This document shows, one piece after another, positions 1-64,000 of a stretch of DNA of 64,000 bases (the first letter of the stretch is position 1; the number at the start of each line of letters is the position of its first letter). This DNA is from Candidatus Saccharimonadota bacterium (GTDB lineage: Bacteria; Patescibacteriota; Saccharimonadia; Saccharimonadales; UBA4665). The position numbers and the translations under genes were made by a program. The stretch is taken from assembly GCA_025928155.1 (NCBI GenBank), contig JAICKC010000001.1, positions 1 to 64,000 of the forward strand, given 5' to 3'. The notes under the pieces are model-generated. The model was not told the origin of the DNA. It made no database searches and was given only the letters and a program-made list of their open reading frames with translations.

Positions 1-147
1 CTTGATCGTCGGATCGAGCGGGCTCGGCACGATCGTCGTGTTTGACCTGGTCGACGTCGAGCTGGTGGCCCTGGCGGGGATCCGAACCACCTTCGGTGGA
101 CGGTTCCCTGATCGGGGGATGAGCAGGTAGCTGTCGTTGTTTGCCAT
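1..147 (-). CDS. hypothetical protein, partial (runs off window start)
   Basis: Open frame from ATG at 147-145 to window edge (MANNDSYLLIPRSGNRPPKVVRIPARATSS...), purine-rich upstream sequence. Confidence 0.4.
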   Translation of the reverse strand, partial: MANNDSYLLIPRSGNRPPKVVRIPARATSSTSTRSNTTIVPSPLDPTIK

Positions 148-384
148 GGCGGTGCCCTCTCGGCTAGAGACGAACTGAAAAGTACTACTAATGCTTGTGG
201 AGACCCACTAGACTTATATTATACACTTTTTTCGTGTAAAAGTCTATGAGTTTTGGACAATGATGCGATTCTATAACAGAGGTAGCAAGTATTCCATACT
301 TCTAGCCACTCTTCTCTATGCCCCGTACCATGCCCGCCAGATTTATTCCTAGCCTTTTTATTGGCACTGACGTAGACTAAAGTT

Positions 385-651
385 ATGCTTATTATCACCC
401 ATGTGGTCATTGCGGTTTTGGGTCTCGCGGAGGCTACCTATGGCTTGATCGCGCCATCACGCGGGAAGCTGCGAATCACTTATGCTTTGACGGCAGCGAC
501 ACTCGCAAGTGGCGCTTACCTGGTTTGGAGCCTGCACGCGCCGATTTTGCAGTCATGCCTTAGCGGACTCACCTATCTCAGCCTTATCCTGGCGGCTACA
601 TTGGCTACCCACTATCGTCTGGCCAAGCAGGCCCACACATTAGATATATAG
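385..651 (+). CDS. small hypothetical membrane protein
   Basis: ORF track; hydrophobic segments; TAGACT box 6 nt upstream of ATG. Confidence 0.55.
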   Translation: MLIITHVVIAVLGLAEATYGLIAPSRGKLRITYALTAATLASGAYLVWSLHAPILQSCLSGLTYLSLILAATLATHYRLAKQAHTLDI

Positions 652-653
652 AG

Positions 654-1070
654 TTATGCTTGCTGCGCCTGAGGTGCTTCCGGCGGCGCGACTGGAGCTT
701 GCAAGATTTTGTTGACGATTTGGTCTATCTGATCGTCGGTGATGTTTGCTTTTACCAAATAATCCTCTATGCCGAGTTGGCGCAGATTCGGTGCCGCTTC
801 GCTCTCATTGAGGTTTGAGACCACTAGAACCTTGATGTTCTGGCCCCAGTCGCTCTTTCGTATGGTCTCCAGTACTTTGTCTCCCGGAATGTCAGGGATC
901 ATAAGGTCGAGCAGCACCAAATCGGGAATCTCTTTCTGTATGAAATATAGGCCGGTGATACCGTTGTAGCCGATAAAACAGGTGTAACCGAGGAGCTCCA
1001 GCCGCGTCTTGTAGATATCGGCGAGCGCGGCATTGTCCTCGACGATAACGATCTTCTTACTTGTGTCCAT
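654..1070 (-). CDS. single-domain response regulator (CheY-like receiver)
   Basis: KIVIVEDNAALADIYKTRLE...DLVLLDLMIPDIPGD...VLVVSNL; canonical receiver motifs. Confidence 0.93.
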   Translation of the reverse strand: MDTSKKIVIVEDNAALADIYKTRLELLGYTCFIGYNGITGLYFIQKEIPDLVLLDLMIPDIPGDKVLETIRKSDWGQNIKVLVVSNLNESEAAPNLRQLGIEDYLVKANITDDQIDQIVNKILQAPVAPPEAPQAQQA

Positions 1071-1116
1071 AGGCCGTATTCTAGACCATGGTAAGCGGGA
1101 TTACTACTCCGGCCGC

Positions 1117-1797
1117 TTACGAGCGGTTGTTGCTGACCAGTCTGCCGTCGTCCAGATGGAAGGTTTTGTCGGTTTTGCCGGCAATTTCCAGGTCGTGCGT
1201 GACCACAATGATAGTTGTCTTTTCTTTGCGGCTTAAGCTGTGTAGCAGGTCAAAAATCATCTTGCCGGTGGTGGCATCCAGGTTGCCGGTGGGTTCGTCC
1301 GCCAAAATGAGCTGGGGCCGGTTGGCCAGCGCGCGGGCGATAGCGACCCGCTGCTGCTGGCCACCGCTGAGGCGTCCAGGTTTGCGGCCCATTTGGTCGT
1401 CCTGCAATCCTACCTCCTGCAACAATGACTTCCCACGCTTAATCCGTTCCGCTTTTGGCGTTTTGGCAAATTCCATGGGCAACATGACGTTTTCGAGCGC
1501 AGTCAAATTCGGTACAAGGTTGTAACTCTGAAATACGAAGCCGATGCTGCGCCCGCGATAGCCAATAAGCTCGTGATCGCGCATCTTAGTGATGTCACGA
1601 TCTCCCACGACAATGCTGCCGCTGGTAGGCAGGTCGAGCGCGCCGAGCAGGCTCAGCAGCGTCGATTTACCCGACCCGCTGCGGCCGACAACACTGGCAA
1701 ACTGGCCATCCGGTACACTGAAGCTGATGTCATTGGCGGCGATCACTGTTGTGTCGCCGCTCCGGAATGTTTTGACGAGATTTTTAACTTCTAACAT
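1117..1797 (-). CDS. ABC transporter ATP-binding protein (MacB/LolD-type)
   Basis: Walker A GRSGSGKST, signature LSGGQQQRVAIARAL, Walker B LILADEPTGNLD. Confidence 0.96.
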   Translation of the reverse strand: MLEVKNLVKTFRSGDTTVIAANDISFSVPDGQFASVVGRSGSGKSTLLSLLGALDLPTSGSIVVGDRDITKMRDHELIGYRGRSIGFVFQSYNLVPNLTALENVMLPMEFAKTPKAERIKRGKSLLQEVGLQDDQMGRKPGRLSGGQQQRVAIARALANRPQLILADEPTGNLDATTGKMIFDLLHSLSRKEKTTIIVVTHDLEIAGKTDKTFHLDDGRLVSNNRS

Positions 1798-1809
1798 AGC
1801 GGGTGTCTC

Positions 1810-3240
1810 CTACTCTGCCCTCATTACGGTTGATGGCCGTACTTTGGCGATCAGGCCGGCGCTAAGCGCGCTGCCCAGTATGGCGATGAGCACGGCCGCG
1901 CCAAAACCGTCGAGCAACAAGCCCGGGCCGATCTGAGCTTTGACGTTCCTGAGGCCCTCGACGGCACTGTTGCGCCGAAGCCCGGCGTCGAATCGGCCGC
2001 CAAAGCCACCGTTCGGCTCCGCGTTGGCAGCGAAGGTTCTACCGCCCGGCCTCTGAAATTGTGTACTAGTCGTGGTATTACTAGTACTATTATCCACCAG
2101 CATTTTAGTGACTGGTTGGCCGCCGACCACGCCAATCAGCAGGCCGACCACAGCGCCCAAAACTGCTAGCGTCAGTGACTCTACCATAAATTCACCCATG
2201 ATACGCAGGTTACTACCGCCAATGGCTTTGACGACGCCGATTTCTTTTTTGCGTTCGCGCACCACCATAACCATGACAAGCAGAATGATGACCGCACCGG
2301 CCACAACTGCCCCGACCAAGCTAAACGTGGAAACGGTTTTCACGCTGTTGAGTGGCGCGACGGTGTTGTCAGCCTCTTCCTGTGCACTGACTACGTCGGC
2401 ATTGCTGCCGAGCGTGCTTTTGACAGCCGAAGTCGCATTACCCAAGTTATCGAGCGAGTCTATGGTAGCCACAGCGCTTGTCACGACGCCGCCTTGTGCG
2501 CTTAGCCGCTGCAGTGCTGCTAGTGATACAATCACAGTGTCCTGGGCGGCCTGGTTGTCCGTATTGAATATGCCGGCGACCGTCAGCGCGGCACTGTAAG
2601 CGGTGAATGTATCACCGACTTTCAAGTTGTTTTTGACGGCCATCTGGCTGCTGATGAGGGCATTGTTGGAGTCGGCAGTGCCGCTGATCTGCGCGCCGCG
2701 GGCAATCGTGGCGCTATAGTCGGTGGTCAGATTCGCTGGGTGATTGGTGCCAATGAACGAAACTGGCAAGCTGAAATCCGCCGGCAAGCTGCCGCCCTCT
2801 CCGCCGCTGATAAAGAAGCGTTCCCCGCCCATACCGCCGCCATGAGCGTTGAGCGTAATCGGCGACGTCAGACTGGTACTCGAACCGCCGTCGGAGCCGG
2901 TACCAAACTTCCCGAACGTGGGTGCGGACGAACCGGTGGTTGGCAGTCGGTCGGTCAACGTTTCGGCAACGCTGGTAACGTGCGCGAGTTTCTGTACTTT
3001 GGCCAGATCGTCGCTCGTCAGCGCATTGTTGGCGTCACTGCCCGGTGTAAACCCGGCCGGCGAAATAGTAATGGTGTTGCCAATGCTGCTTTTGACGCTT
3101 TTAATTTTATTTTCCACGGCACGTTGTGCTACGAGCATGGTCAGGCTGAGCCCGATGCTCAGGCCCAAGATAATCACAATTGCTCCGGTGCGGACGCCAT
3201 TACGGAACGCATTGCGGATTCCTCTACCGACTGGATTCAT
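1810..3240 (-). CDS. ABC transporter permease (FtsX/MacB-like)
   Basis: N-terminal TM + periplasmic domain + C-terminal FtsX-like TMs; start at MNPVGRG preceded by AGGAG; adjacent to ATPase. Confidence 0.9.
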   Translation of the reverse strand: MNPVGRGIRNAFRNGVRTGAIVIILGLSIGLSLTMLVAQRAVENKIKSVKSSIGNTITISPAGFTPGSDANNALTSDDLAKVQKLAHVTSVAETLTDRLPTTGSSAPTFGKFGTGSDGGSSTSLTSPITLNAHGGGMGGERFFISGGEGGSLPADFSLPVSFIGTNHPANLTTDYSATIARGAQISGTADSNNALISSQMAVKNNLKVGDTFTAYSAALTVAGIFNTDNQAAQDTVIVSLAALQRLSAQGGVVTSAVATIDSLDNLGNATSAVKSTLGSNADVVSAQEEADNTVAPLNSVKTVSTFSLVGAVVAGAVIILLVMVMVVRERKKEIGVVKAIGGSNLRIMGEFMVESLTLAVLGAVVGLLIGVVGGQPVTKMLVDNSTSNTTTSTQFQRPGGRTFAANAEPNGGFGGRFDAGLRRNSAVEGLRNVKAQIGPGLLLDGFGAAVLIAILGSALSAGLIAKVRPSTVMRAE

Positions 3241-3350
3241 ACCAAGAATCTCCTGTCTTAGATTGCTGTTAATCCGAATTATCAATTGTGTTGCTGTATT
3301 TCCGCCCGATGATAGTACGCTTCATATATACTACTTATAATTAAGCAGCT

Positions 3351-4289
3351 ATGGCGCAGTCAAAATTTCGCACCAAACGAGCACTTGCCTGGCGAGTTGT
3401 ACTTACGACTGTACTGCTCCTGACCGCAGGCTTCCTGCTGGCGCGGCGTTGGAGTGTTGTGACGAGAAGTCTGCGCGTTGCTGGCGGCAGTGACCTCGGC
3501 TGGTTCACACTGGCGCTTGTGTTGATGGCGTCAACGTTTTGTACGGCGGCCATAGTGTACGGCACGCTGGCGCTGCACCGATTACGCTATCGGCAGACGC
3601 TTTTGGTCGAGTTTGCCGGGGCATTCGCGAATCGGCTGCTACCTGCTGGGCTCGGCGGACTAGGATTGAACGGCGTGTATTTATATCGCAAACAACACAC
3701 CCTAGCGGAGGCTACAGCGGTGGTTTCGGTGAATAACTTGCTTGGTATTGCCGCACACCTGTCGCTGCTTGCAGGTTTACTGGTGTGGCGGCCACAGGCG
3801 GCTCGGGCGCTCTTTGCAAGTCGGCAGTGGGCAGTTTCGTGGGTTTGGATAGCTACGGCGCTGTGCTTAATGGCGGTCTTGCTGATGCCGACAGTCCGCA
3901 AGCGGCTGGTAGCATTTGTACACCACCTTTTGCAAAGCGTGCGCATCATTGGCCTTGTTCGCCTGCTGCGCGCCCTGATGCTTTCGGCGTGTATCACCAT
4001 AAGTTACACGCTCATCCTGTTCAGTGCGGCACGGTCAGTGGCTGTCGACCTGGGCTTGGCGCAAATCTTTATTATCTTTTCGATTGGTATGCTGGTCGGC
4101 ACTGCTACCCCAACACCGGGCGGGCTGGTAGGCACCGAGGCGGCCCTGTTTGCCGCGCTAACCGGCTACAAAGTTTCCGACACTGATGCCGGGGCCGTGG
4201 TACTGCTGTTCCGGCTTGTGACCTATTGGTTACCTCTGGTACCGGGTGCGGCGGCGCTCTGGTTGGCCCGAGCGCGGGAGCTCATTTAA
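3351..4289 (+). CDS. lysylphosphatidylglycerol synthase TM-region/YbhN-like flippase family protein
   Basis: Multi-TM protein with TPTPGGLVGTEAALFAALT motif typical of UPF0104/LPG_synthase_TM. Confidence 0.8.
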   Translation: MAQSKFRTKRALAWRVVLTTVLLLTAGFLLARRWSVVTRSLRVAGGSDLGWFTLALVLMASTFCTAAIVYGTLALHRLRYRQTLLVEFAGAFANRLLPAGLGGLGLNGVYLYRKQHTLAEATAVVSVNNLLGIAAHLSLLAGLLVWRPQAARALFASRQWAVSWVWIATALCLMAVLLMPTVRKRLVAFVHHLLQSVRIIGLVRLLRALMLSACITISYTLILFSAARSVAVDLGLAQIFIIFSIGMLVGTATPTPGGLVGTEAALFAALTGYKVSDTDAGAVVLLFRLVTYWLPLVPGAAALWLARARELI

Positions 4290-4356
4290 ACAAATCTTGC
4301 GGAATGCTGGCCGGTACCGTATAGTTCTACCCAAAGGATAAGCAATTAAACCAAGA

Positions 4357-5859
4357 ATGGCAAAGTTACCTGCGAATCGGTTCCCCGCTTTATCACTTTC
4401 TCGAATTGCGACGGTACTTGTTGTGGTGTTGTTTGCCGGCATTGGTACATATATTTTGGGCGTGAGTCATGCCTCCGGCAACGCCACCCTGTCGCTCTCA
4501 CCGAGTAACTCTACCGTTGGTTTAGGTTCCACGCTTACTGTGACGATTATCGAAAACAGCGTCACCGTACCGACGAACGCTGTAGAAGCTGACCTCACCT
4601 ATGACCAGACCAAGCTGCAGTTTGTGAGCATCGATACTACTGCCGCCACTACGCCGTTCAGTATTACGGCGAACGCTACGGGCGGCAACGGTACGGTAAA
4701 TATCGCAGTGGCATCCTCGGCCGCACAGACTGGCTCACAGACAGTTGCCAAGGTCACCTTTACGGCAATTGGGACCGGCAGCGCGCCGGTGGCATTTGCT
4801 AACTCCTCGTCAATTATTCAGTCCAGTGATAGTACTGACATAACGGGTACTATGACGGGTGCCACCTATACGGTCGCCGACCAGGCGGCACCATCAGTGC
4901 CGGCGGGTCTTGCGGCCCCGACGCGCACCGCTACTACTATTGCATTAAGCTGGACCGCCGCCACAGATAACGTCGGCGTAACCGGCTACAAGATTTACCG
5001 TGGCGGTACCCAAGTCGGTACTAGCAGTACTACGAACTATACTGACAGTAATCTCACGCCCAGCAATAACTACTCGTACACCGTGGCGGCATACGACGCG
5101 GCAGGTAATACCTCCGCCCAGTCCAGTACGCTGGCTACTAGTACAACGCCGGACACTGCGGCTCCGAGCGTGCCGTCTGGTTTGTTGCTAAGCACCCACA
5201 CCCTGACGAGTATCAAACTCACCTGGACCGCCGCCACAGATAACGTCGGCGTAACCGGCTACAAGATTTACCGGAACGGCACGCAGGTCGCCACCTCACA
5301 GGCCACCAACTACGACGACACTGGTTTGGCTCCGGGCGTCAGCTACAACTACACCGTGGCCGCATATGATGCTGCCGGCAACACCTCGGCGCAGTCAGGC
5401 GTCAGCTCATTCAGCACCCTCGCCGACACTACTGCTCCTAGTGTGCCAGCTGGCCTCGCATCACCAAGTCAGACGGCTACCAGTATCACTCTGAGTTGGA
5501 CCGCTTCAACCGACGATGTCGCGGTTACTGGCTATAAAGTCTACCGCAACGGCACGATCCTAGTTACGACCACCAACACCACTTACACTGACACTGGCCT
5601 CACACCCGGCACTAACTACAGCTACACAGTGGTAGCCTACGATGGGACCGGTAACAACTCGGCGCAGTCAGCTGTCAAATCGGTGAGCACCACCGTGGTA
5701 CAAGGTGACGTGAACGGCGACGGGCACGTGAATATATCAGATCTGAGCATTCTGGCGTCGAGCTGGCAGAGCCGTACGGACTTGCGGGCGGACTTTAACC
5801 ACGACGGTGTGGTAGCGATTGCAGACCTAAGCATAATGGCAGCAAACTGGGGAAAATAG
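4357..5859 (+). CDS. secreted/anchored protein: N-terminal TM, cohesin-like domain, three FN3 domains, C-terminal type I dockerin
   Basis: Cohesin-like LSLSPSNSTVGLGSTLTVTI...EADLTYDQTKLQFVSI; three ~91-aa FN3 repeats; dockerin GDVNGDGHVNISDLSILASSW...ADFNHDGVVAIADLSIMAANW. Confidence 0.85.
   Translation: MAKLPANRFPALSLSRIATVLVVVLFAGIGTYILGVSHASGNATLSLSPSNSTVGLGSTLTVTIIENSVTVPTNAVEADLTYDQTKLQFVSIDTTAATTPFSITANATGGNGTVNIAVASSAAQTGSQTVAKVTFTAIGTGSAPVAFANSSSIIQSSDSTDITGTMTGATYTVADQAAPSVPAGLAAPTRTATTIALSWTAATDNVGVTGYKIYRGGTQVGTSSTTNYTDSNLTPSNNYSYTVAAYDAAGNTSAQSSTLATSTTPDTAAPSVPSGLLLSTHTLTSIKLTWTAATDNVGVTGYKIYRNGTQVATSQATNYDDTGLAPGVSYNYTVAAYDAAGNTSAQSGVSSFSTLADTTAPSVPAGLASPSQTATSITLSWTASTDDVAVTGYKVYRNGTILVTTTNTTYTDTGLTPGTNYSYTVVAYDGTGNNSAQSAVKSVSTTVVQGDVNGDGHVNISDLSILASSWQSRTDLRADFNHDGVVAIADLSIMAANWGK
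4950..5000 (+). repeat. 51-bp perfect direct repeat, copy 1 (within FN3 domain)
   Basis: CTGGACCGCCGCCACAGATAACGTCGGCGTAACCGGCTACAAGATTTACCG identical to 5223-5273, offset 273 bp (91 codons). Confidence 0.95.
5223..5273 (+). repeat. 51-bp perfect direct repeat, copy 2 (within FN3 domain)
   Basis: Identical to 4950-5000. Confidence 0.95.
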
Positions 5860-5860
5860 T

Positions 5861-7027
5861 GTGAAGAAACTCGGAAGCATTTTTGGATTACTTGTTAGCA
5901 TGATAGCGTTAGTCGTGGCACCGACTGCCATGGCGGCCGCTGCCCCAGCTTTGTATTTTGAACAGGCCGACGTTTCAGTGGTTGGCGGCAACGTCAGCTT
6001 ACCGGTGCATGTCAACGCCGCCGGCTCGTCACTCGATACGGTACAGATTGTCGTCACCTTCCCGGCTGATAAGCTTACTTTTGTAGGCCTTGATAAATCG
6101 GGCTCGGGCTTTACAGCCTTTGTGCCGGCTGTTCCTACGGATACGAATGGCCAGGTTACATTTGGTGCCGCCAGCTTTTCTACCAAGGCCAAGCCGGTCG
6201 TAGGTGACGTGCTGGTCGGCACATTACTCTTTACCGCCAAAGCTACGAGTGGTGTAGGAGAAGTGAGCCTCAGCGGTTCGCAGGCCCTGCGCAGCGGCGT
6301 GACGCTTACCGGTACGACCACTAGCGTGGCTACGCTACACTTTGGCGCCGGAAGTACCACCGGCGGCGGTCTCGGCCTCGGCAATGTGGCCGCCACTGAT
6401 ATAACTGTCAACAACACTACAATACGCTGGCACACCGATGTTCCTGCCACCAGTGGCGTGGACTATGGCCAAACAAGCTCTTATGGTGCGAGCGTGGGCT
6501 CGCAGGATCTAGTTACTGACCACCGGGTAAAGATTGGCTCAGTACTACCCGGCGGTACCAAGATACACTACCGGGTCTCTTCGGTGGCGGTTGGCGGCGC
6601 GTATCAGGCGTCAGAAGACAAAGCATTCACCACACTCGGCTATACTGTGGCGATAACGGCACGCGACAAGAGCGGACAGCCACTGAGCGGTGCCAGCGTG
6701 CAAGTGGTAGGCGGCCACAAAGCGAAAGCGAATACGAGCGGTGTAGCGATCATAACGAATGTCGGTCCGGGTGCCCAAAAAGTCGTCATTAATGGCGGCA
6801 AGTCGCAGAGCATCCTGGTAAAAAGTGAGGTGGGCGCGGCAGCTACCAAAGTCCAGCAATTTACGCTTGTCGGTGAGCCCGCGGCATTTCCCATTATTTC
6901 CCTTGTTCTGGCGGTGCTCGTGGCTGCAGCGGTGATAGTGGCGCTCGTGATGCTTATGAAACGCCCTAGCGCTCAGCCAAAGCCGCCTATGGCGCCCACG
7001 ACGCCTGCCTCAACGTTTCATATGTAA
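5861..7027 (+). CDS. cohesin-like domain protein with FN3-like and carboxypeptidase-regulatory-like domains and C-terminal TM anchor
   Basis: Signal peptide; ALYFEQADVSVVGGNVSLPVHVNAAGSSLDTVQIVVTFPADKLTFVGL cohesin-like; C-terminal hydrophobic segment followed by KRPSAQPKPP. Confidence 0.8.
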   Translation: MKKLGSIFGLLVSMIALVVAPTAMAAAAPALYFEQADVSVVGGNVSLPVHVNAAGSSLDTVQIVVTFPADKLTFVGLDKSGSGFTAFVPAVPTDTNGQVTFGAASFSTKAKPVVGDVLVGTLLFTAKATSGVGEVSLSGSQALRSGVTLTGTTTSVATLHFGAGSTTGGGLGLGNVAATDITVNNTTIRWHTDVPATSGVDYGQTSSYGASVGSQDLVTDHRVKIGSVLPGGTKIHYRVSSVAVGGAYQASEDKAFTTLGYTVAITARDKSGQPLSGASVQVVGGHKAKANTSGVAIITNVGPGAQKVVINGGKSQSILVKSEVGAAATKVQQFTLVGEPAAFPIISLVLAVLVAAAVIVALVMLMKRPSAQPKPPMAPTTPASTFHM

Positions 7028-7051
7028 GCGTACTGGCGAAGTGTCGTTAAT

Positions 7052-7080
7052 CGGATTAGATAGAGCGTGCCTCTAATCCG
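7052..7080. other. 9-bp perfect inverted repeat (hairpin) downstream of cohesin gene
   Basis: CGGATTAGA-11nt-TCTAATCCG; no downstream T-tract. Confidence 0.5.
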
Positions 7081-7109
7081 GGCGCAGCGCGTGTATACTG
7101 AGCTTGCGT

Positions 7110-7586
7110 ATGAAGCAACCTACGGGCTTTCTCCCGACACCGAATGCATTATCCGGTTGGCTTAAGACCAGCACGTTTGCGCGACCTTTGATCCTGTTGA
7201 CCATAGCGGCAGTCGTTATTGGGGGTATAAGCTTGCGCGGAAACGCAGATAGCGGCACCGCCCACGACCTCTACATCATTCAATCGACACTCACTGATTA
7301 CTATAACCATCAAAATTCACTTCCTGACAACTTGACCCAGCTACACATCAAAGCCCTTACCCATGACGTAAGTGCTTACATATATAACCCTTCCATTGAC
7401 CCAGGCGGCACAACCACAGTTGTTGAGCTCTGCGCCAACTTCACAACCACGAATATTTCAGAAAATGACTACTTGTTTTCAGGTGATAATAATCTGAGCG
7501 TATACCAGCACCATCGTAAAGGCGAACAGTGTTTCTCGAATAAAATTTATAAAAGTCAGTCGCATATCAGCGCTGAGAGGACTTAG
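7110..7586 (+). CDS. hypothetical protein with N-terminal TM (pseudopilin-like layout)
   Basis: Single N-terminal TM then DLYIIQSTLTDYYNHQNSLPDNLTQL pattern; TATACT box upstream. Confidence 0.6.
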   Translation: MKQPTGFLPTPNALSGWLKTSTFARPLILLTIAAVVIGGISLRGNADSGTAHDLYIIQSTLTDYYNHQNSLPDNLTQLHIKALTHDVSAYIYNPSIDPGGTTTVVELCANFTTTNISENDYLFSGDNNLSVYQHHRKGEQCFSNKIYKSQSHISAERT

Positions 7587-7602
7587 GGCGGTGTCGCCTG
7601 CC

Positions 7603-8655
7603 CTAGTGGCGCGTGACGGTAAATGACTGGCCGTCCGAGCCAAGCGCAGACGGCACGGCAAGCGGCTGTTGCGCCGCCGACACCAGGGTGACGGGCTGAG
7701 CGTTACCACTTAGGATGGTCATGCTGTTGCCGTTGTCCGTTGCACCGCCGCCAGTGAACGTCACAGGTGCAAAGACATCGAACGCTACCAGATGGCCAAA
7801 AACATTGCTTGGGTCTTCTTCAATCCACTCAACCGACGAATACGACGAAGTATATGCTAAGGCGGTAGTGAATGAATTGCCGGTCGTGTTGTCGGTTATG
7901 GTAACGTTCCAGTGGTCTGCCGATGTTTCGGCAATGCTCGCCTGCATACTGTCGTCTGGTGAGACTGGTAGGCTGGTAATGGTGTGTGCACTCTGCGGCA
8001 GTAGCTCGTAAAAAGCGAAGGAGGTTTGTTTGCCGCTGGTTGACACGCTGTCTATCGTACCTACCTGGATGAGGTCGTCGCTAGTGACGCCACCGATGCC
8101 GATCCAGGCAGTGTCGGCCGATGTCCTACCGGCTACACCGGTGGCATTTGGTACGTTCCATGAGCCGGAAACCGAGGTGTAGTGGCCGGTGGTTGCCAGG
8201 TACCCTGCCCAGTTGGTGGACAGGTAGCTGGTGGTTGTGGCTGGTGTCGAACCCTGAGTGGAAGTGTTGCCGTCGGTTCCTGTAGTGTCAGTGGTAACGG
8301 GCGGCGGTATGGCATCCACTGGGGTGAGGCCATTAACACTGGCGTTCGGGTCGGGTCTGACCACAGGTGCTGGAGTGGCGCTATGAGGCACTACAGCGAG
8401 CGTTGTCGGTTTAGGCGGTGGGACAGCCGGAATTGACGTCGGCAGGGTTGTCTGCGCCGTGGTTGACGTCGGTGGGGTGCTTGGCGTAGCTGCTACGGAT
8501 TTACGGTTCGAAGCGTTTTGCGTTTGAATGGACGATGTGTGGGGTGGGGTCGAAGCAGCATAGCGTGCACCACCGATCAGTATGCCTGTAACGAGTAAGT
8601 ACGCGAGCAATCGCGGCACACTCAAAACTACTCGGGGGGCTTTATGCTTCATCAT
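7603..8655 (-). CDS. secreted G1-family glutamic peptidase (eqolisin-like)
   Basis: STNWAGYLATTGHYTSVSGSWNVP..., TAWIGIGG...DLIQVGTID (Gln), YSSVEWIEEDPS (Glu); N-terminal signal and Pro/Thr-rich linker. Confidence 0.78.
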   Translation of the reverse strand: MMKHKAPRVVLSVPRLLAYLLVTGILIGGARYAASTPPHTSSIQTQNASNRKSVAATPSTPPTSTTAQTTLPTSIPAVPPPKPTTLAVVPHSATPAPVVRPDPNASVNGLTPVDAIPPPVTTDTTGTDGNTSTQGSTPATTTSYLSTNWAGYLATTGHYTSVSGSWNVPNATGVAGRTSADTAWIGIGGVTSDDLIQVGTIDSVSTSGKQTSFAFYELLPQSAHTITSLPVSPDDSMQASIAETSADHWNVTITDNTTGNSFTTALAYTSSYSSVEWIEEDPSNVFGHLVAFDVFAPVTFTGGGATDNGNSMTILSGNAQPVTLVSAAQQPLAVPSALGSDGQSFTVTRH

Positions 8656-8697
8656 ATACCTATCTTATCTGATTATGGTTACGCCTACTACAGTAAA

Positions 8698-8731
8698 CTG
8701 CAGGCTTTCTTATGGTTAGTATAGCCTGCAG
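8698..8731. other. 9-bp perfect inverted repeat in divergent intergenic region
   Basis: CTGCAGGCT-16nt-AGCCTGCAG. Confidence 0.5.
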
Positions 8732-8781
8732 AATCACGGCCAGTAGTTTATAGTATTGTAAGCGTACGAGGGGAAGATCGC

Positions 8782-9381
8782 ATGAGTGAGAGAATCTCTG
8801 TCCAAGCTGCTGGTGGTCGCCGAGAATGCAAGCGGGCTTTGCTTATGGCGAGAGTCGACGAAGTCCTAAATCGCGGCGCCATCCAAGAGGCTGCTGATGC
8901 CACGCCAGCTTTACAATCTCCCAACGAAATCCGCGACACCGCGGCGAGCGCTTACCTTACTGAGAGAATCGTCTTCAACTCGGTAACGGCAGCCTGTGAT
9001 TTGTGTAAGGGTGGTGTGCGAGTGGATAGAAGTGGCACAGTCAAAGCCTTAGGATGCATCGTTTCAGGATGCTGTGAGCTGTTTTGGGCGGGGAGGTATC
9101 CCGAACACTATCAGGAGGCGGACGGGTCGCTGTCCGTGAGTGAGCTTCCTTGTGCCGGATTGGACTGTACTGCAGTGGTAGCTCTGAGCGAGGCGGACGG
9201 TATCGTGACTCCGGAGGTGGCCCGAGGTGGCTGCACTGTCGTAAGCAAGGGTCTGGGCTGGCGGAAGCGCGGAGAAGATGCGTTTACAGGGGCGCCTACC
9301 GTGAAGCCAGAGGCGGGGATGCCAGCGTTTGACGGTGTAGATGTCGGTGACCCGGCATTTGAGGGTGAGATAGGTTATTAG
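8782..9381 (+). CDS. hypothetical cysteine-containing protein
   Basis: ORF with AGGGGAA upstream of ATG; CDLCKGG, CIVSGCC, CAGLDC motifs; no family recognised. Confidence 0.55.
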   Translation: MSERISVQAAGGRRECKRALLMARVDEVLNRGAIQEAADATPALQSPNEIRDTAASAYLTERIVFNSVTAACDLCKGGVRVDRSGTVKALGCIVSGCCELFWAGRYPEHYQEADGSLSVSELPCAGLDCTAVVALSEADGIVTPEVARGGCTVVSKGLGWRKRGEDAFTGAPTVKPEAGMPAFDGVDVGDPAFEGEIGY

Positions 9382-9400
9382 TGGTTCGACTTGAGAGAAC

Positions 9401-10336
9401 CTAAGGGTTCAGTGTAGTGATCTGCAGGTCGGTGAAGTCGAAATTGGTGTAGTCGCCGCGTATACCGACGTTGCCGGCAGCGGTAATGGGTGTATAGGAG
9501 GCCGACCGGTAGTGCCCTGGCGTGGTACAGCTTGGCGACCAAGCAGGGTTGGTACCACCCCGGTCGGTACCACTGGCGATCGGCTGGGTAGCGCTCGCGG
9601 CAGTATCGTAAAGGTTGATAGTTACGGACTGGTTAGCATTGGTCTGGATGGTTATGGTGTACTTGCTCCAGACGCCGGGCGTAAAATCGTGCCGGGCGTA
9701 GCTGCCCAGCACGAAGTAGGTGCCGTCGTCGCTGCCGCCGCACGGCACTTTACGCTTGATAACCACTTGGCCGTCTGCGCGATTCAAGCTGACGTAATAG
9801 AGATTGAACGGGTTCTGGTATCTCAGCCAGGCGTGGATACCATACCAGCAGGTGTCGTCTGTATTGCAGCTAGTATTATGAATGTCGATATTCTGTTTGA
9901 GCGAAAGCGACACCTTGATATTGCCCGCGAAACTCTTAACGGTGTTTAGACGAAACACGTCTGAGTCGGTACAGTTGGTACTTAGAGCATTCGGGCCGTC
10001 GCAGGTATCGGGATTGCCGGTCCAGAAGACGTTGCCGTGGGCAAACAGTGAGCCGCTCGTCATGTCCCAGTCAGCTGAAATTACGGCATGGCCGTTGCCG
10101 TGGTTGAAGTGAGCAAACTCATTGGTGATGAGGCCATTTGTTGCGGGTGCGGTGTACGAAGCGAGTATAGCTGAAGTGGTGGGTGGCGGCGTGGCCTTGT
10201 GTTGGCTGGAGTGGTTGCGAGTTTGGGCTGCGGGCTTTGGTCGGTGGTGTATTGAGCTGCCCAGAAGGTAATACAGTAGCAACCCGCATACTACAATAAC
10301 AGCGCCTGCCGTTATAGCCCACCAACGACGCTTCAT
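9401..10336 (-). CDS. membrane-anchored concanavalin A-like lectin/glucanase-fold protein
   Basis: N-terminal TM; beta-rich domain with WYGIHAWLRYQNPFNLYYVSLNRADGQVVIKRK...GVWSKYTITIQ; overlaps upstream gene by ATGA. Confidence 0.65.
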   Translation of the reverse strand: MKRRWWAITAGAVIVVCGLLLYYLLGSSIHHRPKPAAQTRNHSSQHKATPPPTTSAILASYTAPATNGLITNEFAHFNHGNGHAVISADWDMTSGSLFAHGNVFWTGNPDTCDGPNALSTNCTDSDVFRLNTVKSFAGNIKVSLSLKQNIDIHNTSCNTDDTCWYGIHAWLRYQNPFNLYYVSLNRADGQVVIKRKVPCGGSDDGTYFVLGSYARHDFTPGVWSKYTITIQTNANQSVTINLYDTAASATQPIASGTDRGGTNPAWSPSCTTPGHYRSASYTPITAAGNVGIRGDYTNFDFTDLQITTLNP

Positions 10337-12009
10337 GAGGCTACAACACTAATGTCCTGTATGGTAAGGCTTGAAGGGTGTGTGGCGTCGTAGACCGAAA
10401 AGCCTATGCCACCACTTGGTGGCATAGCTGGATCGGTGACTTCGGTCAGCACCTCTCCATTCAGCAGACACTGGATAGTGTGGCCGTGCATGCGCACGCC
10501 AACGGTTTGCGGCTGGTTGACGGCTAAGCCGTCAAGGTCGCTCTCTTGCAGCGTAGTGAACGCACTACCCATGCTGCGGGTAACCGAGAAGTAATTGGCA
10601 CCGAAGTAGCAACCAATGCGATAATCGGCACCTTGTAGGCGCGCCAGCAGTCCGTAGCTGCTCCCTTGATTAAGCGTAACGCGGGCGGTCATAGTGTAGT
10701 CGCTCCAGCCGCTGCTGCCATCGAGTACGGCGCCGGCGCCAGTCTTATCCGTACCACTTGAGCCAATTGTGAGTGTTCCATTTTGTACATCCCCTTTACC
10801 CCAGGCGTACTCCCAGCCGCTGTTGGTCGCTAAGCGATCGTTGTACGGTAGTGGCTTAGCGTCGCCTTGGCCCAAAAATGCTACGAGCCCTTGTCCGTTG
10901 CTCCACAATCCTTGGGTGAGCTGGATGCGATACGCATAGAACTGGTTACTATTATAGTACTCTTGGCTCCGGTCGCGGCCCGGGTAGTACAACATCATGG
11001 CGGCTTTGAACAATCGCTTGGTAGCGGCGGTCAGGACGTTCGGCGCGTTGTGGTAGTTGCTGGAGTCGTTCTCGCCGATGTCGGCGAACGGGAATGCGAA
11101 CAGCGTTGCGGGCTTGCCGGTAAATTGCTCGACCTCGCGCTTGGCGGTCGCCATATCGTTGTAAACGCGGGCGGCGTACTCGGCATCGGTTTCCATGCGG
11201 TGCGAGGCAGACAACCAGAGCTTGTTGGGGTAGAACTCACCCTTCGTGCCATTACTGCTAATGGCGTAGTAGCTGTGGCCGATGTCAGTGTGGGGTTCCA
11301 AATCCCAGTGACCGCTACGCTGCATGGCGTGCAGCTCGATAGCCGATAGGTAGTAGTGTGAACCGGCGAAGTCTTCTATGTTGTATTTCGTGATAACGAA
11401 TTCTGTCGCCCGGAAGCCAAGCGCTGACAACACCGGGTCAACTGGGTAATAACTATCTTTGGTGCCATCGTCAAAAGTAATAAATACCGACTTTGCGGGC
11501 AGCCGTTTCTTGCCCGCGATGAAGTTGGCATAGTCATCGGCTGAGACAGTAGTGTAGCCGGCTTTTTTGAGCGCAAACATCTGGTGCTTGAAGTCGCCAG
11601 GTGTCACATTATATACATCCTTGTCGGTGGCGACGCGGTGATAGAGCAATACCGGCACGGATGTGGCGTAGCCGGCTGGCATCGGTGCAGCCGATACGCG
11701 GTCGGTAAACATGGCATCGCGTACAGCATCGGGACGCGATTCACCGATATAGCGGTTGTAGTCATAGCGGACTCTGTACGTTTCGAAGAAATTGCCGATA
11801 GTTCTGGTGTTATCGAGATTGTAGCTGTAGAGCCAATAGGCGCCGCCGTATATCAGGCCGCAAACGGCCAGTGACAGTGCGACGTAAGCAGCACGGTGCA
11901 CGTACATACGCGTGCGTAAACCGTGCGGCCGCCGGGTGTACAGCCAGCGTGCGCCAAGCTGCAGGTAGGACGGATGGTGGGCGCCAGACGGTACATTCCA
12001 GAGCTTCAT
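10333..12009 (-). CDS. polysaccharide deacetylase with N-terminal TM and C-terminal lectin-like domain
   Basis: VPVLLYHRVATDKDVYNVTPGDFKHQM...SVFITFDDGTKDSYYPV; C-terminal YTMTARVTLNQGSSYGLLARLQGADYRIGCYFG; start chosen at MKLWNVPSG, overlapping GT2 stop (ATGA). Confidence 0.88.
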   Translation of the reverse strand: MKLWNVPSGAHHPSYLQLGARWLYTRRPHGLRTRMYVHRAAYVALSLAVCGLIYGGAYWLYSYNLDNTRTIGNFFETYRVRYDYNRYIGESRPDAVRDAMFTDRVSAAPMPAGYATSVPVLLYHRVATDKDVYNVTPGDFKHQMFALKKAGYTTVSADDYANFIAGKKRLPAKSVFITFDDGTKDSYYPVDPVLSALGFRATEFVITKYNIEDFAGSHYYLSAIELHAMQRSGHWDLEPHTDIGHSYYAISSNGTKGEFYPNKLWLSASHRMETDAEYAARVYNDMATAKREVEQFTGKPATLFAFPFADIGENDSSNYHNAPNVLTAATKRLFKAAMMLYYPGRDRSQEYYNSNQFYAYRIQLTQGLWSNGQGLVAFLGQGDAKPLPYNDRLATNSGWEYAWGKGDVQNGTLTIGSSGTDKTGAGAVLDGSSGWSDYTMTARVTLNQGSSYGLLARLQGADYRIGCYFGANYFSVTRSMGSAFTTLQESDLDGLAVNQPQTVGVRMHGHTIQCLLNGEVLTEVTDPAMPPSGGIGFSVYDATHPSSLTIQDISVVAS

Positions 12010-13391
12010 CGGGTGACCCACTTGCGGTTTTGGATAGTCGCTATGGCATAGAAAAATACAAAAGACAGGAAGATGCTGTTGAACACAGTCCAGAGGAATA
12101 GGTATGGCCAATATTTATTGCTGCGCGAGGAAAATTTGTAAAATACAGTGATGATGGCGGCCAGCAGCAATGCTCCGAACAGATAGTACAGCGGCAGAAT
12201 GTGGCGGACGGCCGGAGAGTACAGCATAGCGCGGACGGCGACGAAGGGCGTGAGCATGCTGACAAGGGTCAGCGGAAAGAAATACGTAAAGGCAATGAAC
12301 GGCCGTTTGCGCCAAATAAATTTACTGGCGAAATAGGCGTTGATGACCCAGCTTTTTTTCCAGCGTGTCTGCTGCTTGAGGAACTGGCGGAGATTGTCGG
12401 GGCAAATGGTATAGGCCTGCACTAAGTCGGTGTAGATGGTCTTGTGGTCAGTCTTGATGAGCCAGTTGGTCAGCGCCCGGTCATCCCCCCAGGTTACTGG
12501 TTGGCCCAGGAAGCGCTCGCCAAGCCAATCATCCATGATAGGCAGGACCGCGCTCTTGCGGTAAGCGGACGAGCAGCCACTGCAACAGAAGACTGACATA
12601 AAGACCGACTCGGCTGCCTTCAGGATGCGGAATGACATAAAGTAGTACGCTGCCTGCATCTTAGTGAGCAGGTTTTGGTCAGCGTTGCTTGGGTCAGCGT
12701 GGGCACAGACGGCGGCGATTTCGGGGTGCGCGAACGGCTTGATGAGGTTGCGGAAGGTGCTCGGTTCGATGTAGCTGTCGCTGTCGAGTTGGATAACGAT
12801 TTCGCCGCGAGCCCGGCGGAAGCCTTCAACCATGCCCGGGCGCTTGCCGCGATTGACTTTCCACGAAACTATCGTCAGGCGCTTCTCGTATTCCTTTTTA
12901 AGTGTACGCACTATGTCTTCGGTGCCGTCGGTGCCACCATCGTTAATGAAGACGACGTCGAGCTTATCGGCCGGATAATCGGCCGCGAAACACATACGTA
13001 TGGTGTTTTCGATGGCCTCCTCCTCGTTCTTACATGGAATCACGAAGGTTACGAGTGGCTCGTACGCCTCCTCTTGTCTTGCTGCCAGGATGTTGTCGGC
13101 GTGTCGCATGACTTTGTTGATGGAGTTGCGGTACAACGTGGCGGCCAGTACGCGGGTGAGCTCAAAAGTAGTGACGAATACCGAATACGCAATCAGCCAC
13201 TGGTTCTCGTGGTTGGCGTAAAGCGTTTTGGCTTTGATGGCGGCTAGGATGAGCAGAAGTGTGATGCCGACTAGGAGGAGGAAACCGTAATAGCTGAAAG
13301 CACTCAAGAAGTTTCGGAAGCGCTCAAAACGACGCAATACGGCATCGTCTGCCGGCTCACTAAGCACATTCTCTGCTGCACCTTGCTGCAC
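12006..13391 (-). CDS. processive GT2 glycosyltransferase (HasA/NodC/IcaA-like)
   Basis: VTFVIPCKNEEEAIENTI, LDSDS, TWGDDRALTNWLI, QQTRWKKSW; flanking TMs; SD AGGAG before GTG start. Confidence 0.92.
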   Translation of the reverse strand: MQQGAAENVLSEPADDAVLRRFERFRNFLSAFSYYGFLLLVGITLLLILAAIKAKTLYANHENQWLIAYSVFVTTFELTRVLAATLYRNSINKVMRHADNILAARQEEAYEPLVTFVIPCKNEEEAIENTIRMCFAADYPADKLDVVFINDGGTDGTEDIVRTLKKEYEKRLTIVSWKVNRGKRPGMVEGFRRARGEIVIQLDSDSYIEPSTFRNLIKPFAHPEIAAVCAHADPSNADQNLLTKMQAAYYFMSFRILKAAESVFMSVFCCSGCSSAYRKSAVLPIMDDWLGERFLGQPVTWGDDRALTNWLIKTDHKTIYTDLVQAYTICPDNLRQFLKQQTRWKKSWVINAYFASKFIWRKRPFIAFTYFFPLTLVSMLTPFVAVRAMLYSPAVRHILPLYYLFGALLLAAIITVFYKFSSRSNKYWPYLFLWTVFNSIFLSFVFFYAIATIQNRKWVTR

Positions 13392-13536
13392 TGCCCGTCT
13401 CCTGATTTATCTGCCACCCGGTATGATTCAGTATTGTAGACGTACCTTAAGAACGTCTATATTATTTGATAGATTACCATAAAAACTACTTAGATGCAAG
13501 TGTTTACTAATCTTTGTCTTTGGCTTTCGCGTGGCT

Positions 13537-14091
13537 CTATCCGGCGAGCAGCGATTCTACCTTTGCGGTAACACGCGGGATCTGGTCCTTCGCCCAGTAG
13601 CTTGTGGCATCTCCACCGCTATCCGCTTCAAGCAGCTCCCGATATTCACTCCATGAAATCCAGCGATACGCTTCAACTTCCTGTCCGTTCGGCTTCGGTT
13701 CTTGATCAGTGAATGCAACGTAGATCGGACAGAATTCATGTTCGATGATCCCCTTGTAAGGTGGCGTCTTGTACACGTATTTGGGCAGCACACATGTCAG
13801 GTTATCGAGTTTTATAATGCCGAGTTCGTACTGGGCACGACGGTGAATTGCTGCTTCTATGGCTTCGCCGGGCATCGGGTGGCCGCAGACGCTATTCGTC
13901 CAAACGTCCGGCCAGACCTTTTTTACGTGCGCTCTTTGCGTTATAAGGAATTGCTTGGTGGCCGAGTTAAAAATGTAGCAAGAAAAGGCCAGGTGCAGCT
14001 TGGTGTCCGCCGTATGGCTGGCGAGCTTCGGGCCGGTCTCACCGGTCGGCTTGCCGTCTTTGTCTACAAAAATAATCTGTTCGTCGTTCAT
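13537..14091 (-). CDS. idi: isopentenyl-diphosphate delta-isomerase type 1 / NUDIX protein
   Basis: LHLAFSCYIFNSATKQFLITQRAHVKKVWPDVWTNSVCGHPMPGEAIEAAIHRRAQYELGI matches IDI-1 signature. Confidence 0.85.
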   Translation of the reverse strand: MNDEQIIFVDKDGKPTGETGPKLASHTADTKLHLAFSCYIFNSATKQFLITQRAHVKKVWPDVWTNSVCGHPMPGEAIEAAIHRRAQYELGIIKLDNLTCVLPKYVYKTPPYKGIIEHEFCPIYVAFTDQEPKPNGQEVEAYRWISWSEYRELLEADSGGDATSYWAKDQIPRVTAKVESLLAG

Positions 14092-14252
14092 CTCGGTGAA
14101 AACTATTGTATCAAATAAAAAAGAGACTTCTTAAGAGAGGGCTTACTTTGCGCTTGGCTCACTCTGACGTCTCGCGTTGAGGCAGAGACTGGAGAAGCGT
14201 ATGAGTCTAGGAGAGGTTCGGACAGCTACCCCTTAAAGCTAGACAGGAGTAG

Positions 14253-14909
14253 CTATGGCGTATCGGTTAAATGGGACAGTATCTTACCGACCTCAAAAAT
14301 ATCCTTTGCCATAAAGTCAGGCCGTGCTTTCTTGAGACTCTCTATTGTTCCAAACCCGTGGGTAATTGCAATGGTTGCAAGCGCATGGGCGTTTCTCCCA
14401 GCTCCGATGTCAAAAGCGGTATCCCCTATCATGACTGTTTCCTCAGGAGCGGTGTTACATTCACGGCATGCGAGCAAAAAGCCTTCAGGGTCAGGTTTAG
14501 GTTTTGTGATGCGTTCATGATGCACGACGCTTGTGAAGTACTCCGCAAGGCCATGCTGCCTCAGTACGTCGTGTACTTTCGAACCACCGCCTGTGAGTAT
14601 TGCCAATTTCACACCCTGAGACTTCAGGTCTTGCAACAATTCCTCTACACCAGCAAACGCTTCTGAGTTCATGGTGTTGGCAGCTACGAACGTATTATTC
14701 GTTTCGAGCAGTGTCTGTATGTCTTGGTCCGGATAAAAATGCTTGAAAATGTCAGGTAATGCCTTACCTAGCTGCGCGCGCACCTCGCTCGCAGTAGGAA
14801 CCCACAAATCCTGAGTCTCGGCAACATGTTTATATGCGGATACTATCAACTCAAATGTATCAAAGAGGGTACCGTCGGCATCGAATACTACTGCCTCACA
14901 CTTTTGCAT
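14253..14909 (-). CDS. HAD-superfamily hydrolase (phosphoglycolate phosphatase-like)
   Basis: VVFDADGTLFDTFE; GVKLAILTGGG; MIGDTAFDIGAGRNA. Confidence 0.92.
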   Translation of the reverse strand: MQKCEAVVFDADGTLFDTFELIVSAYKHVAETQDLWVPTASEVRAQLGKALPDIFKHFYPDQDIQTLLETNNTFVAANTMNSEAFAGVEELLQDLKSQGVKLAILTGGGSKVHDVLRQHGLAEYFTSVVHHERITKPKPDPEGFLLACRECNTAPEETVMIGDTAFDIGAGRNAHALATIAITHGFGTIESLKKARPDFMAKDIFEVGKILSHLTDTP

Positions 14910-15065
14910 AACAGTGGAAAGTATATCAAATAAAAGAAAACCCCGGGGGCTCCATACGAATTATGATCCTAATACGACACTTGGGTGAGCTCTGTGGTCT
15001 AGAATCTTTTCGCTGACTATTCGGTAAACTTAATAATACTTTGAGTAATGTGTGATAATTGTGCT

Positions 15066-16118
15066 ATGAAAGTAAAATCGTATGCCGCACCCGCAATAGA
15101 TAAACCGCTTGAGTATTATGAGTTTGATCGCCGTGAACCAACTGCTCATGATGTGGAACTAGCAGTTCAATTCTGCGGTATATGCCATAGTGACATCCAT
15201 ACAGCTCGTGGTGACTGGGGTGAAGTGGAATATCCTTGTGTACCAGGACACGAAATCGTAGGAGTTGTTACTCGTGTCGGTAAGGCTGTCGCTAGGTTTA
15301 AACCCGGTGATCGAGTGGGCGTCGGTTGCATGGTTAATAGCTGCGGTAAATGCGAAGCATGTAAACGGGGCTACGAAAATAGTTGTTTCGAGGAAACCGT
15401 CTGGACGTATAGCTCGAAAGACCCCGTTGATGGCACTGACACGAAAGGTGGCTACTCGACAGTTATGGTTGCGCCAGAGCACTTTGTGCTGCCCTTGCCA
15501 GAATCGTTAGATATGGCATCTGCCGCACCGCTGCTTTGTGCGGGTATAACTACCTATTCGCCGCTGAGACACTGGAACGTCAGTAAAGGTTCAAAGGTGG
15601 GTATAGTCGGGCTTGGTGGCCTTGGACACATGGGTGTCAAGTATGCTAAAGCATTCGGTGCGGAGGTTTGGGTAATAACCTCTTCGTCCGAAAAAATAGA
15701 AACCGCGAAACTTTATGGTGCTGACGGTGTGGTAGTTTCAACGTCCGAAAAAGACATGAAGAACGCCGCACACAAGTTTGACTTTTTACTTGACACAATC
15801 CCCAAGGCGCATGCCCTGACTCCATATATGCAACTTCTCAATGTGCACGGTACTATTTGTCTCGTCGGACCAATTGAACCAATGCCTGGTTTTCATTCCG
15901 GTGTTGTTATCGATGGACAGAAATCCATTGCCGGTTCGGGCATAGGCGGCATAAAAGAAACTCAAGAAATGCTCGAATATAGTGCGGAACATAACATACT
16001 GCCTGAAGTTGAGGTGATTGATATCAAAGATATTAACAAGGCGTGGGATGCATTGCAGCATAAGCAGATGTCTAAGCGTTATGTAATCGACATGAAAAAA
16101 TCTTTCCCGTCAGCATAA
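15066..16118 (+). CDS. zinc-dependent alcohol dehydrogenase (CAD/YahK-like)
   Basis: FCGICHSDIHTARGDWG, PCVPGHEIVGVVTRVG, CGKCEACKRG, GLGGLGHMGVKYAKAFGAEV; alternative start at 15048. Confidence 0.95.
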   Translation: MKVKSYAAPAIDKPLEYYEFDRREPTAHDVELAVQFCGICHSDIHTARGDWGEVEYPCVPGHEIVGVVTRVGKAVARFKPGDRVGVGCMVNSCGKCEACKRGYENSCFEETVWTYSSKDPVDGTDTKGGYSTVMVAPEHFVLPLPESLDMASAAPLLCAGITTYSPLRHWNVSKGSKVGIVGLGGLGHMGVKYAKAFGAEVWVITSSSEKIETAKLYGADGVVVSTSEKDMKNAAHKFDFLLDTIPKAHALTPYMQLLNVHGTICLVGPIEPMPGFHSGVVIDGQKSIAGSGIGGIKETQEMLEYSAEHNILPEVEVIDIKDINKAWDALQHKQMSKRYVIDMKKSFPSA

Positions 16119-16138
16119 CAGGAGGTCATTTTAATATA

Positions 16139-16174
16139 AAAAATCCAGCAGCGTAAATACTTACTGGATTTTGT
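16139..16174 (+). terminator. intrinsic terminator of alcohol dehydrogenase gene
   Basis: AAAAATCCAG-15nt-CTGGATTTTGTTT. Confidence 0.7.
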
Positions 16175-16190
16175 TTCAACTTTCTGATAT

Positions 16191-16265
16191 TGGCTAGGGC
16201 GGAGGGATTCGAACCCCCGAATGCCAGGACCAAAACCTGGTGCCTTACCGCTTGGCGACGCCCTA
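16191..16265 (-). tRNA. trnQ: tRNA-Gln (anticodon UUG), CCA encoded
   Basis: Reverse strand TAGGGCGTCGCCAAGCGGTAAGGCACCAGGTTTTGGTCCTGGCATTCGGGGGTTCGAATCCCTCCGCCCTAGCCA folds as cloverleaf; anticodon TTG. Confidence 0.95.
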
Positions 16266-16310
16266 TAGCTTCGCCCGATTATACAAGAGATCCAGCGAAT
16301 ACACCAGGGG

Positions 16311-17093
16311 TCACGGGGCGGCTTTGTAGACGGTACCGCCGGTGACGCCGAAGAAATCTTCGAGGGTTTCGATATCTTGCTGGTGCATCTCGCTGCTCAA
16401 GTCAGTGCCGACGTAGCGGAAGTGCCACGGTTCGTATTCGTAGCCGGTGACAGTGACCTTGTCAGCTGGATAGCGCAAAATGAAGCCGTAGCGGTAGGCG
16501 TTGGCGGCCAGCCACTGCCCTTCCGGTGTGGTGCCGAAGCAGGCTTCGAGCGCGCATTTGCCGCTTGCGGCGCCGATGTCAACCGCTAGGCCCGTCTGGT
16601 GCTCACTGTAGCCGGGGCGGGCACTTTCCTGGTCGGCCGTAGCTTGTCCACTCCTCGTCACATACCGGCTGTAAACGGTTTGTTGGTATGTGTAGCTGCG
16701 GTAGCCGGAAACGACTTCCAGATTAAGCCCGGCCTGTTTGGCGGCAGCGAATAGCTGGGTAACGGCGCTGGCCGTAGCGACGCGCATTTGCATATTGTCG
16801 GCGCCGGGGCTGACGAGTGGTACGCTGGGAACGGTCAGGTCAGCCGGCACGTAGTTGACGGGCTGTAGTGGGTGCTGTTTGTTGGCGACTACCCACAGGC
16901 TGGTGGGGTCAGTCAGCGAGTATTTAGTTTTGTTGAAGCCGTCGCTGTTTTTGGCCGGTGGAGTTGTCGTTGAATTGCTGTTCTGTACGGGGTTGCTCAC
17001 ATAGCTCTGTCGGTGCGCGATACGCCACCAAGTCCCGCCGCCGGCAAGCAGGGCCAAAACAACCACGGATATGGCAACAGCTTTTATACGCAT
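16311..17093 (-). CDS. D-alanyl-D-alanine carboxypeptidase, VanY/LAS family
   Basis: LEVVSGYRSYTYQQTVYSRYV...SARPGYSEHQTGLAVDI...YEPWHFRYVG. Confidence 0.92.
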   Translation of the reverse strand: MRIKAVAISVVVLALLAGGGTWWRIAHRQSYVSNPVQNSNSTTTPPAKNSDGFNKTKYSLTDPTSLWVVANKQHPLQPVNYVPADLTVPSVPLVSPGADNMQMRVATASAVTQLFAAAKQAGLNLEVVSGYRSYTYQQTVYSRYVTRSGQATADQESARPGYSEHQTGLAVDIGAASGKCALEACFGTTPEGQWLAANAYRYGFILRYPADKVTVTGYEYEPWHFRYVGTDLSSEMHQQDIETLEDFFGVTGGTVYKAAP

Positions 17094-17150
17094 TCTCTTC
17101 CAGTATATCTTGTCGCCTTGCCGCGACCTAACGTATAGTATGTAGTAACC

Positions 17151-18077
17151 ATGACACAAAAACCTGCCGAAGCGGTGGACTACATTCAGCCGCTGTACAT
17201 CAATGGACTCAACGGACGCATGCTGTACTACCCTGCCAGCAAGGCGGGCGCCGGGCGAGAGATTTTACTCATATATGGCCATCACGCCATGCTGGAACGC
17301 TGGTGGGGGTTGGTGGAGAATCTGCATGAATATGGCAATGTGACCATGCCGGACTTGCCGGGCTTTGGCGGCATGGATAGTTTTTATAAAATCGGTCGTC
17401 GACCCACGCTTGATGCCTATGCAGACTACTTAGCCGCGTTTATTAAGATGCGCTACCGCAACCGGCGGGTGACGCTGGTAGGGATATCGTTTGGCTTTTT
17501 AGTCATAACACGCATGCTGCAGCGGTATCCGGAGCTGGCTAAAAAGGTCGATCTGGTAGCGAGCATTGTGGGCTTTATGCACCGCGACGACTTCTCGTTC
17601 CCACCGCGCACACGGCGCTCTTACGCCATTCTTGCCCGTTTTTTTGCTACTTTGCCCGCCGCCCTGATTATCCGCTACGGATTTCTCAGCCGTTGGGTGA
17701 TTAGAAGCCTGTATGTGCGGTTGCCAGCCGGCCGGCGTCGTTTTCTGGCTATGGAACCGGAAGCGTTCGAAGCGATGATTGATTTCGACGTCAAGCTGTG
17801 GCAGCGCAACGATGTGCGCACGCATTGGTTTACCACGAGTGAATTTCTGAATATCGATAACTGCAGAGCCCAGATCCCTCTGCCTATCTGGCACGTGGCC
17901 GCAAAAGTCGATTATTATTTCGATAATTACATCGTAGAACAACATATGCGGGTGGTATACAGCGACTACCATAAATCGGTGATGAATTCGCCGGCACATA
18001 CGCCAAGCCCGTTGAGCGATAAAAAAGAAGCGGCGATTATGATACCCCTCGCCCTGCGCCGCGCATTGCGGAACTAG
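17151..18077 (+). CDS. alpha/beta hydrolase
   Basis: ILLIYGHHAMLERW...MPDLPGFGG...VTLVGISFGFLV nucleophile elbow. Confidence 0.8.
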   Translation: MTQKPAEAVDYIQPLYINGLNGRMLYYPASKAGAGREILLIYGHHAMLERWWGLVENLHEYGNVTMPDLPGFGGMDSFYKIGRRPTLDAYADYLAAFIKMRYRNRRVTLVGISFGFLVITRMLQRYPELAKKVDLVASIVGFMHRDDFSFPPRTRRSYAILARFFATLPAALIIRYGFLSRWVIRSLYVRLPAGRRRFLAMEPEAFEAMIDFDVKLWQRNDVRTHWFTTSEFLNIDNCRAQIPLPIWHVAAKVDYYFDNYIVEQHMRVVYSDYHKSVMNSPAHTPSPLSDKKEAAIMIPLALRRALRN

Positions 18078-18110
18078 CCCAGCCACATCTACCGGTTCCT
18101 TGCGCCGAGA

Positions 18111-19154
18111 TTAGGCCGCTTGGGAAGTTCGTACCGCCTCACTGGTGATAGGGCGGGTCTCTACCTCGATAGCTGATACCAGTTGTGCGGGAGTTAGTAG
18201 CTTGCCAGTGCTCGTGACTCCCTTGATTACTTTGACAACCGTAGAATTGTATGGAGTGCGGGCACCGAGTTCCTGGCCGAGCTGTATAATCTCGCCATTC
18301 AAATGGTCAATGATCGAGCTGCCCTCATGGAGCAGGCTGCTGACAATCAGTTCTGCGACAAATTCTTCACGGCTTATCTTGCTAAGCATGCGGGGGATTA
18401 TGTCGGACACAGGAGAGGGCATGTGCAGGATCGACACAATCTTGTTAACGGGAGGCAGTTCAGGTAGTGACAATAGCTGAATCCCCTTTTGTTGCGTCAG
18501 GTCGGCAGCCTCTTTCATCACGTCTACTGACAGGGCTCGCAGGGTACTGTCTTCGGCTGCCTGAGCTGCAGTTAAGCCTATCGCTGCTGCAAAGCCGTGG
18601 TGCAGTGAGGTTATAAGTCGTGTCCAGTGCGCGCCGCGAATATTATCGACGTACATGGTCGGGATCACACCATTCAATAGTGCAACGATAGATTCTGCGA
18701 TACCGGTTGATTCGAACGGCTCGCCAATAAGCAAGCTGCCGGCGACTGGATAGTTAACATGTCCGGCACTTATGGTTGCACCAAAGAGAACGGCTGCACT
18801 TAAAATGTACTGCTTGCCGAGGACGACAGCGGCGTAGTCTGCAGCCCGCGGGCTGTTCTGCAAGGTCACTATCGGGACATCTCTTAGCAGCGGCTGATAT
18901 GTCGTTAGGGTGGGTACGATCTCACTGATGCCTGTGTTGAGCAAGAGCACATCTGGTCGTTCGGTGAGCTGACGCCCGGCTTGCAGCTTGGCGTTTACCC
19001 TGCCGGCGGCGCTTTCAATCCATAACCCTTGCTCGGTGATGGCACTAATATGTGAGGGGTCATTACTTACGATAAAGACTGATTCGCCGGCTACGGCCAA
19101 TAGGCCGCCAATGAGATTCCCGACGGCCGCATCCCCAAGTATTACTATATGCAT
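18111..19154 (-). CDS. ketopantoate reductase-like (ApbA/PanE) protein
   Basis: MHIVILGDAAVGNLIGGLLAVAGESVFIVS Rossmann start; LNTGISEIVPTL; RGAHWTRLITSLHHG. Confidence 0.78.
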   Translation of the reverse strand: MHIVILGDAAVGNLIGGLLAVAGESVFIVSNDPSHISAITEQGLWIESAAGRVNAKLQAGRQLTERPDVLLLNTGISEIVPTLTTYQPLLRDVPIVTLQNSPRAADYAAVVLGKQYILSAAVLFGATISAGHVNYPVAGSLLIGEPFESTGIAESIVALLNGVIPTMYVDNIRGAHWTRLITSLHHGFAAAIGLTAAQAAEDSTLRALSVDVMKEAADLTQQKGIQLLSLPELPPVNKIVSILHMPSPVSDIIPRMLSKISREEFVAELIVSSLLHEGSSIIDHLNGEIIQLGQELGARTPYNSTVVKVIKGVTSTGKLLTPAQLVSAIEVETRPITSEAVRTSQAA

Positions 19155-19283
19155 CTGGTGTGCTCTATTGTTTTTTGCTATTCAACCGTTCCAAACCAAA
19201 TTTTACCACGTCCTACAGTCAGTAGATAATAGGGGATGCATTTCCGGAAAGTCATACATCCTATATAATAACCGGTAATCATT

Positions 19284-20417
19284 ATGAAAATTGGACTAGT
19301 TTGCCCGTATAACATTGCCATTGGGGGCGGCGTTCAAGAGATAGTTCGGGCTATGCAGACGGAGCTGGCTCGGCGAGAGCACGATGTAGTTATCATTACG
19401 CCGCAGCCGCGGGTACCGTACGTGGATGAAGGGCGCAAGGTTATCTTTCTGGGGTCGGCGGCCGATGTTAAGACGCCGCTCAATACCACCTCGCAGTTTA
19501 GCGCCAGCGTCCTGACCGACGAAATCGACAGCATGCTGGAGCGCGAACAGTTTGATCTCTTGCACTTCCACGAACCGTGGGTACCGGTACTGAGTCGCCA
19601 AATTTTGAGTCGCAGTAAGGCCGTGAACGTGGCCACGTTCCATGCCATGCTGCCCGATACGCGCGTCGCGCAGACGGTGAGTAAGGTCTTTACGCCGTAC
19701 ACTAAGCCAATGCTCCGACATATAGACGCCTTTACCGCTGTTTCGGAAGGTGCGGCGGAGTATCTGCTAGGCCTGGCTGACGTGCCGGTGGAAATTATTC
19801 CGAACGGGGTCGACTTGAAGCACTATCGGCGCCGCACAGCAGCTAAACCGGCGGCAGACGGCACAAAAACCATCTTTTACGTCGGTCGGCTGGAGGGTCG
19901 CAAAGGGGTGAAATACCTGATACGTGCCTTCGCCCAGCTGCAAGCCCGCGAGCCGCATATGCGCCTGAAGATAGCCGGCGCTGGCCCTGACCGCGAAAAA
20001 CTTGAGCAAGAAGTAGCAACTCTGGGTTGCAAACATGTTGAGTTTCTAGGCTTGATAGACGATGCCACAAAAGTGCGGCTGCTGCACGAAGCCGACCTGT
20101 TCTGCGCGCCGTCACCCTATGGCGAAAGCTTCGGTCTAGTGCTGCTAGAGGCTATGGCCGCTGGGCTAGTAACTGTAGCGGGCGACAACCCCGGTTACGA
20201 GGCGGTAATGCAGGGTCTGGGTCGGCTATCGTTGGTCAACCCCGAAGACATCACCCTATTTGCGCACCGCTTGCAACTCCTGCTGTTTGATGAAGACCTA
20301 CGTGGCCTCTGGCAAAAGTGGGCGAAAGACTACGTGCGTCAGTTCGACTATCCGAAGGTCGTTGATCGTTACGAAGCAGTCTACAACGCGGCGCTGACTG
20401 CGGCTAAACGGACATAG
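19284..20417 (+). CDS. GT4-family glycosyltransferase
   Basis: GGVQEIVRAMQTELARREHDVVIITP; IFYVGRLEGRKGVKYLIRAF; PSPYGESFGLVLLEAMAAG. Confidence 0.93.
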   Translation: MKIGLVCPYNIAIGGGVQEIVRAMQTELARREHDVVIITPQPRVPYVDEGRKVIFLGSAADVKTPLNTTSQFSASVLTDEIDSMLEREQFDLLHFHEPWVPVLSRQILSRSKAVNVATFHAMLPDTRVAQTVSKVFTPYTKPMLRHIDAFTAVSEGAAEYLLGLADVPVEIIPNGVDLKHYRRRTAAKPAADGTKTIFYVGRLEGRKGVKYLIRAFAQLQAREPHMRLKIAGAGPDREKLEQEVATLGCKHVEFLGLIDDATKVRLLHEADLFCAPSPYGESFGLVLLEAMAAGLVTVAGDNPGYEAVMQGLGRLSLVNPEDITLFAHRLQLLLFDEDLRGLWQKWAKDYVRQFDYPKVVDRYEAVYNAALTAAKRT

Positions 20418-20422
20418 CACTC

Positions 20423-21547
20423 ATGAAAGTCGCCCTGGTGCTGGACGATACGCTCGACACTCCCGACGGCGTGCAGCAGTATGTGCTTGGCGTGGGTGGG
20501 TGGCTGACCGAGCAAGGCCACGAAGTGCACTACTTGGTTGGCCAAACGGCTCGTACCGAAGTTCCAAATGTGCATGTGCTCAGCCGCAATGTGCACGTCA
20601 AGTTTAATGGCAATCGTATGTCGATGCCCCTGCCCGTTTCACGGCGTCGCCTCAGAGCGTTTTTGGCCGAAGAGCAGTTCGATGTATTGCACGTGCAGGT
20701 ACCCTACAGCCCCTTTATGGCCGGCCGGCTGATTAATGCCGCACCGGCGGGTACTGCCGTGGTCGGGACGTTCCATATCTTGCCTTATTCGAGTATGGTG
20801 ACGTTCGCTAACCATGCGCTGGCACTATTGAATCGCCGCTCGGGCAAGCGGTTTGACCGCATGCTGGCGGTGTCGGCTCCGGCGCGTACCTTTGCTGAGA
20901 AGACGTACGGCTACCGGGCTGAGGTGCTGCCTAATCCAGTGCGTCTCGCACAATTTACTGATATTGAAAGCGCTAGCGCTACAACTAATATCGTGTTTTT
21001 GGGACGGCTGGTGGCGCGCAAGGGTGCGCTGCAGCTACTGCAGGCCGTAGCGTACATGCGTTCAAAGCAGCTGTACGATGGTGAATTCAAGGTATATATC
21101 GGAGGCAAGGGCGAGTTGCAACCGACGCTGGCAGATTATATTCAGGCCAATGGGCTGACCGATATCGTGGCACTGCAGGGGTTTGTAGATGAAGCCGACA
21201 AACCGGCGTTCTTGGCTGCTGCTGATATTGCCATGTATCCTTCGCTGGCCGGCGAAAGCTTCGGTATTGTGCTGCTGGAAGCTATGGCGGCGGCGCGTGG
21301 CGTAGTGTTAGCCGGCAATAACCCCGGCTATGCCGCGGTTATGCAGCCTTACCCTGACCAGCTATGCAATCCGCTCGATACGCGGGGCTTTGCCGAACAG
21401 CTGGCTTGGTGGCTCGACCATGCAGCGGCGCGGGCCCGGGCATCGGAGCTGCAGCATGAATACGTTCGGCGGTTTGATATTAACACCGTAGGTACGCATC
21501 TGCTTGCAATTTACCAACACGCTTTGCAAAGTCGGAAGCAATCGTGA
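20423..21547 (+). CDS. GT4-family glycosyltransferase
   Basis: DGVQQYVLGVGGWLTEQGHEVHYLVG; IVFLGRLVARKGALQLL; PSLAGESFGIVLLEAMAAARG. Confidence 0.93.
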   Translation: MKVALVLDDTLDTPDGVQQYVLGVGGWLTEQGHEVHYLVGQTARTEVPNVHVLSRNVHVKFNGNRMSMPLPVSRRRLRAFLAEEQFDVLHVQVPYSPFMAGRLINAAPAGTAVVGTFHILPYSSMVTFANHALALLNRRSGKRFDRMLAVSAPARTFAEKTYGYRAEVLPNPVRLAQFTDIESASATTNIVFLGRLVARKGALQLLQAVAYMRSKQLYDGEFKVYIGGKGELQPTLADYIQANGLTDIVALQGFVDEADKPAFLAAADIAMYPSLAGESFGIVLLEAMAAARGVVLAGNNPGYAAVMQPYPDQLCNPLDTRGFAEQLAWWLDHAAARARASELQHEYVRRFDINTVGTHLLAIYQHALQSRKQS

Positions 21548-21562
21548 GATACTGGTAACGAT

Positions 21563-22672
21563 ATGGCGCGTTCCACTGAGGGCAGTGAAGTAGAAGTTAC
21601 CGTCTCGAATCGGACTATCTTACGGATAGCTATTGCCGTTATTCTGGCGGTGATATTTTTTGCCGCGGTGCGCCAGAGCGTGCACTCGCTGACACTGATA
21701 GGCGTGGCGTTGTTTTTGGGCTTGGCGCTCGACGCGCCCGTGCACTGGCTGGCCGAACACTTGCCAGGACCGGTTAAAGGCAGCCGCGGTTTTGCTACCG
21801 GTGTGTCGATCGTAATCGTACTGGCCTTGCTAGGGGCCTTCTTATGGGCAATCGTACCGCCGCTCGTGCAGCAGACATCTAACTTCTTACGTGATGTACC
21901 CGGCTTGGTTGAACAGGTGCGTGATCAGAACTCACCGCTCGGGACGTTTGTACGCGAACACCATCTCGAGGGTGAGGTAAACAAGCTGTCAGAACAGCTT
22001 TCGTCACGTGTCGATAACATCGGCGGTGCGGCTGTAAGCACACTGGCGCATATTGGCAGCAGCCTGTTTTCGACCCTCGCAGTTATTGCTCTTACAGTCA
22101 TGATGTTGGCCGAAGGCCCGCATTGGCGAAACATCCTCGAACAGCTCATCCCCAATAAGCACAGCGCACGCACCAGACGTCTGACGCACGACATGCAGCG
22201 GGTTATCCGCGGCTATGTGAACGGTCAGGTGTTACTGGCGGCCATTGCATCGGGGTTGATTGTACCCATGCTGTTCATCTTGCATATCTCCAATCCGTTA
22301 GCGTTGATGGTTATCGTATTTGTTTGCGGCTTGATCCCGATGGTCGGACATACCATCGGCGCTCTTATTGTGACTACTGTGGCGCTGTTCCATTCGGTGA
22401 CTGCCGCGGTTATTATTTTGGCGTACTACATTTTGTATCAGCAAATTGAAAACTACGTGGTGCAGCCGCGCATCCAGGCTAACGCCACTAATATGTCGGC
22501 GCTTCTGGTGTTTATATCAGTGCTGCTCGGCGCTAACTTCGGTGGTCTGCTCGGGGCACTGGTGGCGATACCGGTCATGGGCTGTATTCGTGTAGCCGTA
22601 CTCGATTACCTCGAAAGTCGTGATATCTTAAGCCACAAAACAGTCACAGCCGAAGAAACGCTCGGCGACTAA
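21563..22672 (+). CDS. AI-2E transporter/PerM family membrane protein
   Basis: Multi-TM protein; IEQ/YQQIENYVVQPRIQANATNMSALLVFISVLLGANFGGLLGALVAIPV. Confidence 0.92.
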   Translation: MARSTEGSEVEVTVSNRTILRIAIAVILAVIFFAAVRQSVHSLTLIGVALFLGLALDAPVHWLAEHLPGPVKGSRGFATGVSIVIVLALLGAFLWAIVPPLVQQTSNFLRDVPGLVEQVRDQNSPLGTFVREHHLEGEVNKLSEQLSSRVDNIGGAAVSTLAHIGSSLFSTLAVIALTVMMLAEGPHWRNILEQLIPNKHSARTRRLTHDMQRVIRGYVNGQVLLAAIASGLIVPMLFILHISNPLALMVIVFVCGLIPMVGHTIGALIVTTVALFHSVTAAVIILAYYILYQQIENYVVQPRIQANATNMSALLVFISVLLGANFGGLLGALVAIPVMGCIRVAVLDYLESRDILSHKTVTAEETLGD

Positions 22673-24079
22673 TTATAGTCGGTACCACTGAGCGCCGTAC
22701 GGCTTATCGCGTAAGCCTAGACCTTGATTGGCCAGCTCGTCGCGCAGCTCGTCGCTTTTTGCCCAGTCTTTGTTAGCACGAGCTTCCTCCCGGGCTTTTA
22801 TCAGCGTCTTCTGCTCGTCGGTGATGTCTGGACGGTTTGCGACTTGGAGGCCAAGCAGGTCTTGGACCAATCCTAGGGTGCCATCGGTGTATTTGCCGTC
22901 GACGCCTGGAATCGGAATGTTCGACATGTAGCTCATGAGCTTACCGAGCGCAACCAGGGCATTCGGCGTGTTGAGGTCATCCTGCAGTGCGTCCAGAAGT
23001 TCTTGGCGCATGGCTTTGAATGCCTGGTCCAGCTTCTCCGGCATGTGGTCGTCGCTGGTTTGGTAACGTAGATCTGCCCAGGCGTAGATATCATTCAAGC
23101 GGTTCTGAGCAGCCTCCAGGCTTTCCCAACTGAACTTGCTTTGCGAACGGTAGTGGCTCTCCAGTACGTGCAAGCGCAGTACTTCCAAGTTGTAGCCCTT
23201 GGCTTCGATGTCTTCGAGTGTAATTCCATTGCCGAGGCTTTTGCTGATTTTCTCACCTTCGATGGTGATATGATTGCTATGCATCCAGTGTCGAGCGAGC
23301 TGCTTACCGGTGACAGCTTCGCTCTGGGCAATTTCATTGGTGTGGTGCACCGGCACATGGTCAATGCCGCCGGCGTGAATGTCCAGCGTCTCGCCCAGAT
23401 ATTTCATGCTCATGGCCGAACACTCAATGTGCCAGCCCGGAAACCCGATCCCCCATGGGCTATCCCACTCCATGTCACGTTTGTGGTCTGTGGGGCTGAA
23501 TTTCCAAAGCGCGAAATCGCCGATGCCGCGCTTTTCACGGTTGAACTCTACGCGTTTGCCGGCCTCCTGCTCGTCCAGGTCAAGCCGCGCGAAATCGGCG
23601 TATGTCGGGAATTTGCTTGTATCAAAATAAACGCCGTCGGAAGTTTTGTATGTAAAGCCTTTTTCTTCCAGCTTCTGGATGAGTTCAATCTGCTCCGTGA
23701 TGTGCTCGGTCGCTCGCGGCAGGTAGTCTGGTTGCAGGATTTTCAGTCGCTTCAGGCTTTTCTCGAAATAGTCAGTATAGAACTGCGCCACGTCCCAGGC
23801 GGTCTTGCCTTCGCGCCTTGCTCCTTTCTCGAGCTTGTCTTCCCCTTCGTCGGCGTCACTTACCAAGTGGCCGACGTCGGTAATATTCATGACCCATTTA
23901 GGTTCGAGTCCGCTAGCTTTTAGAGTGCGTATCAAAATGTCTTCGCGAATGTAGGTGAACCAGTTACCGATGTGCAGGTAGTCGTACACGGTCGGGCCGC
24001 AGGTATAGACCGTGACTTCGGGAGCGTTTAATGGCTTGAGTTCTTCGACCTTACGGGTTAGGGTGTTATAGAGTTTCAT
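22673..24079 (-). CDS. cysS: cysteinyl-tRNA synthetase
   Basis: VTVYTCGPTVYDYLHIGNWFTYIREDIL; GWHIECSAMSMKYLGETLDIHAGGIDHVPVHHTNEIAQSEA; EGEKISKSLGN. Confidence 0.97.
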   Translation of the reverse strand: MKLYNTLTRKVEELKPLNAPEVTVYTCGPTVYDYLHIGNWFTYIREDILIRTLKASGLEPKWVMNITDVGHLVSDADEGEDKLEKGARREGKTAWDVAQFYTDYFEKSLKRLKILQPDYLPRATEHITEQIELIQKLEEKGFTYKTSDGVYFDTSKFPTYADFARLDLDEQEAGKRVEFNREKRGIGDFALWKFSPTDHKRDMEWDSPWGIGFPGWHIECSAMSMKYLGETLDIHAGGIDHVPVHHTNEIAQSEAVTGKQLARHWMHSNHITIEGEKISKSLGNGITLEDIEAKGYNLEVLRLHVLESHYRSQSKFSWESLEAAQNRLNDIYAWADLRYQTSDDHMPEKLDQAFKAMRQELLDALQDDLNTPNALVALGKLMSYMSNIPIPGVDGKYTDGTLGLVQDLLGLQVANRPDITDEQKTLIKAREEARANKDWAKSDELRDELANQGLGLRDKPYGAQWYRL

Positions 24080-24118
24080 ACTGCTCCTATCTTATGCTCT
24101 AGTATAGCGTATCTGAAC

Positions 24119-24652
24119 TTATTGACCGGCCACCCAGAATTCGACCGAACTAGCTGAAGACAGGGTTGGGTGGATACGATGGTGAGTATATGATATCGCT
24201 GGAAGCAACTCTGGCGGCTGGTGCGCTTCAGCGGCTGGCAGTGTTTCCTCTGGTGCAGCGTCAGCGAGCCATAGGCCCTGCCTACCGATCGTCCCATGTG
24301 CTGCGAGCACGCTGATCGGTTGATTGGAAGCCGTCGCTGTCCAGAAGGCGGCCAGCATAATGGCTCTCGCCGCTATGTGGTGGGCTTGCTCGGTCGACAG
24401 CTGTTCCGGACTGACTATGATGCGTATGCCGAGTTTTGTAGCCCATCGGGCTAACCCCGGTGCTAGCTCGCGGGCTTGAGCTTCGCTTGTCGACGACTCT
24501 GCAGCGAGTGTGAGCCTTGCGAGGTGCTGCACCGGATGGCTTGCTTGCTGTGCGGCATGTCGAAGATTGTGCTGAGCGAAGTTGTCGCCTGGGAGTATAT
24601 CTACCTCGCCGATAACGACATCGCCTGCGAGTAGTTCTTTTATGTGTTTCAT
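24119..24652 (-). CDS. hypothetical protein
   Basis: Long ORF in operon-like gap between cysS and the DHH gene; no family recognised. Confidence 0.5.
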   Translation of the reverse strand: MKHIKELLAGDVVIGEVDILPGDNFAQHNLRHAAQQASHPVQHLARLTLAAESSTSEAQARELAPGLARWATKLGIRIIVSPEQLSTEQAHHIAARAIMLAAFWTATASNQPISVLAAHGTIGRQGLWLADAAPEETLPAAEAHQPPELLPAISYTHHRIHPTLSSASSVEFWVAGQ

Positions 24653-24677
24653 GAGCTAATCCTGTTTGTAAACAAAT

Positions 24678-24704
24678 AAAAACGAGCCGGTGAGGCTCGT
24701 TTGT
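24678..24704 (-). terminator. intrinsic terminator
   Basis: Minus strand AAACGAGCC-TCACC-GGCTCGTTTTTATTTG. Confidence 0.7.
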
Positions 24705-24794
24705 TCGCAGTACAGAACTAGCCTCACCTATGTACAAGTGGGGCAGCAGCAGGTTTTGGTAATGCGCTTCTGTGTTGTCACGATGAGTGTCATT

Positions 24795-25811
24795 CTAATT
24801 GGCTTCGATAGTCTGGTCAAGGCCTTGCAGTAGTTCCGTAGCATGGCGTAAGCATTCGGTTTTTACGTCGGCATACGATCGTCCGTCTTCTATTTTGAAG
24901 CCGGCAGCGTAGGCGTGGCCGCCACCGCCCATGTGTTCGGCCAGCTTGCCGGCGATAGGCGAACCATTGTTGCTGCGAATGGCCGCAGTTACGCGGCCGT
25001 TATCATACGTCTTGAACACCAGGCTCAGACGGACGCCTTGTATTTGTAGCATGTCGAACTGGACGAGCGGCCCAGGGTTGTAGAGCGGGCTGTATTCATT
25101 GATTTCCTCTTGCGGTACGGTCACGAATGCAATAGTTCCGTCGGCCGCCAGCTCGGTTCGCTCAATGAGCCTGCCCCGGTAACGGTAGATAATCTCAGGC
25201 ATGCGGCCGTATTCGCGGCGCTGTTCTTCCAGCTTGGCCCGGTTGGCGCCGAGCTCGGTTAGATCGGCCATGGCGCGGTAGGTGCTGGGTTGCGTGAGGT
25301 CGTTCATGAGCCCCTGGGTGTCACCCAGAATAGACGTCATGATATGCTCGGCAGCCTCTGGGCTAATGCGCCAGTCGACCTGTCGGGCGATGCGGAAAAT
25401 CAGCTGGCCGGTCGAGGCGACGTCTCTGTCGTCTACTACCGATATTGTGGCGAAGTCGAGCGGGTTTTGAGCGGTGCCGTGGTGGTCGAGTACAACACAT
25501 GGCTTACCTTTGACCCAGCCCCAATGGCCGGTTTTTTCCAGTTGGTCAAACAGCGTGTAAGTACTAGCATCGACGATAAAACTCAGATCGAAATTACTCG
25601 GCAGCTTATTCAGTACCCGATCCCAGCCGTTCATGTAGCGTAAGTAGGTCGGGATGTCGACGCCGCAGTACATGTACACGTCTTTGCCAAGGTCGCCCAA
25701 AATATGTTCGAGTGCCAAGCTGCTGCCCAAACTATCGGCGTCAGGGTTGTCAGCCTGGATCACCAGAATACGCTGCGCTGCGCCGACGAGCTGCTTGATT
25801 TTTTGTGCCAT
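24795..25811 (-). CDS. DHH-family phosphoesterase (NrnA/RecJ-like bifunctional oligoribonuclease/pAp phosphatase)
   Basis: ILVIQADNPDADSLGSSLAL; VVLDHHGTAQNP; GGGGHAYAAGF; start MAQKIK with AAGG upstream. Confidence 0.92.
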   Translation of the reverse strand: MAQKIKQLVGAAQRILVIQADNPDADSLGSSLALEHILGDLGKDVYMYCGVDIPTYLRYMNGWDRVLNKLPSNFDLSFIVDASTYTLFDQLEKTGHWGWVKGKPCVVLDHHGTAQNPLDFATISVVDDRDVASTGQLIFRIARQVDWRISPEAAEHIMTSILGDTQGLMNDLTQPSTYRAMADLTELGANRAKLEEQRREYGRMPEIIYRYRGRLIERTELAADGTIAFVTVPQEEINEYSPLYNPGPLVQFDMLQIQGVRLSLVFKTYDNGRVTAAIRSNNGSPIAGKLAEHMGGGGHAYAAGFKIEDGRSYADVKTECLRHATELLQGLDQTIEAN

Positions 25812-25842
25812 AATTACCTTATTGTACGGTGTATAAGGGGAT

Positions 25843-26439
25843 TTATAAAGCCTGCCGGCCTTCAAGGGCCCGGCTCAAAGTAATCTGGTCGGCGTATTCT
25901 AGGTCGACGCCTATGGGGAGGCCGCGCGCGAGCCGAGTGACTTTAACTTCTCTGTCACCAATCTGTTGCTGAATATACAATGATGTAGACTCGCCTTCGA
26001 CACTGGCGTTGGTGGCTAGAATGACCTCTTCCACTTCGTCATCGTCGATGCGCTGAACAAGCTCGTGGATGTGCAGCTGCTCCGGTCCGACACCGTCAAT
26101 CGGGCTGACCAGGCCGCCCAGCACGTGATAGGTGCCGTGAAAACCGTTAGTCTTTTCGAGCGCCACGATATCGAGCGGCTCAGCTACCACTGCCACGAGT
26201 TTGCGGTCGCGCCGCGGGTCGCTGTATAGCGGCGATACGTCATGGTCGGCGGCAATCAGCGCGAATGTTTTAGGACAGTATTTGATGCCGCTGTGCAGAC
26301 CGGTGAGCGCAGCCGCCAACTGTTCAGCCTTTGCCGGTTCGCGCCGTACTAAATAGTACGCGTACCGCTCGGCGGTGCGCGGACCTACTCCGGGCAAATT
26401 GCCCAGAGCGTCAATCAGCTTGGTTAATGCTGGTGGCAA
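25843..26439 (-). CDS. recR: recombination protein RecR
   Basis: LIDALGNLPGVGPRTAERYAYYLV; Toprim YHVLGGLVSPIDGVGPEQLHI; TRLARGLPIGVDLEYADQITLSRALEGR. Confidence 0.95.
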   Translation of the reverse strand: MPPALTKLIDALGNLPGVGPRTAERYAYYLVRREPAKAEQLAAALTGLHSGIKYCPKTFALIAADHDVSPLYSDPRRDRKLVAVVAEPLDIVALEKTNGFHGTYHVLGGLVSPIDGVGPEQLHIHELVQRIDDDEVEEVILATNASVEGESTSLYIQQQIGDREVKVTRLARGLPIGVDLEYADQITLSRALEGRQAL

Positions 26440-26472
26440 CAGTTCGGCTATGGTTTTCTCCTAGGGGTGAGT

Positions 26473-26766
26473 TTACAGACCGAGATTACCCAGAGCACCC
26501 ATCATGGGCTGCATTTTTTCGGCAGCGACCTTTTGGCTTTGCTGGATAGCGTCACGTACGGCATCCTCAATCCAGCGCTCCAGTTGGGCGATGTCGTCAA
26601 GATCGACCGAGTCGGGGTCGATGTGCACTTTCTTGATCTTCTGCTCACCGGTAATTTCTACCCGCACAGCACCGTCGCCCTGCTCCACGGTTATTACCTG
26701 CTTCTGCAGTTCTTTCTGGATTTTTTTAACTTGCAGCAGCATTTTGGCCTGGTCAAATCGTGACAT
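26473..26766 (-). CDS. YbaB/EbfC family nucleoid-associated protein
   Basis: MLLQVKKIQKELQKQ...VRVEITGEQKIKKVHIDPDSVD...EKMQPMMGALGNLGL; SD AAAGGAG. Confidence 0.94.
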   Translation of the reverse strand: MSRFDQAKMLLQVKKIQKELQKQVITVEQGDGAVRVEITGEQKIKKVHIDPDSVDLDDIAQLERWIEDAVRDAIQQSQKVAAEKMQPMMGALGNLGL

Positions 26767-26816
26767 AAAACTCTCCTTTGTTCAGATTATATTGTAACAG
26801 ATTAGCTACGAGGCGC

Positions 26817-28001
26817 TTACGGGGCTGGATGGTCGAAAGCTGCACGAGTAGCCGGCGCATGCGGCCAGGCCACGTAGTAGGTCCGTACTTGGTAAAACAC
26901 CGAAAACGTGACCATCACGCAGACGACGCCGACGCCCGACAATCGTGCGATAGGATTGCGCGGAAACACGGTGAACCAGCGGCTCAGGAGGTGGTCGATA
27001 CCAATGGCGATAAAAAGATACAAGATCGGCACCAGACAGGCGAACGTCACTTCTCCGCCTAGGCTCGCTAACACTAGGCCAATCGCCATTGAGCCAAACA
27101 GAAACGTGCGGCGTACCGAGCTTTGGCGAAATACATAATAGGCGCCGAGCAATCCGGCCACTACCTCAATCGCGTTCAGTAGCGGCGCGTGACCCACCCA
27201 ATACAGCGAGCTGCCGTTGCTATGTACGGTTATGGCAAGCGCCAGGCTGAGTAAATTGCTGCCAAAGTGCTTCAGGGTGCTTAAATGCGGCGGTAGGCCA
27301 GCGAGCTGCAACAATATGTGTGGATTACTGCTGCTGGCAATAATCAATGGCGCTAGGAGCAGCAGAAACAGCACCAGCATGCCGGCCAGGTGGAAGTTGT
27401 TGGTGCGCCGGGCTTGACCTCGGATGGTGCCCTTTAGCGGCCAAAGTCCAAATAACTCAAACCAGAACATGCCGGGTATGTACCATATCACTACAAACAT
27501 GGCGATGAGCAGGTAACCGATAATCATCCGGTGGTTGCGCTGTTTGCGGTACCACAGTACGACGGCCAGGAGTGCGAGGATGCACATCTGTAATACTTCG
27601 CCGGTGCCGAGGCGTGCAAAGTGTAAGAGTCCGGCTGAAGTCGCAAACATCACCGTGGCAAAAAACGCTACGCGGTAGCTGCACCAAGCACGGACTACCA
27701 CAAAGAATAAAAGCGCACCCAACAGGCCAATGACGGCAGTGATGATCCGGTTAGCTAAAATGCCGTGGTGCAGCATGGCGGTGCTTAGCCAGTCAAAAGA
27801 CTTATACGGTGCGTTGACCGGATTGGCGGCAATGGTGTGCCAGTTGCTGGCGCCGGTTAGTGCTTGCAGTTCGGAAGTGCTGTAGCCCGGCAGTAGGCTC
27901 CCCAAGCGCTGAAAATACAACAGATAGGCGATAAGCGTCAGGCTGAACGCCAACACGAAACCCCGCCATGAACGGAGGTAGAGTTGTCTAATAGTGTCCA
28001 T
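26817..28001 (-). CDS. GT39/ArnT-like multi-TM glycosyltransferase-type membrane protein
   Basis: Multi-TM; early SNWHTIAANPVNAPYKSFDWLSTAMLHHG and ITAVIGLLGALLFFVVVRAW resembling PMT/ArnT layout. Confidence 0.65.
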   Translation of the reverse strand: MDTIRQLYLRSWRGFVLAFSLTLIAYLLYFQRLGSLLPGYSTSELQALTGASNWHTIAANPVNAPYKSFDWLSTAMLHHGILANRIITAVIGLLGALLFFVVVRAWCSYRVAFFATVMFATSAGLLHFARLGTGEVLQMCILALLAVVLWYRKQRNHRMIIGYLLIAMFVVIWYIPGMFWFELFGLWPLKGTIRGQARRTNNFHLAGMLVLFLLLLAPLIIASSSNPHILLQLAGLPPHLSTLKHFGSNLLSLALAITVHSNGSSLYWVGHAPLLNAIEVVAGLLGAYYVFRQSSVRRTFLFGSMAIGLVLASLGGEVTFACLVPILYLFIAIGIDHLLSRWFTVFPRNPIARLSGVGVVCVMVTFSVFYQVRTYYVAWPHAPATRAAFDHPAP

Positions 28002-28055
28002 AAGCTCTTAGTAGTTAGTATAGCAGAGTCTTCCGGGTGCTCAGTGGGCGTCTCA

Positions 28056-30461
28056 TCACTCTCCAAACGGCGCGGAGTGCTGCGTGTCGATGGAGCGAAT
28101 GCGCTGTTTTTCGCGGTCAAAATAGAGTTCTACGCCGCCGGTGGGGCCGTTACGGTGCTTCTTGATGAGTACGTCCATGAGGTTTTGGCGCTCAGACTCA
28201 GGGTTGTAGTAATCTTCGCGGTACAGAAAAGCTACGACGTCGGCATCCTGCTCGATACTTCCCGATTCGCGGAGGTCGGCCAGCTGCGGGATTTGCGGGC
28301 TGCGGTTTTCGACCGAACGGCTGAGCTGACTCAGCGCAATGAGCGGCACGTTGAGCTCGCGGGCGACACCCTTGAGCCCGCGAGAAATTTCGCTGATTTC
28401 CTGCACTCGGTTGCCCTCACTGGCATAACGGCCACCACCGCTCATGAGTTGCAGGTAGTCGACGATGACGAGTCCGAGCCTCTGGGTGTGAGCCTCGCGC
28501 CGGGCCTTGGTGCGCAGGTCGCTTACGGTAATACCGGGCGTGTCATCGATGTAAATTTTAGCCTCGCTGAGCGTGCCCATGGCTTCAGCCAACTTCTCAA
28601 AGTCGTTATCAGTCAGATTGCCGGTGCGCAGCGCCCAGGCATCGACACCCGACTCCATGGCGAGCAGGCGGTCAACCAATTGCTCCTTGCTCATTTCCAG
28701 GCTGAAGATCAGTACCGGCTCTTTGGCCTGGGTGGCGACCTTGTGCGCCAGGTTAAGCACGAAGGCAGTGTTATGGGTCACGATAAAGTCGTTGGTAATG
28801 TACAGCTGCGAGGCGTGCGACACAGAGATGCATTGGGTTTCGGTTTTGCGGGTCGGGGTAATTGATGTAAACGTTAGCCGTTTACTGCGCGTGAAAGTAC
28901 GGGTGCGAGCGCGTTTCTCTGGTAATGAGAACAGCGTGTGAGGCTGCGGATGCGCAATGCAGACGACGTACGAGGGCTGGCCGATCTTGCGCATACCGCG
29001 GTATGTGAAGCTGGTTTGCTTGGGATTCACGCTGCACCAGGCGCCCAGCGACCGGGCAAGCGTGACGACATCGCGGGCGAGCTGTTCGCTGGAGGTAGCA
29101 AAGCGGACGGTGCCAAAGGTTTCAGCCCAGCCGTCAGCGTCGAGCAGGCCTTGGAGCAGGTTCAGCCGACTATCGTAGTCCGCTTCCAGATACTGCTTGG
29201 GTATGAATTTTTCAGTGCTGTGCTTGCCCCATAACCCTAGTGTCCTGAGTTGTGCGCGTAACGGGCTGAGCAGAGTTCCGGCCACGCCATGCCGCACCGA
29301 AGGGGCCGTCTGCACTACACGGTGGTCGTAGCTGCCGGCGTGATTGAGCGTATAGTCTGGGTCTAGTTCTGTATCCAGCCGTTCCAGCATATGCGGGCTG
29401 GCAGTCGAAAAGCGCACACCATTTAGATCACCTTTGCCGATCAAAGCGCCGAGTGCCCACGGAGCAATCGGTAGGTTATAGTGGTTCTCTGTCTTGCCAC
29501 CAAACACGCCACCAAACATGTCAATCCATAGGCGGCCCTGGTAGGCTTTCTTGGTCAGCATCTCGGCTACCCTATTGGTGGTTAGAACCCGCGGCTTGTC
29601 CCATGCTCGGTAGTAGACAGTCCACAAATGCTCGGCGCTGAATTCGCCGCTGCGGCCGTCGGAAAAGCTGACGCGGTAGACTTGCTCGACACCTTGTGGA
29701 AAGACACCGGTCACCCTTGATGGTTTACTGTCTACGGAGGCGAGCGTATCGCCGACCTTGAGTTTGCCCATGTGTTTCCAGCCCGCAGCGGTCAGGACCT
29801 GAGCGTCGAGTGGCTGCGCCTTGCCCATCGCCGGGCGGGCGGCCAAGATGAACAGATCGCTGCGCTGCAAGCCGGCCAGCATGTTATCGAGGTCTTTGTA
29901 ACCGGTAGGTATGCCGCGTAACTTCGCCTTGTCCTTGTGCAGGTCATCGAGCCGCTCGAAACTCTCGGCCAAAATGTTTTCGAGGCTTACGACATCTTGC
30001 TTGACATGCTGCTGGCTGACCTCGAATAGCCGGGTTTCCGCTTCCTCGATCAACTCTTTGAGCGACTTGGATTCATCTTGCCCAAGTATCGCCATATCGC
30101 CGGCGGCGGCAATCAGGCGGCGGCGCAGCGCCTTTTGGGCGACGATGTCGGCGTACTGCTCCACGTGTGCAGCGGTTGGCACGTAGTTGGTAAGCTCGGT
30201 TAAGTATGCCGGGCCGCCGACCATGTCTAAAAAACCCGTGCCTTTGAGCTGGTCGGCCAGGGTTAATACGTCGATTTGGGAGCGCTTTTCGTAGAGTGCG
30301 ACCAGGGCCTCGTAAATACGGGCGTGACGTTGGTCGTAGAAATCCTGGACACTAAGGGCGTCGGCAATTTTTACAATAGCGTCGGTGTCGATCAGGATTG
30401 CGCCAAGTAGGGACGCTTCGGCGTCGGTGTTTTGCGGTGGGGCTGCGACGTGCTGTGCCAT
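28056..30461 (-). CDS. dnaB: replicative DNA helicase DnaB interrupted by an intein in the P-loop
   Basis: N-domain PQNTDAEASLLGAIL; AARPAMGK / intein / TAFVLNLAH; FSLEMSKEQL; LVIVDYLQLM; DLRESGSIEQDADVV. Confidence 0.97.
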   Translation of the reverse strand: MAQHVAAPPQNTDAEASLLGAILIDTDAIVKIADALSVQDFYDQRHARIYEALVALYEKRSQIDVLTLADQLKGTGFLDMVGGPAYLTELTNYVPTAAHVEQYADIVAQKALRRRLIAAAGDMAILGQDESKSLKELIEEAETRLFEVSQQHVKQDVVSLENILAESFERLDDLHKDKAKLRGIPTGYKDLDNMLAGLQRSDLFILAARPAMGKAQPLDAQVLTAAGWKHMGKLKVGDTLASVDSKPSRVTGVFPQGVEQVYRVSFSDGRSGEFSAEHLWTVYYRAWDKPRVLTTNRVAEMLTKKAYQGRLWIDMFGGVFGGKTENHYNLPIAPWALGALIGKGDLNGVRFSTASPHMLERLDTELDPDYTLNHAGSYDHRVVQTAPSVRHGVAGTLLSPLRAQLRTLGLWGKHSTEKFIPKQYLEADYDSRLNLLQGLLDADGWAETFGTVRFATSSEQLARDVVTLARSLGAWCSVNPKQTSFTYRGMRKIGQPSYVVCIAHPQPHTLFSLPEKRARTRTFTRSKRLTFTSITPTRKTETQCISVSHASQLYITNDFIVTHNTAFVLNLAHKVATQAKEPVLIFSLEMSKEQLVDRLLAMESGVDAWALRTGNLTDNDFEKLAEAMGTLSEAKIYIDDTPGITVSDLRTKARREAHTQRLGLVIVDYLQLMSGGGRYASEGNRVQEISEISRGLKGVARELNVPLIALSQLSRSVENRSPQIPQLADLRESGSIEQDADVVAFLYREDYYNPESERQNLMDVLIKKHRNGPTGGVELYFDREKQRIRSIDTQHSAPFGE
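28770..29819 (-). other. intein within DnaB (350 aa, Ala1...His-Asn / Thr+1; class 3 WCT features, LAGLIDADG domain)
   Basis: Starts AQPLDAQVLTAAGWKHMGKLKVGDTL after GK; ends SVSHASQLYITNDFIVTHN before T; LAGLIDADG-like WALGALIGKGDL and LLQGLLDADG. Confidence 0.93.
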
Positions 30462-30466
30462 AGTAT

Positions 30467-31960
30467 TTACGAGTTTAGCAGTTCGGCGCCGCCGAAGATA
30501 TTGCTAATGGCAGCTACGTCGGGTTTGACGGCTGTTGGCTCGGTTTCGGCCACTACGCACACAATTTCGACCGGCTGACCACTTAGCTGTTCGACGATGT
30601 CGGCGAGCAGTTTGCGGTTTTTGGCTTCATTCACCCGCTTTTGATGAAAGGTGAACTTGAACGCCAGAATGAGCCGCTGGCCGTCAAACTCAGGGTGCGC
30701 CATGCGGGCTATGCCGTAGAGTGTGTTGTACTGCTTTTTGATGGTTTCCAGGACCTGGTTCCAGAGGTCGGCGGCGTCCACTTCGCCCGCTAACGGCGCT
30801 GGTGTGTCGTCCGTGGGATTAGCGAGGGGAGCGTTGCCGGGCTCAGCAGTTACCTCTGCTTGAATGGCGGTAGGATTTTCCTCGGGCCTACCTGGGCTCG
30901 GTGCTTCGCTCGCGTCCGGAGTGCTGGAAGAAGTGGACTCTGGAGCGAGAGCTTTGGGAACCGTCGTACGCGTTACCGGTGCCCGGGCAGCCATAGGTGC
31001 GGATGCGGCAGGAAGAGCCGCCTGCAGCAGGGTTATCTCGAGCAGCTGGCGCGGGTTCCGGCTGGACGGTACATCGATAAGTTTCTGTAAAAGCTGCAGG
31101 CTACTGTGAGCGTCGGTGGCACGGCCCTCCAGCACGGCTCCACGAACCGTAGCGCTGAGTTGCTGAGCGACCATAGCCGGTTCAAAACCCTGGACGTACA
31201 GCTCGGCTAGGGTGGCCACAAGACCGACACTATCGCCGCTGGAGATCGTCGCATTGAGGCGCGCAATATACTCGTCGGGCGCCAAGCCTAAGATGCGCTC
31301 AATGTCGCCACGAGTGACATGTTCGGCGACCGAGCTGGCCTGGTCAAGCAGACTGATACTGTCGCGGAAACTGCCTTCGCCGTGTTTGGCGACGAGCTCT
31401 AGGGCGTCATCATCTATCGTGATGTTTTCGCCATCGGCGATTTCGCGCAGCCGCCGCGTGACGAGTTCGAACGGTACCGGTCGCAAGGTGTAGTGCTGCG
31501 TGCGGCTCAAGATTGTTTCGGGCAGCTTGTGGGCCTCGGTGGTGGCTAGTATGAACACCACATGTGCTGGTGGTTCCTCTAGGGTTTTAAGGAGCGCATT
31601 GAACGCCTCCTTAGTGAGCATGTGTACCTCATCTATGATATACACTTTGTATTTGGCGTGTGCGGGTGCGGTGTTCACGCGCTCACGTAACTCCCGGATT
31701 TCATCGATACGGCGGTTACTGGCGGCGTCGATTTCGATGATGTCCAGATGGGCTTCGTCGTTATAAGACAAACCATTGATCTCGTGCGCCAAGATGCGGG
31801 CAATGCTGGTTTTACCCACGCCGCGCGGCCCGCTTAGGAGGTAAGCGTGGCTAATCCGCCCCTGTTTCAGTGCATTCGTAAGCGTAGTGGTGACGTGATC
31901 CTGTCCCACAGTGTCGCCTAATGTTTTCGTCCGGTATTTCCGGTATAGCGCCTGCCCCAT
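30467..31960 (-). CDS. dnaX: DNA polymerase III subunit gamma/tau
   Basis: ALYRKYRTKTLGDTVGQDHVTTTLTNALKQGRISHAYLLSGPRGVGKTSIARILA; YKVYIIDEVHMLTKEAFNALLKTLEEPP. Confidence 0.97.
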   Translation of the reverse strand: MGQALYRKYRTKTLGDTVGQDHVTTTLTNALKQGRISHAYLLSGPRGVGKTSIARILAHEINGLSYNDEAHLDIIEIDAASNRRIDEIRELRERVNTAPAHAKYKVYIIDEVHMLTKEAFNALLKTLEEPPAHVVFILATTEAHKLPETILSRTQHYTLRPVPFELVTRRLREIADGENITIDDDALELVAKHGEGSFRDSISLLDQASSVAEHVTRGDIERILGLAPDEYIARLNATISSGDSVGLVATLAELYVQGFEPAMVAQQLSATVRGAVLEGRATDAHSSLQLLQKLIDVPSSRNPRQLLEITLLQAALPAASAPMAARAPVTRTTVPKALAPESTSSSTPDASEAPSPGRPEENPTAIQAEVTAEPGNAPLANPTDDTPAPLAGEVDAADLWNQVLETIKKQYNTLYGIARMAHPEFDGQRLILAFKFTFHQKRVNEAKNRKLLADIVEQLSGQPVEIVCVVAETEPTAVKPDVAAISNIFGGAELLNS

Positions 31961-32024
31961 CGTTCTTTCCATTATACCGCTTGAGAGAGGCAGAGGCTGT
32001 TGTGTTTATCGCCGCGCTAGCCTT

Positions 32025-32876
32025 CTAGGACATTGGTTTCTGTGCTTCGACCAGATTGTACTGAATGACGTCCTCACCCCCTGCATGCAAGCTATATATT
32101 TCCGCAGCTGAGTAGGTGTTGATAAAATGCCGCTCTAGGTGCAGCCGCTTGATGAGCTTGTTAGGGGTTCTGGCTTTACGATAAAAATATTCGAGGGTAG
32201 GCATAAAGTTCGGTGTAATGTCGGTGACATGTATCTGACGAAAGCCGACCGACGCAAGCAATGCGGGAAACGCGCCGGTAGTAAAATCTTCTAGGGCGGG
32301 CATGTGACTGTAGGTGTTCATTGTGGTGACGACTTTGGCGGCGTGGGCACTCAGCCTGTCACGCGGTGTCATAGAGTATTCGCAAAACACTAGTTTACCG
32401 CCCGGTTCCAGCACTCGGTAGAGTTCACCGAAGAGCTTAGTGGTATCTGGGGCGTGCACCAAAGTTTCCATCGCATAAATGGCTGCAAAGCTATGGGGCG
32501 TAAAAGGTAGGCGCATGTAGTCACCTACTTGAAATAGAGCGCCAGTGTTGAGTCTGGCGGCGGTTTTAGTGGCGCGGGCTACGTTGCGCGGCAGTAGGTC
32601 AATGCCCGTAACCTTCAGCCCGTAGGCTTGGGCGATAAAATTAGCAGCGCTGCCCTCGCCACAGCCGCACTCAAGTATTTTAGCGCCCGGTTTTACCCCC
32701 AGACGGTGCGCCACTAGATCGTCTTCGGCCAGCTGAGCTTCAGCAAGGGTCAGTGGATGGGCCGGGTCGGGGTGGTAGCCGAAGTGTTTGACGCCTTGCG
32801 TCATCAGACGGTAGCCGACAATAGACTCTAGCGAGTGATAGTATGCTTTAACCTGCCTGGTGTGGGCTTTGGCCAT
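32025..32876 (-). CDS. SAM-dependent methyltransferase (class I)
   Basis: GAKILECGCGEGSAANFIAQAYGLKVTGIDLLPRNVARA; FAAIYAMETLVHAPD; EPGGKLVFCEY. Confidence 0.9.
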   Translation of the reverse strand: MAKAHTRQVKAYYHSLESIVGYRLMTQGVKHFGYHPDPAHPLTLAEAQLAEDDLVAHRLGVKPGAKILECGCGEGSAANFIAQAYGLKVTGIDLLPRNVARATKTAARLNTGALFQVGDYMRLPFTPHSFAAIYAMETLVHAPDTTKLFGELYRVLEPGGKLVFCEYSMTPRDRLSAHAAKVVTTMNTYSHMPALEDFTTGAFPALLASVGFRQIHVTDITPNFMPTLEYFYRKARTPNKLIKRLHLERHFINTYSAAEIYSLHAGGEDVIQYNLVEAQKPMS

Positions 32877-32880
32877 CGGT

Positions 32881-33390
32881 CTACAATGCTGCTTCGAGCG
32901 CGGCCCACTCAGCGTTGGAATCGTCTTCAGGGACGTTCACGCTCACCTGATCGCCGGGCTTAGCCTTGAAGTAGGTGACGCTGGCAAGCAATACGCGAAA
33001 ATCTCGGCTGCCAACTGTCACGTAGTAGTGGCCGCCCTCTAACTTGAGTGTGCCTACGACCTGTTTGCGGGCAATGGGTCCAATTTGCTTATATAGGAAC
33101 GCGCCGTCGTCGGCGATGGTCAGTTTGAGAATGTCGCCCTGCACCAGCTTGGATTTACTGGCGTAGTTGGCGGGTACTGGGTAGGTCTTGCCGTCGCTGC
33201 CGACCATGTTCTGGCCATCAAATACGCCTTCAATCACCTTACCGAGTACATCATCAGTAACTTTTGCCTGGACCTTTTCGTCGTCTCCCACTAAGCTAAC
33301 TAACAGCTCGTTGGCGGCTGCAAGGTTAGTTTCTGCTTCCTGAATCAGAGCCCGGAGCCGTTTCACTTGTTTCTCTGGTACGTCTGCCAT
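32881..33390 (-). CDS. conserved-looking hypothetical protein, N-terminal coiled coil plus beta-rich domain
   Basis: ORF directly upstream of methyltransferase; VKRLRALIQEAETNLAAANELL then KLVQGDILKLTIADDGAFLYKQIGP. Confidence 0.65.
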   Translation of the reverse strand: MADVPEKQVKRLRALIQEAETNLAAANELLVSLVGDDEKVQAKVTDDVLGKVIEGVFDGQNMVGSDGKTYPVPANYASKSKLVQGDILKLTIADDGAFLYKQIGPIARKQVVGTLKLEGGHYYVTVGSRDFRVLLASVTYFKAKPGDQVSVNVPEDDSNAEWAALEAAL

Positions 33391-33552
33391 GGTCTATTTT
33401 CCTAACTCTACCGTTTTCTACTTCCCTGTTTCTATCTCACACCCTGTATATTTCTATACCTCACCCTAACCGTACCACACTCACAATTTCAAGTCAAAAA
33501 TCGTGGTTAATTCTGAAGAATCTGTGGATAACGACTCAGCATCCCGGACACG

Positions 33553-35088
33553 TTATTCAGCTACCCCTTCTTGCTTGGCACGCTCGTAGTCAATGTTCCA
33601 AACGTAGTCGTTCTTTACTTTTTGGTGGGCAGTGTCAAAGATGCCTCCAATCGGTTTGTAGACTCGTAGTTCCGGCTTGTACTTAGCCATGTTGTAGCCG
33701 GCTTTGAAGTCGAGATTCAGAATGAAGAGCTGGTTGACGATAATCTCGAGTAGTTTTTGCTTATCGGCAGCATCTATGTGTGTACCGGGCGTTAGCTCCA
33801 GAGCGAACAGTAAGTGTTTTTGGTGGTCGTGATCTTCATAGCTAATGAGCCGGAAGTTGGCGACCTTTTTCTTGTAGTCTTCGTTGGCGTTAATAATCTG
33901 CCTGATTTCCTCGGGCCCGACCACCCCGCCGTAGTAGTCGACCGAAAGGTCGCTGCGTCCGTAGTAAAACAGCACGCCAAAATCCAGTTCCGCCTTGGCG
34001 AGTAAGTCGCCGCGTCCCAGCTGTTTGAGCTTCTTTTTGAACACATAAAAATCTTCGGAATGTCCTAAATCGTGAATATTGTAGCGAACCCGAGGGCTTA
34101 AATTCTGCAGGCGGCAGATCGTTACGAGCAGTTCACCCTTGTCGTTGGTCTCAAACAGATAGTCGTACGGGTTATACTGGAAGATCATGGGTATGATGCC
34201 GCGGTTTTGTTTGAGCAACGCGCCGCGTAGTTGCTCGTCTTCGATCAGCGCCTGGCGCAGGGCTACTGTGAAGTCTGTCTCGTGGGCGATATTGATTTCT
34301 AGATCTGATGCGCCATATGAACCGGTGACGCTGCTAAATACTTGGAGGAGTGACTGACGCATTGGTTCACTGATGCCTTCACCACCATAAATAGCGGCGA
34401 TGTTATATTTTTTCCAGTCTACCCGCTGATCATCGGCAATCTGCTTTAAGAATGGTGGATAGCCAGCAAGTACGTAATCAAACTCTGGACCAAGCTCAAG
34501 CAACGTGTCGATCACCTTGGTAAGATCAGGACCGGTAGACTTAACGCGCGTAATTTCCAGCAGGCTGAGCGAGGTATTAAAGCCGGTTGACCATGCGCCC
34601 ATAGCAAAAGTATTTATAACAACGACGTTATCTTGTGCAAAGATGTGTCGGAAGGCCACCTGGATAATGTGTCGGGTAAAACGACGTTCCTTGGCGCCGC
34701 GCGCCCAGCTGGTCGGGTGGCCGCTGCTACCCGATGATTCATCCAACATAACGCCACTTCTCGGCAGTTTGCCGTCCCACAGTTTCTCGGTTAGGAAGTA
34801 CTTCTTAACGTAGGACGTTTTATCCATTTCGGGTACCGCGCCTAGACTCGCCCCGCGTGCGGTTACCCTAGGCCCCCGGAAGCTACGCTGACTCAGATAG
34901 TCGCGGTAGGCAGGCACGCGCCGGCGGGCGTGTCGGTATACCCGCACGGCGCGTATGCGCCCAAAGAAGACACGAAAATTACCGAGCTCAGGGCTCAGGA
35001 ACAGCTTGTGGACCGATGGACTGACGTCGACCGTCCAGATTATGCGATCGAGCAACGCGACGATGCCGGTGTATAAAAGCTCAAGCAT
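33553..35088 (-). CDS. CapK/PaaK-like AMP-binding (adenylate-forming) enzyme
   Basis: MLDESSGSSGHPTSWARG; IAAIYGGEGISEPMRQSLLQVFSSVTGSYGASDLEI; YGRSDLSVDYYGGVVGPEEI. Confidence 0.85.
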   Translation of the reverse strand: MLELLYTGIVALLDRIIWTVDVSPSVHKLFLSPELGNFRVFFGRIRAVRVYRHARRRVPAYRDYLSQRSFRGPRVTARGASLGAVPEMDKTSYVKKYFLTEKLWDGKLPRSGVMLDESSGSSGHPTSWARGAKERRFTRHIIQVAFRHIFAQDNVVVINTFAMGAWSTGFNTSLSLLEITRVKSTGPDLTKVIDTLLELGPEFDYVLAGYPPFLKQIADDQRVDWKKYNIAAIYGGEGISEPMRQSLLQVFSSVTGSYGASDLEINIAHETDFTVALRQALIEDEQLRGALLKQNRGIIPMIFQYNPYDYLFETNDKGELLVTICRLQNLSPRVRYNIHDLGHSEDFYVFKKKLKQLGRGDLLAKAELDFGVLFYYGRSDLSVDYYGGVVGPEEIRQIINANEDYKKKVANFRLISYEDHDHQKHLLFALELTPGTHIDAADKQKLLEIIVNQLFILNLDFKAGYNMAKYKPELRVYKPIGGIFDTAHQKVKNDYVWNIDYERAKQEGVAE

Positions 35089-36110
35089 TAGTTCATCTCC
35101 AAATGCTCTTTAACGGGGATACGCAGGCTGGCGTTCGGCTTTATTGACTTGCCGGCGCGGTAAATGAATACCATAAAGTTTTTGGTTTTGTCCTCGTGGT
35201 CGATATGTGCCAGTTTTAAAAAATCACGGTGGGCGTCGTCGTTGCTCATAATCGTACCGAATGGATGCAGGTAATAGCCTTCGGTCGCGATCGCTTGCCA
35301 TATCTGCATAACCGCGATGCCGACTTCGTAGGCCTGCTGCTCGGTGCTGAACGGTGCTAGCATATAAAATACATCACTGTTGTCGCTCATGGTTCGCAAG
35401 TAGTATTCGCGGAGGATTTGGCCGATGCCGGGCGCGCGCAGCAGCTTGTAATGGCGGACCATGAATTTCATGAGGTGACCATTTAACTCCATACAGTCGT
35501 AGGACAGACCGTCGTGCTTCTGTTCCTTTTCAGCGTTGCTGTAGCGCAACCAGTGATCAAGTTCATGGCGAACGGCTTCATCGAACATGTCGTCGAAAAC
35601 GGCTCGCTGATTCAGCCAGATGGCGTGTTTTGTAGCACCACTGCCCATCTTCACTAGCTGCTGCTTGTGCTTGGCGGCGATGGCAATGGTCGCGTTCGAA
35701 AGCGCTTCGCTTATGCCCTCGAAATATTTCTTACGCGACGTCTGTCGAGACAGTAGTGTCTCGCGGAGCTTCATATTTGGCTGAGCTACGTTAAAGCTAA
35801 CCGTACTGGATGCAAACTTCAGCAATGGCTTGTGCTTGAGATCTTCTACGGTTGGTAAGGTTGGTTGCATTTCGCAATGATGGCCGAGCGCTTGCGCGCA
35901 CAGTGCCAGATGGGCAGCAAAAACACCCATGGTAACGAAACTAAAAAGAAACGATACCTCCGCGGCCTGTAGGCCCCGGCTGGTTTCGAAATATAGCTCA
36001 AGAGTGCTTTCTCCGGTGCGTTTTGCTCGTATGGGCTGACCGTTGTGTGGTGAGGGGTAATGGTTGGCAAGTTCAAGAAGCTCGGTGAAGTTTTGCTGCG
36101 TAGCGTCCAT
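35088..36110 (-). CDS. nitroreductase-like (Acg-type) protein
   Basis: FTELLELANHYPSPHNGQPIR; YEVGIAVMQIWQAIATEGYYLHPFG; overlaps next gene TAATG. Confidence 0.75.
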   Translation of the reverse strand: MDATQQNFTELLELANHYPSPHNGQPIRAKRTGESTLELYFETSRGLQAAEVSFLFSFVTMGVFAAHLALCAQALGHHCEMQPTLPTVEDLKHKPLLKFASSTVSFNVAQPNMKLRETLLSRQTSRKKYFEGISEALSNATIAIAAKHKQQLVKMGSGATKHAIWLNQRAVFDDMFDEAVRHELDHWLRYSNAEKEQKHDGLSYDCMELNGHLMKFMVRHYKLLRAPGIGQILREYYLRTMSDNSDVFYMLAPFSTEQQAYEVGIAVMQIWQAIATEGYYLHPFGTIMSNDDAHRDFLKLAHIDHEDKTKNFMVFIYRAGKSIKPNASLRIPVKEHLEMN

Positions 36111-36133
36111 GCGCCCAAGTATATCGTATTTCA

Positions 36134-36166
36134 ATTAAAACACCCCCCGCCGTTTGACAGGGGATG
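36134..36166 (-). terminator. terminator downstream of rplL
   Basis: Minus strand AAAACATCCCCTGTCAAACGGCGGGGGGTGTTTTAATT. Confidence 0.7.
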
Positions 36167-36191
36167 TTTTGGGGTATCGAAAACTCTAGAA

Positions 36192-36572
36192 TTAGACCAG
36201 TTCGACGGTAGCACCAGCCTCTTCAAGGGCTTTCTTGGCAGCTTCAGCGTCTTCCTTCTTGGCCTTCTCGAGGACGACCTTCGGAGCGCCGTCAACCAGG
36301 GCCTTGGCTTCGCCTAACCCTAAGCCGGTCAGTTCCTTAACAGCCTTAATGACTGCAACTTTCTGAGCGCCAGCGTCTTTCAGACTAACATCGTATTCGC
36401 TCTTGCCTTCGTCAGCGGCAGCGCCGTTGTCACCAGCAGGAGCAGCAGCGACAGCTACAGCTGCAGTAGCCGGCTCAATGCCGTACTCATCCTTCAGGAT
36501 GGTCTTTAGTTCGTTTACTTCGAGGACAGTCAGCTTGGTCAGCTCTTCTGCCAATTTCTTTACATCAGCCAT
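36192..36572 (-). CDS. rplL: 50S ribosomal protein L7/L12
   Basis: [68 protein letters not shown]. Confidence 0.97.
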
Positions 36573-36597
36573 GCGGTTGATCCTTTCTTAAATTAAA

Positions 36598-37122
36598 TTA
36601 GGCCGTAGCCTTTGCTTCTACGCCATCAAGCAGGGCGTGCAGGTTACCGCTGAGGGCGTTGGTAACGTCGTTGACCGGAGACAACAGCGTTGCAACCACT
36701 TGGGCAATAAGCTCATTCTTGCTCGGCAGATTAGCCAGGGCTTTGACATCATCGCTACCGATGAATTTGCCTTCGCCTGTGAGGGCGCCCACGAACTCGA
36801 GAGTCGGGTTCGTTTTGGCAAATTGGTTCAGAATCTGAGCCGGAGCGACTTCGTCGTCAGCGTTAAAGGCGTACAGAAGCATCCCCTCCAGCGCACTTGT
36901 GTCCACGCTTTTCAGTGTGTCGTTAGCTTGGACAGCCTTGATGACAAGACGGTTCTTGATCACCTTGACCTTGGTGCCGTTTGTACGGGCATCGCGGCGA
37001 AGCTGCTGCAGGGCTTTTACCGTGGTGCCTTGGTACTTGGCGACCACAGTCATTTTAGAAGCCTTCAATAGATCAGAAACCTCTGATACTACCTCATCCT
37101 TCTGGGTTTTGCTTAATGCCAT
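36598..37122 (-). CDS. rplJ: 50S ribosomal protein L10
   Basis: MALSKTQKDEVVSEVSDLLKASKMTVVAKYQGTTVKALQQLRRDARTNGTKVKVIKNRL; start at 37122 preceded by AAAGGAA. Confidence 0.95.
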   Translation of the reverse strand: MALSKTQKDEVVSEVSDLLKASKMTVVAKYQGTTVKALQQLRRDARTNGTKVKVIKNRLVIKAVQANDTLKSVDTSALEGMLLYAFNADDEVAPAQILNQFAKTNPTLEFVGALTGEGKFIGSDDVKALANLPSKNELIAQVVATLLSPVNDVTNALSGNLHALLDGVEAKATA

Positions 37123-37188
37123 GTTTAAATTCCTTTGGAATTTAGATTTGTTACGGCAGGACAATCGACCGATCCGTACCGAGTTACG

Positions 37189-37221
37189 CAAAAAGACCTT
37201 TGGATTACCAAAGGTCTTTTC
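37189..37221 (-). terminator. strong hairpin with T-tract between M20 peptidase and rplJ (terminator and/or rplJ leader attenuator)
   Basis: Minus strand AAAAGACCTTTGG-TAAT-CCAAAGGTCTTTTT. Confidence 0.75.
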
Positions 37222-37344
37222 TCAAGAGATTTGCGCTTCTGTTATGCAAAAAGTTTTCCAGAAGTCGCTAGCCTCGGTGGCATTCTTAAAACAAATTGTT
37301 TACCAGTTTGTTCGCCACTGTCTTTGGTAACTCGTTACAGTATA

Positions 37345-38508
37345 TCAAACAGAGGCGAAAGCGTCAACCAACAGCTGTTCCGATACAAGTGTTTTTTGCA
37401 TAAACGCACGCATGGTTTCGAGATAGTTATGGAACGCTTCGAGCGTTATGTGCTCGTCGTCGCCATGCTGCTGTTTGCCTGCAATGCCGAACTCGCAGGC
37501 CTGACCACCAGTTTGGGTGTAGAAGCGGGCGTCGCCGGAGCCATTACGCCGCACGAACTTAAATTCACTCTGCTCGATTTGTTCGGCAGCGGCCTTTAGC
37601 TCAAGCAGCCACGGGTTGTGAGGGCTGGCATATATGGGTAGGCCGTGGGTTAGAAACTTCGTGATCTTTGCGTTCGCGTCGACGCTATGGAGGTAGTTGG
37701 TAATCGCTGCGGGGCTTTCGAAACGCGGGTCATCCGGCGCATAGCGACAGTCGAGTCTTACACTGGCGCAGTCCGGAGTTTGATTATGGGCAACACCGCC
37801 GGCCGACATACCGGTCACGGTGAAGGTTGTCTCACTGGTCGCCTGCTTGGGCACGGGAAATTCCTGGTACAGTTTGCGTATAAAATCCGCTGCCTTCAGG
37901 GCGGCGTTGTCACCTCGCCAGGGGTAGGCTCCGTGCGTGGCAGTGCCGTCAAAGCGCAGTTCCAGTGCGGCGACACCTTTGGCCTCATTGGCTATTTCGT
38001 ACGTGCCGGTGGCGCGACCGCATTCGCCGCACAGAACGAAGTCGGCTCGTACCCCCTGTTCTAGCTGGTACTGCGTGCCTCGCTCACCAGCGTGCTCTTC
38101 GTCAGTCACAATCTGTAGGCCCAGTGCATACGGCACTTTGTCAACATATTCGCAAAACACCTGCGCTAGAACAATTGCCGCCGCCTTCATGTCATAGGCA
38201 CCGCGGCCGTATAGTTTACCGTCTTGGATGCGAGCAGCAAACTGCTCCGGTTTGCCCGGGACGACGTCCAAATGAGCATTGAAGATGACCTGAAAACGCT
38301 CAGGCCGGTCTTGGCCGTGGTAGGCGAGAAGGCTGGGCTTGTCGTCATACTCAAACTCTTCGATAGTGATAGTCTTGCCACTTGCTTGAATGAATTGACG
38401 CATGTATTCGTAGGCAGCTCGAAGCCCTGCCGGATTAGCGGCGGTTGATTCTATAGCGATAAGCTCGTGGGCCGCAGTTAACAGGGCGGCGTCACTTGAT
38501 AGTTGCAT
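37345..38508 (-). CDS. M20-family metallopeptidase (ArgE/DapE-like)
   Basis: VIFNAHLDVVPGKPEQF; LYGRGAYDMKAAAIVLA; IVTDEEHAGERGTQY; VLCGECG. Confidence 0.93.
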   Translation of the reverse strand: MQLSSDAALLTAAHELIAIESTAANPAGLRAAYEYMRQFIQASGKTITIEEFEYDDKPSLLAYHGQDRPERFQVIFNAHLDVVPGKPEQFAARIQDGKLYGRGAYDMKAAAIVLAQVFCEYVDKVPYALGLQIVTDEEHAGERGTQYQLEQGVRADFVLCGECGRATGTYEIANEAKGVAALELRFDGTATHGAYPWRGDNAALKAADFIRKLYQEFPVPKQATSETTFTVTGMSAGGVAHNQTPDCASVRLDCRYAPDDPRFESPAAITNYLHSVDANAKITKFLTHGLPIYASPHNPWLLELKAAAEQIEQSEFKFVRRNGSGDARFYTQTGGQACEFGIAGKQQHGDDEHITLEAFHNYLETMRAFMQKTLVSEQLLVDAFASV

Positions 38509-38571
38509 GTGTAGTATCCTTCACACTAAAACCGGGCGCAGCCCGGTTTATAAGCTGTTATTTTACGTCTT

Positions 38572-38943
38572 TTACTGCTTACGGTCAATAACTACGCCTA
38601 CGCCGCCCATGGCCACGGTTCCTACAGAGCGTTCGGGTGGGAGTACGATTGCCTCGACTGGCAGTATACGATCGTCCCCTTCGTCGCCGCGCGCCACATG
38701 CGTTGCTACGAACCGTCCGACAGCGGCGCGGCGACTTGTGCCACCGGGCCGGCTCATTCTTCGTATGTTAGTTTCCACAATGGCGGCGGCTTCTTCTGCG
38801 TTCCCGAGTACTTCATCGAAGTCCGGATCGGCGGAGCGCATTCCATCATAAAGTGCGCGGGACGTTACTAGTTCTGCTGCACCGGCCCGAGCGGCCATCG
38901 TATGTCCGTGCTGGGGGCGCGGTTTTAATCTTTGTCGTGACAT
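38572..38943 (-). CDS. hypothetical protein
   Basis: ORF track only; charged, no family recognised. Confidence 0.45.
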   Translation of the reverse strand: MSRQRLKPRPQHGHTMAARAGAAELVTSRALYDGMRSADPDFDEVLGNAEEAAAIVETNIRRMSRPGGTSRRAAVGRFVATHVARGDEGDDRILPVEAIVLPPERSVGTVAMGGVGVVIDRKQ

Positions 38944-38965
38944 AGGCTGAAAGTTCTCTCTTAAA

Positions 38966-38997
38966 CAAAAGTAGGCTTCTGGTGGAAGCCTACTTGA
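38966..38997 (-). terminator. terminator downstream of tmk-thyX fusion gene
   Basis: Minus strand CAAGTAGGCTTC-CACCA-GAAGCCTACTTTTGTTT. Confidence 0.7.
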
Positions 38998-39117
38998 GGT
39001 TGAGGGCTGTGTTTCTGCGACTTACCGTCGCGAGGCTTCAACCGGAGCGAAGCACAGCCTGCGAAGGCCGAGGAGAATTGTAAGCTGCTTCACTAAAGTT
39101 TTCACTAAGCTCTTATG

Positions 39118-41562
39118 TTACTCGTTCGAAATAACGCTGTCAAGTTTGGTGAGCTTGTACTGGGTGTAACGCTCGGCAGCTAAGCGGGCCAGTTCTGGAT
39201 CTTCACCTTGATTGACGAAGCGCATCGCCTCAGCAAGCAGCGGGTGAACCTCAGCGACCGTGGCGTGCATCTGCTGGACTAGCTTGCGGTAGCTGGGGTG
39301 GCCTTGTGGGCTGCTGCGGAGTTCGTGCAGATGGAAGGCCTCGCGGGCGTTGTAGGTGACCTTCCAGCGCATTTTGTGGCCGAGCAGCGTGGCATACTGA
39401 GCCTCCAGTAGTAAGCCGCCGGCCTGGAGGGCACTGTATAGCTGGAGGCTCAAGTCGAAGCACTGCTCGAAAGCGTTAGTGGCACCAGCTTCCTCTACTA
39501 ATTTTGGCACGTCGTAGCCGAGGCGTGGGCTCAGAGCCTGCCACTCCAGGTCATCCACCATACGATGGCGCTGCAAGTCTCGGAATGTGCCGTAGTCGGA
39601 TACAAGGTCAAAGCTGTAGTGAATTTTCTCGAGCGCACGGCCGGGTTTGTGTCTGCGGTTGAGCCGCTCACCAACGTAGGCTGTTAAAATATCGACCTTG
39701 CGTTGATAGGACCAGCTCACCACTTCTCGTTGTAAGTACTGCAATGGTAGGTCACTGTGCTCATACAGAATGTCGGCGACAATGTCGAGTTCGTTGTGCG
39801 GCGTGTAGCCTACGAGTGTCACCGCCTTGGTCTCGAATGTGTGGTTGGCCGGCAATAGTTCCTCGGCGAGTTTCTTGACGTTGGCGTAGGTGTTGGCCCG
39901 ATACGCAATAGTGGCCCCGCCACGGTCGGGCTTGTCGGCTCGCTCCAGAAACACTGGCGCGACTTTGCGTGCTTCGTCAAGAACCTGCTGGCCGACCACG
40001 CGGGCCTCCGGGAGCTCATCGCCGAGCAAGTGCATGATGAGGCTTTCAAGCGCCTGCCCGGAAGCGTAGATGCCCACAGTCGTCTTCGTGGCGACAGGCA
40101 GCAGTGGCCGAATGGCGTCGCGGGCCTGGGCCTTGGTAGCGCTGCGCCAGGCGGCGTCGCGCTCCTTTGCGGGCGTGGACGACGCGGCGCGGACATGGGT
40201 CGTAAGGTCGATGACCAACTTAGAATAAATGTCGAAAATTTGGTTCATGGTGCGGATGTATTGGCTGCGCAGTTTGCCTTTGAGCTCGGACGGTATGTAG
40301 TAGCGGTAGTGGCCGTCCACATCTTTCTGATCGAAGTAGATGTAGCGCGTCGACTGCTCCAGATAAGCGGCCAAGCGGCCCCACTCGAGCTTTTTGCTGA
40401 GCAGCTGGCTGGCATTCTCAACTACCATGTACTGGCCCGTAAGCTGCTGCACGGAATCGTCCCCAAAGGCGGTGATAACTCGGTGGAGCAGCTGCGCGTC
40501 CTTATCGACCTTACCGACGAATTCATCAAGCAGGGTTACGCGCATGTCATCGCCGCGGCGACTGAGGCGGGCCATGGCGGCGGCCACGGTAACGGGCGAA
40601 ATAGCGTCGGTAAACCCATAGACTGAGCCGTCGGTATTGGTGACATACTTGAGGAGTTCGGCTTTGCCTGCTGACGTGACGCTCATAGAACCGTTGTCGT
40701 GCTTCTGGGTCCATGCCTCTATATTTTGCGGCTCTTTTCCCTTGTCTACTTCGGCGGAAGCGGGAGGAGTTTCTTTGGTCTGACGGGAAGGCTTCTCAGT
40801 TTCCCTCTGAGCTTTGGTCGGACCGACGAGGGTTGTTGCTACGATGGGCGGCTCCGTCGCGGCCACCTTGGTCGGGGGGTTGGCAGCCAGAACTTCAGCG
40901 ACCGACTGGGGCTGCGAAGCTCCGGGCTGCTCGCGGCCACCTAGCGTCGCGGCCACCTGTTCCCATATACGTTTGAATACGGTGTCGATATCCTCGTTGG
41001 CGTACACAACGGGCAGATTGCGCTGCTTAGCCTCCCAGAGGTAACCAGCGCGGACGCGCTCGTAAAAACCGTCGTCGAGCTCACCGAAACGACCATGGCT
41101 ATTCGTACGGCCGGCTAAGCGTTCGCGGAGTACTGGTACCGGGGCGTCGAGGACGATCATGAGGTCGGGCCGCATGTCGCCAACGGCGAAGTCGATGATT
41201 TCGTTGATTTTGGTGTAGTCCTGCACATCGCCACGGCCATAGTACTGGTTGGCGAGTGTGGTGAGATAGCTGCGGTCAACGAGGCAATGTACTCCGTTTG
41301 CGGTGGCCTGGCGAATGACTTCGAGTGACTGCGAGCGAGCGGCATTGAACAGCAGTACTTCGGTGCGCGTGGTGGTTGGGTAGCTGGGGTCGCGGGTGAG
41401 ACGGCGAATAACCCGGGCGGTCAGATCGTTTTGGCTATCTGGCTCGCGCATGACCCGCACCGGTAAGCCCTGGGTACGCAGCTGGTCGGCGACTTTATGT
41501 ACCATGGTGGTTTTGCCCACACCTTCGGCGCCTTCGATGACGATGTACTTACCTTTAGTCAT
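39118..41562 (-). CDS. fusion protein: thymidylate kinase + tandem ThyX-like (FAD-dependent thymidylate synthase) domains
   Basis: Tmk: YIVIEGAEGVGKTTMVHKVADQL, LVDRSYLTTLANQYYG; ThyX-like: FGDDSVQQLTGQYMVVENASQLLSKKLEWGRLAAYLEQSTRY and FRDLQRHRMVDDLEWQALSPRLGYD. Confidence 0.85.
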   Translation of the reverse strand: MTKGKYIVIEGAEGVGKTTMVHKVADQLRTQGLPVRVMREPDSQNDLTARVIRRLTRDPSYPTTTRTEVLLFNAARSQSLEVIRQATANGVHCLVDRSYLTTLANQYYGRGDVQDYTKINEIIDFAVGDMRPDLMIVLDAPVPVLRERLAGRTNSHGRFGELDDGFYERVRAGYLWEAKQRNLPVVYANEDIDTVFKRIWEQVAATLGGREQPGASQPQSVAEVLAANPPTKVAATEPPIVATTLVGPTKAQRETEKPSRQTKETPPASAEVDKGKEPQNIEAWTQKHDNGSMSVTSAGKAELLKYVTNTDGSVYGFTDAISPVTVAAAMARLSRRGDDMRVTLLDEFVGKVDKDAQLLHRVITAFGDDSVQQLTGQYMVVENASQLLSKKLEWGRLAAYLEQSTRYIYFDQKDVDGHYRYYIPSELKGKLRSQYIRTMNQIFDIYSKLVIDLTTHVRAASSTPAKERDAAWRSATKAQARDAIRPLLPVATKTTVGIYASGQALESLIMHLLGDELPEARVVGQQVLDEARKVAPVFLERADKPDRGGATIAYRANTYANVKKLAEELLPANHTFETKAVTLVGYTPHNELDIVADILYEHSDLPLQYLQREVVSWSYQRKVDILTAYVGERLNRRHKPGRALEKIHYSFDLVSDYGTFRDLQRHRMVDDLEWQALSPRLGYDVPKLVEEAGATNAFEQCFDLSLQLYSALQAGGLLLEAQYATLLGHKMRWKVTYNAREAFHLHELRSSPQGHPSYRKLVQQMHATVAEVHPLLAEAMRFVNQGEDPELARLAAERYTQYKLTKLDSVISNE

Positions 41563-42268
41563 AGCTCATCCCTTCAATTTTCACCGGTAGCTGACGCTGG
41601 TCGCGGTAAGCCTGCGGCAACATCAGGCTGGGCGACCAAGCCTTAATGAGGGTGTCGAGATCGCTGCCCTGCTGGTATTTGCCGCTAAAGCCACTGTCAC
41701 GCCCCTCGCCGTAGCTGCCTTCTATCTCACCGGTCTCGTGAAAAACGGCTTGGGCGATGCGCTCGCCGACCGGCAGGAGCATCATCTCGCGGTGATTGAG
41801 GTTGTAAATCTCGAGCGTCAGCCGGTTGATATAGCCGGGGTCAATCCAGCCAGCGTCGAAACAGACTGCGATTCCATTGCGCCCCCATGACGACCGGCTT
41901 CTTAGTTCGCAAGCACCGGGTGGCGTAATACCGAAGAATTCGTGGGTGTGCGCCAAGATACGTTCACCGGGTTTGAGGGCGATAACAGGATGATCTTCAG
42001 GGATACCGGCAATGGGCTTAAAGCCATTCAGGGCACACCATTGACTATGTGGCATAGCTTTGTATGGGCCGTCAAAATAACGTTCTACATCTTCCCGATC
42101 GAACGGATTATAAATAGTGCGCTCGTCAGCCGGCTCAATACGGTAATAATAATAGCCCAGCGTAACATCCAGACTGGCCTCGCTCACATAACTGGGGTTG
42201 AACGGGTGACAGACGATGTGATTATCCGCGATGGCTTGTCGGACCTGCTTGTTACTATAGACGCCCAT
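41555..42268 (-). CDS. dcd: dCTP deaminase
   Basis: DVTLGYYYYRIE; ILAHTHEFFGITPPGACELRSRSSWGRNGIAVCFDAGWIDPGYINRLTLEIYNLNHREMMLLPVGERIAQAVFH. Confidence 0.93.
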   Translation of the reverse strand: MGVYSNKQVRQAIADNHIVCHPFNPSYVSEASLDVTLGYYYYRIEPADERTIYNPFDREDVERYFDGPYKAMPHSQWCALNGFKPIAGIPEDHPVIALKPGERILAHTHEFFGITPPGACELRSRSSWGRNGIAVCFDAGWIDPGYINRLTLEIYNLNHREMMLLPVGERIAQAVFHETGEIEGSYGEGRDSGFSGKYQQGSDLDTLIKAWSPSLMLPQAYRDQRQLPVKIEGMSYD

Positions 42269-42406
42269 AAGTAAGCGTTGCTACCCTCCATGTTTAAGCG
42301 CCCGACCCGCTGCTGGTGCTTATTGTACGGTTATGGTTCCGGCGTGCGCAAGTCTTACAACACAATTTTACAACTGTGCAAACCGCGTATGCTTTACAAT
42401 AAGCCT

Positions 42407-44065
42407 ATGCAAGCCTCTCGTTCCACCTTACTGCTGACCCGCTTGGTGGCATACACGGTGTTGGCGTATGGTGTTGCCATTATCGCTGACGTGCTACTTA
42501 GACAATTACGGGTACATCATGGGCATAAGCTGGATTTGCTGCTCATAACGGTGCCGCAGATTACAGGTCTGGGGTTTATGTACCTGGGCACACTGCTGCT
42601 TAGGCGTAAATATAATGCCTGGCTGGTGGCGCTCGGACTGGCCGGCGCATCGTTTGTGCTTGATGTGTGGCATGGCGCAGTGCAGTCGCACATCTATGGT
42701 GATACGGGCAAGTTTGTTCGTCCGCTCATCACCCTCCTGCTTATATTGGTGTTGTGGCTGACCCGAGGCGCGTTTCGAGTAAAAAGCGACGTGCGTACTT
42801 TTACGCAGGCGCTATGGGTAAGTGCGCTAGTGTTCATAGTGGCGTTTTTGTATGGAATGGGTGGTTTTACGTTGCTTGATGAGCGCGATTTTCATCATGA
42901 GATCAGCCCGATTACTGCCGCGCACCAGACTATTGACCAGTTTGGGCTGACAGATGACCACCCGGTAGCGTATACACGCCGGGCACGGTTATTTCTGGAT
43001 TCGTTATCGGTCATTAGCATCTCGGCAGTGGGCTACGCGGCGATCTCATTTTTTGAGCCGATCCGGGTGCGCCTAACGAGCCAGACCGTGCAGCGCGCCA
43101 AAACTTCGCGCTTACTTGACACTTATCCGAGCGATCTCGACGACTACTTTAAGCTGTGGCCACACGACAAGCTGTATTACTTTGATGCCACGGGCGAGGC
43201 GGGTCTGGCCTATCACGTAACACGCGGCGTGGCGCTCGTGGCCGGCAATCCCTTCGGCAACCCGATACATTTTGTATCATTGTTACGTCAGTTTATGGAG
43301 CTGTGCTTTGTAAATGACTGGCTGCCGTCATTCATCCACGTGAGCGGGCAACATCGGGAGCTGTACGAAACACAGGGTTTTCGGCTGCAAAAGATTGGTG
43401 AGGAAGCAGTGCTGGATCTAATGGCGTTTGAGACGGCGCGGCGCGATAAATATTTCCGGCAAATCGGTAACAGATTTACTAAGCTCGGCTATAGCGTAGA
43501 GGTAATGCAGCCGCCGCACGATACAGCCTTACTCGCCCGTTTGCAGGAAGTTTCGGATGAGTGGTTGACACGTCCGGGGCGCGAAGAACGCGGTTTCATG
43601 CTGGGTTACTTTGACGAGGCGTATCTGCAGCAATGTCCGCTCGTGCTGCTGCGCGGCGCCGATAAACGTATCCAGGGCTTTATCAACCTGGTGCCGACAT
43701 TCGAAGTTCACGCGGCTAACTACGACCTACTGCGGTGCAGCGGGGACGCGCCGGGCAATGCCAACGATTTTCTGATGCTCGGTGCTATCGGCTATCTGCA
43801 CGGAAGCGGTTTGCAGACGCTCAATCTGGGACTCTGCCCACTTTCTGGAGTGGATGCGCCGGATAGCGACGAAAAGACAATCATCGACCAGGCGTTGCGC
43901 TTTGTGTATGCCAATGGCGACCGGCTGTATAGCTTCAGCGGACTCAAGCGTTTCAAAGCCAAATACCAGCCGGAGTGGCGGCCGCGCTACGTTGCCTATC
44001 CTGGTGGCGTACGCAACTTTACGCGCGTGCTTACGGCACTTAACCGAGCTATGCGGGTCAAGTAG
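42407..44065 (+). CDS. MprF-like C-terminal (DUF2156) aminoacyl-phosphatidylglycerol synthase-type protein with N-terminal TMs
   Basis: YYFDATGEAGLAYHVTRGVALVAGNPFGNP; QIGNRFTKLGYSVEV; GFINLVPTFEVHAANYDLLR; DFLMLGAIGYLHGSGLQTLNLGLCPLSGV. Confidence 0.85.
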   Translation: MQASRSTLLLTRLVAYTVLAYGVAIIADVLLRQLRVHHGHKLDLLLITVPQITGLGFMYLGTLLLRRKYNAWLVALGLAGASFVLDVWHGAVQSHIYGDTGKFVRPLITLLLILVLWLTRGAFRVKSDVRTFTQALWVSALVFIVAFLYGMGGFTLLDERDFHHEISPITAAHQTIDQFGLTDDHPVAYTRRARLFLDSLSVISISAVGYAAISFFEPIRVRLTSQTVQRAKTSRLLDTYPSDLDDYFKLWPHDKLYYFDATGEAGLAYHVTRGVALVAGNPFGNPIHFVSLLRQFMELCFVNDWLPSFIHVSGQHRELYETQGFRLQKIGEEAVLDLMAFETARRDKYFRQIGNRFTKLGYSVEVMQPPHDTALLARLQEVSDEWLTRPGREERGFMLGYFDEAYLQQCPLVLLRGADKRIQGFINLVPTFEVHAANYDLLRCSGDAPGNANDFLMLGAIGYLHGSGLQTLNLGLCPLSGVDAPDSDEKTIIDQALRFVYANGDRLYSFSGLKRFKAKYQPEWRPRYVAYPGGVRNFTRVLTALNRAMRVK

Positions 44066-44101
44066 TCAGGGTGGCTGCCCGTAGCTCTGTAACGCATCTG
44101 C

Positions 44102-44131
44102 TTGACAGCAGCCGTGTAATGCCGAATAATC
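44102..44131 (+). promoter_or_regulatory. putative promoter of first tandem paralog
   Basis: TTGACA-N18-ATAATC. Confidence 0.6.
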
Positions 44132-44163
44132 TCGGACAATACAGAAAAGTCAGAGAGGAATGT

Positions 44164-45075
44164 ATGAAGTTATCTATTCGTGTGCGTCTGTTGTTACCGG
44201 TGCTTGCCCTGGTGGCGGTTGCTGGCATCGGGGCTCGTTTTCCTAAAACGAGCTATGCGGCTACTACTGCACAGACAACCTGCCGTGTGTACAGTTTTTC
44301 CGCATCGGGAACGACGAACCATGGCGGCACTAACATATCGACATCTGGATGTGTAAAGTATATCCAGCAGATCGTAAACGGTGCCTATCAGGTGTCTAAA
44401 ACTCAAGACAAGGGTACGCATACGCCCATCGGCAACTACGCTAAAATCGCTGATCAGTATGCTAAAGCGGACAGAGTGCCAGCAGGGTTATTAGCTGTCG
44501 ACGGCAAGTTCGGCACGGTTACCGCCAGCCGTGTCCGGGCATTCCAGGCAACGTTCCAGTACTATAGCGCACCTACCGGACAGTATATAGACTTGACCTC
44601 TGATGGGGTTATCGGCGGCCAGTCATGGGGTGCACTGTGCGGTTTGGCGTTGCGATTTCCTGATCCCCACGTGGATGCAGATTATCAAACAAATACTACG
44701 GCGCAATCCGCCAACAATGCCGCACACAAGATGGCATCCGGCTGCAATGTAAAGGACCCAAATAATGGCATCAGAGCACACGCCCATGTGCAGTCCTATG
44801 TTACCGCTAAGCCTAAGGTCGCCGTGGCCTACTCTTGTGCTAACGTCGGCAAATTTGCAGCCGCTGTAGAAGGCAAACTCGGCGACAGTAAATATTCCGG
44901 TGTGCCGGAACAGCAGGCATTTCCCAAGTGCTTCGGCATACACAACCAGCCATCCGCAACCTATGCCTGCTCGAACGTCGCTAACTATGAGAGTTTCGCC
45001 TACTCGGCGTACGGCCCGGTAAGTTACGCTAAGCTAATTCCGGTCATTAAGGCCTACTTCCCGGCTTGCTCCTAG
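44164..45075 (+). CDS. secreted protein with peptidoglycan-binding-like domain (tandem paralog 1)
   Basis: Signal anchor KLSIRVRLLLPVLALVAVAGIG; VDGKFGTVTASRVRAFQATFQYY; SD GAGAGGA. Confidence 0.8.
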   Translation: MKLSIRVRLLLPVLALVAVAGIGARFPKTSYAATTAQTTCRVYSFSASGTTNHGGTNISTSGCVKYIQQIVNGAYQVSKTQDKGTHTPIGNYAKIADQYAKADRVPAGLLAVDGKFGTVTASRVRAFQATFQYYSAPTGQYIDLTSDGVIGGQSWGALCGLALRFPDPHVDADYQTNTTAQSANNAAHKMASGCNVKDPNNGIRAHAHVQSYVTAKPKVAVAYSCANVGKFAAAVEGKLGDSKYSGVPEQQAFPKCFGIHNQPSATYACSNVANYESFAYSAYGPVSYAKLIPVIKAYFPACS

Positions 45076-45093
45076 AGGGTGACCGTGCTTTGC

Positions 45094-45124
45094 TTGACAG
45101 GGACAATTGATTTAATCGATAATC
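45094..45124 (+). promoter_or_regulatory. putative promoter of second tandem paralog
   Basis: TTGACA-N18-GATAAT. Confidence 0.6.
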
Positions 45125-45167
45125 ACAAGCAATATCAGGCAGCGTTTTGCGGCGCAGAAAAGGAGAT

Positions 45168-46595
45168 GTGAAGCTGCTTCCTCCACGCCAACCGACCGAG
45201 CATGGGTTTAGCTTACACTTTGTGCTGCCTATTATCGCAATCGTGGGCGCGGCTGCCATCGGTACCTACTTAATTAGGGGGACGCATGCGGCGACGACGG
45301 GCTGTGTGTCCTATGCATATGACTTCAAAGCTCAGACCCTGACCCTCCCGGAGTCGTCGACCCCGACGAAAGACGTCAAGGCTACCAACAGCAACTTTGG
45401 TCCATGCCTCGGCTACATCGAGCGTATGCTAAATATTGCCTATGCGACGAACTATGCAGGTTTTGCGGTGTACGCTGACGGATTTAAGGACACGGCGCCT
45501 GCAACCGTCACGGTTAAAGGTTATATCGGTCTCTCGAGTCCCTCTGTGTACAGCCTGAGCGTGGATGGTAAATATAGCGCTAACCTATTGAACCGAGTGC
45601 ATGCGTTCCAGAATTTCTTTGCGTACGGCGCGACAGACGCCGCGATTGACAGCCGTCTGGCGCCGTACAAGAGTGGAACAACGTGGAGTCCGTCTACGGC
45701 GCAGCTCGCATTGTGCGGCATTGCCGAGCACACCACCAGCACTATGAACAACATGGCCAGCGATGCAGTCGGCCTGGCGTTGCACTATGGCTGCCCGACG
45801 GGAGTCGGTTTGCCGACCTGGCGGTCGAATATAAAGTCGGTTGAAAAGCCGCCGGTAGTGTCGACGACTCTAGCGTGTGCCGCTAATGGTACAGGGGGCG
45901 TTAAATTTAGTTTTAGCGACCCCAATGGTGTCACCACCGCGCAGTTGACTGTTACCTACGCTTCGGGAGTATCACCTGCGACGGCGACAACAAGCTATAG
46001 TGCACCCAGCTCTGCGCTGGCGACGAATACGGTATCGATTGCTGCAGCCAAAGTGGCCGGAACATGGAGCGCCAAACTCGTCGCTGCCGACTTGTGGGGT
46101 ACGCAAACCAAGTCAGTGACGACGAGCCATGCGACATGCAAGCCTGCCACAATACCATCAGTCAGCGGAGGAAGTACTGGCGGCAGTAGTAGTTCCGGTG
46201 TCGCTGCCGGGTGTGCCGACATATCAGACTCGAGCTGTTTTCCGAGCTACCAAGACCCCTGTACTGCGGATCCATCGTCCTGTGCCTCTGACCCGGATCA
46301 GTACGACACGATCTGCGATACTAGCTGCTACGATACTAGCAGCGACGGTAGTAGCCTTTTTTCATCTGACGGATCAGATTCTTCCGACCTCAGCGGCCTT
46401 GGCTCGGGCTGTACCGATACGTGTGAGGGGTCATCAACTACGGACAGCAGCGGATCGGGCGACAGTACGGGAACGGCCGGCGGCAACAGCGCCCTCCCGA
46501 GGAGTGGCAAAGTCTCAAGTTCCGAAAAGAAATCTGCCAACATCGTAGCGCGCTTCTTCCGTGGCGTCCGGTCGGCACTCGACAAGCTCTTCTAG
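45168..46595 (+). CDS. secreted protein with peptidoglycan-binding-like domain and Cys/Ser/Asp-rich tail (tandem paralog 2)
   Basis: Signal anchor; LSVDGKYSANLLNRVHAFQNFFAYG; tail GCADISDSSCFPSYQDPCTADPSSCASDPDQYDTICDTSCYDTSSDGSS; GTG start after AAAAGGAGAT (ORF track start 45147). Confidence 0.75.
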   Translation: MKLLPPRQPTEHGFSLHFVLPIIAIVGAAAIGTYLIRGTHAATTGCVSYAYDFKAQTLTLPESSTPTKDVKATNSNFGPCLGYIERMLNIAYATNYAGFAVYADGFKDTAPATVTVKGYIGLSSPSVYSLSVDGKYSANLLNRVHAFQNFFAYGATDAAIDSRLAPYKSGTTWSPSTAQLALCGIAEHTTSTMNNMASDAVGLALHYGCPTGVGLPTWRSNIKSVEKPPVVSTTLACAANGTGGVKFSFSDPNGVTTAQLTVTYASGVSPATATTSYSAPSSALATNTVSIAAAKVAGTWSAKLVAADLWGTQTKSVTTSHATCKPATIPSVSGGSTGGSSSSGVAAGCADISDSSCFPSYQDPCTADPSSCASDPDQYDTICDTSCYDTSSDGSSLFSSDGSDSSDLSGLGSGCTDTCEGSSTTDSSGSGDSTGTAGGNSALPRSGKVSSSEKKSANIVARFFRGVRSALDKLF

Positions 46596-46633
46596 GCGTT
46601 CGACATTTGTTGCGTTATGCACAGCATTTTCAC

Positions 46634-46663
46634 TTGACGTTACCTGTCGATTCCCGAATAATC
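46634..46663 (+). promoter_or_regulatory. putative promoter of third tandem paralog
   Basis: TTGACG-N18-ATAATC. Confidence 0.6.
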
Positions 46664-46697
46664 ATAAACACTATCAGGGTAACCACGAAAGGAATAT

Positions 46698-47717
46698 ATG
46701 GGGTTATTCAAACTAAGGAGACTGGACCAAACTGGGTTTCACGTCCATCTGCTGTTGCCGGTGTTGGCCATAATAGCGGTTGGCGGAATTGGCAGCTACC
46801 TGCTGAGCCAGAGTCACGCTGACTCACTGCCGACCACCACGTGCCGGGACTACAAGTTCGCTACTAGTGGTGTGACGGGTAAGGCAAGCGGCAAGAACAC
46901 CATAGCTACTAGCGCCTGTGTTGGCTACATACAGACTATGCTGAATGGTGCCTATCAGGCCGCAGCAGACACGAAGGACAACACAAACTTGGGTGGTTAC
47001 GCTGCCGTCGCAAACACCTACGCCAAGGTGAACGGTGTCGTGAACGGTACCTTAAGGGTCGACAACTCGTTCGGTTCTGCAACGGCCAGCCGTGTGCGGG
47101 CGTTCCAAGCGACCTACCAGTACTACAACACAAGCACCAAGAAGTATGTAGATTTGCCTATAAACGGGACCGTGGACACGAACACTTGGGCTGCGCTCTG
47201 TGGCCTTTCTTTGCGGCTGAATAAGGCAGATAAAGGCTACAAGAATCACTCGACAGCTCAGCAAGCTCTGAATGATGCCAATAAAACCGTATTGGGTTGC
47301 CGGGTGAAAGGCAATGCTAACGTAAAAGTCCACCCTCACGTTCCTGCATCTGTTGTAAGCGCGGCTAAGGGCGGTAGTACTACAACAACCGCGGGTGGTG
47401 GCCGAGGTGCCGGCGGAGGTGGGGTGTCCGCAGTAGCATCGGTAAGTATGGCAGCAAGTCCGCAGACGATTACCCAAGGACAGTCTACCCGCCTCTCTTG
47501 GGTAGTGCAGAATGCCAGTCTGTGTCAGATGACTGGAGGGGCTGGTTGGAGTGGCACGATGAGGGTCGACACTATGCTCAAGGGTAGCGGCATACAAGAT
47601 GTTACACCGTCGAGTACAACCACTTTCCGCCTTACATGTAATGGGCTCGGCTCGGATGGAACTAAGACTACGACCGCTTCGGTTACTGTAACGGTCGTAC
47701 CACACGGCGCTTTATAG
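46698..47717 (+). CDS. secreted protein with peptidoglycan-binding-like domain, Gly linker and Ig-like domain (tandem paralog 3)
   Basis: Signal anchor LHVHLLLPVLAIIAVGGIG-type; VDNSFGSATASRVRAFQATYQYY; Ig-like VSMAASPQTITQGQSTRLSWVVQNASLCQMTGGAGWSG. Confidence 0.8.
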   Translation: MGLFKLRRLDQTGFHVHLLLPVLAIIAVGGIGSYLLSQSHADSLPTTTCRDYKFATSGVTGKASGKNTIATSACVGYIQTMLNGAYQAAADTKDNTNLGGYAAVANTYAKVNGVVNGTLRVDNSFGSATASRVRAFQATYQYYNTSTKKYVDLPINGTVDTNTWAALCGLSLRLNKADKGYKNHSTAQQALNDANKTVLGCRVKGNANVKVHPHVPASVVSAAKGGSTTTTAGGGRGAGGGGVSAVASVSMAASPQTITQGQSTRLSWVVQNASLCQMTGGAGWSGTMRVDTMLKGSGIQDVTPSSTTTFRLTCNGLGSDGTKTTTASVTVTVVPHGAL

Positions 47718-47729
47718 CGGTACGATGGA

Positions 47730-47760
47730 AAGAAAAGAGCGCTTGAAGGCGCTCTTTTCT
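47730..47760. terminator. bidirectional terminator between convergent genes
   Basis: AAAAGAGCGC-TTGAAG-GCGCTCTTTTCT. Confidence 0.75.
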
Positions 47761-47777
47761 CGGTTGCGAACCAGATG

Positions 47778-48308
47778 TCACGACAACTTTTTAAGCTGAG
47801 CGTGTTTGATAAGAAGAAATATAGCAGCGGCAAGCGCAAAGCCACCTTGTAGCGGCGGAACGGAGCGTTTAGTCACAAAAAATTCCACGACGCTTAAAGC
47901 TATTATACTTGCGCAGAACCCAACACTGGTCGTCATCGCTTTGAGGGCGCGGGTATGGTCGGGTGCGGCTGCCTGAATCTGTATGCCGCAGAGCACCACG
48001 CCACCAGCCAGCAGGGCATCAACTGCGGTAATAACCAGTCGTGGCAGCTTCTGTGTCACGGTGCCCGGATTAGTTGCAGCAACGGCCAGGGTGGCCAGCA
48101 GCACGACTACCAAAAGAACACCAAGCCACAGCACTGGTTTAGCACCATGCTCAACTCCTTCGGCAGCAAGCTCTAGCTCGGAGACAGGCGGCTCCGTCGA
48201 GGCGTAAGTGTTCGGCTGAGGCTGGGTGTAGCTGGCTGGCGCAGGCGTAGCTGGTGCCTGTCCGTTGCTTGGGGACGGAGAGGGCTGGAACCACTCGTTC
48301 GGGTTCAT
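47778..48308 (-). CDS. hypothetical membrane protein with Pro-rich N-terminus
   Basis: Pro/Gln-rich N-terminus then four hydrophobic segments. Confidence 0.65.
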   Translation of the reverse strand: MNPNEWFQPSPSPSNGQAPATPAPASYTQPQPNTYASTEPPVSELELAAEGVEHGAKPVLWLGVLLVVVLLATLAVAATNPGTVTQKLPRLVITAVDALLAGGVVLCGIQIQAAAPDHTRALKAMTTSVGFCASIIALSVVEFFVTKRSVPPLQGGFALAAAIFLLIKHAQLKKLS

Positions 48309-48362
48309 GCTGGTAGTCCTTATCTTAATAGTTTAGTTTTTAGTATACAGGTTGAGGCAATT

Positions 48363-48394
48363 AAAAAGAGCACCTCAAGAAGTGCTCTTTTTAA
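48363..48394 (-). terminator. terminator downstream of rplA
   Basis: AAAAAGAGCAC-CTCAAGAA-GTGCTCTTTTT. Confidence 0.75.
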
Positions 48395-48410
48395 TAGTAG
48401 CGACAAAAAC

Positions 48411-49358
48411 CTACTCGCTAGGAGAGACGGTGATGCTCGGCCCCATTGTGGTGGTGATGTGAACAGCCTTAACGTAGTTGCCCTTCACGCTGGCTGGCTT
48501 AGCGGCCTTGATGCTGCTGAGGACGGCTTGAGCGTTTTCGAGCAGCTTTGTGCCGCCAAAGCTGCATTTGCCAATGGCCAAATGAACGATACCGGTGCTG
48601 TCCACACGGTACTCTACGCGGCCAGCCTTGGCCTCGGCTACTGCCTTCGCGACGTCTTGTGTAACGGTGCCACTCTTGGGGTTCGGCATGAGGCCGCGCG
48701 GGCCAAGTAAGCGTGCGTACTTACCAAGCTTGGCCATGTTAGCCGGGGTGGCGATAAGGATGTCGAAGTTGATTGAGCCCTTTTCGAGATCCTTGGTGAT
48801 GTCTTCCACCCCGCTCAGGTCGGCACCCTCTACAGTGTCGTCGGCAAAAACGGCAACGCGGACCTTTTTACCAGTACCCTGTGGCAACACGAGGTTGGCG
48901 CGGATGTTCTGGTCGGCTTGGCGCGGGTCAACGCCAAGGTTCACGTGCAACTCGACGCTGGCGTCAAACTTGACGCTGCTAGTCTTAGTAGCGAGCTCCA
49001 ACGCTTCAGCCAGGCTGTACACTTTGCCCTTTTCGATGAGCTCCGCTCCCTTGCGGTAGCCCTTACTGCGGCGCTCGAGCCGGGAGCGGGTTGGCGTAAC
49101 TGGCTGTTTTGGCTTTTCGGCCTGCTCGGTTTCCTCTTCGGCACGGTGTTGCTGGTGTTCGATCTTCTCGGCCTTGGCCTCGGCTTCGGCCACACCCTTG
49201 ACGCTCCGTTTGCCGGCTTTAGCTGTCTTCGATTCGGCTATTTCTTGGTCACTGCTGCTTTCACTGCCAGCTTCAATGCCTTCTTCAATAATCCCATTCG
49301 TTTGCTCCTTTACTTCGGCTTCTGCCGGAATATCAGTTGTTTTTTTGGCTGCTGCCAT
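48411..49358 (-). CDS. rplA: 50S ribosomal protein L1 with ~95-aa charged N-terminal extension
   Basis: [90 protein letters not shown]. Confidence 0.96.
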
Positions 49359-49413
49359 GTGATTTCTCCTTTCGTGGTGCTGGCGGCTATTTTCGAGCCT
49401 CCCACGTATTTAG

Positions 49414-49665
49414 TTAACTTAGAAATTCCGGATCGTCAGCGAGCCGGGCGGCGTAATCTGGAAAAAGGCCGCTCCACTCCCTGAGTAGACGTAAGCCGGT
49501 CTCCAAGCTGATGTAATCGCCCTCAGCCACTCCGACGGTCTCCTGTTTGTGCAAAGCTAGCACAGTGTTTTTAAAATGCATGTACGATACGTCGTCGGTG
49601 CTTAACGCTTGGGTAGGCCCTGAATGCGCCTTCCCCACCCCGGTAACTGCTACCGGACTGGTCAC
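49414..49665 (-). CDS. small hypothetical protein between rplK and rplA
   Basis: ORF in operon gap, co-oriented. Confidence 0.5.
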   Translation of the reverse strand: MTSPVAVTGVGKAHSGPTQALSTDDVSYMHFKNTVLALHKQETVGVAEGDYISLETGLRLLREWSGLFPDYAARLADDPEFLS

Positions 49666-49669
49666 GGTT

Positions 49670-50098
49670 TTAGCCTTCGACCTCGACGCCCATGCTGCGG
49701 GCAGTGCCGGCGACCATTTTTTTGACGGCCTCGACGTCGTCGGTGTTCATATCGTGGGCCTTCCCTTCTGCTATTTGCTGCAGCTGAGCCTGGCTCATTT
49801 TTTTGCTGACCTTCTCGCTGTTCGGCTTGCCGCTGCCCTTTTGGATGCCGAGAGCGGCGCGGATACGGTCGTCGGTGGGTTCGCCTACGACGCGGAAGGC
49901 CATCGTGCGGTCATCATAAATGGTGATATGTGCAGTAACGATTTTGCCCATCATGTCCTTGGTGGCGTCGTTGAACGGCTGGATGAAATCCATCATGTTT
50001 ACACCGTACTGGCCAAGCGTGCTACCGACTGGCGGTGCCGCACTGGCCTGACCGGCCTTGATCTTCATTTTGAGGTTTGCTTTGACGACTTTTGCCAT
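49670..50098 (-). CDS. rplK: 50S ribosomal protein L11
   Basis: KVVKANLKMKIKAGQASAAPPVGSTLGQYGVNMMDFIQPFNDATKDMMGKIVTAHITIYDDRTMAF. Confidence 0.97.
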   Translation of the reverse strand: MAKVVKANLKMKIKAGQASAAPPVGSTLGQYGVNMMDFIQPFNDATKDMMGKIVTAHITIYDDRTMAFRVVGEPTDDRIRAALGIQKGSGKPNSEKVSKKMSQAQLQQIAEGKAHDMNTDDVEAVKKMVAGTARSMGVEVEG

Positions 50099-50239
50099 TC
50101 TGAGTCTCCTTGATTACGAACGTTCACCGACCCGGCGAGCGCCGGTTTGAAGCGTGGTTACTTGTCCTCCTACCTTTTCAGTAGTGCGTAACAGGGTAAT
50201 TATACCGTAAAAGATAGCCAAACACAATGAGGGGGAAGG

Positions 50240-50404
50240 CTATAGCTTTTCAAGAGGGCGTCGCTCCTCATAATCTGTAGGCGGCTCTTCGGCGCAATAA
50301 CCTAGCCCCTCCGTAATCTGGCCGGCTACAATGCCCATGACGGCGGTGCAGCCAATAGCATTACAGGGTGTAGCCTTGCGCCCGTTCATGCCGTTGTCGC
50401 TCAT
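50240..50404 (-). CDS. small hypothetical cysteine-containing protein
   Basis: ORF with internal start MSDNGMNGRKATPCNAIGCTAVMG after GGAGAGAT; co-oriented between nusG and rplK. Confidence 0.4.
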   Translation of the reverse strand: MSDNGMNGRKATPCNAIGCTAVMGIVAGQITEGLGYCAEEPPTDYEERRPLEKL

Positions 50405-50457
50405 ACTTATCTCTCCTGAGATGAGCCTGCGTGTATACCCTAACCGACAGAACTCCA

Positions 50458-51003
50458 TTAGACGCGTTTGACTTGCAGACTATCCAGCTCGACCGGTGTT
50501 TCGCGGCCGAACATGTTCACGAGTACCTTCAACTTGCCCTTCTGGGCGTCGATTTCGCTGATGGACCCGTCGAAGCCCTTGAATGGGCCGTCGGTGATGT
50601 TCACGACCTCTCCAATAGCGAAGTCAATCCTGTGTTTAACTTCGGTGAGACCCATGCGCTTCTGGATTTTCTCAATTTCCTCAGGGTCAACGGGGGTCGG
50701 TTCGGTACCGCTGCCCACAAAGCCAGTGACAGATGGGGTGTTGCGCACGATGTACCATGCGTCTTCGCTCATCTTCATCTGTACCAGGACATAGCCCTGG
50801 AAGATACGCTTTTCGACGACACGGCGTTTGCCGTTTTTGATCTCGATCTGCTTTTCTTTGGGTACGAGCGCTTGGAAGATTTTGTCCTTCATGTCGAGCG
50901 AGTCGGCACGCTGACGGATGCTCTCAGCTACTTTCTCCTCGTAGCCGCTGTAAGTATGGATGGCGTACCACTGTTTGCTGGTATCGTAACGCTTCGTTGC
51001 CAT
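50458..51003 (-). CDS. nusG: transcription termination/antitermination protein NusG
   Basis: KQWYAIHTYSGYEEKVAESIRQRADSLDMKDKIFQALVPKEK; KRIFQGYVLVQMKMSEDAWYIVRNTPSVTGFVG; GEVVNITDGPFKGFDGSISEID. Confidence 0.97.
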   Translation of the reverse strand: MATKRYDTSKQWYAIHTYSGYEEKVAESIRQRADSLDMKDKIFQALVPKEKQIEIKNGKRRVVEKRIFQGYVLVQMKMSEDAWYIVRNTPSVTGFVGSGTEPTPVDPEEIEKIQKRMGLTEVKHRIDFAIGEVVNITDGPFKGFDGSISEIDAQKGKLKVLVNMFGRETPVELDSLQVKRV

Positions 51004-51021
51004 AGGTAGTTCTCTAGCTCC

Positions 51022-51447
51022 TTATTTCAAAAGTATTTGCTTAAATGCTTTGTCCAGACCATAGTCCACGCCGGCCATAATGGCGGCAAATATCACGGCG
51101 AAAATGATAACGGCGGACGTCAGGCGGGTGCCCTCGCGCTTCGTCGGCCAGGTAACGAACTTAAGCTCCTGCCAGCTGGAGCCCACAAACCGCAGGCCGG
51201 TAATGCGGCCGAGGAACCGGACTGGCTTCAACCGGAAGAACCAGCGGATAGCGTGGCCAATCTGCTTGAGCGGCGGCCGGTGACCAATCCACGCCAAGCC
51301 TCGTCCGATAAAGCGTGCGGGCCAGAAAAAGCCGCGGAAAAATACGCGCACCAGGCTTTCGTTGTCGCTGTCTTGTTTAGGAGCTGCTTGGAGCTGTCGT
51401 GCCACTTCTTTGTCACCTCTGGCCGTCTGTAAGCCGTTATTCGCCAA
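51022..51447 (-). CDS. secE: preprotein translocase subunit SecE with long N-terminal extension
   Basis: C-terminal SWQELKFVTWPTKREGTRLTSAVIIFAVIFAAIMAGVDYGLDKAFKQILL; directly upstream of nusG. Confidence 0.92.
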   Translation of the reverse strand: MANNGLQTARGDKEVARQLQAAPKQDSDNESLVRVFFRGFFWPARFIGRGLAWIGHRPPLKQIGHAIRWFFRLKPVRFLGRITGLRFVGSSWQELKFVTWPTKREGTRLTSAVIIFAVIFAAIMAGVDYGLDKAFKQILLK

Positions 51448-51532
51448 TTAAAAAGCCTACGATATTTGTAGGCGATACAAGTCAAGCATACCGTACCATA
51501 CCTCGTGCGTCAAGATGGTATAGTATAGCTAT

Positions 51533-53050
51533 ATGTTGTGGCTTATTGGCCTGCTGGCACTGGAAACAGTGCTTGAGGGGCTCCTGTGTGGCCTGAACGC
51601 TGGCACGAATGCACGCCAGCGGAAGGCAATGTCTGTTATCTGTATTACAACACTCGCGGTTGTGACGGTACTGCTAAGCACACGGCTATGGCGTGTATGG
51701 CTCTGGAGCGTACCATTTGCAGCGTACCGTATCGTAAACTTACTACGAGTGTACACGGCGCGATTGCCGCAAGCCCGCCTGAAGGCGGTGGCCTGGGGAG
51801 CGTTCTTTTGGCTCACCCTTGTCCAGTTGTCGCTGCTACTGGTTACGTGGGGAACGCACGAATTGCATCAGGGGCGACTGTTATTGAATACCACCATGGC
51901 CTTGCAGCTACTGGGCGCCGTATTACTGCTACGCTCTACCCTACACACCTGGCAGCATGCCGCGCTGCAGCGTAGCGAAAAACCACTGAGCGATCGCCAG
52001 CTGCCGTCTTTAAGTGTATTGGTGCCAGCCCGCAACGAAACTGCTGCGCTGCGAACATGTCTTGAGGCGTTAGTGGCGAGTGACTACCCTAAGCTCGAGA
52101 TATTGGTGCTCGACGACTGCTCGGTCACACGGCGCACGCCGGAAATCATCCGCGACTTTGCCCATAACGGTGTACGGTTTATACAAGGTAAGCTGCCGGA
52201 TGAAACGCGCTGGCTCGCTAAAAACTATGCCTACGAAGAACTGGCGGAAGCCGCCAGCGGTGACCTTTTCCTGTTTTGCGGCGTCGACACGATATTCGAA
52301 CCGCATACTATTCGCCGTCTGGTGAACATATTGGAAGACCGCGGCAAGAATATGCTCAGTGTTATGCCGCTTAGGCAGCACGTCAGCCGTGGTGGCAACT
52401 CTCTGTTCCAAACGATGCGCTACTACTGGGAACTGTGCTTGCCGCGGCGGGTTTTTAAACGGCCGCCGGTTCTCAGTACCTGTTGGCTGATCCGGCGCGA
52501 GGCACTTACCAAAATGGGTGGATTTGCCGCCGTAAGTCATAGTATTAGTCCGGAAGCGACCTTTGCCCGCGAGGCCGTTACCACTGATAGCTATAGCTTT
52601 ATACGCAGCGACGACTCTTTGGGCATGTATAGCAACAAACCCGCTGGCGAGCAGTACGATACCTCGGTGCGCGTGCGCTATCCACAGCTCCACCGCCGGC
52701 TTGAACTGGCGGCCCTGATGAGCATAGCGGAGCTGGTGTTTTTGCTGGGGCCGTTCGTGGGGCTGTTGCTGGCCGGCGAGCTGCCGCGTACCCTCGCGTA
52801 TGTGCTGGTCTGGAGCCTGACACTTGTCTTCTTGTTTGTTACTTACGGCTTTGCGTCGGTTGGCGCCCGGCTGGCTAACCCGTGGTACGGCTGGCTGCTG
52901 ATGCCGGCGGCGTTTGCGTTGGATCTTATGGTGCTGCACATCTCGCTGTGGAAGTATGAATTTGGCACGGTTGACTGGAAGGGTCGCAATGTATGCCTGC
53001 CGGTGATGCAGTTGACTAGTGCTGAGCCTGCGGCAAGTTCGGAACGGTGA
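51533..53050 (+). CDS. membrane GT2 glycosyltransferase
   Basis: LSVLVPARNETAALRTCLEALVASDYPKLEILVLDDCS; LFCGVDTIFEP; multiple TMs. Confidence 0.88.
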   Translation: MLWLIGLLALETVLEGLLCGLNAGTNARQRKAMSVICITTLAVVTVLLSTRLWRVWLWSVPFAAYRIVNLLRVYTARLPQARLKAVAWGAFFWLTLVQLSLLLVTWGTHELHQGRLLLNTTMALQLLGAVLLLRSTLHTWQHAALQRSEKPLSDRQLPSLSVLVPARNETAALRTCLEALVASDYPKLEILVLDDCSVTRRTPEIIRDFAHNGVRFIQGKLPDETRWLAKNYAYEELAEAASGDLFLFCGVDTIFEPHTIRRLVNILEDRGKNMLSVMPLRQHVSRGGNSLFQTMRYYWELCLPRRVFKRPPVLSTCWLIRREALTKMGGFAAVSHSISPEATFAREAVTTDSYSFIRSDDSLGMYSNKPAGEQYDTSVRVRYPQLHRRLELAALMSIAELVFLLGPFVGLLLAGELPRTLAYVLVWSLTLVFLFVTYGFASVGARLANPWYGWLLMPAAFALDLMVLHISLWKYEFGTVDWKGRNVCLPVMQLTSAEPAASSER

Positions 53051-54143
53051 GCGTGAACGTAGAACCGTGATTGAGTTCGCTGGTGACGTCTATGTTGGCT
53101 TGCAATAGTGTGGCGAGCTTTTGAGTGATATAGAGCCCCAGGCCAGTGCCGTTGCTGGCGCGGGTGCGGTAATCTTCGCTGCGGAAAAACTTGCGGAAAA
53201 TCTTTTGCTGATCGGAGCGGCTCATGCCGATGCCGGTGTCTTGAATGCTAAAACGTATGCCGTTTTCGGCCATGTGCGCGCCGACGGTAACGCTGCCCTG
53301 CTGAGTGTATTTAATGGAATTGGTAATAAAGTTATGCAGAATCTCGCGGATATATAGGTTGCTGCTGTGTAACGTTTCGAGCGACGGGTCGAGATCGGTT
53401 TTGATCTCCAGCCCTTTAGCTTTCGCCTGGTCACGGTAGCCAGCGGCGAGTTCTTCGACGAGCTGGTGTGGGTTGATGGCGTCCACCGTCATCTGTAGCG
53501 CGCCGCGCTCGGCCCGGCTCAAAGTGGAGAGGTCGTTGACCAAGCCGCTCAAAAACAATACCTGGCCGTAGGCGGCGTCGAGTGCCTTTTGTACTTCGGT
53601 GATGTTGCCGGATTTTCGGGCGATAAACTGGGCGTTACTGATGTTACCCTCGGTTATGGCAATGGGCGTGCGCAGCTCATGACTGACCACGCTGATGAAC
53701 TCATCACGCTCTTCTTCGAGCGACTTTTCGCGTGTAATATCGCGCAGCACGAGCACATAGCCACAATCGCTACTTTCACCGTAGCCGAGGTAGACTGGCG
53801 CAATGGACAGATAGAGGTTGGCGGTGCTGCCATCGCTGTAGCGTAGGAGGTAGTCACGGCTACTGACGGGCGTTTTGGCACCGCCGATAAGGGTGTGCAC
53901 GCTCACCGCAGCACCGTCTTTGTCGTAGAGCCGTAAGATGCTACTTAGGGATTTACCGGCAATGTCCCCGTTTTTGTCGAGCAGGTCAAGCGCAGCACCG
54001 TTGTAGAGTTCGATGTTACCGGCCGCATCCACAGCCAGCACGCCGTCGGCCATACTGCCGATGAGGCTGACGAGCCATTCGCGCTCGGGTATGCTCGGAT
54101 TATCCTGCTGCTTTCTACTACCATGTACCGTACTGGCGTCCAT
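53016..54143 (-). CDS. soluble PAS-domain sensor histidine kinase
   Basis: PAS region; EFISVVSHELRTPIAITEGNI (HisKA); HNFITNSIKYTQQGSVTV, FSIQDTGIGMS, GTGLGLYITQKLA. Confidence 0.95.
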   Translation of the reverse strand: MDASTVHGSRKQQDNPSIPEREWLVSLIGSMADGVLAVDAAGNIELYNGAALDLLDKNGDIAGKSLSSILRLYDKDGAAVSVHTLIGGAKTPVSSRDYLLRYSDGSTANLYLSIAPVYLGYGESSDCGYVLVLRDITREKSLEEERDEFISVVSHELRTPIAITEGNISNAQFIARKSGNITEVQKALDAAYGQVLFLSGLVNDLSTLSRAERGALQMTVDAINPHQLVEELAAGYRDQAKAKGLEIKTDLDPSLETLHSSNLYIREILHNFITNSIKYTQQGSVTVGAHMAENGIRFSIQDTGIGMSRSDQQKIFRKFFRSEDYRTRASNGTGLGLYITQKLATLLQANIDVTSELNHGSTFTLTVPNLPQAQH

Positions 54144-54225
54144 TACCCACTATTATGCCATAAGGGGGATGGAGGCGGTAGGAGACTATCCAACTTGGGA
54201 AGTAGTTATCGTGTAGCCGCCCTCG

Positions 54226-55911
54226 TTACTGTTCGAGCGCGGTAGCGGCGAGCGTGGTCAGGGTCGTGTGGTTCTTCTGTCCGTTCAAGACAGTACTGAG
54301 CGGCTGCAGGTCGATTGGCTGATGCTTATTGATCGTGTTGATACCGAAGACGACGCGGTCGCTCGGTTGTGTTTTGTAGCCAAGTCCATTGCTCTCGTTG
54401 CCAGCAAAGAGGACACGGGTAGCTCCACTGGTCACCAGCTGGTAGTTGACGTTTACAAAATGGTTATTGCTGATGTCTGCGCCGTTGGTGCTGTCGTATA
54501 GATACACCCCACGTTTGCCGCCGTAGAAGGTGTTGTTTTCAACGTAATTCTGGATCGAGCCGGCATTAATACGAACTTGGCTGCCGCGAGGATTGTAACC
54601 ACGGTTATTCTGCACTGTGTTGAGGCTCGAGCCGTATATGACGAAATTGTCCTGGTTACCAATCGCTATGTTGTTTTTGAATATGTTGTAGTCTGAGTTG
54701 TCGTGCAGCATGAAGCCGTGATATTTGTTGTCGATGGAGATGTTGTTTTCGATGATGTTATAGTCGCAGCGCTTGGAGACAATGAAGCCATGTTTACCGT
54801 TGGCGACGAAGCGGTTGTACTCAATCGTAGCATTGTTGCTGTCGTCATGGGGGTCGAGGCCGTAGATGCGGTTGGCGGTAAACAGGTTGCTGGTCCACAT
54901 CATACCTTGCGCACCGAAGGTGAAAGCTCCAATGTTGTTATGGCTGAACGTACTGTTCTGTACCCAGCCGGTCACGATGTTCTCCCCGAACGAACCGGTC
55001 GCGATCCGCCAAGATACACCGTAGACACCGCCTTGGGCTGCAAATGGTACCTTGGCAATGACATCCTTGCTCCTAATCTGCTCGATAGTCATACCGAGAT
55101 ATGAGGCGGTAGCGTTGAGCATGTCCATGCGGCCATTGTCATACGCACGGACAAAACTGCGGCCATCTGAAATGTTAGTGTCAGGCTGACCGGTGGTCGG
55201 GTCGTAGCTGCTGATGTGTACGCCGTTAAAGAGTGTCTCAGCGTTTTGAAAGGTCAATGTCGTGATGCTGTAGTTCGGCTGGCTTCGCAGGTAGAGAGTG
55301 CTGACCGTGTCGCTGGTGACGTCGACTTGGATATTGTCCTGGATGTACAGTGGGATATTAATCATGTACGTTTTGGGCCCCAGCTGCGTAATGCCGTTGT
55401 ATGGCTGCACCATCCTCATGAGATCGGGAATGGTTAGATGTGCTTCCGGGTTTACGAATCGGTTGTTAACGTAGATGACACCCTGTCTTTCAGTGACGGT
55501 GGCGGCGGAAGCAGTGTCGGCGCTTGCCGGAAATGGAGCGAGCGGATGTTCGACCGGGGGTACTTTAATGGTGGTGCCCCACACCACCTGGCCTGGGTTG
55601 AGCTGCTGCAGTTCCGCAAGGCTTACACTGAAGTGCGCGGCAGCCCAGGCGAGGTCTTGCCCTTCCTGTAGCTTGTAGTACGCGAACTTGGTGCCGTACG
55701 TCGGCCGAGCTGCTGTCATGGTTGCTTCGGCTGATTGCCAGCCGTCGGTCACCAGGCGAGCGTTACCGCGATTAGCTAGCTGGGTCATGAGCTCAGGCCC
55801 GAAAGTGAGGTAGAGGGTGGCAACGCCGATAACGAGCGGTATGACGACAACGAGCGCTCGTATTGGCGGCCTAAGGTGTTTGGTAGGGTGTGTCGTCGAT
55901 CGCCTTTTCAT
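54226..55911 (-). CDS. AlgG-like mannuronan C5-epimerase: N-terminal TM, LysM-like domain, right-handed beta-helix
   Basis: YYKLQEGQDLAWAAAHFSVSLAELQQLNPGQVVWGTTIKVP (LysM-like); YGLDPHDDSNNATIEYNRFVANGKHGFIVSKRCDYNIIENN (DPHDxS motif in beta-helix repeats). Confidence 0.82.
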   Translation of the reverse strand: MKRRSTTHPTKHLRPPIRALVVVIPLVIGVATLYLTFGPELMTQLANRGNARLVTDGWQSAEATMTAARPTYGTKFAYYKLQEGQDLAWAAAHFSVSLAELQQLNPGQVVWGTTIKVPPVEHPLAPFPASADTASAATVTERQGVIYVNNRFVNPEAHLTIPDLMRMVQPYNGITQLGPKTYMINIPLYIQDNIQVDVTSDTVSTLYLRSQPNYSITTLTFQNAETLFNGVHISSYDPTTGQPDTNISDGRSFVRAYDNGRMDMLNATASYLGMTIEQIRSKDVIAKVPFAAQGGVYGVSWRIATGSFGENIVTGWVQNSTFSHNNIGAFTFGAQGMMWTSNLFTANRIYGLDPHDDSNNATIEYNRFVANGKHGFIVSKRCDYNIIENNISIDNKYHGFMLHDNSDYNIFKNNIAIGNQDNFVIYGSSLNTVQNNRGYNPRGSQVRINAGSIQNYVENNTFYGGKRGVYLYDSTNGADISNNHFVNVNYQLVTSGATRVLFAGNESNGLGYKTQPSDRVVFGINTINKHQPIDLQPLSTVLNGQKNHTTLTTLAATALEQ

Positions 55912-57515
55912 TGCCTGCTCCCAGTTGGTTGGATGTAGTACACCAGAGTTTGTCCGACGAGTATCCTCGAAGGACTTGTAATACCGTTCAGTTTTTTCAG
56001 CGTCGTTTCATCCATGCCAAGTTGCGCGGCGATTCCGGTCAGCGTGTCTCCCTGTTGGATAGTGTAAGTCTTTACGTCGCTCGCAAAGATAGCATCGGGC
56101 AAGATCCTCGGCTGCGTCGGTACGTTGGCGGTTAAGGATGTCGATACGTCAAACTCGCCAGGACGTACTGGCGTCGGTATTGGTATGACGACGGCCGCCT
56201 GCTTGTTTGCCTGGTCGATGAAGCGAGCGGTCAAGAAAAAGATGGCAGCAATGCCGAGTACACCGACCAGTACAGTGGCCCAGCGGCGGATGAGACGGCG
56301 GCGCATGCGACTTTTGTGCCACCGTGTTGCCCAGGAGTTCTCAAGGATGGTAGCGAGAGCATACACCTTCACGATGGCGTTTGTGTAGGTATATACGACC
56401 CAGGCTGGCAGATAAATCAGACGCTTTGGGTAGTGTCTGAAGTAGCTGAATAGGCGAACGGTACGGCTGATGAGCCACCAACAGACCAATACACTTACCA
56501 GTATCCAGCGGTGCTGGATGGCGCCGATTACTGCGGCGGTGGGGCCGAGAAGCATAAAGAATGGCTGCACAAATCTATCAAGCATGAAGTAGGCCAGTAC
56601 CGGATAGCGAAAGACCCAGCCGCGCCGGATGGCCCGCAAGTCAGCTCGCCAAGAGTTGCGTGTCCAGCGCAGGCGCTGCTTCATAAATTTCTTGAAATGG
56701 CCGAGACCCTGGGTGTAGACAACGGTATTCGGGGAGTAGCCGACTTTCCAGCCCTGCTCTAAGATGAGGTGCGACAAACGCTTGTCGTCGCCGGAAATAG
56801 CGCGAGCATTCATAAAGAATTCATGCATGAGGTCGTGCACGTTGTCATAGTGTTCGTTGATGAGCGCTTCGCGGCGATAAATAGCGGTGCGTCCAGACAG
56901 GGTGTTGTAGGCCTTGCCGAGGCCGAGCAGGAATGGCACCTCCTCGCGGTAGCGATTCCAGAGGAGCATGTCGAAGAGAACGTTGCTGATCGTATCCGGA
57001 TTGCTGACGCGCTGAGGTACGGTGACGCCGCCCATCTTTGGGTCGGTGAAGTACGGCAGCGTACTCTCTCGTACGTTGTCTGCCCAGAGAGTATCGGAGT
57101 CGACTAGCGCGACTAAATCACCGGTGGCCCGTTCAATACCGTCGCAAAGCGCGGCACGTTTGCCGGGTTTGGGGGTGACGATCAGGCGACACTTGACATC
57201 TTTGCGCGGTACGTAGTGCTTTTCAAAATTGAGGATGTGGTGTGTGTTGCTCTTGTCGATAACGGCGACAATTTCGTCGACGCCGTTTTTAATCCAAGAT
57301 GTAAGTGCCTCCTCAAATAGCTGTTCGTCTTCGTTATAGACCGGCGTAACGATACTTGTCGTGAGTTTTTGCGTTTCGGGGTCAATGGGTTGCTTGGCGA
57401 ACTGTGCTGCCTCACGGCGATATAGTGTAGCGCCCAGCTGACGTACGAGCCAGTAGGACCAACGCCATAAACCAATGAACGAGAGTGGGATGTACAGGAG
57501 GAGAGTTTGGAGCAT
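55908..57515 (-). CDS. processive GT2 synthase (Alg8/hyaluronan synthase-like) with C-terminal LysM
   Basis: SIVTPVYNEDEQLFEEALTSW; LVDSDTLW; SGDDKRLSHLILEQGW; KQRLRWTRNSWRADL; C-terminal YTIQQGDTLTGIAAQLGMDETTLKKLNGITSPSRILVGQTLVY. Confidence 0.88.
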   Translation of the reverse strand: MLQTLLLYIPLSFIGLWRWSYWLVRQLGATLYRREAAQFAKQPIDPETQKLTTSIVTPVYNEDEQLFEEALTSWIKNGVDEIVAVIDKSNTHHILNFEKHYVPRKDVKCRLIVTPKPGKRAALCDGIERATGDLVALVDSDTLWADNVRESTLPYFTDPKMGGVTVPQRVSNPDTISNVLFDMLLWNRYREEVPFLLGLGKAYNTLSGRTAIYRREALINEHYDNVHDLMHEFFMNARAISGDDKRLSHLILEQGWKVGYSPNTVVYTQGLGHFKKFMKQRLRWTRNSWRADLRAIRRGWVFRYPVLAYFMLDRFVQPFFMLLGPTAAVIGAIQHRWILVSVLVCWWLISRTVRLFSYFRHYPKRLIYLPAWVVYTYTNAIVKVYALATILENSWATRWHKSRMRRRLIRRWATVLVGVLGIAAIFFLTARFIDQANKQAAVVIPIPTPVRPGEFDVSTSLTANVPTQPRILPDAIFASDVKTYTIQQGDTLTGIAAQLGMDETTLKKLNGITSPSRILVGQTLVYYIQPTGSRQ

Positions 57516-57517
57516 AA

Positions 57518-58420
57518 CTAGGCTGCTTCTACGGTAGCAAGGTGGTTGATACTGACTTTCTGGTTTTGGCCCAGGAGTTTCTCGTGGCGGAGGTTTTCGG
57601 TAATGACACTGCGGAGTATACCGAAGTCAAAGCCGTTTGTCTCTCCCCACTCAAGTAGTGCGCGAGTGTCTTTTGGCAGGCATGAGCCGTCAAACGGGCC
57701 ATAGTCACGAATGCCATATACCGGATTCCACATGCCTTCACAGCTTTCGGCGGTGGCGCGGAAGACTTTGTCGGCGTCCCATCCCTTCTCTTTGATAGCA
57801 ATGCGCATCTCGTTGAAGAAGGCGATTTTAACAGCATTGTACACATTGTGTACATACTTCTGGATCTCAGCTTCTTCGATAGAGCAGTGCTCGATAGGGG
57901 CGTTAAAAGGCCGGTATAGCTTGTCCACGGTTTTGCCGGAGCGTTCATCGAGTTCGCCGATAAGTACAAACCACGGGCGCTCGAAGTCCTGGGCTGCAGT
58001 TACTTCACGGAGATATTCGGGCTGCATGACGACACCGAAGCCCTTGCCGGCCTTTTTGCCGGACAATTTTTCAACGTACTTGATCATCTCACGGGTGGTT
58101 TGCGGTGGCACCGTTGAGCGGATAACCATGACATGGTATGCCTTGTGTAGCTTGAGACGGTTAGCAAAGTCGGTTATGGCTGACTTTAGAATATCGAGCT
58201 GAATGTGTTTTGCCTTGGTGGGCGTCGGCACACAAAACAGCGTGACGTCCGTGTCTATTTTCGTATACTCTGAGGCTACTTCAGCTCGATAACCTGCTTC
58301 GCGCAGCTTTGCCACCTTGGCTTCGTCAACATCTACAAATGTGACCTCATTTTTATGCTTGCTTAACCCACGCCCTGTTGCTTCACCTACAAATCCAGCA
58401 CCAACCACTGCTACTTTCAC
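57518..58420 (-). CDS. short nucleotide-sugar dehydrogenase (UDP-Glc/GDP-Man dehydrogenase family)
   Basis: MKVAVVGAGFVGEATGRGLSKHKNEVTFVDVD; VIRSTVPPQTTREMI; EAEIQKYVHNVYNAVKIAFFNEM; FDGSCLPKDTRAL; SD AGGAGG before GTG. Confidence 0.88.
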   Translation of the reverse strand: MKVAVVGAGFVGEATGRGLSKHKNEVTFVDVDEAKVAKLREAGYRAEVASEYTKIDTDVTLFCVPTPTKAKHIQLDILKSAITDFANRLKLHKAYHVMVIRSTVPPQTTREMIKYVEKLSGKKAGKGFGVVMQPEYLREVTAAQDFERPWFVLIGELDERSGKTVDKLYRPFNAPIEHCSIEEAEIQKYVHNVYNAVKIAFFNEMRIAIKEKGWDADKVFRATAESCEGMWNPVYGIRDYGPFDGSCLPKDTRALLEWGETNGFDFGILRSVITENLRHEKLLGQNQKVSINHLATVEAA

Positions 58421-58593
58421 AGAACCTCCTGCATCTTCGACCGTTACGGAAATACGGCATTATCTCTAGTATGTATCTGGTAAAAGTAATACAAGATGGC
58501 AATTTATGCAATAAGGTAGCCTACTTTGTGTTATAAATTACAATTTTCTGACATTGTTGGGGAGCGTTCGGTGATGGGCTAGAATAGATGGGT

Positions 58594-59568
58594 ATGCAGG
58601 AATTTTTCGGTAAGGTGGTGCGTAAGGTAAGACTACCCGGCTGGCCGGGTAACAAGTTCTTTGCGCTGCTCGCACGGCGCCCCAATCTTAGGCTAGCGGT
58701 GCTCGGTACGCTGCTTGCTTGCGTGGTGGCAATCCTAGTGTTTGCGTACCTTTCCCTTTTTACCTACCACCCATCAACCGGGAGTAAGGAGTTAAATCCA
58801 GCTGGAACAAAGCGGTCGGCGTCCGTTAGCCTGAAGTCGAATACTATTCAAACTCAGCCCCGATCCAATCCACCTAGTACCGCGAGTAAGCCGCCGTCGT
58901 CGAGTACCGCAAACTTTCCTGCAGATGTGCTTAGCCTGACCCAGTGGAAGCTGACGCTACCAACCGGGCCGAGTCATGATGCAACCGAGATCCAACAGCC
59001 GCAGCTGGCCAGTTTTGAACTTGCACCGTACTTCCAGCTCAATGCCGCGAAAGATGGCGTTCAGTTCGAGGCCCCAGTCAACGGTTCAACAACCTCAGGA
59101 TCGCAGTACCCGCGGTCCGAACTCCGAGAGATGACGGATAACGGTCGGCAGGAAGCCAGCTGGTCGACGACAGACGGTACAAATACTATGACGGTCCGCG
59201 AGGCGATAACCCACCTGCCTGCCTCTCGATCTCAGGTGGTTGCTGCACAAATCCATGGATCGTCGGCGTACGTTATGCTTATTCGCCTGAACGGTTCTGA
59301 TCTGTTTGTCGAGGGGGACAACGGTAAGAATATGGGTAACCTGGACACGAACTACCGGCTCGGTACGGCGTACACTGTCCAGATCACGGCTATGAACGGG
59401 CGGATCATTGTTTCGTACAATGGAATAGAAAAAGCTAATTTTCCCAACGAGACTTCAGGGGATTACTTCAAGGCGGGCTGCTATACGCAGGCTAATATGA
59501 GTAATGGCGGAAGTGCGAGCGACTACGGGCAGGTCATTGTATATGGTCTGAGTGTGCAGCATTCGTGA
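58594..59568 (+). CDS. membrane-anchored PL7-family alginate lyase-like protein
   Basis: LTQWKLTLPTG; YPRSELREM; VVAAQIHGSSAYVMLIRLNG; DYFKAGCYTQANMSNGGSASDYGQVIVYGLSVQH (three PL7 signature blocks). Confidence 0.9.
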   Translation: MQEFFGKVVRKVRLPGWPGNKFFALLARRPNLRLAVLGTLLACVVAILVFAYLSLFTYHPSTGSKELNPAGTKRSASVSLKSNTIQTQPRSNPPSTASKPPSSSTANFPADVLSLTQWKLTLPTGPSHDATEIQQPQLASFELAPYFQLNAAKDGVQFEAPVNGSTTSGSQYPRSELREMTDNGRQEASWSTTDGTNTMTVREAITHLPASRSQVVAAQIHGSSAYVMLIRLNGSDLFVEGDNGKNMGNLDTNYRLGTAYTVQITAMNGRIIVSYNGIEKANFPNETSGDYFKAGCYTQANMSNGGSASDYGQVIVYGLSVQHS

Positions 59569-59595
59569 GCGGGAACTGCGGTACGGCACCCGTGT

Positions 59596-60306
59596 TTAAT
59601 GCCAGGTGCCGATAGCCGGCCGGTGCCGGTGTATTTGCTCAGCCAGGTCACGGGCGCGCGGCTGCATACTTTTAAGCTCACGCCAAAAGGCCTCACCGTG
59701 GTTCATTTGTAGCGTGTGAGCCAGTTCGTGCAAGAGGACGTAATCGACGTATTCCCAGGGCAGCTCCATTAGGAACAGGTTGAGCACAATGTTCTGATGG
59801 CTATCGCAGCTACCCCATCGGCGTTTGAGCTGCTTGATGCTGACGCTTCTGTACTGTTTGCCATGCTTGGCGGCGAGCCCGGCAACTCGGGGCGGCAATA
59901 GACGCTCGGCTTCCCGCTTGAGGGCCCGGATAGCAGCCTTCCCTGCCCGTTCTTGGACAGTCAGATTGTCGATAGTCTCGTCAGGGCGCATTTTAACGAT
60001 TATCTCGGTGCCGGTGACGCGGCTGGCAGTGGATTGGCTCGCTGGCACATGCTCAAACCGCATATGGTGCATTTTACCAATGGATTGTCCTTGGACGAGT
60101 TGCGGGCCGCTCTGTTTGGCCAGCTCTTTGGCAATCCATTCAATGTGTTTGTGTGCAAATGCCTGGCCGGTGCTGAACGGCGTCCACTTAGGCATACTCA
60201 CGCGTACTCCTGTGGGCGTGACCGTGAGGCGGATACTCCGATTACCGGCACGCTTTACTAACGTCACGGGCCCTACGCCCGCAAGCTCAATGATTTTTGT
60301 AGCCAT
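59596..60306 (-). CDS. YgjP-like (M48-type/DUF45) zinc metallopeptidase
   Basis: WGSCDSHQNIVLNLFLMELPWEYVDYVLLHELAHTLQMNHGEAFWREL. Confidence 0.9.
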   Translation of the reverse strand: MATKIIELAGVGPVTLVKRAGNRSIRLTVTPTGVRVSMPKWTPFSTGQAFAHKHIEWIAKELAKQSGPQLVQGQSIGKMHHMRFEHVPASQSTASRVTGTEIIVKMRPDETIDNLTVQERAGKAAIRALKREAERLLPPRVAGLAAKHGKQYRSVSIKQLKRRWGSCDSHQNIVLNLFLMELPWEYVDYVLLHELAHTLQMNHGEAFWRELKSMQPRARDLAEQIHRHRPAIGTWH

Positions 60307-60310
60307 AAGC

Positions 60311-60973
60311 TTAGCGGATAATGATATTGCGGCGAGATAAATCAACGCGGCCTGCGGCAGGGTTCGGTACGAGGTTTACCAAGCCCGGTTTGCCCATCTG
60401 GCCGGCATTGGGGTCGAGGTTGATCAGGCCGCGGTCGAGCAAGTGGCGCAGCATGGCGCTCCTCTGTGTAGCAAAGATGTGTTTACCACTGATTACCAGG
60501 TAGCGTTCAGTTTGATCAGGATTCTGCATGCCGCTGGCTAGCGTTTCAAACGTGCTCCTATCGAGCGGACTGGAGTATTTGTCGTCGGCCTTGCGGTGGT
60601 CGCGCTGGGCGGAGCGAGTCAAGGCGGTTTCGGCGTCTATCTGCAACCATATCAGGATGGTTTCGGCGCCGGTCTTGGAGGCCATATTGCGTAAGGCTCG
60701 GCGTTGAGCTACGCGCATGGCGTTGGTGTCGTATACCACGCTGACGCCGGCCTGTAGGAACTCGCCGGTCATGTATTGCATGAGGCTATTGATAATGTGG
60801 TTTTCTTCTTTACTGTAGGTCGGTTTTTCGAAGAGTTCAGCGCGCATGCGGTCGCCGTGGACATGGGTGGCAACCAACTGCTCACACAGTTGGCGGGCAA
60901 AAAACGTCTTGCCCGCACCGGGAAAGCCGTACAGTAGCACCAAGAGGGGTTTGGCGGGAACTATCTTTGCCAT
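60311..60973 (-). CDS. P-loop kinase/AAA ATPase (zeta-toxin/nucleotide kinase-like)
   Basis: LLVLLYGFPGAGKTFFARQLCEQL; VVYDTNAMRVAQRRALRNMASKTGAETILIWLQID. Confidence 0.8.
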   Translation of the reverse strand: MAKIVPAKPLLVLLYGFPGAGKTFFARQLCEQLVATHVHGDRMRAELFEKPTYSKEENHIINSLMQYMTGEFLQAGVSVVYDTNAMRVAQRRALRNMASKTGAETILIWLQIDAETALTRSAQRDHRKADDKYSSPLDRSTFETLASGMQNPDQTERYLVISGKHIFATQRSAMLRHLLDRGLINLDPNAGQMGKPGLVNLVPNPAAGRVDLSRRNIIIR

Positions 60974-61048
60974 GCCTATTATGTATAGCAGAATTACCCT
61001 GTATACGCAACGCGCTAACAGATTGAACTTGTGGTTTTTAAGCACGCA

Positions 61049-61909
61049 TTATAATTGGTCTGTATCCAAGCTCTCGTCAAAGCCGTCGCCGAAAGAAGCA
61101 AGTATCGCTTCGGCAGACATTGGATTGACTCCCGGATCTGAACCGTCAATCATGAACCACAGGTGTGCTCCTCGCTGGTTACGTAATACATGTCCAATCC
61201 ACTGCGCAGCCTTCGTTCTTGGAGTGTCGCTTACCCATTCAATGCCGCTTCCAATAGCAAGGGCACCCATGAGAGCTTTGCCTCTACCTGATTCGCCCGA
61301 TCCTTCGCCACCCTGTTTGCCTTGGCTCAGCCTTCTGTAGCGCGCATTTCTACCCCATTTTGTTCTGGGCTGTCCGAGTGCCTTCTTAAAACCTTTGAAG
61401 GTTTTTTGCGAAATCGGATCGAAACAGAGATAGTCCAGCCCTAGAATCATCTTCCCGTCTTCGTCGTGCTGTGTCAGTACAAACCATCGGTCGCTGTAGT
61501 CGCTGACGTTCTCCATGTAGTTGTCTATGACTTCAGAAAGTATAACTTCGGCGTTACGTCCTGCATCGCCAAGCGATCGAAGCAGACGATTCAGCCGGTC
61601 GCGGCCATTAAATCGGTCAGGAAGATCGGTGTACTGCCCGGTTTTGTCTTCGTTCGCACTAATAAAGACGCGGTAGTCTACCGGATTGTACACGGCAAGT
61701 ACTCGCTTGCCAGTACTGCGTTCCGGCCACCTGCTCGGTATCTCTCCACTGTCAGTACTCCCTGGTCCGGTGAAGAAATAGTTGCCGCCGGTCTGCTCCC
61801 GTATATCCAGCGGTATAGGGTATACGAGCTGCATACGGTTTTTCTTAACAATCCACGACTCTACGGCTGGGTCGCCTTCTGCTGGCGTGGGGATTTGTTC
61901 GTTAGTCAT
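61049..61909 (-). CDS. hypothetical protein
   Basis: Long ORF preceding kinase gene; no family recognised. Confidence 0.6.
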   Translation of the reverse strand: MTNEQIPTPAEGDPAVESWIVKKNRMQLVYPIPLDIREQTGGNYFFTGPGSTDSGEIPSRWPERSTGKRVLAVYNPVDYRVFISANEDKTGQYTDLPDRFNGRDRLNRLLRSLGDAGRNAEVILSEVIDNYMENVSDYSDRWFVLTQHDEDGKMILGLDYLCFDPISQKTFKGFKKALGQPRTKWGRNARYRRLSQGKQGGEGSGESGRGKALMGALAIGSGIEWVSDTPRTKAAQWIGHVLRNQRGAHLWFMIDGSDPGVNPMSAEAILASFGDGFDESLDTDQL

Positions 61910-61929
61910 ACAAAATTAAAATAAAGCCG

Positions 61930-61953
61930 ATAGCGGCTTTCGTTTAACGTATT
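61930..61953. terminator. weak hairpin upstream of 61049-61909 gene, possible terminator
   Basis: AAAGCCG-ATAG-CGGCTTTCGTTT; approximate coordinates. Confidence 0.35.
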
Positions 61954-62013
61954 GAAACAACAGAATACTACCATAAAATCAAAATTATTGCAAACAGGTA
62001 CAATAAAGCATGC

Positions 62014-63126
62014 ATGAAGATTACACGGATGGAGATTCGCAAGCTTAAACTACCGTTACAACGGAGCTTTGCGATGAGCTTTGGCGAGATGAATCGCAAA
62101 GAAACGGTTATCGTTAGCCTGCATACGGCCGATGGGCTAACCGGCTACGGCGAATCTTCCTCATTTTCGGCACCAATGTATACGCACGAAACGAATGATA
62201 CCTGTATGTACATACAGGAACATTTTATTGCCCCGCGCCTTGTTGGTCGGGAGTTTGATACGGTAGAAGAATTCTGCTCTGCTTATCGCAGTGTGGTCGG
62301 TAACCGGATGGCTCGCACTGGGACAGAGTGCGCCTTTTGGCATCTGCTGGCGCAGCGGGATGCCGTTTCATTAAAGCACCTGGTCGGTGGCACGAGAAGT
62401 ACGATTCCCGTGGGCGAAAGTATTGGCATCAAGCAAACCATGGCCGAGACTCTCGAGGAAATAGAGCAGCGGCTGGACGAAGGCTACGTGCGCATTAAGG
62501 TAAAGATTGCGCCCGACTGGGACACCCAGCTGCTGGCGGCAATTCGGGAGCGCTGGCCCGGCATTGATCTTACGGCAGATGCTAACGCGGCCTACCAGTT
62601 TACACAGCATCATAAAACGCTTGAAGCCCTGGATGCATTTAATCTGTCCATGCTTGAGCAGCCTTTCGGTGCTGACGATATGATCGAACACGCCAAACTC
62701 CAAGCCAAGCTCAAAACGTCGATTTGTTTGGATGAGAGCATTGAAAGTTTGGCCGATATCAAGACGGCTGATGCTCTGAGTGCAGGACGGATTGTTAATA
62801 TCAAGCCCGGACGAGTCGGCGGCCTGGTTGAAAGCATAAAAATCCATAATTATGCAGTGGCTCACCATCTTGGGGTGATGTGCGGTGGTACGTTCGAGAC
62901 TGGTATCGGGCGGGCCTTTAATATTGCCCTCGCTTCCCTGCCCGGTTTTATATATCCGGCTGATATGTCACCTTACCAACTTTATTTTGCCGAAGACATT
63001 GTGGAGCCAAGCTACACTGTTAAACTGGATGGTCACATTGACGTGCCAGATACGCCGGGGCTTGGTTTTGCGGTGCGCGAAGATCTGATCGAGCAGTTTA
63101 CTACTCAGAAGGTTGTTGTGCGCTAA
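62014..63126 (+). CDS. enolase-superfamily enzyme, o-succinylbenzoate synthase / N-acylamino acid racemase type
   Basis: RIKVKIAPDWD (KxK), DLTADANAAY, MLEQPFG, CLDESI, NIKPGRVGG, MCGGTFETGIGRAFNIALASLPGF. Confidence 0.88.
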   Translation: MKITRMEIRKLKLPLQRSFAMSFGEMNRKETVIVSLHTADGLTGYGESSSFSAPMYTHETNDTCMYIQEHFIAPRLVGREFDTVEEFCSAYRSVVGNRMARTGTECAFWHLLAQRDAVSLKHLVGGTRSTIPVGESIGIKQTMAETLEEIEQRLDEGYVRIKVKIAPDWDTQLLAAIRERWPGIDLTADANAAYQFTQHHKTLEALDAFNLSMLEQPFGADDMIEHAKLQAKLKTSICLDESIESLADIKTADALSAGRIVNIKPGRVGGLVESIKIHNYAVAHHLGVMCGGTFETGIGRAFNIALASLPGFIYPADMSPYQLYFAEDIVEPSYTVKLDGHIDVPDTPGLGFAVREDLIEQFTTQKVVVR

Positions 63127-63646
63127 TATATTCTACTGCCTCGAGTAGCGACGGCAGCGTGGCAGTCGCTTTGTCGCATTCTACGGTCGGTACGCCCGTC
63201 CGCACCAAGATAGTCCTGGTGTCAGCATTAACACCGGTCATGACATCGGACGGGCGGTCACCTATCATCCAGGAGCAGGAGAGGTCGAGACTGTACTCGC
63301 GAGCGGCGTCCAATAGTAGTTTGGGTTTGGGTTTGCGACATTCACAACCGTCGTGCTCGCCGTGCGGGCAGACATAGGTTTTCAGGATTTGGATGCCGGT
63401 CGGGGCTATGAGCTGCAGTGCTTTGTCGTTAATCTGGTTAAACTCGTCCCAGCTGATAAGTCCTTCGGCAAGCCCGGCCTGGTTGGTTGCAAAGAAGATC
63501 AGGTAATCTAAGTTGGCTAGCAGTTTTAACGCTTCCAAGGTGTTGGGCAACAGCTGAACTTTATCGAGGCTGTCGACGCGTTCGTACGTCGGCGTGCCGA
63601 CAATGACGGTGCCGTCGCGGTCAAGGAAGACTGCGCATTTGGACAT
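63101..63646 (-). CDS. HAD-IIIA family phosphatase (GmhB/histidinol-phosphatase-like)
   Basis: AVFLDRDGTVIVGTPTYERVDSLDKVQLLPNTLEALKLL; FFATNQAGLAEGLI; CPHGEHDGCECRKPKPKLLLDAA; SWMIGDRPSDVMTGVNA. Confidence 0.93.
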   Translation of the reverse strand: MSKCAVFLDRDGTVIVGTPTYERVDSLDKVQLLPNTLEALKLLANLDYLIFFATNQAGLAEGLISWDEFNQINDKALQLIAPTGIQILKTYVCPHGEHDGCECRKPKPKLLLDAAREYSLDLSCSWMIGDRPSDVMTGVNADTRTILVRTGVPTVECDKATATLPSLLEAVEYISAQQPSE

Positions 63647-63705
63647 GCCTCTACTTTATATCAAAAGATCCTCAAAAATTAGCCAAATATCTGTTATAGG
63701 TACCC

Positions 63706-64000
63706 TTAAGTATGTTTCATACAGTAGAAAATCAACCCTATGGGATTGTGGGCATAAACCACAAAACGCGGTGCGTGCCGCAAAAGTTCCTCGGTCAATT
63801 CAGGCTCAAGCAAGCGATTCACAGAGAAGCCTGCGTCAATAAGCGCGTTAAAGTAGTCGGATATCGGACGCTGGTAATGCTCCACTTCAAACTCTTTACC
63901 ATATTTCTCTTTCAATTCAGGGCTCGTCTTACTGCCTGCTCCCATCAAGAATTTAGCGGGCCCGCGTCTGAAGTAGCCACCTACTCCTTTTACTTTCGTC
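63706..64000 (-). CDS. probable C-terminal fragment of a methyltransferase-like protein (runs off window end)
   Basis: Frame open to window edge (TKVKGVGGYFRRGPAKFLMGAGSKTS...HYQRPISDYFNALIDAGFSVNRLLEP...PIGLIFYCMKH). Confidence 0.55.
   Translation of the reverse strand, partial: TKVKGVGGYFRRGPAKFLMGAGSKTSPELKEKYGKEFEVEHYQRPISDYFNALIDAGFSVNRLLEPELTEELLRHAPRFVVYAHNPIGLIFYCMKHT

Follow-up and report, generated by a model that had tools for sequence, protein, structure and literature searches.

Archaeoglobus fulgidus, an archaeon for which no cellulose degradation is known, has a small non-cellulosomal cohesin–dockerin pair, reportedly described by Bayer in 1999 and by Voronov-Goldman in 2011 (2xdh). 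In ANME archaea, also outside the cellulose degraders, scaffoldin-like proteins combine a single dockerin with as many as five cohesins (PMC9012536), and non-cellulosomal cohesin–dockerin pairs are already known from Clostridium perfringens as well as from archaea (titles of PDB entries; PMC9012536). Within the Saccharibacteria, SEML1_0315 of Southlakia epibionticum is a cell-envelope dockerin protein that is essential in epibiont Tn-seq, and its authors speculate on host glycans (PMC10633639). In the literature searched this is the sole Saccharibacteria dockerin case, with no cohesin partner described in the available part of that report (PMC10633639), and other publications may exist. A main open question about the Saccharibacteria, whose surface proteins are mostly unannotated, is how they attach to their host cells and exploit them.

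The gene pair considered here lies in a 64,000-nucleotide stretch of DNA from a Candidatus Saccharimonadota bacterium (the window; contig 26 of a 1.30-Mb assembly in 33 contigs), and we infer that it is probably a reduced cohesin–dockerin docking module on the Candidatus Saccharibacteria cell surface. The cysteinyl-tRNA synthetase of this genome comes nearest, at 75% identity, to those of Candidatus Saccharibacteria MAGs. Gene 1 (4357..5859, +; 500 aa, ATG start, stop TAG at 5857–5859) encodes an adaptor-type protein, gene 2 (5861..7027, +; 388 aa, GTG start) a membrane-anchored cohesin protein, and the spacer between them is 1 nt. An earlier note, made from the sequence alone, had given the same coordinates, order and spacer, which a check of the open reading frames found to be exact. 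It had also described gene 1 as a TM segment, a cohesin-like domain, three FN3 modules and a C-terminal dockerin with two calcium loops, and gene 2 as a cohesin-like domain, FN3-like modules and a C-terminal TM; both descriptions were borne out, the first by domain searches, and the second by the AF2 fold and TM helix and by a leave-out profile.

Gene 1 begins with a hydrophobic helix in the AF2 model (residues 14–32; 4396..4452, +), which may be a cleaved signal peptide or a permanent TM anchor. The domain that follows (about residues 37–177; 4465..4887, +) scores 29.8 bits against PF00963 in a whole-genome search, over the curated cut-off of 24.1, and 93 bits (1e-30) against a family profile from which both window genes were excluded; the family profile itself matches PDB cohesins. 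A plain hmmscan with Pfam did not detect this domain, probably owing to HMMER filters. The AF2 model of this region is of moderate confidence. Structure searches with the whole of gene 1 were swamped by FN3 matches, so that the identification of the first domain as a cohesin rests on sequence. Three chitinase A1-like FN3 modules (about residues 176–447; 4882..5697, +; fn3 at 1.5e-28 in three stretches, 47% identity to 1k85) separate it from a type I dockerin (residues 447–500; 5695..5856, +), modeled by AF2 as two helices with pLDDT of about 90 and scoring 31.5–36.7 bits against Dockerin_1 (PF00404; cut-off 22.9). Sequence and alignment place two F-hand calcium loops in it, DVNGDGHVNISD (residues 451–462; 5707..5742, +) and DFNHDGVVAIAD (residues 479–490; 5791..5826, +). 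Both loops keep the ligands at positions 1, 3, 5 and 12, and position 9 is Asn in loop 1 and Ala in loop 2. Carrying a cohesin and a dockerin on one chain, as adaptor scaffoldins do, gene 1 is best read, by its domain architecture, as a candidate adaptor.

Gene 2 starts with a signal peptide (residues 1–25; 5861..5935, +), seen as an N-terminal hydrophobic helix. Its AF2 model (mean pLDDT 79.5, from 18 sequences) gives residues 25–164 (5933..6352, +) the cohesin jelly-roll fold: this region matches about 40 PDB cohesin entries with Z of 11–16.5 and rmsd mostly of 2–3 Å, the best being C. perfringens 2vo8 (Z 16.5, rmsd 2.4 Å over 132 residues), and it also matches A. fulgidus 2xdh (Z 14.5). An unrelated Ig fold, which the earlier note had named as the result that would count against its reading, was looked for and is ruled out for this domain by the match to PDB cohesins. 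The family profile that excludes both window genes scores the domain at 69 bits (5e-23). A Pfam search with the gene 2 cohesin alone gave no match; PF00963 matches 11 of the 18 proteins in the gene 2 family alignment (best 9e-13). A joint cohesin family profile searched against the PDB returned 17 matches at E < 0.01, almost exclusively cohesins (16 of the 17 are chains from cohesin entries), in keeping with the cohesin identity that the earlier note had proposed. The first domain of gene 2 is therefore, as modeled, a cohesin. It is followed by an FN3-like or purple-acid-phosphatase-N-like domain (6365..6643, +; FN3 chains align with residues 169–261, and Pur_ac_phosph_N occurs in 6 of 18 relatives), a CarboxypepD_reg-like domain (6647..6868, +; PF13620 at 2.4e-4, below the Pfam cut-off in gene 2, with matches in 12 of 18 family members), and a C-terminal TM helix in the AF2 model (residues 343–367; 6887..6961, +) with a 21-aa tail. 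Of the 76 cohesin-only relatives that are complete, 66 likewise have a C-terminal TM. Gene 2 thus combines a cohesin with a cell-surface anchor, as anchoring scaffoldins do, the anchor being a TM helix rather than an SLH or sortase element; its best reading is that of a cohesin socket fixed in the membrane. A search with gene 2 against the contig collection found no relative.

The arrangement recurs widely. Across 80 relatives, dockerin genes repeatedly adjoin relatives of gene 2, and a survey of 294 genomes of the order found both domains in 57, cohesin only in 21, dockerin only in 26 and neither in 190, a co-occurrence odds ratio of 19.8 uncorrected for phylogeny. Cohesin and dockerin lie no more than 3 kb apart in 53 of the 57 genomes with both, and 68 of 145 dockerin matches fall within 3 kb of a cohesin, against a chance expectation of about 2.4. 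Of 286 genomes sampled across the phylum, 68 hold both domains (odds ratio 8.6), which lie close together in at least 29, among the places compared. Reading the loci gene by gene yielded 81 proteins with cohesin alone, 91 with dockerin alone and 15 with both. Unlike genes adjoin in 59 pairs from 50 genomes, arranged in tandem (in either order), convergently or divergently; several convergent pairs with small intervening ORFs or slightly wider gaps were left out of this count, so that the adjacency numbers are low rather than high. Tandem pairs are tight (gap of at most 20 nt in 48 of 51; 27 overlap). The order seen in the window, adaptor then anchor, was found seven times, and three-gene operons of cargo, adaptor and anchor occur in G109 and G098. 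An N-terminal signal or TM segment is present in 80 of the 91 dockerin-only proteins and a C-terminal TM in none of them. Since the pair recurs in 50 genomes, it is real and not a chance adjacency, and a conserved membrane cohesin beside dockerin genes in that many genomes provides a definite hypothesis on partners that can be put to the test, the group including a genetically tractable species. Two further genomes belong to the same genus: in G001 a dockerin/anchor pair is present and no gene-1-type adaptor was seen, and in G002 (87% complete) neither cohesin nor dockerin was found. The counts also bear on whether each dockerin might simply close back on a cohesin within the same chain, acting as a calcium-dependent fold or switch, so that separate proteins would not dock with each other. 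Both domains do occur together in gene 1 and in 14 other surveyed proteins, and three FN3 modules could serve as a flexible linker; however, 91 of 106 dockerin proteins lack a cohesin, and about half of those 91 sit, by the count, immediately next to a cohesin gene, which makes closure in cis highly improbable.

As a separate observation, in genomes of family f34 that have dockerins but in which a cohesin could not be detected, a small secreted protein comes after the dockerin protein; it is Ig-like (Big_2-like) and ends in a TM segment (L103:5295-6770, L104:3979-5031, L108:4816-5418, L109:4360-4968). Possibly these Ig-like TM proteins are a different socket; as candidate divergent cohesins they gave 11% and 62% in hhalign.

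Relatives also show what such dockerins can carry. Dockerin proteins linked to cohesin genes are mostly Ig/FN3 stalks, with a polysaccharide deacetylase in 8 of 48, and unlinked dockerin proteins include GH25, GH16, GH5 and GH26 members, subtilases, phosphoesterases and beta-helices. One genome, G041, has seven dockerin-tagged enzymes and one linked Ig/FN3 dockerin protein, counts to be taken with care because its assembly is 86% complete and in about 170 contigs. Three of the 15 gene-1-type proteins have a scaffoldin-like architecture of 3–4 cohesins and one dockerin (L141:4396-7398, L147:3979-6981, L150:2816-6400); they belong to G026, G174 and G193, all of one genus and with genomes of about 1 Mb, and only there among the relatives was a multi-cohesin primary scaffoldin found. 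In these three genomes the scaffold's dockerin is unlike the shared cargo dockerin class, a split that resembles, by analogy, the type I/type II division of cellulosomes. A fixed split of this kind, with adaptor cohesins forming one clade, found no support: the tree requires 14 changes of label, of which at least 5 are forced.

Co-divergence provided a further line of evidence. Cohesin and dockerin distances across 23 genomes correlate with r of 0.60, and 0.59 once the distance between cysteinyl-tRNA synthetases (CysRS) is removed. Over 45 pairs of cohesin and neighbouring dockerin the correlation is 0.55, and the partial r with the rest of the anchor protein removed is 0.45 (p=0.0003, the smallest value that the permutations allow); conversely, the rest of the anchor protein against the dockerin, with the cohesin removed, gives 0.08 (p=0.11). 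These two partial tests make it less likely that linkage or phylogeny by itself explains the co-divergence, because neither linkage nor co-transfer predicts a difference between domains within one protein, although noisier alignment of the remainder of the anchor protein could contribute to that difference. Insofar as dockerins co-diverge specifically with the cohesin domain, and adjacency persists through changed gene order and orientation, the results argue against passive adhesin stalks, in which Ig-like, FN3 and dockerin-fold modules would merely extend or stiffen two surface proteins without mutual pairing. We regard such stalks as quite unlikely, even given that FN3 and Ig modules dominate, that many linked dockerin proteins have solely Big_7/fn3 repeats, and that the gene 2 cohesin stands far apart from other cohesins, on an end branch of 1.33 in the tree. 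The earlier note's proposal that the dockerin docks onto a cohesin is favoured by the conserved adjacency and the co-divergence, from which we infer binding.

Within this genome, matching by co-divergence did not discriminate among cohesins and did not favour gene 2 as partner: the window dockerin tracks the gene 2 cohesin weakly (r 0.20, p 0.18), its own cohesin at 0.42 and the cohesin on contig 5 at 0.50. That it tracks its own cohesin better than that of gene 2 would suit a self-assembling fibre, in which gene 1, having both halves, polymerizes head to tail by plugging its dockerin into the next copy's cohesin, and gene 2 anchors the end of the chain in the membrane. In G109 and G098 the adaptor cohesin and the anchor cohesin from the same operon are sisters, so that one dockerin could fit both. 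In the window, however, the two cohesins are 22% identical and are not sisters on the tree, and the distinct scaffold dockerins of G026, G174 and G193 are as expected of two-tier systems rather than polymers; a fibre is accordingly unlikely. That the gene 1 dockerin binds specifically the gene 2 cohesin is a finely balanced proposition, to which we lean slightly against committing.

The rest of the genome bears on the earlier note's picture of a system far smaller than a cellulosome, with no catalytic partner in the pair. A genome-wide dockerin search revealed two full dockerin proteins beyond the window (on contigs 28 and 5), making three in all, and one half-dockerin on contig 23; there are three cohesins, one per gene, two in the window and one on contig 5. 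Contig 5 carries a cohesin-TM gene and, convergent to it at a distance of about 1.1 kb with a single ORF in the interval, the gene for an 801-aa dockerin protein (beta-helix, FN3, Big_7); the contig 28 dockerin protein carries FN3/Big_7. A glycoside hydrolase domain was sought in the dockerin proteins of this genome and none matched (FN3, Big_7 and beta-helix only). The pair is not alone, and relatives have catalytic dockerin cargo; for these reasons it is more aptly viewed as supplying a docking platform with its anchor and its adaptor. Likewise, no multi-cohesin primary scaffoldin was found among this genome's three cohesin genes, all of them single-cohesin, and with both a multi-cohesin scaffold and wall-degrading cargo sought and not found, the system of this genome is not a conventional cellulosome.

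The contig 23 half-dockerin (near 70172-70237; L119:4164-4442, −) is a 92-aa protein with a TM segment and a single dockerin calcium repeat, encoded among phage-like genes (RusA, DNA methyltransferase, phrog_6791); a search against a viral collection found no relative, and a virus-borne half-dockerin could plug host cohesins. Near the pair, the window encodes a secreted Peptidase_A4 (glutamic peptidase) domain (7603-8655, −; 8.8e-31) and a polysaccharide deacetylase with a 3-keto-disaccharide hydrolase-like domain and no dockerin (10333-12111, −), an enzyme type that can be dockerin-tagged in relatives. Three successive secreted proteins (44071-47717, +) share the gene 1-style N-terminus (hydrophobic, G-I-G or similar, HA end), perhaps a lineage-specific signal, and a putative replicative DNA helicase ORF (28056-30461, −) is, at 801 aa, above the usual length, with an intein or insertion possible.

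In the docking model, gene 2 would be the socket, its cohesin displayed outside the membrane and held by the C-terminal TM, and gene 1 the adaptor, its C-terminal dockerin plugging with calcium into a cohesin, most simply that of gene 2. The gene 1 cohesin, placed before the FN3 stalk, would then offer a second socket, and other secreted dockerin-ended proteins, such as the beta-helix protein of contig 5 and the FN3/Big_7 protein of contig 28, could be clipped on as cargo, possibly for contact with a host or with glycans. The role in adhesion or host attachment that the earlier note put forward is likewise a possibility. Counted against this model are the weak tracking between the gene 1 dockerin and gene 2 cohesin, the Ala at position 9 of loop 2, and the gaps in G001 and G002; moreover, gene 1 may be kept in the membrane by its own N-terminal helix, making docking unnecessary for anchoring. 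More broadly, ultrasmall epibiont-type Patescibacteria might widely use an exchangeable membrane cohesin–dockerin plug and socket to hold host-contact proteins as well as enzymes (deacetylases, subtilases, GH25, GH16), including the essential dockerin protein of S. epibionticum, a generalization that we consider possible yet doubtful.

Compared with described systems, the locus draws on the same cohesin and dockerin families as the clostridial cellulosomes with anchoring and adaptor scaffoldins (Acetivibrio, Ruminococcus ScaE/ScaH; PMC12484212). It shares with them an anchored cohesin, a cohesin-plus-dockerin adaptor and dockerin-tagged cargo, along with scaffolds of 3–4 cohesins and two dockerin classes in some relatives, and differs in having one cohesin per protein in this genome, anchoring by a TM helix rather than by SLH or sortase, no GH matched among the dockerin proteins of this genome, and a genome of 1.3 Mb (PMC12484212). 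The noncellulosomal cohesins and dockerins of C. perfringens (NagJ 2jh2/2w1n, GH33 2vo8, dockerin complex 2ozn) are the nearest solved folds to the gene 2 cohesin (Z 16) and share the cohesin–FN3 order and non-cellulosomal use; their cohesins reside on secreted glycosidases, whereas that of gene 2 is on a membrane anchor beside a dockerin gene. The A. fulgidus pair is likewise small and non-cellulosomal, though archaeal, and the ANME systems differ in their cargo of ABC-transporter binding proteins and S-layer proteins (PMC9012536). SEML1_0315 is, as here, a Saccharibacteria dockerin protein, with no cohesin partner mentioned in the available part of its report (PMC10633639). By analogy, the present system would work like a reduced scaffoldin system, its parts being members of the cohesin and dockerin families, and would extend cohesin–dockerin assembly to genomes of about 1 Mb.

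Follow-up and report, generated by a model that had tools for sequence, protein, structure and literature searches.

A thymidylate kinase fused to a tandem ThyX whose active-site motifs are divided between its two halves: a predicted two-step thymidylate protein of the Saccharimonadales

Coupled steps of the thymidylate pathway are carried on one chain by the bifunctional DHFR–thymidylate synthase of protists and plants, in which a ThyA-type synthase is joined to the folate-recycling DHFR. The protein described here resembles it in that consecutive or coupled steps of the pathway share a chain, but differs in that it uses the unrelated ThyX together with the downstream kinase. ThyX is a 222-symmetric tetramer with its active sites at the monomer interfaces (Basta et al. 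2012, PMC3498832). In the T. maritima enzyme dUMP is hydrogen-bonded by Arg78, Arg80, Ser88 and Arg90, and in PBCV-1 ThyX the ligand in the pocket is held by Ser88 and Gln89 of monomer B and by Gln75 and Arg182 of monomer A (PMC3498832). Our protein shares with ThyX (TM0449, M. tuberculosis ThyX) the domain family, the active-site residues when those of its two halves are pooled, and a site of the inter-monomer kind. It differs in having two unlike halves per chain, with RHR in the C-half only and SxRY in the N-half only, in scoring below the equivalog cut-off, and in having two predicted live sites per tetramer equivalent rather than four. Unfused tandem ThyX proteins in Acidimicrobiia, Rokubacteriota, other CPR bacteria and large phages have the same halves and the same motif split, but lack the N-terminal kinase and are at most annotated 'thymidylate synthase'. 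A search of the open-access literature found no paper on tandem ThyX, its biochemistry or a Tmk–ThyX fusion; the tandem arrangement may already be recorded in a domain-architecture database or a subscription paper.

The window, that is, the whole 64,000-nucleotide stretch of DNA analysed, contains a single ORF of 814 residues at 41562..39118 on the minus strand, in which Tmk is followed by a linker, disordered, and by a pair of ThyX domains (PF02511). A sequence-only reading had placed the 814-residue ORF at 39118–41562, without naming its strand, and had described a Tmk joined through a linker to two ThyX-like regions; both descriptions hold, Pfam finding Thymidylate_kin and two Thy1 stretches. 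An AlphaFold2 model of the fusion (56 homologues) has a mean pLDDT of 88.6, with the kinase and both ThyX halves folded. Disorder is confined to residues 211–219 and 230–279 (pLDDT < 50), within the Pro/Thr/Glu/Lys-rich linker of residues 211–290 (40693..40932, minus strand).

The kinase domain occupies residues 1–210 (40933..41562, minus strand) and is a complete Tmk in domain, P-loop and fold, differing from the known family in being joined to ThyX. PF02223 matches residues 9–199 (E = 2e-23), the dTMP kinase equivalog TIGR00041 is passed at 104.3 bits (cut-off 83.25), and the model superimposes on Aquifex Tmk (4s35) with Z = 26.6 and an rmsd of 1.8 over 192 residues. The Walker A motif reads as an intact G11-AEGVGKT-18 (41509..41532, minus strand).

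The ThyX N-half (residues 291–550; 39913..40692, minus strand), in which the dUMP-side residues are kept, scores 61.4 bits against PF02511 and its profile matches M. tuberculosis ThyX 3gwc (E = 1.7e-9). The C-half (residues 551–814; 39121..39912, minus strand), with the RHR and FAD-side residues kept, scores 51.4 bits and matches T. maritima ThyX 1kq4 (E = 5e-8). Each half alone thus lies above the PF02511 cut-off of 24.8 bits in a genome-wide search, which is the check that had been proposed for them, and on these profiles both halves are ThyX homologues. Direct profile–profile comparison of the N-half with the C-half is not significant (3% probability), so that their common origin rests on each of them matching ThyX. 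In a fold search with the model of the fusion, the matches listed were filled by Tmk. The ThyX part falls below the NCBIfam ThyX equivalog TIGR02170 (48.7 against 87.9 bits), as does an unfused tandem (L196), likewise at 48.7 bits. The tandem probably works like ThyX, yet it lacks the one-chain signature of the canonical family and scores below its equivalog.

The motif-bearing stretches quoted in the sequence-only reading are present in the protein, KLEWGRLAAYLEQSTRY at residues 391–407 and DLQRHRMVDDLEWQALSPRLGY at 662–683. The first half had been said to have kept QSxRY and lost RHR. The former is right, E402-Q-S404-T-R406-Y407 being intact (40342..40359, minus strand) and corresponding to the motif that holds Ser88 and Arg90 in T. 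maritima ThyX; the latter is right only for the first R and the H, since the RHR position reads W394-G395-R396 and the third residue, R396, is kept. The second half is as had been described: R665-H666-R667, the RHR motif, is intact (39562..39570, minus strand), the ThyX-spaced SxR is gone and the expected downstream S and R positions hold other residues. The C-half does contain an 'SPR', but this stands four residues beyond the place that RHRx7S would give it, and relatives do not conserve its R. The RHRx7S(x)R signature is found in no single domain, R665-H666-R667 being in the C-half and S404/R406 in the N-half. In T. maritima numbering, by our own reading of the alignment, the N-half supplies Ser88/Arg90 and Arg147, and the C-half Arg78/His79/Arg80, Asn163, Arg165 and Arg174. 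The Arg147 equivalent (1kq4 numbering) is R485, in an ARxLLP motif of the N-half (40108..40110, minus strand), and the C-half has Gln722 at this position; N738-A-R740 and R749 of the C-half (39316..39351, minus strand) align with Asn163, Arg165 and Arg174.

This division is conserved. R396, S404, R406, Y407 and R485 of the N-half are invariant in 56 of 56 tandem proteins, as are R665, R667, N738, R740 and R749 of the C-half, with H666 present in 55 of 56. Among 156 tandem proteins in which both halves were long enough to be read, 148 combine E[KQ]S[ST]RY in the N-half with RHR in the C-half, and RHR is found in the N-half of none (0/156). Of the eight exceptions, three have RGR or RNR in place of RHR in the C-half, one has VQSTRY in the N-half and four are decayed. 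Eight of the 148 have a string resembling 'SPRY' further on in the C-half, but its spacing is wrong and it is unconserved. In the single-domain ThyX proteins found by searching the whole phylum, RHRx6-8SxR lies on one chain in 20 of 20 cases. Judged from these alignments the complementary losses are not decay and the split pattern lies far above chance; with the pattern conserved in 148 of 156, we reject the possibility that the halves are an artefact or have decayed at random.

The split reading makes sense MECHANICALLY because the canonical ThyX site already pairs residues of one monomer with the Ser88 loop of another. The claim that the two halves retain complementary residues is supported both by its strict conservation and by its match to the inter-monomer division of the canonical site (PMC3498832). 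Because that site is shared between monomers, the halves most likely rebuild it as a pseudodimer. We consider it likely that the fusion is a two-step thymidylate protein, in which a tandem-ThyX pseudodimer with cross-half sites, of predicted assembly and flavin catalysis, makes dTMP and Tmk phosphorylates it. Two chains would be the equivalent of the ThyX tetramer. A live site would combine the RHR and the Asn163/Arg165/Arg174 equivalents of the C-half with the Ser88/Arg90 and Arg147 equivalents of the N-half; the C-half as type A and the N-half as type B would restore two complete sites for every two chains, while the two reciprocal sites, with neither set of residues, would be dead. Two chains per ThyX pseudotetramer would suit Tmk, an enzyme that acts as a dimer. 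The tandem ThyX would convert dUMP to dTMP with FAD and methylene-tetrahydrofolate, the N-terminal Tmk would convert dTMP to dTDP, and Dcd, probably co-translated just upstream, would feed the pathway. The benefit of a single chain may lie in a fixed stoichiometry or in the hand-over of dTMP.

The tandem is specific neither to the Tmk fusion nor to CPR bacteria. Unfused tandem ThyX is found across the phylum of the window, in Actinomycetota, Acidimicrobiia among them, and in a single genome of the Rokubacteriota, and the Acidimicrobiia and Rokubacteriota tandems share the division of motifs between N-half and C-half seen in the window. A scan with a tandem profile found 57 viral contigs with tandem ThyX, many of 100–529 kb, at identities from 41% down to about 21%, and the split motifs are the same in nearly all of them. 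These viral loci (L265–L321, for example L275:2959-4281 and L299:2077-3465) are in many cases on contigs of jumbo-phage size. Several named phages (of Tunturiibacter, Vibrio and Microcystis) have related genes, which bear the annotation 'thymidylate synthase' or 'hypothetical protein'. Split genes for a heterodimeric ThyX were sought in phages and none was seen, the phage copies being tandem too. Tandem ThyX is apparently an old, widespread and unstudied form of thymidylate synthase.

The Tmk fusion, by comparison, was seen only in the order of the window (relatives named as Ca. Saccharibacteria, Saccharimonadia or Saccharimonadales). The survey that had been suggested for the fusion finds it in many families of this order and none outside it. 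Fused ORFs of about 740–860 residues are frequent in the family of the window and occur in many other families of the order, so that a fusion unique to the genome of the window is rejected; in other orders the tandem ThyX forms a protein of its own, about 450–620 residues long. Relatives with separate tmk and thyX, which the sequence-only reading had named as evidence against it, do exist: a separate tmk lies beside a tandem thyX at eight loci (L085, L091, L100, L109, L111, L114, L115 and L117, all but the first outside the order), and at L085, from genome G299 of the same order, dcd, tmk and tandem thyX follow one another unfused. The thyX in these relatives is, however, the unfused tandem, so that they date the fusion and leave the split-site idea uncontradicted.

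The kinases found in the fused position belong to two lineages: K1, that of the window, of the TIGR00041 type, and K2, for which the closest model is NF005923, at a score below its cut-off. K2 groups in the kinase tree with stand-alone kinases that adjoin unfused tandem thyX, and a single lineage for all fused kinases is rejected there (AU p = 0.0042). The K2 fusions (L068, L078, L124 and others) and the window fusion carry kinases of different clades in the same N-terminal place and are otherwise closely related. On the ThyX tree neither K1 as one clade (p = 0.67) nor K2 as one clade (p = 0.81) is rejected; two fusions, or one replacement of the kinase in place, therefore suffice, and repeated swapping is unsupported. 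Four loci (L064, L065, L078 and L079) have an extra, separate Tmk-like kinase near the fusion, with the unusual motif LDRxPLSxxAYxxYGS.

Upstream of the fusion lies a dCTP deaminase-like gene, dcd (41555..42268, minus strand; PF22769, E = 2.2e-30; TIGR02274, 88 bits, below the cut-off of 92.8), whose stop overlaps the start of the fusion by 8 bases (TAA..ATG). A dcd-like gene is immediately upstream in nearly all fused loci, with a typical overlap of 4–23 bases. With dcd adjoining the fusion, the coding sequences for three predicted activities lie directly next to one another: dCTP to dUTP/dUMP, dUMP to dTMP, and dTMP to dTDP.

The sequence-only reading had also held that dTMP synthesis and phosphorylation are on one chain. 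This stands to the extent that the fusion carries the sole Tmk and the sole ThyX of a genome without ThyA, the activities themselves being assigned from sequence. The genome of the window (1.30 Mb, 98% complete) has no match to ThyA (PF00303), no other ThyX in a genome-wide PF02511 search and no second Tmk in a genome search; a hidden copy of any of the three, considered as a candidate, was not found. Its only match to thymidine kinase is of 21 bits, and SHMT, a source of methylene-THF, is present. The tandem is likewise the sole thymidylate synthase candidate in 16 of 16 actinobacterial and Rokubacteriota genomes of 1.3–5.4 Mb, which have no ThyA and no other ThyX. Within the order of the window ThyX and ThyA are nearly mutually exclusive: of 294 genomes, 158 carry ThyX alone and 97 carry a strong ThyA alone, while both are present in 17 and neither in 22 (Fisher p = 1e-37, uncorrected for the relatedness of the genomes, whose counts are not phylogenetically independent, and with a few single-domain ThyX included in the ThyX count). 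One family of the order has mostly ThyA and a separate Tmk of about 210 residues. Weak PF00303 matches (34–48 bits, at positions of about 105–225) occur in frames of about 211 residues at G376:C33:2406-2759, G298:C1:56831-57160, G413:C1:64517-64876 and G493:C78:4593-4934; these are perhaps a shortened ThyA-like protein or a hydroxymethylase relative.

Some genomes with ThyA provide a natural experiment. In six of them (G471, G456, G511, G377, G388 and G287) the motifs are gone from both ThyX halves with the frame still open, and in four of these (G471, G456, G377 and G388) the kinase P-loop is intact. The loci with decayed motifs in genomes bearing a ThyA-type gene, fused or tandem, are L239 (in G471), L240, L241, L244, L245 and L248. 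In G471, from the genus of the window, the fused Tmk is the only one, and a gene of the ThyA type lies at a distance of about 1.6 kb. Four other ThyA-bearing genomes (G376, G395, G339 and G347) have intact ThyX motifs. Motif decay affects 6 of 10 ThyA-bearing loci against 2 of 63 ThyA-lacking ones (p = 3e-5), a descriptive count of loci read by hand in genomes chosen partly for low scores. In G475 and G479 (L246 and L247) open Tmk–ThyX–ThyX ORFs of about 660 residues have lost the P-loop and all ThyX motifs; a separate tmk is found elsewhere in the genome and no ThyA was found. These ORFs may be a relic without catalytic function whose frame has stayed open in both species. The tandem ThyX frame at L130 (G313:C4:122600-125900) has one internal TAG and one internal TAA and is a pseudogene or an assembly error.

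The same observations bear on what the ThyX part does. It might have changed activity, binding dUMP and flavin for some other reaction (on a different pyrimidine, as an NADPH oxidase or as a regulator), with dTMP coming from outside. The score below the ThyX equivalog and the 17 genomes of the order that have ThyA beside ThyX are in keeping with this, CPR bacteria often scavenge from their hosts, and we know of no characterised ThyX with split sites. We nevertheless regard such a change as unlikely, given that the tandem is the only candidate synthase in all 16 of the larger actinobacterial and Rokubacteriota genomes, that ThyX and ThyA hardly coexist in the order, that in the hand-picked genomes the loss of motifs is biased towards those with ThyA, and that the gene is set among dcd and tmk. 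Still less credible, indeed very improbable, is that the tandem is an inactive leftover on a working Tmk, its complementary losses being random decay. Relatives that keep the P-loop with the ThyX motifs gone (L239, L240, L244 and L245) are what this would lead one to expect, but those decayed cases look clearly different from the window protein, whose residues, like those of nearly all others, are intact and invariant, and whose genome has no other thymidylate synthase.

A further question, compatible with the split-site reading, is whether the fusion brings catalytic coupling at all or only co-expression, operon neighbours having merged. The long, disordered linker and the eight loci at which a separate tmk adjoins tandem thyX favour co-expression alone; the presence of two kinase lineages in one fused position and the persistence of the fusion across many families of the order, on the other hand, suggest selection for the joined form, and we see the matter as evenly balanced. 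Somewhat less likely than not, in our view, is a broader proposal, that an ancient ThyX branch, in CPR bacteria, Acidimicrobiia, Rokubacteriota and large phages, is an obligate asymmetric pseudodimer with half its sites dead, to which the Saccharimonadales joined two different dTMP kinases, dTMP being passed within one protein.

In human pathogens ThyX is a drug target. Dissecting its mechanism is difficult, in part because the homotetramer has four identical sites. In a tandem that carries one side of the site on each half, mutations can be made in either side alone, and such an enzyme would reveal whether half the sites are enough. The fusion is also a naturally joined pair in which the transfer of substrate from thymidylate synthase to kinase can be tested. 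For much of the order the tandem is the likely route to thymidylate, ThyX being present without ThyA in 158 of the 294 genomes.

Follow-up and report, generated by a model that had tools for sequence, protein, structure and literature searches.

A minimal alginate-type gene locus, probably for polyuronate synthesis and processing, in a Saccharibacteria-like genome

Gene content of the locus

The window considered here (the whole 64,000-nucleotide stretch of DNA that was analysed) comes from a Saccharibacteria-like genome of 1.30 Mb that is 98% complete. Four of its ORFs lie side by side at positions 54226–59568 (Table 1). Genes for a dehydrogenase, a GT2 synthase and an epimerase form a tight minus-strand operon, with a 2-nt gap followed by a 4-nt ATGA overlap between them, and a PL7 lyase gene is transcribed divergently; the counterpart of the dehydrogenase/PL7 intergenic region in a related genome (G501) is 148 bp in length.

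Table 1. Coordinates and strands of features at the locus.
Feature	Position	Strand	Remarks
AlgG-like mannuronan C5-epimerase, 561 aa	54226..55911	-	Domain, sequence and fold matches
Epimerase N-terminal TM helix, LysM-like segment and beta-helix			Residues 19-37, about 77-117 and about 157-503, respectively
Epimerase DPHD catalytic motif	54844..54855	-	Residues 353-356; motif role from PMC4444821
Processive GT2 polymer synthase, 535 aa	55908..57515	-	Hyaluronan-synthase/NodC-like; several predicted TM helices
GT2 C-terminal LysM domain	55941..56066	-	Residues 484-525; Pfam LysM 5.7e-13
Short GDP-mannose-dehydrogenase-like enzyme, 300 aa	57518..58420	-	Without UDPG_MGDP_dh_C domain
Codon of predicted catalytic Cys247 of dehydrogenase	57680..57682	-	GPFDGSCLPKD
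Divergent dehydrogenase/PL7 intergenic region, 167 bp	58421..58587	.	Promoter role inferred
PL7 alginate lyase, 326 aa	58588..59568	+	N-terminal membrane anchor, residues 36-54
Alginate_lyase2 (PL7) catalytic domain	58933..59562	+	

The original prediction, made from the sequence alone, had described four neighbouring uronate-polymer genes with this same gap and overlap in a CPR-like genome, and all of this held. The four ORFs are present with starts and ends either identical to those first called or within 6 nt of them (the PL7 start is 58588 rather than 58594), the set is conserved as a unit, and the CPR-like label is borne out by a dnaB-dnaX-rplL-rplJ gene order common to the window and a contig of a named Saccharibacteria MAG. 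Missed at that stage were the LysM domain of the GT2, the TM helix and LysM-like segment of the epimerase, and the short form of the dehydrogenase.

Properties of the encoded proteins

The dehydrogenase has the N-terminal and central domains of its family (Pfam UDPG_MGDP_dh_N, 3e-31; central domain, 1e-16) and a catalytic Cys within GxCLPKD. At 300 aa, versus ~436 aa for full AlgD, it is missing the C-terminal Rossmann-type domain. AlgD is its best solved match by sequence (189.7 bits versus 136 for UDP-glucose dehydrogenases), whereas by fold alone it is no nearer to AlgD than to UDP-glucose dehydrogenases. Active brown-algal GMDs are similarly small (315–320 aa), with a catalytic Cys near residue 260, a Pro-x-GGxCLPKD motif and an incomplete N-terminal Rossmann fold, and they act on GDP-mannose despite their short length (PMC4782291). 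The Patescibacterial enzyme fits these published descriptions in its size, in the position of the Cys, in the spacing of the Pro and in its shortened Rossmann region, although no algal sequence was aligned.

The synthase is a GT2 enzyme (Pfam Glyco_tranf_2_3, 2e-26) that is closest to hyaluronan synthase and NodC, not Alg8, and its best solved structures are those of hyaluronan synthase (PDB 8smm and 7sp6). Because of this resemblance, homology does not reveal which donor sugar it uses.

The epimerase is a right-handed beta-helix protein (Pfam Beta_helix, 4e-17; NosD, 3e-12) with DPHD and a Tyr just upstream, residues whose roles in AlgG-type epimerases have been described (PMC4444821); YGxDPHD is conserved, and a natural variant in G001 is predicted to be inactive. 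AlgG is its top match among solved structures by sequence (1.5e-13) and the top fold match of its model (Foldseek 6.4e-17; next family, 8.9e-9). The protein is related to AlgG but is not proteobacterial AlgG itself, scoring 58.6 bits against the NCBIfam AlgG equivalog cut-off of 700 bits. Moreover, the classical SREVD motif, with the arginine that offsets the charge of the substrate carboxylate, is replaced by S-K/R-R-C, with basic residues kept and the alignment register unsure. The LysM-like segment has a predicted beta-alpha-alpha-beta arrangement but is not called as LysM by Pfam.

The lyase is a clear PL7 member (Alginate_lyase2, 3e-41; 142.2 bits versus a cut-off of 29.7) with all three signature motifs (RSELRE, QIH and YFKAGCYTQ) and 48–49% identity to the characterised polyguluronate lyase ALY-1. 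It falls on the alginate/polyG-lyase side of the family, remote from the glucuronan lyase 7nde (216 versus 38 bits). The QIH motif was considered as proof of G-specificity and rejected, as QIH does not settle the specificity of PL7 lyases (PMC6165035).

No Alg44-, AlgK-, AlgE- or AlgX-type genes were evident among the ORFs beside the locus, although not every neighbour was scanned and there was no genome-wide search for AlgK, AlgE or AlgX. Six genomes that carry the module showed no PilZ domain, which in Alg44 is the part that binds c-di-GMP.

Most of the functional assignments first proposed for the locus survive these comparisons. The nucleotide-sugar dehydrogenase stands, corrected to a short form that is AlgD-related by sequence; the processive synthase stands as a GT2, while its supposed Alg8 likeness gives way to hyaluronan synthase. 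The AlgG-like epimerase with DPHDxS is upheld by sequence and fold for its AlgG likeness and DPHD, its conversion of polyM to G being inferred. The PL7 lyase with three signature blocks is confirmed and is divergent in orientation, but its sequence is not especially divergent. Finally, the reported lack of Alg44/AlgK/AlgE/AlgX genes nearby held for the neighbouring ORFs that were scanned. The reading would have been undermined by a beta-helix protein outside the mannuronan epimerase family, a lyase outside PL7 or an absence of conserved linkage in related genomes, and none of these was borne out.

Conservation in Patescibacteria

Scanning of genome contigs with a three-row epimerase alignment (A4) recovered 42 loci, where a single epimerase query had recovered none. 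Linkage was counted over 14 Patescibacterial loci: the dehydrogenase is close to the synthase/epimerase in 13, the synthase and epimerase are fused in eight, and a PL7 gene is nearby in seven. All four genes occur together in G501, G497 and the named Saccharibacteria MAG (L045); the set is found in other genomes of the window's order, once in the same arrangement, and one of these genomes is a single contig. The dehydrogenase-synthase-epimerase core also occurs in WWE3, Curtissbacteria, Daviesbacteria and Moranbacteria, where the synthase and epimerase are mostly fused into one protein of ~920 aa. As the set recurs across such distant Patescibacteria, it is not a chance grouping. Left out as evidence were actinobacterial DPHD proteins (Microbacteriaceae, Kineococcus and others; loci L047–L050, L052–L054, L056, L057, L059, L061, L065 and L066), which are paired with a different GT2 clade and have a nearby dehydrogenase that is absent or only weakly similar.

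The PL7 background is low, with only the window's own genome exceeding the cut-off among 384 sampled genomes of the phylum. The first impression of a one-off, recently acquired lyase was rejected, since PL7 adjoins the module in other lineages. A scan of viral contigs gave no relatives, and there is therefore no sign of phage carriage.

Proposed pathway

Taken together, the locus likely represents a minimal alginate-type (poly-mannuronate/guluronate) pathway with a LysM-linked surface synthase and epimerase. The gene content, short dehydrogenase architecture, catalytic motifs, fold matches, linkage, synthase-epimerase fusion and undetected PilZ in six genomes are shown; the chemistry is inferred, as are the substrate identity, direct export, cell-surface topology and role (capsule, adhesion or holdfast). 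The earlier reading of a minimal polyuronate locus is thus supported overall, and alginate as the product, while probable, remains an inference.

In the proposed scheme, enzymes encoded elsewhere in the genome would supply GDP-mannose, which the short GDP-mannose dehydrogenase would oxidise to GDP-mannuronate. This product would be polymerised by the membrane GT2, which, much like hyaluronan synthase, would also move the chain across the membrane on its own and need neither Alg44 nor an outer-membrane exporter. The beta-helix epimerase, LysM-linked and in many relatives fused to the synthase, would be held at the cell surface and convert some M to G on the emerging chain, and the membrane-anchored PL7 lyase could trim or release the polymer.

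Genes for precursor supply are present, with a mannose-1-phosphate guanylyltransferase and two PMM/PGM-type genes clustered on contig C33. Fragments of galU, apparently a split gene, lie at two contig ends, suggesting that UDP-glucose may be made as well, and precursor supply was consequently rejected as decisive proof of GDP-mannose use. Two WWE3 genomes that carry the module, G297 and G374, yielded no PF00483 nucleotidyltransferase.

Alternative explanations

One alternative is that the locus makes another polyuronate or mixed polymer, such as glucuronan or a hyaluronan/heparosan-like chain, through a UDP-glucose dehydrogenase, a GT2 acting on GlcA with or without HexNAc, and a beta-helix protein converting GlcA to IdoA. 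The GT2's nearest relatives, the equal fold proximity of the dehydrogenase to UDP-glucose dehydrogenases and the probable presence of galU all favour this view. It is nonetheless unlikely: AlgD outscores every UDP-glucose dehydrogenase by sequence, the epimerase is AlgG-like, and the PL7 neighbour, present with the module in seven loci, is far from glucuronan lyase.

A second alternative, also improbable, is that the two functions are separate, with the operon making a surface polymer and the PL7 enzyme degrading foreign alginate for food or host access. PL7 families are mostly catabolic, and the gene is divergent in the window and missing near half of the modules. Against this, PL7 is otherwise almost absent from Patescibacteria yet adjoins the module in seven loci, three of which (L045, L037 and G497) have it in line with the operon, and alginate producers usually carry a lyase (PMC4444821).

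Finally, a binning or assembly artefact bringing in genes from another organism, suggested by several short contigs and by identical proteins in L037 and L038, loci placed in different phyla, is all but excluded by the same set in single-contig genomes (G497, locus L096; G297, locus L008) and by the Saccharibacteria-type core genes and unchanged base composition flanking the window locus.

Significance

No report of alginate synthesis or of this operon in Patescibacteria was found in the open-access literature searched. The initial claim that the combination is undescribed there is only partly upheld, as a Woesebacteriota protein close to brown-algal GMD (PMC11468063) and related clusters in Streptomyces and other Actinomycetota are already known.

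If the alginate-type reading is correct, about three proteins, the polymerase and epimerase often in one chain, enable some Patescibacteria with reduced genomes to produce a gel-forming polysaccharide themselves, in contrast with the multi-protein trans-envelope machine of Pseudomonas. Such a compact system would allow alginate synthesis to be studied in cells that lack a classical outer membrane, and for Saccharibacteria an anionic gel of their own making would be a candidate factor in adhesion or as a capsule. Moreover, the GT2, encoded beside a GMD-like dehydrogenase and an epimerase resembling ManC5-E, offers a concrete bait in the search for the brown-algal mannuronan synthase.

Comparison with known systems

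With the Pseudomonas/Azotobacter operon (algD-alg8-alg44-algK-E-G-X-L...), AlgD-type Rhizobiales versions of which were seen among the loci (L071–L077), the module shares an AlgD-related dehydrogenase, a GT2 polymerase, a YGxDPHD C5-epimerase and an associated alginate lyase. It differs in its short dehydrogenase, its hyaluronan-synthase-like rather than Alg8-like GT2, its LysM-linked and often fused epimerase, the replacement of AlgL by PL7, and the absence of Alg44/PilZ; nor does the locus show any evident AlgK, AlgE, AlgX or acetylation genes. Hyaluronan synthase (8smm, 7sp6), like the GT2, is one protein able to polymerise and translocate; the GT2 has an additional C-terminal TM and LysM (or LysM and epimerase) and a different predicted donor.

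The group nearest to the Patescibacterial clade in trees comprises Actinomycetota clusters (Streptomyces L055, L060 and L063; MAG L051), which share the same short dehydrogenase, a related GT2 and a DPHD epimerase. In these clusters the GT2 and epimerase are separate genes, no PL7 occurs in the stretches examined, and the product has not been identified.

In some features the kit is, by published description, nearer to the alginate genes of brown seaweeds than to those of Pseudomonas. The brown-algal pathway has a short GMD, 40% identical to the Woesebacteriota protein, and a ManC5-E with DPHD; it has no validated mannuronan synthase, and its GT2s lack Alg8 homology (PMC11468063). By these descriptions, a short dehydrogenase of GMD-like pattern, a DPHD epimerase and the lack of an Alg8 homologue are common to both, whereas the Patescibacterial version is a bacterial operon with LysM domains and PL7, and brown algae have PL41. 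It is conceivable, with no algal sequence compared, that brown algae obtained their alginate synthesis from the lineage to which the Patescibacterial/actinobacterial module belongs, the module's dehydrogenase being of the same family as algal GMD and its GT2, not Alg8, being the counterpart of the unidentified brown-algal mannuronan synthase.

Locus and enzyme assignments

The original prediction of four neighbouring genes, the three minus-strand ones tightly packed, held: all four ORFs are present, with a 4-nt overlap between epimerase and GT2 and a 2-nt gap between GT2 and dehydrogenase. The module's GC content is level with that of the surrounding window sequence. Since its dnaB-dnaX-rplL-rplJ order matches that of a Candidatus Saccharibacteria ES-bin-308 contig (protein identity 41–63%), the host genome (1.30 Mb, 33 contigs; completeness 98.2%, contamination 0.17%) is taken as Saccharibacteria-like.

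The predicted AlgG-like nature of the beta-helix protein (Pfam Beta_helix, 4.4e-17) was also upheld, as AlgG tops both the sequence ranking (4ozy, 1.5e-13) and the Foldseek ranking. With the AlphaFold model (pLDDT 84.5), the top four Foldseek matches were all AlgG entries (6.4e-17 to 1.1e-15), and the next family scored 8.9e-9. The YGLDPHD motif is preserved; the histidine within DPHD probably acts as the base, and the AlgG tyrosine coordinates a water (PMC4444821). The GT2 carries the processive motifs LVDSDT, SGDDKRL and KQRLRW and a C-terminal LysM domain, and its closest solved relatives are hyaluronan synthases. The lyase, as predicted, belongs to PL7 (142 bits; 48–49% identity to the polyguluronate lyase ALY-1) and has a single N-terminal membrane helix.

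The dehydrogenase retains its N-terminal domain (about 30 residues shorter than in full-length relatives) and its central domain, with GPFDGSCLPKD, and lacks the C-terminal domain. A two-row profile placed AlgD first among solved relatives (5.9e-55), ahead of UDP-glucose dehydrogenase (1.3e-38), and a single-sequence search also ranked AlgD first; by fold comparison alone, the two were about equal.

Other window genes were also observed. A PAS-histidine kinase (PnpS/WalK-like) lies 82 nt downstream of the epimerase, with which it may be co-transcribed, and is not beside the module in genomes G497 or G501. An enolase-superfamily protein exceeds the o-succinylbenzoate synthase cut-off (TIGR01928, 317 vs 201 bits), an oddity for a reduced genome unless its substrate differs. 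A phosphatidylglycerol lysyltransferase C-terminal domain (2.6e-64) suggests, from sequence alone, lipid aminoacylation.

Coordinates of module genes and associated features
Locus	Feature	Position	Strand
Window	AlgG-like epimerase ORF	54226-55911	-
Window	GT2 synthase ORF	55908-57515	-
Window	Dehydrogenase ORF	57518-58420	-
Window	PL7 lyase ORF	58588-59568	+
Window	PAS-histidine kinase	53016-54143	-
Window	Enolase-superfamily protein	62014-63126	+
Window	Lysyltransferase-domain protein	42278-44065	+
L003 (G001)	Module remnant	6653-8814	
L027 (G000:C5)	Second GT2/dehydrogenase pair	6465-9306	
L028 (G002)	Second GT2/dehydrogenase pair	463-3023	
L096 (G497)	Second DPHD epimerase	9903-11273	
L041	BNR-repeat protein	8179-9504	
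L040	BNR-repeat protein	7106-8413	
L036	BNR-repeat protein	6358-7731	
L043	BNR-repeat protein	5266-5778	

Recurrence across Patescibacteria

The gene set recurs in other Patescibacteria, so the predicted linkage is conserved. The claim that the combination is undescribed there also held within the open-access literature searched, in which Patescibacteria were nowhere described as making alginate (subscription papers, notably the 2010 Ectocarpus cell-wall work, were outside scope).

A profile search of genomes with a three-row epimerase alignment returned 42 loci. Counting the loci from the other searches as well, there are 14 in Patescibacteria: the dehydrogenase occurs in 13 (none was found in G374), PL7 in 7 and a GT2-epimerase fusion in 8. 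Examples include WWE3 L036 (dehydrogenase and a 919-aa GT2-LysM-epimerase fusion), Curtissbacteria L037 (two fusions, dehydrogenase and PL7), Daviesbacteria L038, Moranbacteria (GT2 and epimerase fused in L041 and L044, split in L040), a Patescibacteria MAG (L042; dehydrogenase, fusion and convergent PL7) and Saccharibacteria L045 (the four-gene set, unfused); L043 was also among the module neighbourhoods examined. L037 and L038 are perhaps not independent because their dehydrogenase and fusion proteins are identical, conceivably through recent transfer or misbinning in one of the two MAGs, which are assigned to Curtissbacteria (L037) and Daviesbacteria (L038).

Within the order, the epimerase was found in 5/393 genomes, including the window genome and a decayed copy in G001. 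G497 (a single 1.0-Mb contig) encodes dehydrogenase, GT2, epimerase, second epimerase and PL7 on one strand, and G501 has the window's layout, divergent PL7 included. The weakest example of the linked set is G457, where one contig carries, scattered along it, PL7, a dehydrogenase, a gene resembling the epimerase with DPHT in place of DPHD, and a GT2 without detectable similarity to that of the window.

The second G497 epimerase, between the first and PL7, has a Streptomyces-like SQRC motif and no LysM match, and could possibly form a different G-pattern. The modules of Moranbacteria, WWE3 and L043 have a recurrent neighbour that lacks a homologue in the window, a membrane-anchored BNR-repeat (beta-propeller) protein; it might bind the polymer or be a further uronan-processing enzyme.

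In G001, of the same genus, the epimerase (51–54% identity) keeps an intact reading frame with DPHD changed to DASN, the GT2 is cut down to a 162-aa TM-LysM tail, and neither dehydrogenase nor PL7 was found. This joint loss of motif, synthase and dehydrogenase would be expected if they work together, and the intact frame suggests, by inference from the sequence, some other retained role. Separately, two species of the genus carry a second pair of GVGGHCIPVDPYYL type, a GT2 with a full-length nucleotide-sugar dehydrogenase; after it comes the gene for a conserved secreted protein, encoded on the other strand.

Proposed pathway and precursor supply

In the mechanism we propose, the short GMD would oxidise GDP-Man to GDP-ManA, the GT2 would make polyM and extrude the chain, the LysM-linked beta-helix at the wall would epimerise part of it, and the anchored PL7 would trim the polymer last. 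If the usual topology holds, itself an inference from hydropathy only, the fusion order GT2-TM-LysM-epimerase would place the epimerase outside.

Contig C33 carries a mannose-1-phosphate guanylyltransferase (TIGR01479, 5.8e-75; below the cut-off, which is meant for the bifunctional enzyme) adjoining two PMM/PGM-type genes. An interrupted galU is suggested by two pieces of the gene, one at an end of contig C21 and the other at an end of C11. Donor supply is unexplained in the WWE3 genomes G297 and G374, since no PF00483 enzyme was found there. No PilZ domain was found in six module-bearing genomes.

Relationship to known systems

The dehydrogenase tree sets short forms from Patescibacteria, Streptomyces and the Actinomycetota MAG L051 opposite full-length proteins of Rhizobiales, verified as AlgD-like. 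In both this and the GT2 tree, the pairing of the two Saccharibacteria is fully supported, and the Streptomyces/L051 group is the nearest neighbour of the Patescibacterial clade. The direction of transfer is unreadable, because the midpoint-rooted trees have several long branches and some weak inner forks. In L051 and in Streptomyces loci L055, L060 and L063, a DPHD epimerase clusters with a short dehydrogenase and a related GT2; these actinomycetotal clusters, whose product identity is not established, allow testing in culturable strains.

In a 1,733-genome survey, alginate operons were mainly from Pseudomonas, with none in Gram-positive bacteria in the relevant sections (PMC7112194). The alginate-specific steps of brown algae have been ascribed to transfer from an actinobacterium (PMC8307928); a 2024 study did not strongly support this origin and noted a candidate-phylum match, a Woesebacteriota protein with 40% identity to brown-algal GMD (PMC11468063). 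Brown-algal GMDs, of 315–320 aa, have incomplete N-terminal Rossmann folds and the motif Pro257-x-GGxCLPKDV, and are active on GDP-mannose (Km 177–289 uM; PMC4782291). Their Pro-to-Cys spacing is identical to that of the window dehydrogenase (P242, C247), and we infer, from published descriptions without alignment to algal sequences, that the two would form one family.
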